Assembly: GCA_029821875.1 (NCBI GenBank)
Contig: JALGXW010000033.1
Coordinates: 1-45,781 of the forward strand
Source: Candidatus Hebobacterum abditum
Lineage (GTDB): Bacteria; Armatimonadota; Hebobacteria; Hebobacterales; Hebobacteraceae
Length of the DNA stretch: 45,781 bases
Reading direction: 5' to 3'
Shown piece after piece: positions 1-45,781 of the stretch. The notes under the pieces are model-generated. The model did not search any database. It was not told the DNA's origin and saw only the letters and a program-made list of their open reading frames with translations. Each line of letters starts with the position of its first letter. The stretch's first letter is position 1. The position numbers were made by a program, and so were the translations under genes.

Positions 1-279
1 AATGCCCACGCCGAACGCTGGATAGGAAGTGTCAGTCGAGAGTGCCTGGATCACCTCATCCTGGTCGGGCTGGGCAGCTTGCAGCGTGTGCTCCTCCAGT
101 ATCGCAGGTTCTATGACGTGCATCGGCCGCATCAGGGCCTTGGCAATCGGATACCGGCGAGGTGGGCGGCAGGGCAGATGATCCGTTTCCCAATCCGATC
201 AGAAACCACAGAGCTTCTCGTCGGCCGCGAGTCGTTCCTCGGTGGCCTGCTCAACTCCTACTACCGCACAGCCGCGTAG
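1..279 (+). CDS. Transposase, DDE integrase-core type, C-terminal fragment
   Basis: The frame is open from base 1 and ends with a stop at 277-279, so about 92 residues are visible. It begins inside the last catalytic block: NAHAERWIGSVSRECLDH contains the ERW...E segment that supplies the third acidic residue of rve-type transposases. It continues with HRPHQGLGN, the conserved C-terminal motif of this group, and ends FLGGLLNSYYRTAA. The other transposase in the window (18803-19918) ends in almost the same way. The family would normally be about 370 residues, so roughly the first 280 residues lie to the left of the window. Activity of the element cannot be judged from this piece. Confidence 0.85.
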   Translation, partial: NAHAERWIGSVSRECLDHLILVGLGSLQRVLLQYRRFYDVHRPHQGLGNRIPARWAAGQMIRFPIRSETTELLVGRESFLGGLLNSYYRTAA

Positions 280-436
280 CTGAAGCCGCATCGCATTCCC
301 GGTAGCTTGCCGCTGGACGCGGGGTGTGTACGCGCACCTCTGGTCGTCTTCAGAGCCGCGGGATCACCCGGAATCGGGGTACGCGGAACAGCCGACGATC
401 AAGCAGAAGAACGATGACGCGCGCCAGAGACCACGG

Positions 437-452
437 GATGAGTTCTTGGACA
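437..452 (+). repeat. Right terminal repeat of insertion sequence copy 1
   Basis: GATGAGTTCTTGGACA ends in GGACA, the complement of the TGTCC tip seen at the left end of the complete element (18707). It differs from that element's right end (20099-20114) only at two neighbouring bases, TC against CT. This defines the junction with chromosomal DNA at 452/453. Confidence 0.7.
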
Positions 453-685
453 GCACGGGCACGCACTTCGCCAAGATCAGCACTGGCAGACATGGTATCT
501 CTCCTGTTGGCTCGACCCGGAGTTCGATGTGTCGCACCGACAGCATGTGCAAGCGATCCCACAACTCCCGCCGACGAGCGAACTCCCAGGCCCGACATGG
601 CGCCGACGCCCAGCGCGCCGCTGGCGGCAGCGCGCCGGAGGAACTCGCGCCGGGCTAGATGACTGTCAGGCTGTCCTTTAGCCAT
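453..685 (-). pseudogene. 5' remnant of a Tat-signal protein gene, cut by insertion sequence copy 1
   Basis: An ATG at 685 is preceded by GAGGA at good spacing. The first residues contain RREFLRRAAASGALGVGAM, a twin-arginine motif followed by an alanine/glycine-rich hydrophobic stretch, as in Tat signal peptides of Gfo/Idh/MocA-type or other cofactor-binding exported proteins. The reading frame continues for about 78 codons and then runs straight into the terminal repeat of the insertion sequence at 452. Residues after the signal are not recognisable. A second well-placed Shine-Dalgarno (GGAGAG) precedes an in-frame ATG at 493, so two genes may be involved: a degenerated Tat protein and the first 13 codons of another. 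Either way the rest of the host gene is absent from the window. Function unknown. Confidence 0.45.
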
Positions 686-1038
686 GATTCCTCAGTACAC
701 GAATGCTCTGTCCCCTGCGTCCATCGACAGACAGACCCCCTGCAGTTGACACAGACAAGCAGTCCATTCGGCGCTTCGATGTGGCGCCCTGGGTCGTTGT
801 TGGGCTTCCGTGAGACTGATGCAGAGGACATTCCGTCTGGGCCTGTAACTAGCTGTTACAGCCACAGGCCTCCCCCTGGGGCGATGCTCTGATGTCGCCG
901 ACAGCCCTCCAGCGAGTTGCGGGCAGAGGACTTCCAGGGCTCTTGTCGTAGCGTGCCGGTGACCGGCGGGTCGTATGAAGTGCGTGGGCGGCCAGATCGA
1001 GTCGCGGCGCATGCCATGTTGGGGATGAGGAAGCCAGG
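686..1038. other. Intergenic region before the thymidylate synthase homologue
   Basis: No convincing gene is seen on either strand; open frames here have arginine/proline-rich shadow composition. A perfect palindrome GCCGGTGACCGGC lies at 955-967, about 70 bases before the downstream GTG start, and could be an operator. No well-spaced -35/-10 pair was found. Confidence 0.4.
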
Positions 1039-1833
1039 GTGATAGGCGAGGTCGTTCGGGCGACGAGTGTCGCCGATGCGTGGGAGCAGGCGCTCCTGGG
1101 CATCCAGCAGTCGGGACGTGTGGTTGAGCACGAGGAACCGGATGAGCGGCCCTTCCGCGAGTCCGTCGGCCCCTGCGTGATCGCGATCGAGCGTCCACTG
1201 GATGGTCACAGGTACCACCGATGGATCCTCAATCGGTGCCTCCCCCAGGATCTCGTCGGCTACATCGACGAGGTTTGTGACGGAACGAAGGATCACCTCA
1301 TCGACCTCGCCGACCCTAACGCGTGGCACTACACATACCACCAGCGACTTCGTCGCTACCCGGCGGGCGAGCCGATCGATCAGCTCGACGTGGCGGCGGA
1401 GAGGCTGAAGTCGCGACCCACCTCACGCCGTACCCAGGCGATCACATGGGTCCCGGCCGGTGACCCCGATGAGAAGCACCCTCCCTGTCTGCAGCGCATC
1501 TGGGTCACGGTGAGGGATGGGGGCTTGGTGATGCACACGCACTGGCGCTCCCGAGATGCCTACCTGGCCGCCTTCATGAACATCATCGCGCTGACCGAAC
1601 TCCAGCGGCGGCTGGCACAGCAGATTGGCGTCGACCCCGGCCCGTATTACGACGTAACCGACAGCTACCACATCTATGAGCGGGACGCGGGCGAGGTTGC
1701 TGATCTCCAGGGGGCCGCTCAGCAGGCCCGCGACGATGGGTGCAGAGAACGGCTGTGGATGACGGAGGAGCAGTTCCAGATGGCACTGGAGGCAGACAGA
1801 GAACTCCGCCGAGACCGGGCGGGGCAGCCGTAG
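1039..1833 (+). CDS. Thymidylate synthase family protein, archaeal-like type
   Basis: This is a 264-residue protein with a GTG start at 1039 and GAGG nine bases upstream. It has the ThyA fold signature in order: a TSVADAWEQAL N-terminus, the phosphate-binding SRR at about residues 129-131, the nucleophile in PPC (Cys150), HWRSRD at 168-173 (the family's QRSxD substrate loop), MNI with Asn181, and the terminal HIY at 211-213 (His and Tyr that bind the deoxyribose). Known ThyA enzymes convert dUMP to dTMP with methylene-tetrahydrofolate. Here the usual Cys-His pair is Cys-Leu, as I recall from the short archaeal-type branch, so methylation of dUMP is likely but hydroxymethylation of a pyrimidine nucleotide cannot be excluded. 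The gene stands alone, with no dihydrofolate reductase or dCMP deaminase beside it. Confidence 0.8.
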   Translation: MIGEVVRATSVADAWEQALLGIQQSGRVVEHEEPDERPFRESVGPCVIAIERPLDGHRYHRWILNRCLPQDLVGYIDEVCDGTKDHLIDLADPNAWHYTYHQRLRRYPAGEPIDQLDVAAERLKSRPTSRRTQAITWVPAGDPDEKHPPCLQRIWVTVRDGGLVMHTHWRSRDAYLAAFMNIIALTELQRRLAQQIGVDPGPYYDVTDSYHIYERDAGEVADLQGAAQQARDDGCRERLWMTEEQFQMALEADRELRRDRAGQP

Positions 1834-2139
1834 GGCAGGCAGGCGAAGCCGGCCTCAGTCGCGTCGTGTTCTTGTGACGCGCATGAGTTCGGGGGTCGTT
1901 GTCCCTATAAGACGAGTCGTCAACCATCCCCTGTGAGGTGCCCTGACGATCACTCAGTAGTCTCTATACGAGACATATCCCTATCGGCGCTGACGTCGCG
2001 CATGCTGTCGTCGGTCTGAAGGGGGCCTCTCATGTCGGGCGAGGGGGCCGGACTTCGGTCTGCGGCGAGCCGAAGGTGAACTGCAGGCATCGGCAGAAAG
2101 TGGCCGACCGGGAAGAGCCGCGTTGAGAGGTAGCAGGCG
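1834..2139. other. Intergenic region before the URO-D operon
   Basis: No gene is seen. An interrupted palindrome GTCTC-TATAC-GAGAC lies at 1960-1974 and a TATAAG lies at 1906-1911 without a matching -35 element. The region presumably holds the promoter of the 2140-5618 operon, but I cannot place it. Confidence 0.35.
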
Positions 2140-3324
2140 GTGCTCGTCGACTCACGGCGCATGTCCTCGAGAGAACGGATTATTGCCGCAATCCGGCGCG
2201 ATCCAGTCGATCATCTGCCATTGTGCTTCGATGGCATCGGCCACCAGGGAGTTGAGTTCCTATCCCGCCGCTATCCTGACCAGTTCGAACTGGCCCGTTT
2301 CTACCTCAACCTCGGTCTGGACGCCGGGGTGCGCACTGCTCCCCCGTACCACTCGCGGAAGGGATTCGAGACAAAGCAGTGGACAGACCATCCGGCAGAC
2401 GCCGAGTGCCCCCTGATCTTCAAGGAGTACGCCACCCCTCGCGGCACGCTGAGACAAGTGGTGCGCAAGGCACGCTATCCGTTCGCATCTGTCCCTTTGT
2501 TCGAGGATCATCATGTCCCTCCGGGACGTTCGCGGCAGTACTGCGTCGAACGGGAAGAGCATCTCGATGCGTTGGAGTGCATCCTTCAGCCGCCAACTTC
2601 CGAGGAGCTGGGCGAGTACCGTGAGCAGATGACGGCCGCGAGGAGGTACTGCAAGGACAACGGGATTCTGCTGTCGGGATACGCGCTGGGCATTGGTGAT
2701 CCGCTGTTCTGGCTTTCCGGCATCGAGCCGATCTTGGTGGCAGCGCTTGAAGATCCAGGCTTTCTGAAGCGATACGTCGATATACTCACGCGGTGGTCGT
2801 TGGCCATCTCGACGATTCAGATTGAGCACGGCGTGGAAGTCCTGGTCCGGCGGGGCTGGTATGAGAGCGCGGACTTCTGGTCCCCTGCGCTCTACCGCGA
2901 CTTCCTCTATGACCCGCTCAGGATCGAGATCGAGTTGGCACATCAGGCAGGGGTCGTCGTCAACTACTGCATGAACTCCGGCACGATGCCGTTGCTTGGC
3001 ATGTTCCGCGAGCTGGGATTCGACATCTACTCGCTCATCGATCCGACGGCAGGTGACACCGATCTCGTGAGCATCAAACGCGAAGTCGGCGACGCCATCA
3101 CTCTTTACGGGGGCGTGAGCAACCATCACGTCCTCGAGCGAGGAACGGCGGAGCAGGTACGGGAGGCCGTCGCCGCAGCCGTCGAGGTGCTCGCACCCGG
3201 CGGGGGGTTCATCCTGGGGCTGGGCGATGTGCTCGACTACACCATGAGCAATCCGGGGCTCGCCGAGCGAAACTTCTACGAGATGATCGAGGCCTGGAAG
3301 GAGTTGCGGCAGGACCTGTCCTAG
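2140..3324 (+). CDS. Uroporphyrinogen decarboxylase (URO-D) fold protein
   Basis: This 394-residue protein opens with SSRERIIAAIRRDPVDHLP, the typical entry of URO-D-fold methyltransferase-like proteins, and has the expected C-terminal barrel strands (ITLYGGVSNHHVL, GGGFILGLGDVLDY). The GTG at 2140 is chosen because GAGAGG sits nine bases upstream; an ATG at 2161 is the alternative. True uroporphyrinogen decarboxylases act in haem synthesis. The branch seen here is usually linked to corrinoid-dependent methyl transfer or is uncharacterised. In the metal site of the methyltransferases a His-x-Cys motif is expected; here the segment reads VNYC (Asn275, Cys277), so the His ligand is missing. It is followed after 45 bases by the aminotransferase gene and probably shares its transcript. 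Confidence 0.75.
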   Translation: MLVDSRRMSSRERIIAAIRRDPVDHLPLCFDGIGHQGVEFLSRRYPDQFELARFYLNLGLDAGVRTAPPYHSRKGFETKQWTDHPADAECPLIFKEYATPRGTLRQVVRKARYPFASVPLFEDHHVPPGRSRQYCVEREEHLDALECILQPPTSEELGEYREQMTAARRYCKDNGILLSGYALGIGDPLFWLSGIEPILVAALEDPGFLKRYVDILTRWSLAISTIQIEHGVEVLVRRGWYESADFWSPALYRDFLYDPLRIEIELAHQAGVVVNYCMNSGTMPLLGMFRELGFDIYSLIDPTAGDTDLVSIKREVGDAITLYGGVSNHHVLERGTAEQVREAVAAAVEVLAPGGGFILGLGDVLDYTMSNPGLAERNFYEMIEAWKELRQDLS

Positions 3325-3369
3325 GCAGTATGCTGCGAGTGTCCGTTTGCATCCAGGAGGTATGCGGTA

Positions 3370-4749
3370 ATGGCCACGCACAGAGAAGAACAGAGACTCG
3401 CCCTGCAGGGCGGCATGAAGGCAGTCGCCACCATTGAGGTCAGGGGCAGGCCGAAGATCGACACTGACGAGTTCATGGCCGTGGCAAGGCGGTTCGGCTT
3501 CTCCGCCAAGACGCTGAAGAAGATCCGCACGGCCGTCTCCAAGGAGGACATGGGCACGGGGCCGTTCCTCGCCAACTACTACTCCGACCTGAAGGAGACG
3601 TGCGTCCAGAAGTTCGAGCGGGCGGCGCGGGAGGCTTTCGGCGTCAAGCACGCAATCGGGGTCAGCTCAGGCACCGCCGCCCTACACGCTGCATTCGTCG
3701 CGGTCGGCGTGGGCCCCGGCACAGAGGTCATCTGCCCTGCGATCGGGTTCATGGCCACCGCCGCGGCCGTGACGGCCGCGAACGGAGTGCCCGTGTTCTG
3801 CGATGTGGATGAGTCGCTCTCCATGGACCCCGGGAAGATCGAAGGCCTTGTCACACAGCGCACGGTGGCCATTGCCCCCACCTGTGTGATGGGCAGCGTG
3901 CCTGACATGCGTGCGATCATGCGCGTGGCGCGCGAGCACAAGCTGAAGGTGGTCGAGGACTGCGCGCAGTCCTGTGGCGCAAGCTACAAGGGGAAGTTGG
4001 TGGGCACGTTCGGCGATGTCGGCTGCTTCAGCATCTCGGCCTACAAGATCGTAGGCGGGGGCGAGGGCGGTCTGATGATCACCAACAGCAAACGAGTGTG
4101 GGAGCGAGCCAGCCAGCTGGCCGAGTGCGGCGGCCTGTGGCGGCCGGACCGCTTCGCGCCACCGCGGTACGACGGAGAGCTGTTCCCGGGCACCAACTAT
4201 CGGATGAGTGAACTCGAGGCCGCGGTAGACGCGGTGCAGCTTCGCAAGATGGCCGGCGTCGTAAGACGCTTCCGCGCAGTCAAACAGCGGATTCTCAAGC
4301 GCCTGAAGACCTATCGAGAGATCAGACCGCAGACGCTGAACGATCCCAATGGGGAAGTGGGGTACATGCTGCGGTTCTGTCCCGAGAGGGTTCAACTCGG
4401 ACGCCGAATCGTCGCCGCTCTCAACGCCGAGGGTGTCTCGTGCGGGATGCGCGGCGAGGGGGCGGCCCCTGACTGGCACCAGTACTCGTGGATGTACCCC
4501 ATCGTATGCAAGACTGGACCCACAGATGTCAGCTGTCCCTGGGAGTGCCCTGTATACGTGCGGGCGGGCGGCGCCGTTGACTACGCTCGTGGCGACTGCC
4601 CCGTGGCGGACGACCTGTTCGATCGCGTCGTCACGATCCAACTCAACCAGTGGTACTCGGCGACCGACTGCCGCAACATCGCCAAGGCCATCAACAAGGT
4701 GCTCTCGGCCTACTGCACCGAAGACCCCGCCGCGACGAAGTGGTCTTGA
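3370..4749 (+). CDS. DegT/DnrJ/EryC1/StrS family PLP-dependent aminotransferase
   Basis: This 459-residue protein has AGGAGG nine bases before its ATG. Family landmarks: SSGTAALHAA at 99-108 (phosphate-binding turn), VVEDCAQSCGA with Asp197 contacting the pyridine nitrogen, FSISAYKIVGGGEGG with the PLP lysine at 226, and NYRMSELEAAV (dimer and substrate region). Members transaminate keto-sugars for amino-sugar synthesis or dehydrate and modify related substrates. The protein has an N-terminal extension of about 60 residues before the usual start and an insertion around residues 360-420, so it is longer than the typical 370-400. It sits between a URO-D-fold gene and a polysaccharide deacetylase gene in one operon, which points to modification of a sugar or glycan. 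The substrate cannot be read from the sequence. Confidence 0.85.
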   Translation: MATHREEQRLALQGGMKAVATIEVRGRPKIDTDEFMAVARRFGFSAKTLKKIRTAVSKEDMGTGPFLANYYSDLKETCVQKFERAAREAFGVKHAIGVSSGTAALHAAFVAVGVGPGTEVICPAIGFMATAAAVTAANGVPVFCDVDESLSMDPGKIEGLVTQRTVAIAPTCVMGSVPDMRAIMRVAREHKLKVVEDCAQSCGASYKGKLVGTFGDVGCFSISAYKIVGGGEGGLMITNSKRVWERASQLAECGGLWRPDRFAPPRYDGELFPGTNYRMSELEAAVDAVQLRKMAGVVRRFRAVKQRILKRLKTYREIRPQTLNDPNGEVGYMLRFCPERVQLGRRIVAALNAEGVSCGMRGEGAAPDWHQYSWMYPIVCKTGPTDVSCPWECPVYVRAGGAVDYARGDCPVADDLFDRVVTIQLNQWYSATDCRNIAKAINKVLSAYCTEDPAATKWS

Positions 4750-4784
4750 GTGGCGCGTTTGCACCCGGACGCCTGGAAGATGGC

Positions 4785-5618
4785 ATGACTCTGTACATCG
4801 CCGCCTATGACACAGAGCAGCCCGCCTGCCTCGCAGCCTGTCGGCGGATCGTGGAGGTTCACCGCCGGCACGAGATGCCGGCAACCTTCTTCATCACTGG
4901 CAAGGCACTCGAAGCAAGCGGGCATGAGTACCGGGCGTTGCTGGATGATCCCCTCTTTGAGATTGCCTCCCACACCTACTCCCACAAGTCCCTGCGAGAC
5001 CATCCCTTCTGTGGGCCGGCGGTGCCGCCGGCCGAGATCGCTGAGGAGCTATCCGAGGGCAAGCGTTGGGTCGAGCAGGTGTTCGAACGGCCGTGTCTGG
5101 GAGTGCGACCGGCGTGTGGCTTCGAGAAGGGACTGTGCGGCGCGCCCGAGGTGCTGCAAGCCGCGGCAGGATCTGGACTCCGCTACCTGAGCAGCAAGCT
5201 GTGGGGAACCGATTACAGCCTACCTGCTCCACTCAGCCAGCCGTTCCGGTACTCTGAGGACGGGTTCCCGGACCTCTGGGAGCTGCCCGCCCACGGCTGG
5301 CAAGAGAACCTGCTAAAGGACAACAACCGATGGGGTCCCCGACGGCTATCGCTCTGGCCACCAGAGATGCCCGAGGCGATCCCGCGAGGCTTCCTCCAGA
5401 CGCCGGAGGAGGAGTTCGCCGTCAATCGTGTCTTCCTCGATCGCGCGGCCGAGGAGTCACTGACGTTCGTTTCACTGATCTGGCACCCGTGGTCGCTCGC
5501 CGAGTTCGACCCTGACATGGAGATGCTCGAGCTCACCTTCCGGCACGTCCGCGCTCTCGGCCTCGAAACGGGAACCTATGCAGACCTTCTCGCCAGGCTG
5601 GGCGGACCCGCGCTCTGA
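4785..5618 (+). CDS. Polysaccharide deacetylase (NodB homology) family protein
   Basis: The protein has 277 residues from the ATG at 4785, which has a GGAAGA nearby and lies 35 bases after the aminotransferase stop. NodB motifs are visible: AYDTEQ near the N-terminus with Asp9 in the catalytic-base position, ATFFITG strand, and HTYSH with metal ligands His63 and His67. SLIWHPWSL near the end supplies the late histidine motif. Enzymes of carbohydrate esterase family 4 remove N- or O-acetyl groups from glycans; related proteins hydrolyse amide bonds in small molecules. The first motif is DTE rather than the common DDG, as in the branch with short substrates. No signal peptide is seen, so a cytoplasmic small-molecule substrate is as likely as a wall glycan. 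It is the last gene of the operon and is convergent with the gene at 5721. Confidence 0.8.
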   Translation: MTLYIAAYDTEQPACLAACRRIVEVHRRHEMPATFFITGKALEASGHEYRALLDDPLFEIASHTYSHKSLRDHPFCGPAVPPAEIAEELSEGKRWVEQVFERPCLGVRPACGFEKGLCGAPEVLQAAAGSGLRYLSSKLWGTDYSLPAPLSQPFRYSEDGFPDLWELPAHGWQENLLKDNNRWGPRRLSLWPPEMPEAIPRGFLQTPEEEFAVNRVFLDRAAEESLTFVSLIWHPWSLAEFDPDMEMLELTFRHVRALGLETGTYADLLARLGGPAL

Positions 5619-5720
5619 GCCAGTGCTGCTTGAGCGGCCCCCATTGAGCCGACGCCCAAAGACAGGAACGGGCGACCTCGGGTCCGAGCAACGACTTGAC
5701 CGCGGCCTGGGTATGTGCCC

Positions 5721-8700
5721 CTAGAACAGAGCCTCCACTGTGGTGGCGGCATCGAGCGAGGGAAGAACGACCCATTCCCGATCTGCGTCGAAAGAGTCCA
5801 CGGCCTGGCCGTTCACGAGCGCTCCCGTGAGGCGCGCCCTCTCTGGGTGGCGGAAGCGCACGATCACTTGGCGAGGGGGCTTGCGGGTGGGTGACTCAAT
5901 CCGCGCGACGATGCGTCGGCCGCCGTCCAAGCTCTGATAGCCGAGGCTCATGGGCCCGAAGTAGGTGGCGGCGTCGCGGATCGCCACCACCTCCTCGCTG
6001 CCCACCCACGCACGCGGGAGTCCACGCCCCAGGTAGAGCGTGTCGCCCACCTCCTGGATGAACATCATCCTCAGCCACATCGCCACCATCGCCTCGTCGG
6101 AACTCTTGAAGTGATCGCCTGCCCACTCGGACAGAGTGGGGAGCGGATGCTCGGCCATGGCGCGGATGTCGCGCCGCCAGCAGGCGGCGAACCCGTTGAA
6201 GAAGGCGCGCAAGAAGTGCTCTGTCTGATCCCGGTAGAGGTATGGAGGCGGGAAGTAGAGCAGGTTGGGCTGCATGCTGAAGCCGCCCCGAGAGAACCAT
6301 TCTCGCTCGAAGTCTTCCAGTGGGTAGTTGAAGGGCGCGTCAAGGTAGAGGTTGTCCTCGTAGTCCTGCAGGATCCACGTCGACTCCTGGCTGTTCGGGT
6401 CCAGCACGCTTGTGGTCAGACAGATGGCCCCCTCCAACACCTCGCGAATCCAGCCGACATCGCGCCCGCGCAGATAAAGCCGGGAGGGGAAGTGCGGAAC
6501 GTAGCTGCCATCCCGCAGCCGCACCACCGGGCAGCGAGACATGGATTCCCGGTAGCCGGCGAGCAGGTCCTCGCGGTAGGCCTCTGCCTCGCGCACGAGG
6601 CGCTCGCCCTCGGAATGCCCCACCTCGGCCAGGGCTTGGGCGGCCGCGTCCAGCCCGCGCCAGGTGAGGCAGTTGGTGGAGAGCCAGTAGTAGAAGTCCT
6701 TCACGTCCTCCAGCGACCCCGCCGGAAGGAATCCGTACTCCAGCACCCGCTTCCCCTCGGAGTCCGTGCGCTGCGTCTGCTGTCGCTCCCGTATCACCCA
6801 GTCACACCCGGCCGCCAGCTTGTCTCCTATCCGCAGCAGCCACTCTGCGTCCCCGGTGAAGCGGTAGTGCTCGGCCATCCCCCACAGCACCCATCCATGG
6901 TGCTGGTTGTAGTCTCCCATCTCGTACCCGCCGGACCCGTAGAAGATCCCCTCCTTGCTCTGGAAGTTGCCCGGCAGGCCGACCGTTCCCTGGTAGTGGA
7001 GGTACGTGTCGAAGTGTCGCCGCGCCTCGGTGTGGAAACCGCGTCGGTCCAGCTCCATGATCTGCATGGTCGCCTCGTTCGAGTAGTTGCCGTAGTTGAA
7101 CGAGCTGACCCGTCCCATGATCCGCTCTGATCCCACCTCGTAGTCATCGTTGATAAGAATGTGAGTCAGATGGCTCCGGTAGAAGTCGGTGATATCCTGA
7201 TCAGGGACCACGATCTCGGCGGCCTGGGCGAGGCGCTCTTCCCAGTAGCTCAGCACCTCCGAGCGGGAGCCCTCGAAGTCCATGGCCCGCAGAGACTCGA
7301 CTTCCGCGGAGTCCAGGTCGCAGACAAAGGGGATCTTCAGGACCAGGGAATGGCTCTCGCCCGGCCCGAGGCCAATGGAGTAGAGGAGATCATCGCCGGC
7401 CTGGGCCAGTTCTCCTCTGTCGCCAATATCGACGATCATGCGCAGATGCTCTCTGGGCGCCACCGCCCAGAGAGCATCGCCCCTGGTCGCGAGCTGCTCT
7501 CGATAGAGCGGCTCCTGCTGCCCGCCCAAGATGTAGCCCGCGCTTGCCCCCTCCGGGTACGCGACGATCGCAAGCGGCTGCGAGATCTTGGTAGCCGTCC
7601 CGCTGTTGTTGGCGAAGGTGAGTCGGCAGAAGCACGCGATCGGCGCGTCGGCCGCAATGGGGCCGGCGAGGACGCCCTGCGTCACTGGCGCCGCAAAGAC
7701 ATCCTGGTGCACATCGACGGCCCCGCGCGAGAAGCTCTGCATAAGGACCGGGAGGTAGTTCTGTGCCAGCCGGCGGCCAATGGGCAGCCATCCATCCCAG
7801 CCCAGGCGAAGACCGAAACCGCCGCCCTCCCATCCCAGTCGCTCCGTGTCCGCGCCCGGCACGCGACGAACGAAGCCCACCAGCGCGAAGATCTCCCCGG
7901 TGGGGGCTACGCCAAACTTCTGCCGCGCGCCCTCGCAGCCGACGATGGAATGCATCGGCTCCTTCGGTGGCTGTTCGCGCATCGCTCGCGCCAGGCTCTG
8001 CTCCGGCTGCTGCGAGATCGCCTCGTAACGAGTTGCACCGGTTGGGCGCGAAGCGAACTCGTTGTAGCTGAGCCGCCAGCCGGTCTCGCTCACCAGGACG
8101 CCGAAGCCGGGTATCCAGATGGGCTCGCCGTCGTCGAGGTCCTCTGGCCGGAAGGACAAGGCGAAGGCGTTGCTGCGAAGGGTGACGGCCGTGTGATCTT
8201 CGGACAACGGGCCAGGGCGCGCGCACGCCACTCGCAGGTGAAGCCGGGCGTCGCCCCGCTCCGGGGGATGCACGCTCTCGAGCACCCCGTTGTAGACCTC
8301 CACGGTGCCGTCCCACTCGGGCGCGGCGGCCTGCCCACACCCCATCTCCACCGTGATCGCTCGCCTCCGCAATCGGGTACTAGAGAAGACGGCGACCCGC
8401 GAAACCGGAGAGCTGCCCTCGGGAAGGCGGACCTGAAGCTGCATCGCCTGGCGAAAGCGAACGTTGTACTCCTCCCGCAGCTCGGGATGCTCGCCGCGGC
8501 CAAGGGGAGCAAACCGCACGGTGATCGCCCGTTCCTTCGCCCGCGCCACTGTGTCGGCCTTGCACCACTCCCCGTTGAACCAATCGTCCCGCGGCTTCCA
8601 GCCGAAGGAGCCGATGCGGCCCTGGCTGAGGTCGGCGAGCGTCAGGCGCTCCTCCGGCCAGTGGTCCTTCCAGTAGTAGATCCCAATGTCGCGGGGCTGC

Positions 8701-8828
8701 GGGAGCGGCTCCCCCTCTGCGAAGTGCAGCTCCATCCGGTGTATCTCCCGGGGCTCCTCCCAACGGAACATGAGAGTGCCGTCTTGCTGCTGTTCCCGAT
8801 ATGCGAACGGCGCGATGTCAAGCCTCAT
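5721..8828 (-). CDS. Large six-hairpin glycosidase-like protein
   Basis: This 1035-residue protein starts at the ATG at 8828, which has GGAGAAGG seven bases upstream and lies 22 bases after the stop of the methyltransferase gene; a longer reading into that gene is rejected. Residues 1-500 look like beta-sandwich material, beginning with a segment that resembles a discoidin-like domain (FRWEEPREIHRMELHF). From about 515 the sequence becomes helical with paired motifs typical of (alpha/alpha)6 glycosidases, including NYSNEATMQIMELDRRGF, EMGDYNQHHGW at about 636-646, and ENLYLDAPFNYP. A short beta domain closes the protein. This architecture occurs in families such as GH78, GH95 and GH127, but I cannot assign one. 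No signal peptide is visible, which would make it intracellular. Exact catalytic acids are not identified. Confidence 0.65.
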   Translation of the reverse strand: MRLDIAPFAYREQQQDGTLMFRWEEPREIHRMELHFAEGEPLPQPRDIGIYYWKDHWPEERLTLADLSQGRIGSFGWKPRDDWFNGEWCKADTVARAKERAITVRFAPLGRGEHPELREEYNVRFRQAMQLQVRLPEGSSPVSRVAVFSSTRLRRRAITVEMGCGQAAAPEWDGTVEVYNGVLESVHPPERGDARLHLRVACARPGPLSEDHTAVTLRSNAFALSFRPEDLDDGEPIWIPGFGVLVSETGWRLSYNEFASRPTGATRYEAISQQPEQSLARAMREQPPKEPMHSIVGCEGARQKFGVAPTGEIFALVGFVRRVPGADTERLGWEGGGFGLRLGWDGWLPIGRRLAQNYLPVLMQSFSRGAVDVHQDVFAAPVTQGVLAGPIAADAPIACFCRLTFANNSGTATKISQPLAIVAYPEGASAGYILGGQQEPLYREQLATRGDALWAVAPREHLRMIVDIGDRGELAQAGDDLLYSIGLGPGESHSLVLKIPFVCDLDSAEVESLRAMDFEGSRSEVLSYWEERLAQAAEIVVPDQDITDFYRSHLTHILINDDYEVGSERIMGRVSSFNYGNYSNEATMQIMELDRRGFHTEARRHFDTYLHYQGTVGLPGNFQSKEGIFYGSGGYEMGDYNQHHGWVLWGMAEHYRFTGDAEWLLRIGDKLAAGCDWVIRERQQTQRTDSEGKRVLEYGFLPAGSLEDVKDFYYWLSTNCLTWRGLDAAAQALAEVGHSEGERLVREAEAYREDLLAGYRESMSRCPVVRLRDGSYVPHFPSRLYLRGRDVGWIREVLEGAICLTTSVLDPNSQESTWILQDYEDNLYLDAPFNYPLEDFEREWFSRGGFSMQPNLLYFPPPYLYRDQTEHFLRAFFNGFAACWRRDIRAMAEHPLPTLSEWAGDHFKSSDEAMVAMWLRMMFIQEVGDTLYLGRGLPRAWVGSEEVVAIRDAATYFGPMSLGYQSLDGGRRIVARIESPTRKPPRQVIVRFRHPERARLTGALVNGQAVDSFDADREWVVLPSLDAATTVEALF

Positions 8829-8850
8829 AGTCAGCCTTCTCCAGTGGGGG

Positions 8851-10326
8851 TCAGCCCTCTTGATAGTCGAGCATGGGATTCCCGAGCGCCCACTCCTGGG
8901 CCGCCGTGGCGATGCGGTGCACCTCTGTCTCCTGCTCGGGAGAAAGCGGCCTGGGATGGTGAGTCGCCAGAATCTCCCGCGCCCGCTCGTTCGCCCGTTG
9001 GCGCATGTCTTTTCCTCCCGCAGCCGTCCACCCCGGATAGGTTTCACGGTTGGTGATCTTCGGGAACCAGAACTCCTTGCGCAGGTGCTTTGCGGTGTGG
9101 TCGTGGCCGAGGAAGTTGCCTCCTGGGCCGACCTCCCGCAGCACCTCCAGTGCCAGCGTGTCCTCGTTCACGTCGACGCCGCGCGTGACGCGGAAGGCTG
9201 CTCCGAGAATCTCATCGTCGATTACGCACTGCTCATAGGAGGCGAGCAGCATCTGCTCCATCATCCCCACCGAGAGATGGATGAAGTTCGTGCCGGCGAG
9301 CGCGTTGGTGAGCACTTGGAGCGCGCGCTCGTAACCGGCTTGCGCGTCGGGAATCGTGGCCTCGATCCCCGTGCCGCCCTGGAACGGAAGGCCGTAGAAG
9401 CGCGCCATCTGCGCGGTGGCTGCGTGGAGCAAGTTCGCCTCCGGAGCGGCCCCCGAGTACTGGCCGTTCGTCATGTTGAAGATGCCGGAGGCGATGGAGA
9501 AGATGCAGGGGCAGCCCGGGTTGACCAGTTGAGCGAGCGTGACGCCGCAGAGTACGTTCGCGCACTCCTCCACCAAAGCGCCAGCGATGGTGACCGGCGC
9601 CGTTGCCCCCACCATTGTGTCCACCTCGACATACAGAGGAATTCGGAGCCTCGCCGCCTCCATCAGCTCCTCGACCCGCTCCGCCGTCTGCACGAGCGGA
9701 CTGATGAGGCAGCAGACGATGGTGAAGATGGGCCGGCGGCTCACCTCCTCCGTGCTTCCCTGGATGACCGCCGCCATCTCCACCTGGTCGCGAATGCTGC
9801 GGCCTCCCTGCCCTTGGGAGTAGAAGTTGCGCGTGGTATGTGCCATGACGTTCGCGAACATGATCCGCTCGAAGCCGGGCTGGGCGATGTCCTGGGGAAC
9901 CACCAGAGAGTGCATGATGTGCAGGTTCTCCAGCCCGTCCTGAAGCCTTGTCAGGTCCACCAGGTCCTGGAGGGTGGCCTGCCGTCTCACGCCCTCCAGG
10001 TCGAGCACCTCCAGGGCACACGATCCTCCGATCGTGTAGATGCGATCGAGGTCAACGCTGACATCCCATTCCGGCGACTTGCCGTGGAGCGTGAAGCGGC
10101 TCGGGGCCGTCGTCAGCGCGCGGCGCAGGACATCCTCCAGGATGAAGACGATGCGCCGGTCGAAGTCCACCCGACACCCGTGGTCGCGGAACAGCGCCAG
10201 CGCGGGGGGATACTCCACCCTCACCCCCACCTCCGCCAACGCCGTCAAGGTGGCGGCGTGCACCTTGGCCATGGCGTCTTCGGACAGCACTTCGAGCTGG
10301 CCTCCAGTCAAGCAAGGGATTGACAT
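8851..10326 (-). CDS. MttB-family (trimethylamine methyltransferase-like) protein, no pyrrolysine codon
   Basis: The protein has 491 residues from the ATG at 10326, preceded by AGGAGG at good spacing. It matches the MttB family along its length: the early LSEDAMAKVHAATLTALAEVGV, FYSQGQGGRSIRDQVEMAA, the central GCPCIFSIASGIFNM and GAAPEANLL blocks, GTGIEATIPDAQAG, and the C-terminal FLGHDHTAKHLRKEFWFP. Family members move a methyl group from a quaternary or tertiary amine to a corrinoid protein. Methanogen trimethylamine enzymes carry pyrrolysine at an in-frame TAG; this frame has none, so it belongs with the non-pyrrolysine branch (MtgB, MtpB, MtcB types) acting on betaines or similar compounds. 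No corrinoid protein or its activator is next to it; instead it is followed by a giant glycosidase-like gene. Confidence 0.85.
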   Translation of the reverse strand: MSIPCLTGGQLEVLSEDAMAKVHAATLTALAEVGVRVEYPPALALFRDHGCRVDFDRRIVFILEDVLRRALTTAPSRFTLHGKSPEWDVSVDLDRIYTIGGSCALEVLDLEGVRRQATLQDLVDLTRLQDGLENLHIMHSLVVPQDIAQPGFERIMFANVMAHTTRNFYSQGQGGRSIRDQVEMAAVIQGSTEEVSRRPIFTIVCCLISPLVQTAERVEELMEAARLRIPLYVEVDTMVGATAPVTIAGALVEECANVLCGVTLAQLVNPGCPCIFSIASGIFNMTNGQYSGAAPEANLLHAATAQMARFYGLPFQGGTGIEATIPDAQAGYERALQVLTNALAGTNFIHLSVGMMEQMLLASYEQCVIDDEILGAAFRVTRGVDVNEDTLALEVLREVGPGGNFLGHDHTAKHLRKEFWFPKITNRETYPGWTAAGGKDMRQRANERAREILATHHPRPLSPEQETEVHRIATAAQEWALGNPMLDYQEG

Positions 10327-10634
10327 GAGGGTCGCCTCCTTGTCGTGGGGTCTGCGGCCCCGCCTTCTCCGGCCCACCGTATGCGCGGCCGCAGGCGCCG
10401 GGCACGCGCAAACCTACCTGAGCACGTTCTGCGCGCGTACTGGCAGACTCCTTTCCATATGACGTGAGACAGCCCGCGGGTATCGAGCGCCGGGCGAGGG
10501 ACACCCAGCCCTCCAGGTCGAAGACAGTGCACCGGCATCGCCGCATTCGGCGGCACGGCCTCTCAGAGGGACATGCGCCCCTTGCCGTCCGCCTGAGGCG
10601 AGCACACGCAGCCGAGCTGTCGGAAGGAGATGTG
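10327..10634. other. Divergent intergenic region between methyltransferase and amidohydrolase genes
   Basis: This 308-base region should contain promoters in both directions because the flanking genes diverge. A palindrome GCCGC-ATTCG-GCGGC lies near 10538-10552. No clean -35/-10 pair was found. Short open frames here show shadow composition only. Confidence 0.4.
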
Positions 10635-11735
10635 ATGGGCGACTTCATGGATATCCAGCCTTCGGACTGTCACTTCCACGTGTGGGGCCTTGACGGCATT
10701 CCAGACCTGATGGAGATAGTCAGCGCGTCGGGGCTGCGCAGCGTCACCATACTCTCGGCCGCACTCATGGGTGACAAGAGCCTGAACCAGAACTGCATGG
10801 GGCTGTTGGCGAAGGCGCTGCACCCCGGAACGATCTACTCCTTCGGATGCCTCTGGCATCCGCGGACTGGCACCGTGCAGGACCCCCTGAGCTACGAAGA
10901 ACAGGCGCGCGGTCTGGTCGAGGCCGGGTGTGATGGGATGAAGATGCTCGAGGGCAAGCCGACGGAGAGGAAGGCGCTGGAAGAACCCCTGGACTCCCCG
11001 GACTACGACGCGTATTACGCGTATCTCGAGACGGAGGACATTCCCATCCTCTACCATGTGGCCGACCCGGAGACATTCTGGGACCCGAACGCGCCGAAGG
11101 AGATCCGCGAGGGGCCCTGGTTCTACGGTGGCGGAGGCTACCCGAGCAAAGAGCAGATCTATGGAGAGATGGAACACGTGCTGGAGAAGTTCCCAGGGCT
11201 GTGCGTCGTCTTCGCGCACTTCTACTTCCTCTCGGCCGATCTCGAAAGAGCGGCGGCCTTCCTCGACAAGTGGCCGAACGTGAACCTCGACCTCACGCCG
11301 GGCGGCGAGATGTACTGGAACTTCTCCAAGGACACGGAGCGGTGGCGTGAGTTCTTCATCAAGTATCAAGACCGGATCTTGTTCGGGACGGACAACATGG
11401 CCGGAAGCGGGGCCTACGAGATGAGCAAGGAGGATGCCGTCGCCAAGATCCGGGGGATGAGGACGTTCCTGGAGACGAACCGAACCTTCGACTGGCTGGG
11501 CGGACAGCAGCACGGCATCGGCCTGGAGCCGGACGTTCTGTCCAAGATATACTGCGACAACTTCAGCCGGTTCGCAGGCCGCGCGCCTAGGTCATTGGAT
11601 GTCGGGCGAGCGATCGACCAGTGCGAGCGTATGGTCGCACTGGCCCGGACGAGCCCGGAGCAGGACGAAATCATACCCGAGCTGGTGACCATTGGGGGCA
11701 AGCTTCGCGAACTGCAAAGCGCGAAAGCCGGCTAG
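10635..11735 (+). CDS. Amidohydrolase (amidohydro-rel/TIM-barrel) family protein
   Basis: The protein has 366 residues from the ATG at 10635, with GGAAGGAG just upstream; longer in-frame readings lack a ribosome site. Metal-dependent amidohydrolase-2 landmarks appear in order: DCHFHVWG with His13 and His15, YHVADP, VVFAHFYFLS, and ILFGTDN with Asp253 as the final metal-binding or catalytic acid. Members decarboxylate or hydrolyse small acids and lactones; several act on sugar-acid lactones. The predicted protein is cytoplasmic. It heads a plus-strand run with a DUF4091 protein and a uronate-dehydrogenase-like enzyme, so a lactonase role on a sugar acid fits the neighbourhood. That is inference from position, not from any diagnostic residue. 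Confidence 0.75.
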   Translation: MGDFMDIQPSDCHFHVWGLDGIPDLMEIVSASGLRSVTILSAALMGDKSLNQNCMGLLAKALHPGTIYSFGCLWHPRTGTVQDPLSYEEQARGLVEAGCDGMKMLEGKPTERKALEEPLDSPDYDAYYAYLETEDIPILYHVADPETFWDPNAPKEIREGPWFYGGGGYPSKEQIYGEMEHVLEKFPGLCVVFAHFYFLSADLERAAAFLDKWPNVNLDLTPGGEMYWNFSKDTERWREFFIKYQDRILFGTDNMAGSGAYEMSKEDAVAKIRGMRTFLETNRTFDWLGGQQHGIGLEPDVLSKIYCDNFSRFAGRAPRSLDVGRAIDQCERMVALARTSPEQDEIIPELVTIGGKLRELQSAKAG

Positions 11736-12236
11736 GTATGGAGGGGCAACTCTTGAGTGGCCTCTCGGCTTGCACGCTCGAGAGCGGCGGGGAGCCCCTC
11801 TACACGCATCAACCGATGTCAATGATCGCAAACCGGAGGACACACGTGTCCATGTCAAACAGCGATGGGACACCTCTGACAGCCCCGCTGGCTTGTCTCT
11901 TGTCCCTGCCATTCCACACGGCACCATCCGGCGGCGGAGGAAGGGGCTTCGACGTGCGCGTGGCATCCACCGATGGAAGCGCCTCTGGGATCGCAGTCGG
12001 GCTGCCGCCCCGGGTCCGCCTCTCGGGCCGGTCTCATCGCCGCGCAACAAGCACAAGGAGCACGGAGTGTCAACTCCGTCCCGAGACCAGGGAAACCACG
12101 GAGATTCCTGAACATGTTGGTGCTGCGGATGAATCCTGGTACACTGCGCCCCGATCGCATCAGGAGGTTGTTGCCCTTCCGCCGAGGACGGGCCGCGCCG
12201 ATGGCGGAGTCTGGTTCCCTGGGAGGTTGAGATAGC
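11736..12236. other. Intergenic region before the DUF4091 gene
   Basis: About 500 bases with no credible gene on either strand. It contains the candidate promoter at 12117-12145 for the downstream gene. Open frames on both strands cover parts of it, but they have no ribosome sites and no recognisable sequence. Confidence 0.4.
12117..12145 (+). promoter_or_regulatory. Candidate sigma-70 promoter for the DUF4091 gene
   Basis: TTGGTG at 12117-12122 and TACACT at 12140-12145 are separated by 17 bases. A TGG directly before TACACT provides an extended -10 TGn. Transcription would start near 12152, about 85 bases before the ATG at 12237. Confidence 0.4.
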
Positions 12237-14051
12237 ATGGAGGCAGTTCACATCCTGGATTCGATCATCCCGCTCTCCGCCTGCATGATTCTGCTGGTTG
12301 CGATGCTGGGCGGCCTCGCCGGGAGCGGGCTCCGTCGCCTGTGGGCCGTGGAGGATGGCGAGAAGATCCTCCGCGAGGACCTGGAGAATCCCCTGAAGTC
12401 GGGGGAGGGCAACTCGGTCTGGGATGGCCGGAGCGTCAAGCTCGCCGCCGCCCGCAACGAGATTGTCGCCTTCCAGCTGATCCTGGAGGCTGACGAAGAG
12501 GGCGCCAGGGGGGTGAATGTCAGCGTATCCGATCTGATGCGCGGCCCGGCGAAGATCCGCGGGAGCCATCCGCTGCCAGATCCGAACGACTACGTGGGAG
12601 TCGGTGTCGAGCTTTTCACCGAGCACTATCTCCACATCACCACCCCCTCCTGGTATGACGAACACGACCAGGGCTGGTACTGCACTACGGCAGCGAACCC
12701 GAACTTGACCGGATGGACGCCGGACGCCTTGATTCCCTTCAGCGCGAAGGAGGGGCGGGGCGGTGCACCGTTCGACATCTCAGCCAACAGCAATCAGGGC
12801 GTCTGGGTGGACGTCTACATCCCCAAAGACGTGCCCGCCGGGACCTACGAGGGGTGCATCGAGGTGATGGTGCGCGGCTCCCAGGCCGCCGATGTGCCAA
12901 TCCAGCTCCAGGTCCTCGACTTCGAGCTACCGGAGGCGAATCACTACCGGTCGATGATCTACTACAGCCCGGAGAACATCGCCGCTCGCCACGGTCTCGA
13001 GCCGGGGCCTGAGCTGACAGAGATGGTTCTCAGGTATCACCGAATGGCCCATCGCCACCGGCTCGAGCTATTCGGCGAGGGCAGTTGGGACGAGTTGCAG
13101 GCGCTGAGAGGGACGCTCTCCGGCGCCGCGTTCACCAGGGCCGCGGGCTACCAGGGGCCGGGCGAGGGCCTCGGCAACACCATGTACTCCGTCAACACCT
13201 ACGGGCGTGATCTTCCACAGCGCGAGGACGACTACAGGGCCGAGTCCGACCGCTGGGTCAGGTGGTTCGAGCAGAACGCGCCCCAGGTCGACTACTTCAT
13301 CTACTTGACGGACGAGCCGAAGCCAAGCGACGAGGACATCGTGCAATGGATAAGGCAGCGAGCGGACTGGATTCACAACAATCCGGGTCCAGGACGAAAG
13401 CTGCCGGTCTTCATCACGGTCCAACCGCACGAGGTGCTAGTCGGCGCGGTTGACATCTGGTGCACTGTCTCCCCCCGATACCCCCTGGAGGCGGTGAGGG
13501 CGGCAGAGGGGCGAGGCGAGCCAGTCTGGCTCTACTGCGGCATTCGCCCGTACACTCCCACCGACATGATTGACGAGCACGGCGTCTCCTTCCGTCTCAA
13601 GCCCTGGGTCGCCCACAAGCACAACATCTCCCGGTGGTTCACATGGGAGAGCACCCACTGGTATCCAAACCACAACGAGAGCCCCAACGACCGGCCGAAG
13701 AACATCTTCGTCGATCCGGTCACGTTCACGGGCGGGACGCCCGCGGGGACGGGGCATGGAGACGGCACCCTGTTCTATCCCGGCCAGGACAAGGTCTTCC
13801 CGGAGCAGGATCGCGGCGTCGTCGGTCCGCTCAGCTCGGTCCGTCTGAAGATGTACCGGCGAGGCGTCCAGGACGTTGAGTACATGTGGCTGGCCGAGCA
13901 GACGGGATACGGCGATGAGGTCCGCGCTCTCGTCTCCAGCGTCTACCCCGACGACATGTGGACTCCCTCGCCCGTGCCCCGCTGGTCCACCCGGAATGCG
14001 GACTACGAGAGGGCGCGACGGCGCCTCGCAGAGCTGATTCGGGGGGACTAA
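12237..14051 (+). CDS. DUF4091 / glycoside hydrolase 123-like exported protein
   Basis: This 604-residue protein starts at an ATG with GGGAGG ten bases upstream. Residues 10-30 are hydrophobic (LSACMILLVAMLGGLAGSGL) and act as a signal peptide or membrane anchor. A beta-sandwich follows (GVWVDVYIPKDVPAGTYEG), then a TIM-barrel-like catalytic region with YLTDEPKPSDED, where Asp359 and Glu360 correspond to the acidic pair used in GH123-type substrate-assisted catalysis. The C-terminal GDGTLFYPGQ and SSVRLKMYRRGVQDVEYMWL blocks are the DUF4091 hallmark. GH123 enzymes cleave beta-N-acetylgalactosaminides; most DUF4091 relatives are uncharacterised. The product is likely periplasmic or surface-bound and fits with the other glycan-degrading genes in the window. 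Confidence 0.8.
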   Translation: MEAVHILDSIIPLSACMILLVAMLGGLAGSGLRRLWAVEDGEKILREDLENPLKSGEGNSVWDGRSVKLAAARNEIVAFQLILEADEEGARGVNVSVSDLMRGPAKIRGSHPLPDPNDYVGVGVELFTEHYLHITTPSWYDEHDQGWYCTTAANPNLTGWTPDALIPFSAKEGRGGAPFDISANSNQGVWVDVYIPKDVPAGTYEGCIEVMVRGSQAADVPIQLQVLDFELPEANHYRSMIYYSPENIAARHGLEPGPELTEMVLRYHRMAHRHRLELFGEGSWDELQALRGTLSGAAFTRAAGYQGPGEGLGNTMYSVNTYGRDLPQREDDYRAESDRWVRWFEQNAPQVDYFIYLTDEPKPSDEDIVQWIRQRADWIHNNPGPGRKLPVFITVQPHEVLVGAVDIWCTVSPRYPLEAVRAAEGRGEPVWLYCGIRPYTPTDMIDEHGVSFRLKPWVAHKHNISRWFTWESTHWYPNHNESPNDRPKNIFVDPVTFTGGTPAGTGHGDGTLFYPGQDKVFPEQDRGVVGPLSSVRLKMYRRGVQDVEYMWLAEQTGYGDEVRALVSSVYPDDMWTPSPVPRWSTRNADYERARRRLAELIRGD

Positions 14052-14375
14052 CGGCCTCACATGTGTCCGTCAATGCCCCGTGACACCGGCCTGAGGCTAG
14101 GCGGCCAACCGGAACGCTGACCCTGGCATCTGGGGAGAATTGCCCTTGTTACATGGCGATGGGACATGCCTGAGAGCCGTCAGAGCGCCCGGACAGAGTT
14201 CCTGGGGAGCACAGGTCTCACGAACGCCCAACAAGCACTAGAAGTCTCATCCTCGGTGGCACAGAAACGGGGAGCGCCCCAGAGGATTCAGGGACACTGG
14301 GAGTGTAGCATAGCGAAGAGGCTTTGCCGCCTCACCAACGCTGACAACTTGCGGGTAGCACGATACGGAGTAGAC
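14052..14375. other. Intergenic region before the SDR gene
   Basis: This 324-base region separates two plus-strand genes. An in-frame extension of the downstream gene back to 14166 is open but has unlikely composition and no ribosome site, so it is treated as non-coding. No clear terminator or promoter was found. Confidence 0.4.
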
Positions 14376-15200
14376 ATGCGCAGGGTTCTCATTACGGGGG
14401 CCACCGGAAGCATAGCAACGCAGGTGCTCCCCGCGCTTCGCAAGCGTTACGAACTGGTTCTACTGGACCTCAAGAACACCACGCGGGATGGCACCGTGGT
14501 GGAGGGGGTCACGATTGCGGACTTGATCGACCCGGAGGCTTGCCGACCCTTCTTCGAGGGTATCGACACGGCTGTGCACGCGGCCTATGCGTGGAGCGGC
14601 GGGGAGGACGAGTTCGAAGGGGAGATGCACAACATTCGGCTCGCCCACAATGCCTACCGGCTCGCCTTCGAAACGGGAGTCTCTCGTGTGATCTCGGTGA
14701 GCTCGAACCACGCGGCGGACTGGTACGAGCGACCGCTGTGGGGGAAGCAACTCGAGATGGTCTACCCAGAGATGCCGTCGCGGGCCGACACCTACTACGG
14801 TTGGGGGAAGATCTGCTACGAGGCGGAGGGCTTCCTGTTCGCGTGCGGCGCGCTGGGCCGAAAGATGGGCGTCGTCCAACTGCGCATAGGGGCACCGCGC
14901 GAGCTCGGATTGGGTCGGTATGCGGACGATCCCGTGCGCGTGCACCGAGAGCTGGGAGCGTGGATCAGTGTGCGAGACCACCAGCAGCTCTTCGTCAAGT
15001 CGATCGAGGCGCCGAACATCGAGGATGAGTACGGCGTTCCGTTCCAGATCTTCTACGGCATCTCCGACAATACGCGGGCGTTCTGGAGCATCGCGAACGC
15101 CCGGCGTGTGGTGGGCTACAGACCACAGGACAACTCCGAGTTGGAGTACGCGGAGGATGTCGCGAAGTACTTGCGAGCGCGACCGCGATCAAGCGACTGA
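14376..15200 (+). CDS. NAD-dependent epimerase/dehydratase family protein, uronate-dehydrogenase-like
   Basis: The protein has 274 residues from the ATG at 14376, which has GGAG five bases upstream and begins directly with the Rossmann strand MRRVLITGATGSIA (glycines 8 and 11). The catalytic Tyr141 and Lys145 lie in DTYYGWGK. The segment VISVSSNHAADWY at 105-117 resembles the SSNH motif of bacterial uronate dehydrogenases, which oxidise glucuronate or galacturonate to the aldaro-lactone with NAD. Length also fits that group (about 265-275). A nucleotide-sugar epimerase is less likely because the substrate loop is short and the SSNH motif is present. It follows an amidohydrolase that could open the resulting lactone. 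Confidence 0.75.
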   Translation: MRRVLITGATGSIATQVLPALRKRYELVLLDLKNTTRDGTVVEGVTIADLIDPEACRPFFEGIDTAVHAAYAWSGGEDEFEGEMHNIRLAHNAYRLAFETGVSRVISVSSNHAADWYERPLWGKQLEMVYPEMPSRADTYYGWGKICYEAEGFLFACGALGRKMGVVQLRIGAPRELGLGRYADDPVRVHRELGAWISVRDHQQLFVKSIEAPNIEDEYGVPFQIFYGISDNTRAFWSIANARRVVGYRPQDNSELEYAEDVAKYLRARPRSSD

Positions 15201-15500
15201 ATCGCCGGTACAACGGTCTGTCTACGTCAAACGGCGAGGGGGCACCCTGAACAGCTTGTCAAGCTGGCGGGCGAGGACCATCCTGCCATATGGGACCCTT
15301 CGGCGGCGCCTCCGGGTGCCGTTCTCCCGGCGTTCTCAGGCCGGCTCCACGGACGGTTGACAAGGGCAAGTGATCCCACGGACGGTCGACACCCGCAGGG
15401 CGTCCCATCGCTATGCAACAAACGAACCTCGGCTCGGCGTTCCGCGGCTTTGGCGTGAAGTTCTGATCCGACGCGTGTACGTCGGCGTCTCGGCCGTGGG
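15201..15500. other. Convergent intergenic region
   Basis: This region lies between the stop codons of the SDR and glycerol kinase genes. I see no gene and no hairpin with a T-run that would be a standard terminator. Confidence 0.35.
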
Positions 15501-17009
15501 CTAACTCCGGCCGTCGCCTCGGATCTCCCAATCGAGCGATCGACGAATCGCGGCCTGCCATCGCTCGAGGAGACGGTCCCGTTCGGATGCGGGCATTCCG
15601 GGCTCGAAGGTGTCTTCCGCTCTCGGGAGACCGGTGATGGCGTCGAGGTCGGCCCAGAAGTCGGTCGCGAGGCCGGCGAGAAAGGCGGCCCCGCGCGAGG
15701 TCATCTCCCCCATCTGCGGCCGCACCACCGGGGCGCCGAGAAGATCTGCCTGGAACTGCATGAGGAAGTCGCTTCTCGAGACTCCTCCATCCACTCGGAG
15801 TTCGCTGAGCGCCCTGCCGGCATCTGATGCGAGCGCCTTCACGACATCGCAGACTTGATAGGCGATCCCTTCGAGCGTCGCTCGGGCGATGTGCGCCTTC
15901 GTCGTCGCCCGCGTCAGCCCTATCAGGGTGCCCCGGGCATACTGGTCCCAATGCGGGGCGCCCAGGCCCGCGAGCGCGGGCACGAAGCAGACTCCCCCGG
16001 CATCAGGCACTGAGGAAGCGAGATCGCTGACCTCCGCGGGGCTCGCAAGAAGGCCGATCCCATCCACCAGCCAGTCTATGGCCGCCCCCGTCGTGAAGAT
16101 GCTCCCTTCCAGGGCATAGGTGACGCCAGCGCCCCTCTTCCAGGCGATGGTGGAGAGGAGGTTGTGCCGTGATTCGACGCACGTTTCTCCCGTCGGCAGG
16201 ACGAGGAATGAGCCGGTGCCATACGTGTTCTTCGCGCTGCCCTCCGCGAAGCAGAGGTGACCGAATGTCGCAGCCTGTTGATCTCCTGCGATGCCGCTGA
16301 TCGGCACCTCGGCGCCCACGACTTCGAGGGCCGTCGTGCCAACGATCTCGCTCGAGCCTCTCACCTCAGGCAGCATCTCGGCCGGCACTGCGAAGAGATC
16401 GAGGAGCACAGGATCCCACGCGAGGTCGTGGATGTTGAAGAGCATGGTCCGGCTCGCGTTGGTCACGTCGGTGACGAATGTCCGCCCGCCCGTCAGCCGC
16501 CAGATCAGCCATGCATCTACTGTCCCGAACGCGAGGCGCCCCACCTCGGCCAGCGAGCGCGCGCCATCGACACTGTCGAGGATCCACTTGAGCTTGCTGG
16601 CCGAGAAGTAGGCGTCGAGCACGAGTCCCGTCCGCTCCCTGACGTCCGGCTCCGCGCCATCACTCCTCAGCCGGTCAATGGAGTCCGACGTACGCCGGTC
16701 CTGCCACACGATTGCGTTATGGATGGGACGGCCGTTCCCCCTGTCCCACACGACGGTCGTTTCCCTTTGGTTGGTGATCCCGATCGCCGCCAGGTCCTGC
16801 AGGCGCGTGCCGCCGTCCCCCAGCGCTTCTTGCACCGAATCCACGACCGACTGCCAGATGTCATTGGGGTCCTGCTCAACGAGCCCCGGGCGTGGGAAGA
16901 CCTGCGGAAATGAACGCTGGCCGAGCCCCCGGGGTCTGCCCTCGTCGTCGAAGAGCACAGCCCGAGAGCTGGTGGTTCCCTGGTCGATCGCAAGTATGTA
17001 TCTCGCCAT
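15501..17009 (-). CDS. glpK: Glycerol kinase
   Basis: This 502-residue protein matches glycerol kinase throughout: YILAIDQGTTSSRAVLFD at the start (phosphate 1 loop), GITNQRETTVVWDR, WQDRRT, the glycerol-contact region with FGTVDAWLIWRLTGG, GIAGDQQAATFGH, YGTGSFLVLPTG, and GLGAPHWDQYARGTLIGLTR with the FGGY-family second signature after it. It phosphorylates glycerol to sn-glycerol 3-phosphate using ATP in the cytoplasm. Length equals the family norm. GGGAG lies seven bases before the ATG. It follows the Gfo/Idh/MocA gene by 56 bases and both are probably one transcript. No glycerol facilitator or glycerol-3-phosphate dehydrogenase is nearby, so a different polyol substrate remains possible. 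Confidence 0.92.
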   Translation of the reverse strand: MARYILAIDQGTTSSRAVLFDDEGRPRGLGQRSFPQVFPRPGLVEQDPNDIWQSVVDSVQEALGDGGTRLQDLAAIGITNQRETTVVWDRGNGRPIHNAIVWQDRRTSDSIDRLRSDGAEPDVRERTGLVLDAYFSASKLKWILDSVDGARSLAEVGRLAFGTVDAWLIWRLTGGRTFVTDVTNASRTMLFNIHDLAWDPVLLDLFAVPAEMLPEVRGSSEIVGTTALEVVGAEVPISGIAGDQQAATFGHLCFAEGSAKNTYGTGSFLVLPTGETCVESRHNLLSTIAWKRGAGVTYALEGSIFTTGAAIDWLVDGIGLLASPAEVSDLASSVPDAGGVCFVPALAGLGAPHWDQYARGTLIGLTRATTKAHIARATLEGIAYQVCDVVKALASDAGRALSELRVDGGVSRSDFLMQFQADLLGAPVVRPQMGEMTSRGAAFLAGLATDFWADLDAITGLPRAEDTFEPGMPASERDRLLERWQAAIRRSLDWEIRGDGRS

Positions 17010-17065
17010 CGGCTACTCCCTGGTGAGAGGTCATCGGACGGGCGGCAGCCGGCCGCCAGCTTGTG

Positions 17066-18151
17066 CTACGCGGTCGAACCGAGCAGCTCGCCCAGCTCGA
17101 ATGAGTCCGGGCGAGGACAGCCGCTCGCCAGCGTCAGATGGCGTTCCTCCCGCGAGGCGTCGTGTGTGGCGTGCATGGTGTCGAGCACGTGGAACATGAG
17201 GGCACCGCTGGCGCGAGGCGGCCGCCCACCCCGGATAGCCTGTGCCATCTCGGCCACGCCGAGCCCGCGACCCCAGGCGGGGAAGCCCTCCGGCAGCGAC
17301 ACCGGTTGCGGCTCACTGTCCCCCGACCGGAGCGTGACCGTGCCCGTGTAGGCGTTTGGGTCGTTGGTGACGAGCACGCCGTCGGTGCCGTAGATCTCCA
17401 GCCGCGGATGATGGCCAGCCACCTCACAGGTCGTCGTGATCACGCCGACGCAGCCGGCCTCGAAGTCGAGCACGCCGGAGATGTTGCCGGGCCGGGAGAC
17501 GCGGAAGGTCTTGCCATGGTGGGGTGAATCCTCTGGATAGGGCTTCTCCGCGAAGGGGGTCTGCGCGGAGCCTGTGACGCGGCTTACCGGACCCAACAGC
17601 GACACCAGGGCGGTTAGGTAGTAGGGGCCCATGTCGAACATGGGGCCGGTGAAGATGTCGTAGTACCGCTGGGAGCCGTGTCCAGCCGCGAGCAGAGCCT
17701 GCGCAGTGATGGGCGTGCCAATGGCGCCCTCGTCGATGAGCCGGCGGCAGGCCTGGAGGCCCGCGCCGAGGAAGGTGTCGGGCGCGCCGGCGAGCAGCAG
17801 CCCGCGCTCGGCGGCGGCCTCGATGATCTCTCGACCGAGCTCGCGGTTCACTGTGAGCGGCTTCTCGGAGAAGACGTGCTTGCCGGCCGCCAGCGCGGCC
17901 ATGGTGACCTCGTGGTGCTCCGCGGGCATGGTGAGGTTGACCACGATCTCGATCTCCGGGTCTGCGATCAGCTCCTCTGTGGTGCACGCGGTGGGGGCCC
18001 CGAACTCAGTTGCGCGCTGCTGCGCGCGCTCGGCGATGAGATCGGAGCAGGCGGCAACCTGGACCAGGCCGGAGAGCGTCCCGGTGAGGTGTTCGAGGTA
18101 GGCGCTGCTGATCTGGCCGCAGCCGACGACGCCGGCTTTGACTGGTGTCAT
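17066..18151 (-). CDS. Gfo/Idh/MocA family oxidoreductase
   Basis: The protein has 361 residues from the ATG at 18151; an upstream in-frame ATG at 18190 is possible but adds residues before the canonical MTPVKAGVVGCGQIS start. Rossmann GVVGCGQIS at residues 7-15 binds NAD(P), and SEKPLTVN holds the conserved Lys97. FDMGPYYLTALVSLLGPV is the C-terminal domain helix that carries the second catalytic region. The group oxidises or reduces sugars, inositols and amino sugars. This copy looks intact and cytoplasmic. It precedes glpK on the same strand and is divergent from the molybdenum hydroxylase remnant, suggesting a former polyol or sugar catabolic locus around it. Confidence 0.85.
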   Translation of the reverse strand: MTPVKAGVVGCGQISSAYLEHLTGTLSGLVQVAACSDLIAERAQQRATEFGAPTACTTEELIADPEIEIVVNLTMPAEHHEVTMAALAAGKHVFSEKPLTVNRELGREIIEAAAERGLLLAGAPDTFLGAGLQACRRLIDEGAIGTPITAQALLAAGHGSQRYYDIFTGPMFDMGPYYLTALVSLLGPVSRVTGSAQTPFAEKPYPEDSPHHGKTFRVSRPGNISGVLDFEAGCVGVITTTCEVAGHHPRLEIYGTDGVLVTNDPNAYTGTVTLRSGDSEPQPVSLPEGFPAWGRGLGVAEMAQAIRGGRPPRASGALMFHVLDTMHATHDASREERHLTLASGCPRPDSFELGELLGSTA

Positions 18152-18407
18152 GCGCGTCTTTCCCGAGAGAAGGTAGGCAGGAGATTCCATGCGCGACCGC
18201 GGCTGCCCTCTCCAGTCGCTCTTGGCGACCGGCAGACACGCTTATACCCCTCGGCCGTAGTCACGTTTGTGCCGCTGGGTCGCAGGTGCCGTCGACAAGG
18301 ACGCTCGGCAGCAGGCAAAGAGGAGATCGGGAGCGATCTGACCGGGGGACCTGTGTCGGCTCCCGGAGGAGGATTGCGGCCAAGTCGGCCGCTTGGGAAG
18401 GAACCAG

Positions 18408-18706
18408 GTGAAGTACACCGCCGTTGGCAAGCGCGTTCCCCGTCTTGACGCGCCCGCGCACGTAACCGGACAGACTCAGTTCACTGCCGACCTCGCGCTG
18501 CCTGGTATGGTGTGGGGCGCGCTTCTGCGCTCGCCCCATCCCCACGCGCACATCCTCTCGATTGACACCGGCAAAGCCTGCCGCATGCGGGCGCGCTGGC
18601 AGTCGCCACGGGCGCCGACGTGCCGGGCCTGGCGCGGGAGAAGGTTCGCTACTTCGGCGAGGCGGTGGCCGCGGTGGCGGCCGAGACGCGGGCGCAGGCC
18701 CCGCGC
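18408..18706 (+). pseudogene. Remnant of a xanthine dehydrogenase-type molybdenum-binding subunit gene
   Basis: The GTG at 18408 has GGAAGGA upstream and reads MKYTAVGKRVPRLDAPAHVT, then FTADLALPGMVWGALLRSPHPHA, the unmistakable N-terminus of large molybdenum hydroxylase subunits. After SIDTGKACRM the frame breaks near 18588. If one C is restored there (ATG CCG GGC), the sequence continues in the new frame with PGALAVATGADVPGLA, then EKVRYFGEAVAAVAAETRAQA, as the family does. At 18706 the sequence is cut by the insertion sequence, and beyond that element no further homology is visible. Only about 100 of the roughly 750 residues remain, so the gene is dead. Intact relatives hydroxylate purines, aldehydes or aromatic compounds. 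Confidence 0.8.
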
Positions 18707-18722
18707 TGTCCAGAAACTCATC
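18707..18722 (+). repeat. Left terminal inverted repeat of the complete insertion sequence
   Basis: TGTCCAGAAACTCATC is the exact reverse complement of 20099-20114. CCGCGC directly before it is repeated after the right end. Confidence 0.9.
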
Positions 18723-18802
18723 TGGCACCCAGGATGCCCCAGCGGCCTCTCTCGTGGTATTCTCTTCGCTCGCGAATACCCCTGTGTTGAGAGGTGCCGA
18801 GG

Positions 18803-19918
18803 ATGGAGAGGGCCGTCGAACGAGGACTGGACTGGGCAGGACTGCCCGTGATTGCGACCGTGGCCCGGCTGCTGTGCCGGGAACTGACACTCCGGAACGA
18901 GTATCTCCGTTTGGAGAACAGGATTCTCAAGGAGAGGGTGCCGGGGACAATCCGGTTCACAGACGAGGAACGCCGATCGCTGGCTGAGGCGGCGTTGGCG
19001 ATGGGCCGATCGCTGATGAAGGAAGTGGTCAGCATCGTCAAGCCCGAGACCATCCTGGCCTGGCAGCGCCGCCTGGAGCGTAACAAATGGGACTACAGTG
19101 AGCGCCGCAGGCGGGGCCCGGGCCGGCCGCGGACACCGGACGAGATTGAGGCCTTGGTCTGCCGGCTGGCACGGGAGAATCTCTGGGGGTACGAGCGCCT
19201 CCGCGGCGAACTGCTCAAGCTTCACGTCGTGCTCTCCAAGGGCTGTATCGCGGACATCCTGCGCCGCAACGGGCTGCCACCCGCTCCCCAGCGCGCGGGC
19301 CTGACCTGGCAGCAGTTCCTCTCTCGCCGCGCCGAAGTGATGCTGTGTGCTGACCTGTTCACCAAGGAGGTGTGGACGCTGTCTGGGCTCAGGACGGCCT
19401 ACGTGCTGTTCGTGCTGCACCTGAGCACGCGCCGCATCGTACTCGCCGAGGCCACCTTCTCTCCTCATGGGCAGTGGATGGGCCAGATGGCCTGCAATCT
19501 GCTCATGGACTGCGAGGACCTGGAGATCGCCCCGCGCTTCGTCCTGCATGATCGGGATAGGCTGTTGGCCTGGGACTTCGACGGGGTCCTCACGACGGCC
19601 CGTTCGAAGGTGGCGAAGACGCCCTTTCGCGCTCCCGATGCTAACGCAGATGCGGAACGCTGGGTGCGGAGCGTGACGGAGGAATGCCTGGACCACCTCG
19701 TGTTGGCCGGCTTGGGGAGTTTACAGCGGGCGTTGCGGATCTACCAGGACTTCTTCAACAGCCACCGCCCCCATCAAGGGATCGGCAACCAGATACCGGA
19801 GCGCCTACGTGCCGGAGAACCGGACCAGACGCGCGACCTGCCACAGGCGGAACTCACAGTGGAGTGTGAGCAGTTCCTGGGCGGCCTGCTCAACTCATAC
19901 TACCGGAAGGCCGCGTAG
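18803..19918 (+). CDS. Transposase, DDE integrase-core type
   Basis: This 371-residue protein starts at the ATG at 18803, eight bases after GAGAGG; a GTG nine bases earlier is less well placed. An N-terminal helical DNA-binding region includes IVKPETILAWQRRLE and the GRPRT linker. The catalytic core shows ADLFTKEVW (first Asp), VLHDRDRLLAWDFD (second Asp region), and ADAERWVRSVTEECLDH (Glu), followed by SHRPHQGIGN. It would cut and join the 16-bp ends of the surrounding element. No frameshift is needed and no second gene is present. It is clearly related to the fragment at 1-279 and shares the C-terminal GGLLNSYYR ending. Confidence 0.92.
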   Translation: MERAVERGLDWAGLPVIATVARLLCRELTLRNEYLRLENRILKERVPGTIRFTDEERRSLAEAALAMGRSLMKEVVSIVKPETILAWQRRLERNKWDYSERRRRGPGRPRTPDEIEALVCRLARENLWGYERLRGELLKLHVVLSKGCIADILRRNGLPPAPQRAGLTWQQFLSRRAEVMLCADLFTKEVWTLSGLRTAYVLFVLHLSTRRIVLAEATFSPHGQWMGQMACNLLMDCEDLEIAPRFVLHDRDRLLAWDFDGVLTTARSKVAKTPFRAPDANADAERWVRSVTEECLDHLVLAGLGSLQRALRIYQDFFNSHRPHQGIGNQIPERLRAGEPDQTRDLPQAELTVECEQFLGGLLNSYYRKAA

Positions 19919-20098
19919 TCACACCCGGACGTGCGTCTCCCACGTGAACGCTGGGCCACCCATGGCCACTGGCGTGCCCACTCGCGAAATTCGAGTGCCT
20001 GGTCGTCTCCCCGCACCCCTTGCACCGCGGTCGAATCACTCCCCCGCGTGATGTGTCACTCCGTCATCGACGAGTCGCCTACCCCTCCGCGACACGCC

Positions 20099-20114
20099 GA
20101 TGAGTTTCTGGACA
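20099..20114 (+). repeat. Right terminal inverted repeat of the complete insertion sequence
   Basis: GATGAGTTTCTGGACA is the exact reverse complement of the left end at 18707-18722. It is followed by CCGCGC, the second copy of the target duplication. Confidence 0.9.
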
Positions 20115-20176
20115 CCGCGCGGTACCATTGGCGCTCGACACATGTGCCCAGCTGCAAGCGGCGAACTGCCTTCCAG

Positions 20177-21508
20177 TCACCCTATAGTCACCAGCGCCAC
20201 GGAGTGCCTCAGCAGTACGACCCGGATCGCTGCGTCTGCCGCGTCGAGGGTCTCCGTGCTGACGAGGTCCAGGTTGTGATCGCGGTCGAGCATATACACC
20301 CGACAGACGGCGCCAGGCTCAATGGGCAGCGCTCGCATCTGGAGTTCACACTCTCCCACGTTGCCACCGAAGTTTGTGATGAGCAGGGCCGCTCGCTTCC
20401 GTTTGGCATCAACCGCCGCCAGACTATAGAGCGTGCCGTTCTCCTCCGCCGCGACTGACTTCGCCCGCTGCGGGTAGTCCAGCATCCGGCGGAAGGCCTT
20501 GAAGGCATAATAGGTCTTCTGGGGACAGCCATAGTAATCGAACAATCCGCAGAATAAGGTGATAGGCTGCCCGTCATAGTAGTTGGCAACATCCACCGAC
20601 GCGTCTTGCAGGCAAATCAGCGAAGCGGCAACGAAACTTGCGCCCTCTTCGTTCTTCTGACGCTCGAACGCTTCCCGGCGCACGTACTCGTATCCTGGCT
20701 GGAAGATCGTCTCCCAGTCGAACGCCCAGTAGTTCCACTCATTCAGATGGCTCTCGGCCTTCGCGAAGCCATATTCGTCGAGCATACCGCGCACACGCTG
20801 GCCGTTCACAGCCATCTGCTTCGGCGATGAGGCGTACGTGTGCCAGGAGAAGAAATCCAGCGGGAGATTTCGATCACGACAGTAACCGAGGAACTGGGGC
20901 ACACGAGCGCTTGCCACACCCGTTCCGACAGCATACCCGCCCACTTTGAGGGAAGGATCAAATGCCTTGATGGCCCGCGCCGTAACCTCATAGAGCTTCA
21001 TGTACTCCTCAAACGTGCCCGACCACATATTGACTCCGATGTCCGCCTCGTTCCAGATCTCCCAGTAGTCCACCGCCTGATGCATCCCCTTTGCCCACCC
21101 CTGCGTATAATGGCGAATGACCCCAAGGCAGATTCGCGCCCACTTATCGAAGTCAGCCGGAGGGTGGGTATAGTACTTTACCGGTGCATGCTCGATGCTG
21201 ACCCCCAGCCTGTACACGATCCGGGCGCCGGTGTTGAGAATAGCCTGTAGATAGGTATCAGTCGGCCCGAAGACATAGCTCTCCGGATCCTCCGAGTCCG
21301 CGCCGAAATCCGGGAACACTTGCGGGATGTCCACCTCCCTGGGATTAGGCCAGTTCGGGTCGTGCAAGCGAACATGGGGAACTGCAATCTCCTTGTAGTA
21401 ATGCGCCACATCTACCGATGACCCGTAGCCCACCGGGCCGTTGTTCAGGCCGTGGAGTGGCTTCACAGGCCCCAATCCCATGCTGAAGTCTGCTGCTATG
21501 GTGCTCAT
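20177..21508 (-). CDS. GH39-like glycoside hydrolase
   Basis: The protein has 443 residues, with AGGAGGT eight bases before the ATG. It looks like a retaining (beta/alpha)8 glycosidase of clan A: YWEIWNEADI places the acid/base at Glu154 after the conserved Asn, and SHLNEWNYWAFD places the nucleophile at Glu257. DFFSWHTYAS is the barrel strand before it. A C-terminal beta domain (AALLITNFGGNVGE) completes the fold. GH39 enzymes are beta-xylosidases and alpha-iduronidases; relatives include GH5- and GH79-like proteins. No signal peptide is present, so it would act on imported oligosaccharides. It lies 46 bases after the DUF6785 gene in the same direction and ends 62 bases from the insertion sequence. 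Confidence 0.75.
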   Translation of the reverse strand: MSTIAADFSMGLGPVKPLHGLNNGPVGYGSSVDVAHYYKEIAVPHVRLHDPNWPNPREVDIPQVFPDFGADSEDPESYVFGPTDTYLQAILNTGARIVYRLGVSIEHAPVKYYTHPPADFDKWARICLGVIRHYTQGWAKGMHQAVDYWEIWNEADIGVNMWSGTFEEYMKLYEVTARAIKAFDPSLKVGGYAVGTGVASARVPQFLGYCRDRNLPLDFFSWHTYASSPKQMAVNGQRVRGMLDEYGFAKAESHLNEWNYWAFDWETIFQPGYEYVRREAFERQKNEEGASFVAASLICLQDASVDVANYYDGQPITLFCGLFDYYGCPQKTYYAFKAFRRMLDYPQRAKSVAAEENGTLYSLAAVDAKRKRAALLITNFGGNVGECELQMRALPIEPGAVCRVYMLDRDHNLDLVSTETLDAADAAIRVVLLRHSVALVTIG

Positions 21509-21554
21509 CGACCACTTACCTCCTTGGTAGTCTTATGTGCCGCGCACGGGTCGG

Positions 21555-23576
21555 CTACAGGCGCCCCTGGGTGAGGAGTGCCACGATGGACCAGGTAGCC
21601 GCGTTGAGCAGGTCCCCGACGACGAGGCCGATCGCGAGGGGGATCGTCCTCCGATAGGGCCGCAGGCCCCCGTAGCGGACCACCAGAGACTTCGCGAGCC
21701 AGCCGACGAGAAAGGGCATGTAGTACCAGTGCATAGACCAGGTGTTCGCGGCGATGTAGCCCACGGGGTGCAAGGGCCACCACCAGAAGCGGAGACGCAT
21801 GGCCCCCAAGAGGATGGCGAAGGCCCCTCCGCCGAGGAAGGCGAGGGCCCCGTTGGGGTCCGGCTTGGCAAACTGGGGATCGGCGAGAAGTGCGAATATG
21901 CGATTGCCATCCAACAGGGTCTGAGGTCCTATCCATTGAACGTTCGCGATCGCGCATCCCATGAATCCATAGCGATGCATGCCCTCCAAGACGACGAAGA
22001 CCCCCACACCCAAGGACAGCAGGAAGCCTGCCACGATTGCGGGTGTCAGGCGTCGGGGGCTGATCTGCGCGGAGTCGGCGACCTTGAAGGTCTCCAGCAC
22101 ATTCGCGGGGAGCGTGTCCCATCCCAGGGAGCCCCCTGGCTGATAGGTCCAGCGCGCGGAGATGAGACTGACGATCTCACGAGGTCGAAATGCCGCGCTC
22201 CCCAGAGGTACTACCATAAGGTCTTGGATGTTGATCGGGAACTCCAGAAAGCCCAAGCCGGTCTCGGCCCGCAGACGGGCCCACATCACGTAGTAGCCTA
22301 CTACCATCGTCACCAGGATCAGCCCGAAGATCACGCGGCACTCGGCGAGGACGAAGAAGTACACCATGAGGGCGGACGAGAACACCAGTCCGATCAGTGA
22401 CCAGCGATAGGGGAGTGGCTCTCTAGCGTCTGCGCCCGCGGGGCTCCGGCCGAGAGCGGTCTCCACGGCTCGCCTGAGATGGTGGCGTGCGGTCCAGAGC
22501 ACCCAGACCAGGAGGGCGAAGACAGCCCCGGCCCCCTGGTAGTAGGGGGCTGGAAAGGAGGTGCTGAACCAGCTTTCTGTCGGCTGGGCGGTGGCGCCGG
22601 CGGCGATTGCGATCACCGTCAGGCCGAGGCGAACGAGATGGAAGAACCAGACCGAGAAGGACAGCTCTTTGGGGATCAGATAGGCGATGGCGATCATCCA
22701 GGGCCAGAGAAGGAACCAGATCGCACCAATGCCGGCGAGGGGGCCCTCTCGGGGCAGCTCGACGAGGGTCGCCGGTCCCAGGGGTATCGCGGGTACCGCT
22801 GGCACAAACTCCGACAGCCTGTTCATGAAGCTCAGCAACATCGAGACAACTACTCCCAGCCAGAAGAGCGGCGCTGCCGTCAGTCGAGCACCCCGGACTC
22901 GCCCGCCCGCCTGTGGCTCCTTCACCATCTCCAGCGGGATCTGGGCGATGGGAAAGGTGAGGCGCTCGTTGCGGATCCACTGGCGCTGGAGCAGAACCAT
23001 CAGGCAGAAGGTGGCCGAGAATAGGCACAACTCAAACGACAGCCACGCGGCCAAGGGCCCAGACCACTGAGCCCATGGGACTTGGGCTCCTCCCTCGAAG
23101 AAGGCCGCCACCGCAGCTGGCTCGCTGGGAGCGAACCAAGTGGGCACATGTTGCAGGAAGGTGGTCTCCCACAGGGGGTTCAACCGGGCGCTGTAGTAGT
23201 AGGCGACGTTGTGGCCCAGCAGCCACACTAGAAGGCCCTTGCTAACCAAAGGGCTTCCCACCAGCAGAATCGAGTAGACCACCAGTAGTTCGCGGCGGCT
23301 GAAGCCGACGCGACGGAGGAACGGCGCTCCGGCCGCGGCGGCGAGCAGGAACAAGAGGACCACCGGGGCCATGGAGGGAGTGTAGGTGGCGAAGCAAAGA
23401 GCGCGGTGCCACGCGATCTCGACATAGAAGGCGGCCGGAGCGATCAGCACCAGTAGCACAACAGCGACGAGCACGGCGCGGGCGGTCACCCCACCAGCTG
23501 CGTCCTCTCGTCGGGCCTGTGAGGGGCCTGTCTCGCCGAGGCCTGTGCCCGGCCGATCGTCCCACGATGGCAGCAC
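21555..23576 (-). CDS. DUF6785-type polytopic membrane protein (copy A)
   Basis: This 673-residue protein starts at a GTG at 23576 with GGAGG five bases before it. After a charged N-terminus of about 30 residues come at least ten hydrophobic segments, starting with AVLVAVVLLVLIAPAAFYVE. Landmarks shared with the copy at 44001 include FYVE(I/V)AW, QRQWI, PAIPLGP, LWPWMIAIAYLIPKELSFS, FPAP(Y/R)YQG, VWARLRAETGLGF and MRLRFWWWP(L/F)HP(V/I)GY. The family resembles oligopeptide-transporter-like proteins in size and topology but has no known function. It follows the pseudopilin gene after 91 bases with a strong hairpin between them, and precedes a GH39-like gene by 46 bases. Transport of glycan fragments is a reasonable but untested idea. 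Confidence 0.8.
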   Translation of the reverse strand: MLPSWDDRPGTGLGETGPSQARREDAAGGVTARAVLVAVVLLVLIAPAAFYVEIAWHRALCFATYTPSMAPVVLLFLLAAAAGAPFLRRVGFSRRELLVVYSILLVGSPLVSKGLLVWLLGHNVAYYYSARLNPLWETTFLQHVPTWFAPSEPAAVAAFFEGGAQVPWAQWSGPLAAWLSFELCLFSATFCLMVLLQRQWIRNERLTFPIAQIPLEMVKEPQAGGRVRGARLTAAPLFWLGVVVSMLLSFMNRLSEFVPAVPAIPLGPATLVELPREGPLAGIGAIWFLLWPWMIAIAYLIPKELSFSVWFFHLVRLGLTVIAIAAGATAQPTESWFSTSFPAPYYQGAGAVFALLVWVLWTARHHLRRAVETALGRSPAGADAREPLPYRWSLIGLVFSSALMVYFFVLAECRVIFGLILVTMVVGYYVMWARLRAETGLGFLEFPINIQDLMVVPLGSAAFRPREIVSLISARWTYQPGGSLGWDTLPANVLETFKVADSAQISPRRLTPAIVAGFLLSLGVGVFVVLEGMHRYGFMGCAIANVQWIGPQTLLDGNRIFALLADPQFAKPDPNGALAFLGGGAFAILLGAMRLRFWWWPLHPVGYIAANTWSMHWYYMPFLVGWLAKSLVVRYGGLRPYRRTIPLAIGLVVGDLLNAATWSIVALLTQGRL

Positions 23577-23606
23577 GATCCCTCCTCGCAGAAGGGAACT
23601 TGCAGG

Positions 23607-23637
23607 AGGGCGGAGCGCCTTGTTGACGCCCCGCCCT
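23607..23637 (-). other. Intercistronic hairpin between pseudopilin A and DUF6785 A
   Basis: Read on the minus strand, AGGGCGGGGCG (from 23637) pairs with CGCTCCGCCCT (ending at 23607) over 11 bp with one G-T wobble and a 9-base loop. No T-run follows, so it is not a standard intrinsic terminator. It lies 31 bases from both the stop codon of the pseudopilin and the start of the membrane protein. A nearly identical stem sits at the same place in the other cassette. Confidence 0.7.
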
Positions 23638-23667
23638 TCTTGCGGTCCTGGTAGTCTGAGCGCGGCT

Positions 23668-24762
23668 CTAGAACAGGAACTCCGCGCCCGGCGGGGGATC
23701 CCCGCAATTCTGCTGGTAGTCCTCCAGGCTCGCGCCCGCGCACCACTGGTCTATCCCGTCGAGGTCGTGATCGTGGGCCATCGTCAGAATGCGCTGGGCA
23801 GCAAGCCAGCTCGCATGCCCGTCGAGGAAGCCGAGGTTGCTCCCACCCAGGTGGCGGGTGGATGCCCTCTTCATGTCAGGGCTCTTGCTCCACTCGTAGT
23901 TGGCATGCGCTGCCCAACACTCGGGGCAGTAGGCCCCGCTCGGGCAGGTGGTCACGTCGTCCACGACGGTTGGCCAGCCCCAGGCGTACCAGTTGATCCC
24001 GGCGCACTCGGCGCAGCACAGGTCGGGATAGGCGACCGGGCCCGGGCTTCCGATGGTGCCGAGGCCGCCGCTATCTGAGCAGATGACATACCGCACGGGG
24101 TCCGGGACAGAAACCAGTTTGAGCCCAATGCCATTCGTGTTGGTGGCGACGCTCTGGGAGAAGACCTTCTGCTGGGGGTCGGCTCCCGATATCCACGCCT
24201 GGGCGAGCTGTTGCTGAGTACAGGAGTCTGTCACGACTCCGCCCCATCCCGTCGGCCAGCTATAGGCGCAGATCCCGAAGCCCTCCCCCACTGCATCGCC
24301 CCACGAACCCTCGTTGGCCCGCAGGTGGGTGACCCAGTCGGTGCCCATAACGACAAAAGTGGCCCCCGACGACAACTTCGCGCTGGGGCAATTCCATACG
24401 TCACGGTTCTTGATGTACTCGTCCAACACGACCGGCCACCGAAGATACGGATTGGCGCGCCAGGCAAAGACCTCGTAGCCGCCCATGCCAACGCAGTTGC
24501 TGGGGGTGCGTCCGCCGCCAGGCTCTGCACTGATCCAGTCAATCACCTCTTGCCTGTGCTCCGTGGGCGGCAGGGTGTCGTTGTTGTCAGCCAGATACAT
24601 CTGAATGGCCAGGGCGATGTTCTTCACATTGGAGAGACACACCGCCTTGCGCGCGGATTCGCGCGCCCTCGCGAACACCGGGAAGACCATCGCTGCCAGT
24701 ATGCCGATGATCGCAATCACTACCAACAGCTCGATTAGCGTGAAACCTCGCCTCCTTGGCAT
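23668..24762 (-). CDS. Pseudopilin with type IV prepilin N-terminus and H-X9-DG motif (copy A)
   Basis: The protein has 364 residues from the ATG at 24762, seven bases after GAGGAGG; an upstream in-frame extension is rejected. MPRRRG is the prepilin leader, cleaved before Phe7, and [24 protein letters not shown] is the hydrophobic helix with the Glu5 equivalent at residue 11. The globular part is large and contains clustered cysteines 249, 250, 253, 273, 279 and 282. It ends with [14 protein letters not shown], the H-X9-DG motif (His304, Asp314, Gly315). Such proteins are processed by a prepilin peptidase and abundant in Planctomycetota and Armatimonadota, with unknown role; some may be surface substrate binders. 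No secretion or pilus assembly gene is nearby. Confidence 0.88.
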   Translation of the reverse strand: MPRRRGFTLIELLVVIAIIGILAAMVFPVFARARESARKAVCLSNVKNIALAIQMYLADNNDTLPPTEHRQEVIDWISAEPGGGRTPSNCVGMGGYEVFAWRANPYLRWPVVLDEYIKNRDVWNCPSAKLSSGATFVVMGTDWVTHLRANEGSWGDAVGEGFGICAYSWPTGWGGVVTDSCTQQQLAQAWISGADPQQKVFSQSVATNTNGIGLKLVSVPDPVRYVICSDSGGLGTIGSPGPVAYPDLCCAECAGINWYAWGWPTVVDDVTTCPSGAYCPECWAAHANYEWSKSPDMKRASTRHLGGSNLGFLDGHASWLAAQRILTMAHDHDLDGIDQWCAGASLEDYQQNCGDPPPGAEFLF

Positions 24763-24944
24763 CCTTGCCTCCTCTACTGATCGCCTTGCGCGGCTCATGG
24801 TGCGTCGCCGCAGGTTCCACCGATGTAGCCCGTATCTCGTCAGAGTCGTCTCACCTCCTCTCCCTCGCGCGAGCTCCTGCTGACACCAAGACGCAGAGAC
24901 AATCACAGACTTGAGAGCGGCCATCGGCAGGGGCGGACCACAGC

Positions 24945-26378
24945 CTACCCGTAGCCGAGCTCGCGTTCGGTCTCTGCAATCGCATCCTCGATCATCTCAA
25001 GTCCCTTCAGGGCGAGTTCCGGCGACATGATGATGGGCGGCGACATCCGGAGAATGTGCCCTGCGGGAATCCAGGCTAGTCCCTTCTCAAAGGCCCTCTG
25101 ATAGACGCGGGCGCCTGCTTCGTCGAATGGCTCCTTCGTCCTCTGGTCCTTGACAAGCTCGATGCCGAGCAGGCAACCCTTGCCCCGCACATGGCCAATG
25201 ATCGGATGGCGGCGCTGCATCTCGTGCATCCGCGACAGCATCAACTCGCCGAGCATGGCGGAGTGATCGAGAAGGTTCTCCTCCTCGATTACCTCGATTG
25301 CTGCAAGCGCCGCCGCACACGCCATGGGGTTGCCTCCGTATGACGTCGAAGCGCTGATTCTCTCGACTGCCTCGGAGTACGGAGCGCGTGCGATCATGGC
25401 CGTCACCGGGAAGCCATTGCCGAGGCCCTTCCCTAAGGTGACGACATCCGGCACGACATCCCAGTGCTCCATGCACAGCCACGTCCCCGTGCGACCCATG
25501 CAGGTCAGCACCTCATCGGCCATCAAGAGGAGACCCCGGTCATCGCAGAATCGCCGAAGCTTGGGGAAGAAGTCGTCAGGGGGGAAGACGGAGCCGGCCC
25601 ATCCCTGCACGGGTTCCAGGACGAAGGCTGCAGCCTTGCCCGCCGTCCCCTCGCGGAGATACTGATCGTAGTAGGCGAGGTACGCATCAGTGTCGATCGT
25701 GCCGTCTGGCTTTGTCCAGTGCGGACGGTAGGGGTCGGGGCGAGGGAGCATATGAAAGCCCGGAGCACGAGTCGGCCCGTCGGTCCCCTTGAAGACCGCG
25801 CAGCTCACCGCCCCCAGTGTCTTCCCGTGGAAGTCACGGAAGCAGGAGAGGAACTCCCACTTGTCAGTGGCGGCGCGGCAGAGGCGCATACCTGCCTCGA
25901 CTGCCGTCGTTCCCGAATCGTAGAGCTGCATACCGGACAGATCCCCGGGCAGCACCTGCTCGAGTTTCTCGAGCAGTGCCACCTTGATCGGCGTCGTGAA
26001 GTCATGACAGTTCATCAACGTATGAGCGTACCTGGCCACAGCTTCACTGACCTTCGGGTGGCAGTGCCCCAAGCTGGTCACGTAGATCCCGGAGGAGAAG
26101 TCGAGGTAGGTGTTGCCGTCCACATCGGTGAGGCTCACGCCCTCGCCCTTCTCGAACACGACCGGGAATAGCCGAACTTGGCTCGAGTAGCCCTTCATCA
26201 GACGGCAGGCGCGAGCATGGAGCTCTTGAGACCGAGGCCCCGGCACCCCCGCGGTCACCATATGTGGGAAAGCTGCCGAGCTCATGGCAGGCCCCTTGGG
26301 CGAGGCAGGCATACCCGTTCCCCTCGGCAGTCCAGATGCAGAGATCGGCGCATTCTCAGACCTGGTGCTGTCGCTCAT
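24945..26378 (-). CDS. Class III PLP-dependent aminotransferase
   Basis: This 477-residue protein has the class III pattern: GVSLTDVDGNTYLDFSSGI, LYDSGTTAVEAGMRLCRAAT, RDFHGKTLGA, LEPVQGWAG, LLLMADEVLTCMGRTGTW with Asp288, and TLGKGLGNGFPVTAMI with the PLP lysine at 317. Typical substrates are omega-amino acids such as 4-aminobutyrate or ornithine, or amino sugars. The first 40 residues are extra and proline-rich, and the start at 26378 overlaps the end of the creatininase-family gene by 23 bases, which suggests translational coupling; an internal Met near residue 23 or 32 is possible. Cytoplasmic. Together with the amidohydrolase before it, it could use an amine released by that enzyme. Confidence 0.85.
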   Translation of the reverse strand: MSDSTRSENAPISASGLPRGTGMPASPKGPAMSSAAFPHMVTAGVPGPRSQELHARACRLMKGYSSQVRLFPVVFEKGEGVSLTDVDGNTYLDFSSGIYVTSLGHCHPKVSEAVARYAHTLMNCHDFTTPIKVALLEKLEQVLPGDLSGMQLYDSGTTAVEAGMRLCRAATDKWEFLSCFRDFHGKTLGAVSCAVFKGTDGPTRAPGFHMLPRPDPYRPHWTKPDGTIDTDAYLAYYDQYLREGTAGKAAAFVLEPVQGWAGSVFPPDDFFPKLRRFCDDRGLLLMADEVLTCMGRTGTWLCMEHWDVVPDVVTLGKGLGNGFPVTAMIARAPYSEAVERISASTSYGGNPMACAAALAAIEVIEEENLLDHSAMLGELMLSRMHEMQRRHPIIGHVRGKGCLLGIELVKDQRTKEPFDEAGARVYQRAFEKGLAWIPAGHILRMSPPIIMSPELALKGLEMIEDAIAETERELGYG

Positions 26379-27159
26379 GTGACCAGTACTCGCGGGCGAA
26401 GGCGCTGGCTTCCTTCACGAACGCCTCCGCCAGAACTTGCCCGGTTTCCGCGCTGGCTACAGTTGGGTCTCCGTAGATGCCGTTCCGGCTCTCCTGGAGA
26501 TACCAGGTTGACCATACGACACGCTGCTCGCCACGGAATGAGTCGCCCGCGACGAAATTGGACTGGTACCGCATGATGTCGTCTGCGGAAGCCCGGCTCA
26601 TGTCTACCAGCTCCGGACTGAGGTGAAGCATCATCGAGGTTTCCCATTCGCCGCCATGGATCTCTCCGCCCTGGCCTGACCGGCGACGCGCGTTGAACGC
26701 ATCGCGCGTGAGGACATGGGGACAGACGACGGCGACGGCTTGGTCAGTCGCGTCCGCGATCTCACGCGAGACGAGCGCCAGCGCATCACTGTGGTGGCCG
26801 TGGGTGTCAACGAGAATGAGCTTGCGGAAGCCCATCGCTAGCACGGAGCAGCAGATGTCGAAGATCATGTCCATGAAGACGCGGCTTCGGATGATGATCG
26901 TGCCGGGCCAGCGCTGCATCACACGCATGGAATAGCCGTAGTGGATCGTCTCCATCAACAGCGCGGGGATGCCGCGATCGTCGCGCAGGCTGTGCACAAG
27001 GCGTTCCCCGAGCGCAGCCGCTATGCGAGCGTCGGTGTCAACCGGCAGATGGGGTCCATGCTCCTCAGTCGTGCCAACCGGGAGGACGATAAGCGAGTCG
27101 GCCTGGGCCGCCTCGCCCACCTCGGAGGAACTGAGCTCACCAAAGCGATAGGTGTGCAC
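26356..27159 (-). CDS. Creatininase family amidohydrolase
   Basis: The protein has 267 residues if started at the GTG at 27159, 11 bases after GGGAGG; a GTG at 27171 lies directly against that site and is less likely. The family motif PVGTTEEHGPHLPVDTDA carries the metal ligands (Glu33, His34, Asp41 and neighbours), DTHGHHSDA provides more histidines, and GGEWETSMML supplies the late glutamate. Creatininases open cyclic amides; many relatives hydrolyse formamides, as in riboflavin and F420 or mycofactocin pathways. In this setting, beside an aminotransferase and an FGGY kinase, it may cleave an amide or lactam of a sugar-derived compound. Function is inferred from family only. Confidence 0.85.
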   Translation of the reverse strand: MHTYRFGELSSSEVGEAAQADSLIVLPVGTTEEHGPHLPVDTDARIAAALGERLVHSLRDDRGIPALLMETIHYGYSMRVMQRWPGTIIIRSRVFMDMIFDICCSVLAMGFRKLILVDTHGHHSDALALVSREIADATDQAVAVVCPHVLTRDAFNARRRSGQGGEIHGGEWETSMMLHLSPELVDMSRASADDIMRYQSNFVAGDSFRGEQRVVWSTWYLQESRNGIYGDPTVASAETGQVLAEAFVKEASAFAREYWSHERQHQV

Positions 27160-27240
27160 GCGGACAGCCACCTCCCGAAGCTGTGCCCGTTACCCCGGAC
27201 CTCTCGTTCTGCAGTGCGTGGGCCGGGCAAATACCTCGGG

Positions 27241-27269
27241 AGGATACAGCGAGAGACCGTTTCGGTCAA
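27241..27269 (-). promoter_or_regulatory. Candidate promoter with palindromic operator for the creatininase gene
   Basis: On the minus strand TTGACC (27269-27264) and TATCCT (27246-27241) are 17 bases apart. The palindrome GACCG-TTT-CGGTC at 27255-27267 overlaps the -35 element and spacer and looks like a repressor site. It lies between the kinase stop and the creatininase start, so the downstream genes can be transcribed separately from the kinase. Confidence 0.5.
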
Positions 27270-27331
27270 GCGATACGGACGAAATGATCTCCGTTTGTGA
27301 TCGAAATGGGAGAATCGAGGAGACGACCCGG

Positions 27332-28780
27332 TCACAGTGCGAGTGAAAGGTAGCGCGCCCGCCGCATCTGCGAGCGCGACACCCCGTGTGCGGTGGGGGC
27401 GAAGACCTGAGGTGCTGGAGGCTGGCCAAAGCCGGATGCGCACTGCCCAGCACATGAGGCCGCGAGGAGACACGCCCCGAGCGCGGCCGCATCCTCAAGG
27501 GAGAGTTTGAGCACCGGAAGTTCCACACAATCGGCGAGCAGTTGGAGCCAGAAGGCGCTCCGGGCGCCGCCGCCAAAGGCGCGAATGGCACCCGGCCTCA
27601 GGCCAAGACCCTGAGCAGCCTCCACGTTGGCGGCGAGTTCAAAGCAGACGCCTTCGAGTACAGCCCGCGCCATTTCGCCGCGCCCAGTTGCGAGCGTCAG
27701 ATCGCTTAGAGACCCCTTGGCGGAACGCCGCCAGTCAGGCGAGCCCGCGCCCCCCACGTGTGGGACGAACAATGGTGTCGCGTCCCAGTCGGCGCCTACC
27801 GCCTCCCGCTCCAGCGACTGGCACACTGTGTCAGGGGGCTCTGACGGCGAAACGGCCTGCGCGAGCCACCGTAGCGCTCCCCCAGCTGCTGGTATGGCGC
27901 CCTCAAGCACCCAGTGATCTGGTCTGACGTAGGGGAAGCAGGGAAGACTGCGCTGCGGATCCAGGAGGGGCTCAGTTGAGATGAACTCACATGCTGCTGC
28001 GGTGCCAAGCGAGATAGTGGCGACCTCCGGGCTGAGGCCCGCGGCAAACGCGGCGCATTTCTGATCTTGCCCACCGATGGCGAGCAACGTCCCCCGAGGG
28101 AGGCCAAACTCGTCCGCCGCGGCGTCCGTCACGGCCCCCGCGGCTGTGCCGGCCGGGGAGAGGTCCGGCATGATGGAGAGGTCGATGTCGAAGCACTCAG
28201 CCAGACGTCTGGACCATTCGAGCCTACGCACATCGTGGAGCGCCGACCCGGACGCAAGAGAGTGATCCGTGGGAGCCCGTTGGCCCAGGAGGCGACCAAC
28301 CAGGTAATCCATGGCGAAGGCGAGCCCCCTGGCCTTCATGAGCACGTGCGGCTCGTTCTCGCGAAGCCATAGGAGCTTCGGGAGCAGGTAGTAAGGGGCT
28401 GCGCGCTTCCCGGTGAGCCGGAAGAGATCGGGCTCGGAGACGCGCTCGGTCAGGGCGGCCGCCTGTCTCTCGGCTCTTGTGTCCAGCGTCGATATGGCGG
28501 CGCGAAGCGGCCGATCGTCCGCGTCCAGGAGCACAAAAGAGAGCCCCTGGGAGCTGATGCAGATTCCCGCTCTCGTAATGCCCTTCGGTGCTACCGCGAG
28601 TGCCTGCTGGACCGCGCCGCGAGCGGTTGTCCACCAAACCTCGGCGGGGAGCTCTGCGAACCCGCCGGGGCGCAGTTCGCAGTCAACAGGAACGGCGCCC
28701 CGGCCGACCACCTGGCCGTCCGGCCCCAGGATCAGGCATTTGGTGCTGGATGTGCCGAGATCGATGCCAACCAGGAACAA
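27332..28780 (-). CDS. FGGY-family carbohydrate kinase, xylulokinase-like
   Basis: This 482-residue protein starts at TTG 28780 with AGGAGGG nine bases upstream. It opens with FLVGIDLGTSSTKCLILGPDG, the phosphate 1 loop. ICISSQGLSFVLLD, STLDTRAERQ, AIGGQDQKCAAFAAGL and ISLGTAAACEF follow as in xylulokinases, and EMARAVLEGVCFELAAN with AFGGGARSAFWLQLLAD forms the C-terminal adenosine region. It phosphorylates a ketose or related polyol with ATP. The isomerase gene at 29993 lies across the DeoR regulator, and isomerase plus FGGY kinase is the usual two-step entry route for an aldose. The exact sugar is not readable. The gene has its own promoter facing the DeoR gene. Confidence 0.88.
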   Translation of the reverse strand: MFLVGIDLGTSSTKCLILGPDGQVVGRGAVPVDCELRPGGFAELPAEVWWTTARGAVQQALAVAPKGITRAGICISSQGLSFVLLDADDRPLRAAISTLDTRAERQAAALTERVSEPDLFRLTGKRAAPYYLLPKLLWLRENEPHVLMKARGLAFAMDYLVGRLLGQRAPTDHSLASGSALHDVRRLEWSRRLAECFDIDLSIMPDLSPAGTAAGAVTDAAADEFGLPRGTLLAIGGQDQKCAAFAAGLSPEVATISLGTAAACEFISTEPLLDPQRSLPCFPYVRPDHWVLEGAIPAAGGALRWLAQAVSPSEPPDTVCQSLEREAVGADWDATPLFVPHVGGAGSPDWRRSAKGSLSDLTLATGRGEMARAVLEGVCFELAANVEAAQGLGLRPGAIRAFGGGARSAFWLQLLADCVELPVLKLSLEDAAALGACLLAASCAGQCASGFGQPPAPQVFAPTAHGVSRSQMRRARYLSLAL

Positions 28781-28830
28781 CGCCCTTCGCCCTCCTGTCT
28801 GTGCTGCGCCCCAACGCCGGTCGTCCGCGG

Positions 28831-28859
28831 ATGATAGGGCAAAGGACAGAGACAGTCAA
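28831..28859 (-). promoter_or_regulatory. Promoter for the FGGY kinase gene
   Basis: On the minus strand TTGACT (28859-28854) and TATCAT (28836-28831) each match five of six consensus bases and are 17 bases apart. Transcription would begin near 28824, about 44 bases before the TTG start at 28780. Confidence 0.7.
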
Positions 28860-28873
28860 GATTGATGACCCTT

Positions 28874-28896
28874 CATTCTCCGGATCGTTAAGAATG
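28874..28896. promoter_or_regulatory. Candidate DeoR operator between divergent promoters
   Basis: CATTCT and AGAATG form a 6-11-6 inverted repeat lying between the two -35 elements. GATCGTT occurs inside it at 28883-28889 and again at 28909-28915 over the + strand -35. The heptamer ATTCTCC also occurs on the minus strand at 27315-27309 upstream of the creatininase promoter, which hints at a shared regulator. Confidence 0.4.
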
Positions 28897-28906
28897 GACA
28901 CGTCTC

Positions 28907-28935
28907 TTGATCGTTTTGAGCGGAGCCGCTATAAT
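28907..28935 (+). promoter_or_regulatory. Promoter for the DeoR regulator gene
   Basis: TTGATC at 28907-28912 and a perfect TATAAT at 28930-28935 are 17 bases apart. The start would be near 28942, giving a leader of about 37 bases with GGAGGAG before the TTG start at 28979. Confidence 0.75.
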
Positions 28936-28978
28936 CCGGCGGCAGCAGAGATAGCGCTAATCGAACGGAGGAGCAAGG

Positions 28979-29812
28979 TTGAGATCATCCGTGGGCGCAA
29001 GGCGCAGCGAGATCCTACCCCTACTGAGTGGCGCGGAAGCGATCAGGGTGAGTGACCTTGCGGCGCAACTGGGAGTGTCACCCGTGACCCTGCGGCGGGA
29101 CCTCCGCGCACTGGAAGAGCAGGGGCTGATCAAGCGCACACATGGAGGCGCGGTCCTCCTCTACGAACAGGGGGAGGAGCTGCCGTATGAGCTGGCGCGT
29201 GAGGTTCGGAAGGAACAGAAGGAGTGGATCGCGCAGGCTGCGAGCAGACTAGTCGCCCACGGCGACTCGATTATCGTAGATGCGGGGACGACTACGGCCG
29301 CGTTCGTGCGTGCCCTGCGCCTGAAGCGAGACCTGAAGGTCGTCACCAACTCCCTCTGGGTAGTCCAGGCGGCAGAGCGTGAGGACTGGACTGTGCTTTG
29401 TCCGGGCGGCGTGGTGCGGAACAAATCCCTCGCGTTTGTTGGGCCGGACGCGGAACAGGGCTTGGCGAATCTCCGTGTCGGGAAGATGTTCCTCGCCTTC
29501 AACGCGCTCTGCCAGGACGGATGGTTCTACTCGCTCGACTCCTTCTCCGTGTCGATGAAGCAGGCCATGCTTGCCTGCGCGTCCCGGGTCGTCGCTCTCG
29601 GGGACTCCTCCAAGATCATGAAGGAGGGGCTGATACGCTTGGCCCCGCTCAGCGCAGTGGACACTCTGGTCACGGATGAGGAGGCAACCGAGGCAGGCCT
29701 CGCGGCCATCGTCGAGCACGGGATCACTGTGGTCATCGCCGGCCCTGGCCGGGTTCGCCGTCTGGAGCCGGAGAAGTCGAGAACTGGATTGCCTACCGAA
29801 GCGCAGATATGA
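28979..29812 (+). CDS. DeoR family transcriptional regulator
   Basis: This 277-residue protein starts at TTG 28979, shortly after GGAGGAG. Residues 22-60 form the DeoR winged helix, with VSDLAAQLGVSPVTLRRDL and LEEQGLIKRTHGGAVL. The effector domain has VDAGTTTAAF and VVTNSLWVV, the phosphosugar-binding signature of the family, and ends with VDTLVTDEEA. Such repressors release DNA when a sugar phosphate binds. It is divergent from the FGGY kinase and 180 bases before the isomerase gene, so these are the likely targets; the inverted repeat between the two promoters is the likely operator. The kinase product is a natural inducer candidate. Confidence 0.9.
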   Translation: MRSSVGARRSEILPLLSGAEAIRVSDLAAQLGVSPVTLRRDLRALEEQGLIKRTHGGAVLLYEQGEELPYELAREVRKEQKEWIAQAASRLVAHGDSIIVDAGTTTAAFVRALRLKRDLKVVTNSLWVVQAAEREDWTVLCPGGVVRNKSLAFVGPDAEQGLANLRVGKMFLAFNALCQDGWFYSLDSFSVSMKQAMLACASRVVALGDSSKIMKEGLIRLAPLSAVDTLVTDEEATEAGLAAIVEHGITVVIAGPGRVRRLEPEKSRTGLPTEAQI

Positions 29813-29992
29813 AGGCTTCGCTTCTTGATCTCGGCAGCCCCTGTGACGCGAGCGATGGGGGCAGGCGCGCCGCGAACCGTTCCCGACAGGCTGCAGGATC
29901 ACCTTGAAGTGAGAAACCCGACGCGCGCAGCACTCGATGCGACAGCTGCTGGGTCGCGTGTGGCCCACGGGTAGAGGAAGAAAGGACCGGAT

Positions 29993-31387
29993 ATGAGCGG
30001 TAGCAAGCCACTCCTGGGGTTATGCCCGGTCGGCAAGTTTGTGTTTAGCAACGAAGATGCGCTTCGATACAAGGAGCTCATCCAGGCGCGGCTGAGAGAG
30101 TGGGATGTGAGCTTCGTTGACCTCGACGGCGTCCTCGAAGACGGCCTGGTTAAGGACCAGGCCCACGTGGGGCCAGTGGTCGAGCACTTCCGCAGAGCGA
30201 GAGTCGACTGTCTCTTCCTTCCGCACTGCAACTTCGGCACCGAGGGCGCGGTCGGGATGATCGCTCAGAAGCTCAGCCTTCCCACCCTCTTGTGGGGGCC
30301 AAGAGACGAAGCGCCGCTTTCCGACGGCCGACGCCTGCGAGACACGCTGTGCGGCCTCCTCGCCAGCAGCAAGGTGCTGCACAAGCTGGGTGTGCCATTC
30401 ACCTACATCGAGAACTGCCGCGTGGATGATGATCTGGTGCGGACTGGTCTCGACACGTTCCTCCGCGCGGCAGCCGCTTCCCGGACGCTGCGCAATGGTG
30501 TGCGCATAGGACTAATCGGCCAGCGAATTGACTTCTTCTGGACGACGATCACAAACGAGAGTGAACTGCTTGAGCGCTTCCATGTCGAAGTGCTGCCCCT
30601 CGATATGGTCCAGTTCATCGAAGCCGCAAAGCAGCGGGCCGAGAGTAGCAGGGATAGGTATGCAGACGAGATCCGAGAGCTTCGCAAGTCATGCACCGTC
30701 GAGGGGATCAAGCGCGATATCTCCCTGATGAATGTCCTCGGTGTTCGCGATCAGATCCTGGCGCTGGCTGAGGAACACGGGCTCGATGGCATCGCCTTCC
30801 AGAGCTTCATGTCGGTCATCGACGCGGCCGGGGCCTACTGCTCATACGCGGAGGCGCTCGTCTCCGAACACCTCCCCCTCGGGGCCGAGAGCGACATCCA
30901 TGGCGTGATCAGCGACCTGCTGCTGAGGCGCGCGAAGTTCGGCGCGGAGGCGACCTTCCTAGCTGAGTTCACCGTCAGGCACCCGACCGATGACAACGGG
31001 ATACTGCTCTGGCACGCGGGGGCTCCGCTGTCCCTGTGCAGCCCAGATGTGACTCCCAAGATCGGACACCACTGGATCCTCCCGAGCCCTCTCTCGGGGA
31101 TGCTCCACTTCAAGCTGAAGGATGGCCCGATCACCGTCGCACGCTTCGACGGCGACCGCGGCGAATACCAGCTGGCCGTGGGCGAGGGGCAATCGATGGA
31201 GGGCCCCAACACCCTGAATAACTACGTGTGGATGAAGGTAGATGATTGGCCCGTGTGGGAGCGGATGCTCATAGAGGGCCCGTTCATACACCATGTCGCC
31301 ATGGCCTACGGGCACTACGGCGATGCCCTGATCGAAGCCTGCAAGTACGTGCCCGGATTGTCACCGGTCAGGCTTGCCCGCGGTTAG
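29993..31387 (+). CDS. L-fucose/L-arabinose isomerase-fold protein
   Basis: The protein has 464 residues with a purine-rich GAGGAAGAAAGGA site before the ATG. It shows the fucose-isomerase-like three-domain plan: LLGLCPVGKFVFSN, FLPHCNFGTEGAV, GVRIGLIGQRIDFFW, and a C-terminal barrel with LPLGAESDIHGVISDLLL. Glu299 in AESD and His433/His434 in HHVAMAYGHYGD are likely ligands of the divalent metal that drives ene-diol isomerisation of an aldose to a ketose. Sequence after residue 150 is divergent, so the sugar may not be fucose or arabinose. It likely works with the FGGY kinase at 27332 under the DeoR regulator between them. Cytoplasmic. Confidence 0.8.
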   Translation: MSGSKPLLGLCPVGKFVFSNEDALRYKELIQARLREWDVSFVDLDGVLEDGLVKDQAHVGPVVEHFRRARVDCLFLPHCNFGTEGAVGMIAQKLSLPTLLWGPRDEAPLSDGRRLRDTLCGLLASSKVLHKLGVPFTYIENCRVDDDLVRTGLDTFLRAAAASRTLRNGVRIGLIGQRIDFFWTTITNESELLERFHVEVLPLDMVQFIEAAKQRAESSRDRYADEIRELRKSCTVEGIKRDISLMNVLGVRDQILALAEEHGLDGIAFQSFMSVIDAAGAYCSYAEALVSEHLPLGAESDIHGVISDLLLRRAKFGAEATFLAEFTVRHPTDDNGILLWHAGAPLSLCSPDVTPKIGHHWILPSPLSGMLHFKLKDGPITVARFDGDRGEYQLAVGEGQSMEGPNTLNNYVWMKVDDWPVWERMLIEGPFIHHVAMAYGHYGDALIEACKYVPGLSPVRLARG

Positions 31388-31411
31388 GCTCTCAACCTAC
31401 GCATGCCACAG

Positions 31412-31449
31412 GGAAGGTAGCTGCATGGGCACCGGCTGGCCTGCCTTCC
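31412..31449. terminator. Possible bidirectional terminator hairpin
   Basis: GGAAGGTAG at 31412-31420 pairs with CTGCCTTCC at 31441-31449 over nine pairs including one wobble, with a 20-base loop. It lies between the stop codons of two convergent genes. No T-run is present on either side, so the call is weak. Confidence 0.3.
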
Positions 31450-31465
31450 GGGGGCAGATCAGCGT

Positions 31466-32554
31466 TCAGAGCGACCAGGGCTGTTGGCTGGCCTCCACCG
31501 GTTCTCCCCTCTCCGCGGCCTCGCTGCACAGAAGGCTGAGGTAGTGGTCCTGAGAGGCCTCCCAGAGGGGATAGAACTCCTTCCCGGTCCGCACATACTC
31601 ATCCATACGAGCAAGGCACTCAGCGACGGCTATCTCATGCGCCGTCAGTGAGGCGGGTGTGAACGGATTCAGGAACACCCACTCGGCACCCAACTGGATG
31701 CCCTTGAGGAAGCTCTGCCCGACCTTGTCCTCGAGTCCGCTGATCTGGTGCTGCAGGTGGAGGCGCACCGGTGTGCGGAAGTCCCGCAGGTAGTCAACGA
31801 TGTTGTTGATGATCTCGCCACGCTCGCCGCGCACGAGTACCCGCTCGTTGCGAATGGCGCTGTAGTACTGCGGCTCTGTGAAGTCGAGCACCCCCAAGCG
31901 ATCGCCGAAGTCAAGCCAGGCGATATCCTGCGCCGGATGTTCAATGCGCTCCCGGTCCAGGCGGCCCTCAAGATCGGGCCAGCCAACCATCGGCGCAGTG
32001 AACCGCATGGCCGTGATCCTGGACACCTCGCACCGGAGACCAAGGAATCGGCGGATGAGGCTAATACCATGGTAGCCGTGTGCTGCCGATACCTGCGCTT
32101 GCGTGGGCCGGCCAATGGCCCCGCTCGCGACGACGGCGAGGCGAGCGGCGTGGTGTGGCACGAGCCAGTACTGCTCGGCGACCTGGATCTTCGCGCCGGA
32201 CGCCGCAAGCCTGTTGATCGCGATCAGCCCGTCGAGGTCCGGGGCAGGCGGTGTCTCCGATAGCGCCGGGACGCCGCGCTCTGCAAGTGCCTCAAGAAGC
32301 GGTGGGTTCGCCGGCCAACTCACGGCGGTAACGACGAACTGAGGGGAGACCCGGGAGAGCATGTCGTCGAGCGTCGCAAAGACCGGGATGCTCCAGGCCT
32401 TGCCGAAAGCTGAGTGCTTCTCTGGATCCCTCACGACCACCCCACTGACGCGGAACCGGTCTGACAGCCTCTCCGCCAAGCGAAGATAGAACCGTGCCCG
32501 CCAGCCACCACCGACTACGGCAAACTCAACGGGGCTAGCATCATCCGCCGCCAT
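31466..32554 (-). CDS. Gfo/Idh/MocA family oxidoreductase-like protein with altered lysine motif
   Basis: This 362-residue protein has AAGGAGGAGG shortly before the ATG. The N-terminal Rossmann fold is marked by FAVVGGGWRARFYLRLAERL with glycines 15-17. At the position of the family's E-K-P catalytic motif it reads LSETPPAP, so Thr101 replaces the lysine. The C-terminal domain is shortened around the usual DxGxH motif (EHPAQDIAWLDFGDRLGVLDF). It may have changed chemistry or act as a non-dehydrogenase binder. It lies 24 bases after a GH2-like gene's neighbour position (that gene follows on the same strand), so the pair is probably co-transcribed. Substrate unknown. Confidence 0.75.
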   Translation of the reverse strand: MAADDASPVEFAVVGGGWRARFYLRLAERLSDRFRVSGVVVRDPEKHSAFGKAWSIPVFATLDDMLSRVSPQFVVTAVSWPANPPLLEALAERGVPALSETPPAPDLDGLIAINRLAASGAKIQVAEQYWLVPHHAARLAVVASGAIGRPTQAQVSAAHGYHGISLIRRFLGLRCEVSRITAMRFTAPMVGWPDLEGRLDRERIEHPAQDIAWLDFGDRLGVLDFTEPQYYSAIRNERVLVRGERGEIINNIVDYLRDFRTPVRLHLQHQISGLEDKVGQSFLKGIQLGAEWVFLNPFTPASLTAHEIAVAECLARMDEYVRTGKEFYPLWEASQDHYLSLLCSEAAERGEPVEASQQPWSL

Positions 32555-32578
32555 CTGAGCCTCCTCCTTCCAGCCATC

Positions 32579-33856
32579 TCATCTCACGAGAAAGGGAACA
32601 TTGGCGGTTGCCGCGGCGCCCTTGCCATCGAGTACATCGACGTAGAGGCGATACGCGCCGGGTTCCTCTGGCGCGGTGAAGGTGAGCTCCGCGCCATTCC
32701 TTTCAACTATGCACGCCGGATAGGAAGCTGGTCGGGACGCCTTCTCCACAGGCCGCTCTGCCATCACACTCCAGCGAATCTCCACTCGGTCTCCGTCGGG
32801 CTCCTTGACAACGATGTCGGCTTCGTGCCGGGAGCCCGGGGCAACCTCCTTCCGCTCAGCGGTCGCGCGGAACGAGACGATCTGGGGCGCGCGGTTCGCC
32901 GGCGCGGCGCCCGTCCAGGCCGCGATGGCAGCATCGACGCCACCCAGACGCTCGCCCGACTCAAGGAAGAGGTGATACCAGCTCGCAGTAGGCCCAAACT
33001 GCCGATGGACGCCCCACAGATACACATATGACCCGAGGCACCGCCCCGCTGTCATCTCTTCGGCCAGCCGTTCGAACCCCGGGGCGATCCAGCGTTCTGC
33101 CACATGGGTGCTGTTCATCTCGATCGGCGCGTCCCACGATGTCTTGGCCAGCTCGTATGGTCCGAGCTCGCCAAACTCGGTCACGAAGTACGGCTTGTCC
33201 CAGCCATACTCCTGCAGTCGATCGGGAAGCGAGAGTAGGCCACCATAGGAGTTCACGCCCAGCGCGTCGAGGCTGGGGCAGTACCGCTTCAAAGCCGTGA
33301 CCTTCTCCTGAGTGACCTCTGCAACGACGGTGATCGCCGGGTGATCCTGATCGATCTCCTTGACCGCCGCCGTGAGTTCCTCAATCGCCTCCCAGACCCT
33401 CGGGTCGGAGACGCCGACTTCGTACTCGTTGCCGATCCCCCACATGAGGATGGCTGGATGATCCTTGAGCTTACGGACATGGGAGCAGATGTCAGCGAAC
33501 TGCTTGCGCATGTACTCCGGGCGATCCGGCACCCAGTCAAACCAGAGCCCGGCGCACACGGAGAGGCCCAGAGCGTGGGCCTCGTCGTAGAGCTGGGGAT
33601 CATCACGCGCGCCCCAGGTGCGCACCGAATTGCCGCCGGCCGCCTTCAGCTCCTCCAGATGCTCCCAGGCGCAGGCCCCTCGAACAACATACGGCCTGTC
33701 ATTCCTGCGCAGCTGGAAACGCTGACCCGTTCTGGTGATCGTCGCCGAGCCAGAGGCAGGAGCCGTCGCTTCTGCAGAGCAGGGCGAGGCGGGTGACAGG
33801 TTGGTCGAAAGGAGAGAGACCCCGAGATTCAGGACGGCGAGCAGGACGCATATCAT
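32579..33856 (-). CDS. GH2-like (TIM-barrel) secreted glycoside hydrolase
   Basis: The protein has 425 residues from the ATG at 33856, which has AAGGTGA at good spacing and gives a clean signal peptide (MICVLLAVLNLGVSLLSTNL). Upstream starts at 33889 and 33880 add residues before the signal. The barrel follows the GH2 C-terminal plan without the N-terminal sandwich domains: RGACAWEHLEELKAAGGNSVRTWG, HPAILMWGIGNEYEV with acid/base Glu144, and KPYFVTEFGELG with nucleophile Glu227. A C-terminal beta domain of about 100 residues ends the protein. Glucanosyltransferase-like and beta-glycosidase functions are both possible. The gene is upstream of the Gfo/Idh/MocA-like gene by 24 bases on the same strand. 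Confidence 0.75.
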   Translation of the reverse strand: MICVLLAVLNLGVSLLSTNLSPASPCSAEATAPASGSATITRTGQRFQLRRNDRPYVVRGACAWEHLEELKAAGGNSVRTWGARDDPQLYDEAHALGLSVCAGLWFDWVPDRPEYMRKQFADICSHVRKLKDHPAILMWGIGNEYEVGVSDPRVWEAIEELTAAVKEIDQDHPAITVVAEVTQEKVTALKRYCPSLDALGVNSYGGLLSLPDRLQEYGWDKPYFVTEFGELGPYELAKTSWDAPIEMNSTHVAERWIAPGFERLAEEMTAGRCLGSYVYLWGVHRQFGPTASWYHLFLESGERLGGVDAAIAAWTGAAPANRAPQIVSFRATAERKEVAPGSRHEADIVVKEPDGDRVEIRWSVMAERPVEKASRPASYPACIVERNGAELTFTAPEEPGAYRLYVDVLDGKGAAATANVPFLVR

Positions 33857-34043
33857 GATGTCACCTTGGCCCCCGGCCATCAGATGCAACCCGACCCGTT
33901 ATCCGGCAGCCAGAGACTATGAAGATACAAGAGAGGCAAGCAGCACGTGCTCTCAAGAGTGCCCTCTTGCTGTGGCTCGGCAACGGCTCCGGCGAGCACA
34001 GAAGCCACATAGGCCATGGTGCCGCCCGCGCGAAAGCGATCCT

Positions 34044-35168
34044 TCAGGTCGACGTGCTGGCTTCGGCCGCGAGCTCATACGCATCGGCCATCAAGTGTTG
34101 AAGCTGTACGCCCACGTCAAGGCCTGGACTGGCAGGGCGGCCTTCCGCAACAGACGAGAGAAAGTGATGCAGGCAGGCGGCATGAGCGCGAATCCAGCCG
34201 ACTCCTGCCTTCGGCGAAGGGAAGACCGCGGGCGGAGGATATGCCTGGACCGTCTCCAAGGCGCGCCAGCCGCGCTCAGGCGCGGGCAGCGTGTGATCGT
34301 AGACCCAGAGGTAGTTCGGCTGCATCAGGTTGAAGCGCAGGGCACCCTGCGTGCCATCCACTTCGATGTTCAACTCGTCCATTGCGCCAGTCGCGATCTT
34401 CGACGCCTCAATCACTCCCAATGCGCCGTTCTCAGCCCGGACCGCGAGCACAACCGAGTCCTCCGCCGTCACCCGTACCGCCGAACCGCGTGGGCCCGGC
34501 ATTGGACGTTCCGCATAGGCCGTATGGGTTGCGCACGACACCATGGTCAGCTGTCCTACAAGGTGCTGGGCGAGGTCCAGGACGTGGGAGCCGAGATCGA
34601 ACAGCACACCGCCTCCCGCCAGCGACGCGTCCAGTTTCCACTTGAGCGGCGCACTCTGGTCGACGCTTCCCGAATGAAGATAGGCGGCGCGCAGGGCAAG
34701 GACATACCCGAGCAGTCCGCCCTGTATCAGTTCCTTGGCCTTCATGGTGGCGGGGAAGAAGCGGTTGTGCAGAACCATCTGGTGTATGCCCGAGGCCGCT
34801 GGCAAGGCGGCCGAGATCTCATCTGCTTCCTCTCGGCTGACGCACAGAGGCTTGTCGCAGTAGACGTGCTTTCCTGCCGCCAGCGCAGCGAGCACCTGTT
34901 CCTTGTGGAACTTGTTCGGCGTGCAAACATGGATGATGTCTATGTCGTCTCGCTCCATGAGATGCCGCCATTCGCTCGTCGCCAACTCGAACCCCAACGC
35001 CCTCTGCGCCGCGTCGGCTGTCTCCGTCCGAGAGGTGGCTACGCCAACCAGCCGTGTGCGACAGGGAATCGGGTCGTAGTACAGGGGAAGGCTAACATGG
35101 CCATACGCATGTGCGCGACCCATGAACCCAAAGCCGATAATGCCAACGCCGAAGGTCGGGACTGCCAT
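34044..35168 (-). CDS. Gfo/Idh/MocA family oxidoreductase
   Basis: This 374-residue protein has AGGAGG before its ATG. It begins VGIIGFGFMGRAHAYGH (NAD-binding loop), has CTPNKFHKEQVLAALAAGKHVYCDKPLCVS with Lys106 in the conserved K-P motif, and GGGVLFDLGSHVLDLAQHLVG with the Asp and His of the substrate site. All family hallmarks are intact, so it is a likely active sugar or cyclitol dehydrogenase of the cytoplasm. The gene lies alone between intergenic spaces of 187 and 369 bases, but on the same strand as its neighbours. It is one of three family members in this window, and the three are not close copies. Confidence 0.87.
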   Translation of the reverse strand: MAVPTFGVGIIGFGFMGRAHAYGHVSLPLYYDPIPCRTRLVGVATSRTETADAAQRALGFELATSEWRHLMERDDIDIIHVCTPNKFHKEQVLAALAAGKHVYCDKPLCVSREEADEISAALPAASGIHQMVLHNRFFPATMKAKELIQGGLLGYVLALRAAYLHSGSVDQSAPLKWKLDASLAGGGVLFDLGSHVLDLAQHLVGQLTMVSCATHTAYAERPMPGPRGSAVRVTAEDSVVLAVRAENGALGVIEASKIATGAMDELNIEVDGTQGALRFNLMQPNYLWVYDHTLPAPERGWRALETVQAYPPPAVFPSPKAGVGWIRAHAACLHHFLSSVAEGRPASPGLDVGVQLQHLMADAYELAAEASTST

Positions 35169-35537
35169 TCCGCCATCGCCTCCTGTCGCTATGCCCTCAG
35201 GCTCCTAGATCCGAGGCCGTCTGTGTTGCGAGTCTGTTCGGGGAAGCCTTCGGATGCCCTTCCAGGACGTGACGGCTCCTGGACTGACGGCCTATGTGCG
35301 TCTCGCGCCGCGATGGGATCACCTGGACGAGCGTCACGGGCGCTGTGCCGGCTGCCTAGACAGAAGCACAGCCGAGGCAGGAGAGTCTGGGACCCCGCCT
35401 GTTCTCAACTGCCGTACCCGGAAAGCACGATGATCGGCCCACCGCTTCTTCCCTCTGCTGCTATCGCTCCCGGTGCCGGGGCAGTTGTCATCAGCGCGTA
35501 GCAGGCACGCGCGCATGCAGGGGAGACCGTCGAGGTG
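35169..35537. other. Intergenic region upstream of the Gfo/Idh/MocA gene
   Basis: No credible gene is present; a long plus-strand open frame through here is the shadow of the gene at 34044. The region should hold the minus-strand promoter of that gene, but I could not find a well-spaced pair of hexamers. Confidence 0.4.
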
Positions 35538-37349
35538 TCACGGGCCGTCCGCCGCCTCACGGCTCACTCGAAGGAGCCAATCAGCATACGGCGGCCTGAC
35601 CGTGGGCGGACTGTCTTCAGCGTGGTAGATCGCCTCCAGCTCACGTGTCGCCCGCTCACATTCGGCGGTCAGCAGGCCGTTGTGGGCTGCCAATTCCTTG
35701 TCGATCATAGCGCGCAGTAGGAGGATACGCCAACGCCAGGACCTCCTTGCGTACTCCGTCAGCTTCCCATCGGCCGCAGCCAGAAGTTCGTAGCAACGCT
35801 GGGCGCCGGCATCTGGCTGGGCGAGGCGAACCACGCCCCGCGGCCTGCCCTCAGCATCTTCTCGCAGCTCGTAGCGCTGGGCCTCCTGGTCAACGAGCAC
35901 ACGCCGTCCGTTGGCCTCGAGTATCGTTACTGCCCTGACCACATCGTCGGCGACTTCCGGTGAGTACTCGAACGCCGCGTACTCGCGCACCGTATCAACG
36001 GCTCTTCGCTGAGCGTCCCAGCAGAACTGAAGCGCGATGATCTTGTTGATATCCTCGAAAATGCCCTCGGAATAGGGGTAGCCGCCGACCAGCTTGGTCC
36101 CCGCCTGGTCCCATGAGCACTGGAGCAAGCCGGGTGCCGGGTTGGCTCCGAATCCGCCCCATGGGCCCCAGCCGCCGGTGTCCCACATGCTGATCTCGGA
36201 GAAGCCGACCATGGGCAGTCGGCCGGGCACCCCATGCTGAAGCGGAAAGGCGGGGAAATTGGCGAGTGCGTTGTCGGCGAGGATGTAGTCGGCCCACACG
36301 GGCCCCTCACGGAACCGCTCTGCGAGCCCAGCCCACTCGCCGTCGTCGAAATACCAGGTTGAGAGTATGATTCTGGCCCCAGGGAAGTGCTTGCGGAAGA
36401 GGTCGGCCTCCTCCTCGGCGATCTTCAGGAAGCCGTTGGCCCCCCAGGGCCGGCACCGTTCACAATCGCAACCACCGGCGTCATAGGGCCAGACAATAAG
36501 GTAGTCGATTGCTGCATCCCTGAGCGCCGCGAAGGCATCTCCAAACTGCTTCAGAAGCAGCTCCTGAGCCCGCGGCATGCTTGGGCACAAAGTGCGGTCA
36601 GGGACGAAGGCCCCGCGACCGCGGCCCTTCGCCCGCAGCTCAGGTCCTAAGACGGGGCCCTCGCTGGCGATGATCAGAACAGCAGTGGACATGCCGACGT
36701 TGCCTGCGGCCTCGATTATGGCCCGCTGCCGCGCCAGCCGCGCGTGTCCCGCCTGATCGTCGGGCCCGGCCGGCGCCGTAGGCAGCACGACGGCGAGCGC
36801 ATTGCACCCCCACAGGGCAAGCTCCTCGACATAGCGGCAGATCCCCTCCACGGGAGCCATGCAGTAGAAGTTAGCGAAGGCCGCGAAGTAGATGCCTCGC
36901 ATGGGCTTCTCGGGGACGGACGTGCCTCTCCACGAGCCTGGCATGAAAGCGCCATCGCCGAATCGGGAGCCCCGAAGGAACTTGCCCACGCCGTAGATCA
37001 GCCCGCGTTCGTCGTTGCCGACGATGCGCACCGATCGGTGCCCCGCGTCTTCAATGCGGAATCCCTCGGCACCGATGCCGGGCTCGATCGTCAGGACAAT
37101 CCGCGTCTTCGCTTTTTCCTTCGTGCAGATCGCTTGACCACACCGCATGTCGATCTGCCCGTGGAGCAGATCGGCGGCCTTCTCCACCAGTGGTGATGCG
37201 CGGACTTCGATAACTACCTGTACCGAATCGACCATGGACTCGCGTTCCCCTGCCCGTCCTTCGCAACAACTCCACTGGGCTAGAGCGGCGGTAACCAGCA
37301 GCGACGAGATCAGCCGCGAAGAGTTGCTGACTCTCAAAGGATTCCTCAT
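35538..37349 (-). CDS. Glycoside hydrolase with GH20b/GH67N-type N-terminal domain
   Basis: The protein has about 603 residues from the ATG at 37349 (a GTG at 37412 is possible). It begins with an export signal (SRLISSLLVTAALAQWSCC), possibly lipidated at a cysteine although the lipobox is poor. Residues about 45-130 form the small alpha/beta domain found in GH20, GH67 and GH84 enzymes, with FRIEDAGHRSVRIVGNDERG and LIYGVGKFLRG. The barrel follows with MRGIYFAAFANFYCMAPVEG, LIVWPYDAGGCDCERCRPWG and RIILSTWYFDDGEWAGL. Catalytic residues are not certain, and a GH67-like alpha-glucuronidase, GH20-like hexosaminidase or a new family are all possible. The WPYDAGGCDC motif with clustered cysteines may bind substrate or metal. 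Likely periplasmic. Confidence 0.65.
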   Translation of the reverse strand: MRNPLRVSNSSRLISSLLVTAALAQWSCCEGRAGERESMVDSVQVVIEVRASPLVEKAADLLHGQIDMRCGQAICTKEKAKTRIVLTIEPGIGAEGFRIEDAGHRSVRIVGNDERGLIYGVGKFLRGSRFGDGAFMPGSWRGTSVPEKPMRGIYFAAFANFYCMAPVEGICRYVEELALWGCNALAVVLPTAPAGPDDQAGHARLARQRAIIEAAGNVGMSTAVLIIASEGPVLGPELRAKGRGRGAFVPDRTLCPSMPRAQELLLKQFGDAFAALRDAAIDYLIVWPYDAGGCDCERCRPWGANGFLKIAEEEADLFRKHFPGARIILSTWYFDDGEWAGLAERFREGPVWADYILADNALANFPAFPLQHGVPGRLPMVGFSEISMWDTGGWGPWGGFGANPAPGLLQCSWDQAGTKLVGGYPYSEGIFEDINKIIALQFCWDAQRRAVDTVREYAAFEYSPEVADDVVRAVTILEANGRRVLVDQEAQRYELREDAEGRPRGVVRLAQPDAGAQRCYELLAAADGKLTEYARRSWRWRILLLRAMIDKELAAHNGLLTAECERATRELEAIYHAEDSPPTVRPPYADWLLRVSREAADGP

Positions 37350-37523
37350 ATCAGCTGATTTGGCCTTCCTCGAGTGGCGACTCCCCTGAGCCTGGGGTGG
37401 TGTAGGTCGCACCTATGAAAGCGCCCGCCGGCACCCCGTGCTGCTCTCTGGCCCAGGTCCATTGCCAGCGGACTTGCCCAAGCCAGCGCGCGATGGCGCT
37501 CCCAGGTGCGCCCGGCCAAGACC

Positions 37524-39524
37524 CTAGTACCAGAGCGGCGGCAGGTACTCTGGCGCGTCGCAGTAGGGTTCTACTTCCCCCGTGGCGACGGCGTACATGC
37601 GCTCATGGCTAGCCCTGGCGGCACGGACCATCGGCTCGTACGGTCGGTGACAGACATCCAACAGACCGTAGTTCTGGTAGACGCCATCGTACAGTTGGTA
37701 CCAATGGACGCCCACGCACCAGGGCTTGGCTGCCGCGCCCTCGGTGTAGACACGCAAGGCCCGGCCCCGGTCCTCTTGGTTGCGCGCTGTCTGTATGTGT
37801 GCCGCCCGCGTGCCCGAATCGAGCGCTCCAAAGCCCCATTCTGTCACCATGACCGGACGGCCCAAGGCGGCACTGATCTCCCCCAAGACCTCTGGTATGC
37901 TCTGGGAGTAAGAGTTGATGGTGAAGACGTCGAAGGCCTTCATGCCTTCGACTGCCCACTGAGGCGGGATGCGTGAATAGCGCACCCCAAGGTTCAGATG
38001 ATTTGGATCGACCTCTCGGCAGGCCTTGCTAGACACATCGTACAACCTCTTGACTAGCACCGTGCTGAAGGCCGCCAAGTCCGCCTGGGCAGTCTCGTCC
38101 AGACGATGGCGCCACTCGCCCTCCGCGATCTCCCGGAAGGTGGTCTTGACTCCCCAGGCCGCAGAGAGGGCTGAATCACTGCCATAGCGGTTGCGTAAGA
38201 AGTCGCTCAGCGCCTTGCGGCTGGCGCAGGGAGGGGCGGTGAAGAGCATGCCGGCCGCCGGGGTCTCCTCGGCGAAGCACCAAGTGGGCTCGTTGTCCAA
38301 GAAGTACCCGATCATGGCCGGGTCATCTGCCGTGTCCTTGAGTTGCTGCGCGATCTCGGCCGCATCGTGGGGGAAGCGAGGGTCGAAGACGTCCGGGAAG
38401 TCGCGGTATATCCGCGGTGCCCGCAGGGAGGGCGAGCGCAGCACGGGCCCCATGGGAAGGACATATGGGAATCCCGCCTCGCGGGCAACCTGCCACTCCG
38501 ACCAGTTGCCGAAGGTGTTGAAACCCATGCGGCGCAGCTCCGCCAGGGCGATCTGCGCCCAACGCTCGTACCACTCCTCCGGCCCAAAGGCCCGCATCAG
38601 GTTTGCCGTCAGGTAGTTGATGGTGCGCCCGCGATTGGGGAAAGTGGAGTAGACAGGACCGTATGGTCCCTCTGGGTCGGGCACCCAGGTCAGGGCTTGC
38701 GGAACGTCTGCCGATAGCCAGGAGATCCTGACGGTCACGCAGTCGGGCCCGACGGACCAGAAGGCGTACCCGTCTGGGTCCACCAGCCACCAGCGCCGAC
38801 CGTCGTGGTGCGTGCGGAAGAAGCCTGTGTTCTCAAAGCGCAGATCCTCCCAGCCGCCCCAACGGGATAGATCGGTCGATACTTGCGGCGCGGTGGCGTC
38901 TTCGAGCTGTCTGTGCAGGCGTTCGGTCACCTCCTGTACGCTATGGCTCTTGCCTGGCCACTCGTCCAGGGTGCTCTGGCCCAGTTCGTCCACGAGCAGC
39001 CCTTTGGGAAGCAATGGGTCGTCCAAGCCCTCCGGCGCCTCCGCCGTGGCCGTCACGGGTGTCACACACCAGAGCACAGGACCCTCGCTCTTTCGGGCGA
39101 CTCTGATCACCATCCGGTCGACCTCGGGTAACTCCACCCGATCCCCCATACTGTAAGAGCACAGCCAAGGGCCAACATTAGGCCAGTGGAACCGGTCCTG
39201 GTTGACCATTTCCAGGGGCATCGCTATGCGGGTCTGGCATTGGTTCAGCACGGCGAATTCCATGGTGAAGGTCCGGCCGGCATCGCCTTCCGTCAAGTCC
39301 AAGTCGAAGACCGAGATGTAGCTGTGATCCAAGAGCAGATCGAAGGTGAGATAGCGCGCTTTGGTTAGCGCGCCCTTGGGGAAATGGTAGACTAGCCCAT
39401 CTCCTACTGCGCTCGCCAGGTGCCACGTCGCGTCAGCGATCGGCGCTTCCCGTTGTTGGCGTTCGAGATCGCCCTGTGTCGCCTGTGGGAGGAGTTGTAG
39501 TGGCGGCTCGGCTGCACCTCTCAT
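37524..39524 (-). CDS. GH50/agarase-like glycoside hydrolase, copy A
   Basis: The protein has 666 residues from the ATG at 39524, six bases after AAGGA; the frame is open upstream without a ribosome site. The N-terminal half is a beta-rich domain; then comes GFFRTHHDGRRWWLVDPDGY and FWSVGPDCVTV, a signature of beta-agarase-like (GH50-related) proteins. Catalytic glutamates are Glu412 in YFLDNEPTW (acid/base) and Glu562 in MVTEWGFGA (nucleophile). No signal peptide is seen. A close relative lies head-to-head at 40026-42059 with the same domain order. GH50 enzymes cleave agarose, but related enzymes without the marine context act on other beta-galactosides or are uncharacterised, so the substrate is open. 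Confidence 0.78.
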   Translation of the reverse strand: MRGAAEPPLQLLPQATQGDLERQQREAPIADATWHLASAVGDGLVYHFPKGALTKARYLTFDLLLDHSYISVFDLDLTEGDAGRTFTMEFAVLNQCQTRIAMPLEMVNQDRFHWPNVGPWLCSYSMGDRVELPEVDRMVIRVARKSEGPVLWCVTPVTATAEAPEGLDDPLLPKGLLVDELGQSTLDEWPGKSHSVQEVTERLHRQLEDATAPQVSTDLSRWGGWEDLRFENTGFFRTHHDGRRWWLVDPDGYAFWSVGPDCVTVRISWLSADVPQALTWVPDPEGPYGPVYSTFPNRGRTINYLTANLMRAFGPEEWYERWAQIALAELRRMGFNTFGNWSEWQVAREAGFPYVLPMGPVLRSPSLRAPRIYRDFPDVFDPRFPHDAAEIAQQLKDTADDPAMIGYFLDNEPTWCFAEETPAAGMLFTAPPCASRKALSDFLRNRYGSDSALSAAWGVKTTFREIAEGEWRHRLDETAQADLAAFSTVLVKRLYDVSSKACREVDPNHLNLGVRYSRIPPQWAVEGMKAFDVFTINSYSQSIPEVLGEISAALGRPVMVTEWGFGALDSGTRAAHIQTARNQEDRGRALRVYTEGAAAKPWCVGVHWYQLYDGVYQNYGLLDVCHRPYEPMVRAARASHERMYAVATGEVEPYCDAPEYLPPLWY

Positions 39525-40025
39525 CGGTATTCCTTGTTGGGACTCAGGATGTGAGCTTCGAGCTCTGCTAGAGCGGGGCACCCTGGCGGCCGCCGTGTTC
39601 CCCTTGCTCTCGCAGATGTGGACATGTAGGCGATATGACCTTCCTGTCGGCTGTGCCTCCCGCGCGAGGACGGGACCGCTCTCTGGGTCAATCGAGCTAC
39701 AGGTGAAGGGGCTTTCGCCTCTGACGTGCGCTGCTGTGCGAGCCCGCGGTTGCAGTGCCGACGACCCAGCAAGGTCTTCGTCCGGCCGTCCCTTCTCCGG
39801 GCCAGGCTTGCTCCCCTGCGGCCGACCTGAACGTCGCCGCCTACATCGGGTAGTGATGAGACGGCCAGGACCCGCCCAACACGGTTCCTCAGGCCCCCGA
39901 CAGTGGCACGCGCGGCTGTGAGTGGTCTTCTATCGCCGCTTCGCCGAGGAAGGTGCCGCGGAATCCCGCAGCAAACCCGAAGAATACCCGCCGACGGGGA
40001 TACTGCGCGCAGGGATGCTAGTCCG
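39525..40025. other. Divergent intergenic region between the two agarase-like genes
   Basis: About 500 bases between head-to-head paralogues. It should contain promoters for both genes. I see no gene and no convincing -35/-10 pair. The frame of the plus-strand gene stays open back to 39903, but that extension is arginine-rich and lacks a ribosome site. Confidence 0.4.
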
Positions 40026-42059
40026 ATGGGACACGAGGTACCGCTGCCATTGCGTCTCGTTCCAGCGGAGACGTTGGGAGAGCTGGAGACTCAGCAAGAG
40101 GAAGCCCCTATTGGGGGCGCGACTTGGTATCTGGCCAAGACCGCGGCAGGCCATCAACCGGGTGATCGAACTGTGGGAGATGGGTTGGCATATCATCTCC
40201 CCCAGGGCGCGCTCGCCAAGGCGCGCTATCTCACCTTCGATCTGCTAGTGGACACCAACTATAGCGCGGTCTTTACCCTGAACCTGCTGGAAAACGGCGA
40301 CGAGCGGATCTTCTCAATGTGGTTCTCGGTAGACGGCCAGTGCCAGGCACGGGTGCGCATGCCCCTGGAAATGGTCAACCAGAACCGGTTCGTCTGGCCG
40401 CGTGAGGGGGCGGTTCTGCGCACCTATAGCACAGGCGACCGGGTGGACCTGAGCAAGGTGGATCGGATGACGATCAAAGTGCTGATGAAGAGCGAAGGCC
40501 CCCTGCATTGGTGCATGACGCCTGTGACGGCGATGACGGATGAGCCGGAGCCGCTGACCAAGCCTTTGCTCCCCAAGGGCCCGCTGCTGGACGAAATGGG
40601 TCAGAGCGCCCTGCTTGAGTGGCCGAACAAGAGCCATGGTGTAGCGGAAGTGGTTGAGCGCCTGCACCGGCAGCTAGAGGCAGCCGACCGCCACCATCTA
40701 TCCGCCGAGCTTTCCCGCTGGGGGGGCTGGAAGGGTCTGCGGTTCGAGGCTACGGGCTTCTTCCGCACTCAGCACGACGGTCGGCGCTGGTGGCTGGTGG
40801 ACCCGGATGGCTTCGCCTTCTGGTCGGTGGGACCCAACTGCGTGACGGTCAAGCTATCCGCCTCCTCGGCTGAGGTCCCCGAGGCCCTCACCTGGATGCC
40901 TGACCCGGAGGGTCCCCACAAGGCTATCTACACGCGCGACTCCGTTTTCGGCCGCAATATCAACTATCTGACAGCGAATCTAATCCGAGCGTTTGGGCCG
41001 GAGAAGTGGTATGAGTGCTGGGGGAAGGTCGCCCTGGCGGAGCTGCGGCGCCTGGGGTTCAACACCATTGGCAACTGGCACAGAATCGGCACGACGGGCG
41101 ATTTGCATCTGAACAAGCAATGGCCCCTTGGTTCGCGCTCATTGTTTCCGAATACCCCCCGGATATATCGGGATTTCCTCGATGTCTTCGACCCTCGCTT
41201 CGCCCAAGACGCGGCCGAGTATGCCTCGCTGCTCAAGGAGACTGCGGACGATCCGGCGATGATCGGCTACTTCCTGGATAACGAGCCCTCCTGGGTCTTT
41301 ACCCAGGAGCAGGAGCCGCCGGCGGCCGGGATGCTTTTCAACACGACCGCCTGTGCCAGCCGCATCGCGCTGAGCGGATTCTTGCGCAGCCGCTATGGCA
41401 GTGACAAGGGGATCTCCACGGCCTGGGGGGTGAAGACCACCCTCCAGCAGGTGGCGAAGGGGGAGTGGCGCCACCGCCTGAACGACACTGCGAAGGCGGA
41501 TCTGACTGCCTTCAGCACAGTGCTGGCCAAGAAGCTATGGGACGGATTGAGCGCGGCTTGCCGGAAGGTTGATCCCAATCATCTGAACCTCGGGGTGCGC
41601 TATCATCGGGGTGTCCCGACTGCATGGCTGTTGGAGGCGATGGGATCCTTTGACGTTTTCACGAGCAACAACTACCACCGAGCCATACCGGCCGGCCTCG
41701 AACAGATCAGTGCCGCCCTGGGACGGCCGGTGCTGGTATCGGAATGGGGCAATGGCGCGCTGGATGCAGGTATGCAGGCGGCCCACATTCTGATGACGCG
41801 CAGTCAGGAGGATCGCGGCCGCTCCTTGCGCACGTACACCGAAGAGGCGGCCTCCAAGCCCTGGTGTGTAGGTGTCCACTGGTATCAATGCTACGATGGG
41901 TTCGAGCACAACTATGGCCTGATAGACCGATGCCACCGGCCGTACAAGCCAGTGGTCAATGCCGCCAAGGCCACCAATGACCGCATCTACGCTGTCGCCC
42001 TGGGAGAGACGGAACCCTACTCAGATCCGCCCGAGTATCCGCCGCCGCTTTGGCACTGA
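40026..42059 (+). CDS. GH50/agarase-like glycoside hydrolase, copy B
   Basis: The protein has 677 residues from the ATG at 40026, the position where similarity to copy A begins (GDLERQQREAPI there, GELETQQEEAPI here). Shared blocks cover the whole length, including HDGRRWWLVDPDG, FWSVGP(D/N)CVTV, YLTANL(M/I)RAFGPE, the acid/base Glu420 in YFLDNEPSW and the nucleophile Glu573 in LVSEWGNGA. A segment of about 10 residues (AAGHQPGDRT) after residue 40 is extra relative to copy A. The start has only a weak AGGG site. It is followed, after a 519-base gap, by the pseudopilin and the DUF6785 gene, so this copy belongs to the second cassette. Confidence 0.78.
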   Translation: MGHEVPLPLRLVPAETLGELETQQEEAPIGGATWYLAKTAAGHQPGDRTVGDGLAYHLPQGALAKARYLTFDLLVDTNYSAVFTLNLLENGDERIFSMWFSVDGQCQARVRMPLEMVNQNRFVWPREGAVLRTYSTGDRVDLSKVDRMTIKVLMKSEGPLHWCMTPVTAMTDEPEPLTKPLLPKGPLLDEMGQSALLEWPNKSHGVAEVVERLHRQLEAADRHHLSAELSRWGGWKGLRFEATGFFRTQHDGRRWWLVDPDGFAFWSVGPNCVTVKLSASSAEVPEALTWMPDPEGPHKAIYTRDSVFGRNINYLTANLIRAFGPEKWYECWGKVALAELRRLGFNTIGNWHRIGTTGDLHLNKQWPLGSRSLFPNTPRIYRDFLDVFDPRFAQDAAEYASLLKETADDPAMIGYFLDNEPSWVFTQEQEPPAAGMLFNTTACASRIALSGFLRSRYGSDKGISTAWGVKTTLQQVAKGEWRHRLNDTAKADLTAFSTVLAKKLWDGLSAACRKVDPNHLNLGVRYHRGVPTAWLLEAMGSFDVFTSNNYHRAIPAGLEQISAALGRPVLVSEWGNGALDAGMQAAHILMTRSQEDRGRSLRTYTEEAASKPWCVGVHWYQCYDGFEHNYGLIDRCHRPYKPVVNAAKATNDRIYAVALGETEPYSDPPEYPPPLWH

Positions 42060-42578
42060 CATCGCAGCCGGATTGCGTTCCGATACGCGTGCCGTCCGGC
42101 AACTGATGCGTCCTACCACGAGAGTTGAGCGCGCGTGAGACCTCCCCGCCTGTGGACAGGGCGTTCCTTCTACGCGGAGATGAGCCACCGCGGAGCCGAG
42201 GGAAGCCAGACGCGCGCCGCACATCACACAGCTGTTTGTGGCGCCGAAACACCCGTTATGGGTCCAGAACGCCAGTTTCTCCGTGCGGTCACGGTGGTCT
42301 CACCGTTGCCTGACAAGGACCATTGGCCTCACGGGCGCCCGACACGCGCAGCTTGAGCCGTTTTGTTGGGACCAGCCGGCGCTGGCGACGATGCCAGGTC
42401 TTGCCCTCTCGGTGTGCAGGAGACTGGGGGGGGGAGTAGAAGCGCAACTCCGCGGAGGGCCCGTTCGGCCATCGAGACCTGCAGCGAAGGGAGGTGATGA
42501 GTAGTCCAAGACAGTGACGGGATGGTGAGTGCAGCCGTATGACAGCGGAGACGCTGCAATCTGGGAGGTGACCTCACT
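42060..42578. other. Intergenic region before pseudopilin B
   Basis: A 519-base region with no credible gene. It contains a run of nine G at 42426-42434, a likely spot for sequencing error, and CTCCGCGGAG near 42452-42461. A promoter for the pseudopilin is expected but not identified. Confidence 0.4.
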
Positions 42579-43718
42579 ATGGTGTGGAGAAGGTGCAGAG
42601 GCTTCACGCTGATAGAGCTGCTGGTTGTGATCGCGATCATCGGAATACTGGCAGCTATGGTCTTTCCTGTGTTTGCGCGGGCGCGCGAATCCGCGCGCAA
42701 GGCGGTGTGTCTGAGCAATGTGAAGAACATCGCCCTGGCCTTTCAGATGTACCTGGCGGACAACAACGACACGTTCCCACCGTGGGAGCACCGCCAGGAG
42801 GTCTTGGACTACTTCTTCGTCAACCCCGGGGGCGGCGACAAGTTCGGCGCCGCCGCTGGCAGCGACAACTGCACTAACAGGGTCAACGACGCTAACCCCT
42901 ACCTGCGGTACCCTGTGATTCTCGACGAGTACATCAAGAACCGCGACGTATGGAGATGCCCGAGCGCGAAGATGCTAAGCGGCGCTCACTTCATCAACGC
43001 CTGTGTGCCGGACTGGCTGACCTACCTGCAGGGGAACCAGGGAGCCTGGGGCGACGACACCCCGTACTGCCTCATCAGCTGCTTTCCGCCCGGATGGGGC
43101 GGTGAGGTCACTGACACCATCTGGCAGAGCCAGTTGGCGCACGGTACGGTGTACTCTGATTCCGCTGGGGACACCTCCGGCACCGCCCACAAGGCCTTCG
43201 TCTCGAGCATCGGCTTGAACGGGAACGGCACCCGCGGCGTCAAGATGGCGGCCATTCAGGACCCCGTCAACTTCGTGGTCTGCGGGGACGGCGGCGCCTG
43301 GCCGGAGGAGATGACCCCGGGCCTTCTCGCCTACCCCGACCTGTGCAACGCGGAGTGCGGGAACTGCTGGTGCGGCGCTTGCCTCGAGGGCTGCCTAGAA
43401 GTTAATCCTGACGGGTGGTTTGCCGAGAACGCCGCCGCAGGCGTGGCGTGCTTCTACGAGTGGCACACTTCCTCGGCCATGCTGCGCGACAAGACACTGC
43501 TGAGCAAGGGCACCCGACACCTGGGCGGCAGCAACCTCGGCTTCGCCGACGGGCACGCCGCCTGGTGGAACGCCGATCGGTTTCTGGACAAGTGGGCCGA
43601 GGAGGCGCGGCCGGGCCTGGACGCCATGGGCCTGGAGGCCTGGGGGCCGATGTCGTGGTATGACTGTGGCAGCGGGCCGTTTGCCGAGGCGAGCGGGGGA
43701 GAGCCGACGCTTCGTTGA
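42579..43718 (+). CDS. Pseudopilin with type IV prepilin N-terminus and H-X9-DG motif (copy B)
   Basis: This 379-residue protein starts at an ATG eight bases after [16 protein letters not shown] is the leader, cleaved before Phe9, and the helix [20 protein letters not shown] is identical to copy A. Similarity continues through [25 protein letters not shown] and [10 protein letters not shown], then becomes patchier. Cysteines 256, 260, 263, 265, 268 and 272 form a tight cluster ([19 protein letters not shown]), and [14 protein letters not shown] gives the H-X9-DG motif (His314, Asp324, Gly325). It is processed by prepilin peptidase and anchored in the inner membrane or a pseudopilus. It precedes the DUF6785 gene with a strong hairpin between them, as in copy A. 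Confidence 0.88.
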
Positions 43719-43761
43719 GACGCGAGGCGATTGTCTCTTGGACAAGGCAGTTGCTGAGTGT

Positions 43762-43791
43762 GGGCGGAGCGCTCCTGGAGGCGCTCCGCCC
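43762..43791 (+). other. Intercistronic hairpin between pseudopilin B and DUF6785 B
   Basis: GGGCGGAGCGC (43762-43772) and GCGCTCCGCCC (43781-43791) form a perfect 11-bp stem with an 8-base loop. No T-run follows. The stem nearly repeats the one at 23607-23637 in the other cassette. Confidence 0.7.
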
Positions 43792-44000
43792 AGCTATACC
43801 CCGTGCATCTCCGCTTGGAGCAGCGTGGAGGCCACGAGAGGCGAGTCAGCTACTGAGTGAGGGAGCAGAGCGCCGCCACTCCCCAGCGAGGAGATGCTGC
43901 CCGCGGCGTCGCACAACTGGTGTACGTCATCAGATGAGTGGCATGTCGACCCACTCGAGCATGGCCTCGACGTTTCGCTTGCGGACGTGACAGCTCCGGA

Positions 44001-45781
44001 ATGACGCGCTCAACACAAGAGGCGAACACAGCCGGCGGTGTTACCTGGCGCGCAGTCCTCGCGGCGTGCGCTGTCCTTGTCGTCGCCACACCCATCGCAT
44101 TCTACGTCGAGGTCGCCTGGGACAAGGCCGACATGTTTGTGGGCGTCCCTTCGATGACCCCGGTGGTCCTGCTCTTCCTGCTCTCGGCCGCCACCTCTCT
44201 TCCCCTGTTTCGTCGCGTCGGGCTGACCCGCAGGGAGGTGCTCGTCGTCTACTCGCTCGTCCTGGTCGCGGGGCCGCTCATCAGCGCCAGGATCGTAGGC
44301 TGGCTCCTCGTAGGCACGATCCAGTACTACTACTTCTCGCGTGTCTACACTGTCTGGCAGACCACATTCATGCAACACATCCCCGCGTGGTACGCGCCCA
44401 CCGACCCTGCGGCCGCAGTGTCTTTCTTCGAGGGCGGCGCGGTGGTGCCGTGGGCCCTCTGGTGGGAGCCACTGGCCGCATGGACGGCCTTTATGGTCGC
44501 CCTCTTTGTGTGTGCCCTCTGCATCTTGGCCCTCTTCCAGCGGCAGTGGATCACGCATGAGCGGCTCAGCTTCCCGTTCGGCCAGGTGCCGCTCACGCTC
44601 GTGGGCAGCACCGGCTCCGATCAGCTGCCGGGACCAGCTAGGCTCCCCGGCTCATGGGTGTTCTGGATCGGAATGGCCGTCTCTTTTGGCCTCACAGGCC
44701 TAAACGAGCTGGCCCAGCGCTGGCCCATCATCCCGGCGATTCCCCTGGGTCCCCTCACCCTGATCCAGGAGCAGAGAGGTGGGCCCCTCGGAGGAATGGG
44801 CGACGTCATCCTGATCCTCTGGCCCTGGATGATCGCCATCGCTTACCTCATCCCCAAGGAGCTGTCGTTCTCGGCCTGGTTTTTCTGGTGGGTCCTCGTG
44901 GGCATCAACATCCTCGCCGTCATGGGCGGAGCCGAGCCCCGCGGCCCGGCCGTCATCTGGGATAGCACCTTCCCCGCTCCTCGCTACCAGGGCGGCGGAG
45001 CCGTGCTGCTCATCGGCCTGTGGGCCGTGTGGATCGCCCGCAAGCACCTCACCCACATTCTCCGAACTGCCTTCGCTGGCCGCCCCGGCGACACCGACGC
45101 GCGTGAGCCCATGCCCTACCGTCTCGCCCTGGCTGGCATTGTGCTGTTGCTTGCTGGCATGATCTACTTCTGCTACGTAGCTGGATGCCGTCTCATGGTC
45201 GCCCTCTTACTCATCGTTGGGATAGTCGGCTACTGCGTCGTGTGGGCGCGTCTGCGCGCGGAGACCGGCCTTGGCTTCGCCACCTTCCCACTGCAAGTGT
45301 TCGCCATCATGCGCGTACCCTTCGGCAACGCCGCCTTTCGGATCCCGGAGTTCGTAGCCGCGAATTCCCTCCGCTGGGCCTACGCTAAGGGCGGAGGCAC
45401 GGTCTTTGAGGTCTGCACGGGAAACGCTCTCGAAACGATGAAGATCGCGGATTCCTCTGGGATCCACAAACGACGCCTGACCGGCGCCCTCCTGCTTGGC
45501 TTTCTCCTCGCCGCCCCGCTCGCCATCATTGTCTTCCTCACCGGCATCCACCACTACGGATGGTTCGAGCTCCAGCGCCTGAACGTGGGCGTGATGGCGG
45601 AGATCATCACCGACGGAAACCGCATCGTCGCCTACGTCACGAATCCCACCGAGACGGACGTCAATGGAGTCGCGGCAATGGGAACTGGCGCTATGATCAC
45701 AGCCCTCCTCGGCGTCATGCGCCTCCGCTTCTGGTGGTGGCCCTTCCACCCCATCGGCTACATGGCAGCCATGTCCTGGAG
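44001..45781 (+). CDS. DUF6785-type polytopic membrane protein (copy B), truncated by the window end
   Basis: The frame runs from the ATG at 44001 to the last base without a stop, giving 593 visible residues. It aligns with copy A from the start of the first membrane segment (GGVTWRAVLAACAVLVVATP) through LWPWMIAIAYLIPKELSFS, VWARLRAETGLGF and MRLRFWWWPFHPIGY, and would need about 70-80 more residues to match its length. At least ten hydrophobic segments are visible. The copies have clearly diverged, so this is not a recent duplication. The start codon has only a weak ribosome site (TCCGGA), so translation may depend on the upstream pseudopilin transcript. Function unknown; a transporter of glycan fragments or peptides is a guess from topology. 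Confidence 0.82.
   Translation, partial: MTRSTQEANTAGGVTWRAVLAACAVLVVATPIAFYVEVAWDKADMFVGVPSMTPVVLLFLLSAATSLPLFRRVGLTRREVLVVYSLVLVAGPLISARIVGWLLVGTIQYYYFSRVYTVWQTTFMQHIPAWYAPTDPAAAVSFFEGGAVVPWALWWEPLAAWTAFMVALFVCALCILALFQRQWITHERLSFPFGQVPLTLVGSTGSDQLPGPARLPGSWVFWIGMAVSFGLTGLNELAQRWPIIPAIPLGPLTLIQEQRGGPLGGMGDVILILWPWMIAIAYLIPKELSFSAWFFWWVLVGINILAVMGGAEPRGPAVIWDSTFPAPRYQGGGAVLLIGLWAVWIARKHLTHILRTAFAGRPGDTDAREPMPYRLALAGIVLLLAGMIYFCYVAGCRLMVALLLIVGIVGYCVVWARLRAETGLGFATFPLQVFAIMRVPFGNAAFRIPEFVAANSLRWAYAKGGGTVFEVCTGNALETMKIADSSGIHKRRLTGALLLGFLLAAPLAIIVFLTGIHHYGWFELQRLNVGVMAEIITDGNRIVAYVTNPTETDVNGVAAMGTGAMITALLGVMRLRFWWWPFHPIGYMAAMSW

Follow-up and report, generated by a model that had tools for sequence, protein, structure and literature searches.

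The window analysed here is a stretch of 45,781 nucleotides from the genome of Candidatus Hebobacterum abditum, a sediment-type, uncultured bacterium (G000; 4.3 Mb in 103 contigs). It encodes an MttB-superfamily methyltransferase, P0001, on the minus strand at 8851..10326. The reading frame comprises 491 residues without internal stops or pyrrolysine, and residues 10-469 align to positions 30-488 of the 500-position Pfam MTTB profile (PF06253) with 366.8 bits (cut-off 25). The second gene, at 5721..8828 on the same strand, encodes P0002, a 1035-residue protein with the predicted fold of six-hairpin glycosidases. The two genes are separated by an intergenic gap of 22 bases (8829..8850, minus strand) with a ribosome site ahead of P0002, and GGAG-type ribosome sites precede both genes alike. 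In the gene order given by a simple in-house gene caller, the gene beyond P0002 (4785-5618) and the amidohydrolase gene upstream of P0001 (10635..11735, plus strand, PF04909; scanned as 10629-11735) lie on the opposite strand to the pair. P0001 and P0002 look like a two-gene unit, because the flanking genes run the opposite way. An amidohydrolase homologue is likewise divergent from the MttB gene in the same-genus genome G001. Frames, PF06253 match and fold model all agree with the original prediction of an MttB-family gene lying 22 bases upstream of a large glycosidase-like gene, and the strands of the neighbours are in keeping with the operon it proposed.

Several other genes of the window deserve description. 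A URO-D or MtaA/CmuA-like protein, possibly a second methyltransferase, is encoded on the plus strand at 2140..3324 (PF01208, 56.5 bits, cut-off 23.9). It was not accepted as mtaA_cmuA, the score against TIGR01463 being 42.3 bits, below the cut-off of 235.4. A DegT-type aminotransferase gene identified by profile scan lies at 3370..4749 on the plus strand. A class III aminotransferase gene (24945-26198) was kept apart from those found near relatives of P0001, because identity to them is only 28-32%. The stretch 18803-19918 gives a weak integrase-core match (rve_3) and is perhaps a mobile element. DUF6785/DUF6784 genes are located at 21555-23489 and 44001-45779, the second assigned by BLAST grouping only; such a gene lies within 600 bases on the same strand of 7 of the 90 MttB genes surveyed below. 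Profile search found no B12-binding or B12-binding_2 domain on the contig of the window, and the remark that no corrinoid gene accompanies P0001 there was correct.

P0002 matches no Pfam family at E 0.001 and matches NCBIfam only weakly (25.9 bits, cut-off 820.7). Its AlphaFold2 model, built from 16 homologues, has a mean pLDDT of 84.5 and a pTM of 0.86, and matches (alpha/alpha)6 glycosidases and phosphorylases with a best Foldseek E of 4.3e-14. VIA-align places about 300-580 residues on (alpha/alpha)6 enzymes with Z values of 21 to 26. The predicted fold is thus like that of glucoamylase and of GH65, GH78, GH94 and GH95 enzymes, from which P0002 differs in its lack of a Pfam family and its weak NCBIfam match. 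The structural matches tie across many GH families, with a methylmannose polysaccharide hydrolase (7qsj, Z 24.2) among the top rows, and so no GH family is named for P0002. E585, D660, D708, D773, D822 and D825 are among the invariant columns of the 16-homologue alignment. No signal peptide is visible by eye, which suggests that P0002 works inside the cell; it is apparently cytoplasmic. The description as six-hairpin glycosidase-like is borne out at the level of fold by the model and both structural searches, and P0002 is probably glycosidase-like, with a predicted catalytic activity.

A corrinoid protein is encoded elsewhere in the genome. G000 contains nine MttB genes, corresponding to nine PF06253 matches at E up to 1e-20 (11 at a looser threshold, two genes being split). 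PF02607 matches one protein, on contig C57 (G000:C57:174851-175438). It is a compact MtxC-type corrinoid protein of 207 residues with PF02607 and PF02310 domains and a DLHDIG motif. Its nearest PDB relatives are 1y80 and MttC (7xcn), and its best model is MtgC (211 bits, below the cut-off of 370), with metH at 122.7. The gene directly follows a RACo-type reactivase gene, and the surroundings contain genes for SAM synthetase (metK), deformylase (def), formyltransferase (fmt) and a signal peptidase. Similar surroundings are found in G006, G012, G018, G056, G058 and partly in G002, though some of these stretches are truncated or lack individual genes. The stretch of RACo-type reactivase, compact corrinoid protein, def and fmt is conserved in several genomes of the phylum (L106:7928-10468, which is G000:C57, and L119, L120, L124, L126 and L127), together with metK where this gene is not cut or missing. 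This arrangement hints at a role of the reactivase and corrinoid genes shared with methionine or SAM supply.

The other parts of a methyl path are dispersed over G000. RACo-type reductive activators are encoded at C57 and C40. Two stand-alone pterin proteins pass the methyl-THF:corrinoid methyltransferase model PRK07535 (cut-off 259), at C15 (334.9) and at C40 (280.2), the latter next to two CdhD-domain proteins, a RACo-type protein and an acetyl-CoA synthase protein. At C64, a homocysteine S-methyltransferase-type protein is encoded by itself; PRK08645 and BHMT-type models score above metH for it, all below cut-off. No MetH-length PF02607 frame was found in G000, and in G020 and G031 the homocysteine domain lies inside MetH-length frames. 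The scattered corrinoid, reactivase, pterin and acetyl-CoA synthase parts therefore point to a methyl path in scattered form. These parts presumably work together, and the C57 corrinoid protein may well serve P0001. The original prediction of an MttB protein without a corrinoid partner is not supported, given the C57 pair and the pterin methyltransferases at C15 and C40. As a main reading, an orphan MttB or a corrinoid-independent role is weakened by the corrinoid-reactivase pair at C57 and by relatives of P0001 with a corrinoid gene directly upstream. P0001 is probably no orphan and would most likely be served by a shared corrinoid hub.

PF02607 has no match in G001 or G005 by profile search. 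The contig of G001 breaks off 5 bases after the second reactivase match and that of G005 directly after it (0 bases), and the corrinoid gene expected next would consequently fall off the contig. L125:5371-7141 (G006:C252) encodes a second, divergent corrinoid protein beside a gene that resembles URO-D distantly (25% identity); the two may form a further system for methyl transfer.

The original prediction read the missing neighbour as a missing partner on the grounds that corrinoid and reactivase genes are usually adjacent to MttB genes, an argument that loses its force in these genomes. The 90 MttB genes surveyed come from 28 of the 61 related genomes and occupy 86 of the 87 loci that were fetched; an MttB fragment of fewer than 150 profile columns (G006:C83) was left out. 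Neighbours were identified with small profiles of our own on six-frame open reading frames, and all counts are minimum values wherever a contig or a fetched stretch breaks off. A corrinoid gene is located within 600 bases on the same strand of one of the 90 genes, and within 6 kb, as far as the fetched sequence reaches, of two. With one gene in 90 so placed, scattered genes are the rule, and a missing corrinoid neighbour is not evidence for an orphan enzyme.

Two described systems resemble this arrangement. In Eubacterium limosum, according to the accessible part of the report, several MttBs use one corrinoid protein encoded elsewhere, and the system of MtpB, MtcB, MtyB, MtqC, MtqA and RamQ is like that of G000 in that corrinoid, reactivase and tetrahydrofolate methyltransferase genes lie away from the MttB genes (PMC8604678). 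Unlike E. limosum, G000 has its corrinoid and reactivase genes side by side in the vicinity of metK, def and fmt, and pairs several MttBs with glycosidase-like genes. Corrinoid sharing was demonstrated in E. limosum (PMC8604678, same part), whereas for G000 we infer it. In Ruegeria pomeroyi, one corrinoid protein serves both methionine synthesis and demethylation through MtgB, MtgC and MtgD, as far as the available text describes it (PMC12478193). G000 is similar in having one compact corrinoid protein together with stand-alone pterin and homocysteine-type proteins, but dual use of the corrinoid protein, described in that precedent, is a presumption for G000. The class Hebobacteria, assigned to Armatimonadota by NCBI, has been described, in the main text of PMC10290634 as available, as having the Wood-Ljungdahl pathway and inhabiting hypoxic to anoxic habitats; the words methyltransferase, trimethylamine, betaine, corrinoid, MttB and GH4 do not occur in that main text.

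Among solved structures, P0001 is closest to 9yce and 2qne, annotated as glycine betaine or putative methyltransferases (E about 1e-86, about 33% identity). These MtgB entries share with P0001 the superfamily, the absence of pyrrolysine and a near full-length alignment, but P0001 belongs to a separate clade. P0001 was rejected as a pyrrolysine trimethylamine methyltransferase: it scores 408.9 bits against TIGR02369, below the cut-off of 525, its frame lacks an internal stop, and the Pyl334 position of MttB corresponds to Ile321 (MAFFT) or Gly320 (phmmer). The pocket positions used for mapping are those of Methanosarcina barkeri MttB, as given in the accessible text of PMC9842639. Superfamily and corrinoid protein type of P0001 and C57 are like those of the M. 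barkeri MttB-MttC pair; unlike MttB, P0001 has no pyrrolysine, and phmmer and MAFFT agree in aligning Met249 with Asp236 and Tyr364 with His350. The mapping of Gly110/Thr111 is ambiguous between Gly101/Ser102 (phmmer) and Ser102/Cys103 (MAFFT).

Six residues of P0001, H139, E234, E253, N257, C274 and H301, are invariant in 37 clade rows among the matches listed, four duplicate contigs included. The same letters occur in 0-7% of 86 other MttB rows. The position of N257 is occupied by Glu in 84 of these 86 proteins, MtgB and MttB included. A Glu that is nearly universal in other MttBs is thus absent from the clade, which carries one at E253, four positions before. H139, E234, E253, N257 and H301 differ from MtgB and MttB alike. 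Relative to MtgB, the changes are A/L to E234/D236, L to E253, E to N257, G to H139, I to H301 and L to H350. By alignment, several residues of P0001 at mapped pocket positions differ from MtgB and MttB.

The clade was delineated from the best 80 of 544 relatives, of which 32, at 47% identity or more, belong to it; four of these 32 loci (L197, L198, L200 and L224) apparently belong to genomes already included in the 61. On a quick tree with long branches, from which four duplicate loci were dropped, the clade comprises 33 rows among the matches listed and has an SH-aLRT of 100. Record names, in which MAG labels may err, assign its members to Armatimonadota, Planctomycetota, Lentisphaerae, Anaerolineae, Spirochaetes and others. 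A corrinoid gene lies directly upstream of the MttB gene in 5/32 loci among the matches listed, the identity of the L216 protein being confirmed with Pfam. These five loci form one subclade and may count as one event, which weighs against the explanation favoured below. Identity between the corrinoid protein of C57 and three of the five proteins (L208 was left out and L266 not compared) is only 42-46%, which likewise counts against it.

The neighbours in the clade loci were grouped by BLAST, and one member of each family was scanned, as was one of two permease families. Among the matches listed, an SBP_bac_1 family occurs in 11/32 loci and the permease families in 10/32 each. An IolO-like epimerase family and an M24 (creatinase-like) family are each present in 9/32, a LacI family in 6/32, an Asp/Glu racemase family in 4/32 and a ROK family in 2/32; the one epimerase relative scanned scores 227 bits, below the cut-off of 300. 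By the small profiles, the fetched stretches contain a class III aminotransferase gene in 12/32, some cut by contig ends, a URO-D-type gene in 11/32 and a DegT-type gene in 5/32, the last 32-37% identical to that at 3370..4749 of the window. Such neighbours suggest that a sugar-like and perhaps aminated compound may be taken up and degraded. In L217, L219, L220, L221 and L222, from Anaerolineae or Chloroflexi, two divergent MttBs and a URO-D-type gene surround sugar-type ABC transporter genes. L224, L225 and L226 share a recurring unit in which the MttB gene is accompanied by genes for a class III aminotransferase, a short-chain dehydrogenase and a cyclase-family protein; one of the records is named Candidatus Zipacnadia. 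A protein of 333 residues at L216:12666-13667 has no family match, and its PDB matches are at E 0.7 or worse.

The pairing of MttB with glycosidase genes is recurrent. Homologues of P0001 and P0002 are adjacent in four genomes of three genera in one family (G000, G001, G002 and G006). The pair is full length in G000 and G001, whose MttB is 93% identical to P0001; in G002 the match to P0002 is confined to residues 1-485, and the contig end truncates the MttB gene of G006. Four of the eight genomes of the family contain both genes and four, 55-91% complete, contain neither (two-sided p = 0.029, inflated by shared ancestry). A further case is L209 from Anaerolineae, in which a clade MttB gene and a gene for a relative of P0002, 34% identical over 956 residues, share a cluster with corrinoid, GH42, class III aminotransferase, isomerase-type, transaldolase-type and FucI-type genes. 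The pair is thus not unique to this genome, and the pocket residues of P0001, as mapped, differ in part from those of MtgB and MttB. On the other side, a P0002-like gene occurs in 3/32 clade loci among the matches listed, two of which (L197 and L198) come from P0001's own family; the fetched stretches of the remaining 29 lack one. Among the 61 genomes, 31 have a P0002 match (E up to 0.001) and 7 have a member of the P0001 clade (49% identity or more). The clade and P0002 are therefore not generally tied, which, like the 29 loci, counts against a functional link between the two.

The link to glycosidases extends beyond P0001 and P0002. Six of the nine MttB genes of G000 directly adjoin a glycosidase-like gene on the same strand, namely P0002 at C45, GH4 genes at C37 and twice at C82, a GH20-like gene at C102, and a gene at C7 that groups by BLAST with the window gene 12237-14051, itself a GH123 match. 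In the survey, a GH4 gene lies within 600 bases on the same strand of 13 of the 90 MttB genes, compared with 0.33 expected on either strand from per-genome totals if genes are placed at random and each takes up 1,100 bases, related pairs not being independent. GH4 pairing requires 8 changes on the tree, at least 6 of them forced by starred branches, so several MttB subfamilies share the habit. The MttBs next to GH4 genes fall in other subfamilies, the clade of P0001 not being among them, and this too counts against extending the habit to P0001. They are divergent-subfamily MttBs at L107, L110, L111, L128, L129, L132, L135 (two), L147, L149, L164, L168 and L173. Four GH4 proteins were scanned; the alpha-galactosidase-type model PRK15076 is the best for each, with the cut-off passed in one. 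The expectation that MttB-glycosidase pairs recur is therefore supported by the four genomes, by L209 and by other subfamilies with GH4, GH20-like and GH123-like genes. Titles and abstract starts in the literature searched, a scope without subscription journals and preprints, contain no description of glycosidase-paired MttBs.

These observations are best explained by corrinoid-dependent demethylation of a sugar-linked compound, a reading to which we give a probability of about one half. The quaternary-amine-bearing sugar or glycan of the original prediction is one candidate for this compound, which the findings neither favour nor disfavour. P0002 would help to release the compound inside the cell, and P0001, a member of a distinct MttB clade, would take the methyl group off it by corrinoid-dependent transfer. 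The methyl group would pass to the C57 protein, the single compact corrinoid protein encoded in G000, which the RACo-type reactivase encoded next door would keep reduced. A stand-alone pterin methyltransferase, from C15 or C40, would then move it to tetrahydrofolate, and methyl-tetrahydrofolate could enter the Wood-Ljungdahl pathway or methionine synthesis. The direction of this flow, the catalytic activities of P0001 and P0002 and the class of substrate are what we infer here.

The same genes can be read in other ways. P0001 might be an ordinary quaternary amine methyltransferase for glycine betaine or another carboxylated amine that shares a corrinoid protein, with the glycosidase incidental or co-regulated only. 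Glycine betaine methyltransferases are its nearest relatives of solved structure, other MttBs without pyrrolysine use carboxylated quaternary amines or phosphocholine in the part of PMC12155760 available, and the same scattered gene layout serves betaines in E. limosum in that of PMC8604678. The clade-invariant residues that differ from MtgB and MttB, the pairing with P0002 kept in four genomes, and the sugar-type transporter, LacI and sugar-isomerase-type genes of the clade loci nevertheless make this unlikely. Less probable still is that P0001 removes the methyl group of an O-methylated sugar or cyclitol, an ether, instead of one on nitrogen. D236, H350 and the nearby E234 could serve to bind hydroxyl groups or to protonate the oxygen that leaves, and the IolO-like epimerase relatives in 9 of the 32 loci listed would suit such a substrate; against this, the pocket was mapped by alignment only, the class III aminotransferases in 12 of those loci point to an amine, and the characterised MttBs named in the accessible parts of the cited papers act on methylated nitrogen. 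Finally, the Asn257 of the clade, where 84 of the 86 other MttBs compared have Glu, might mark a fold repurposed with loss of corrinoid methyl transfer. The strong overall PF06253 match of P0001 and the upstream corrinoid genes in 5 of the 32 loci listed, all of one subclade, render this very improbable.

To our knowledge, most MttB-superfamily proteins lack a known substrate. The enzyme of PMC12155760 is presented in the available text as the sixth member with an identified physiological substrate, and that text names methylated amines as substrates. More broadly and only tentatively, Hebobacteria-type Armatimonadota and their relatives may possess a carbohydrate-linked branch of MttBs. Several of its subfamilies, including the P0001 clade with its moved glutamate, would demethylate sugar-borne methyl groups (on methylated amino sugars, cyclitols or glycosides) exposed by partner glycosidases, and would pass the methyl groups to one corrinoid protein, which may have a second role in methionine synthesis. 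The MttB-glycosidase pairing suggests a little-studied route for removing methyl groups from sugar-linked compounds, and offers concrete candidate methyl donors. If glycosidase-paired MttBs do act on sugar-linked methyl groups, the superfamily would reach into carbohydrate breakdown in anoxic habitats.
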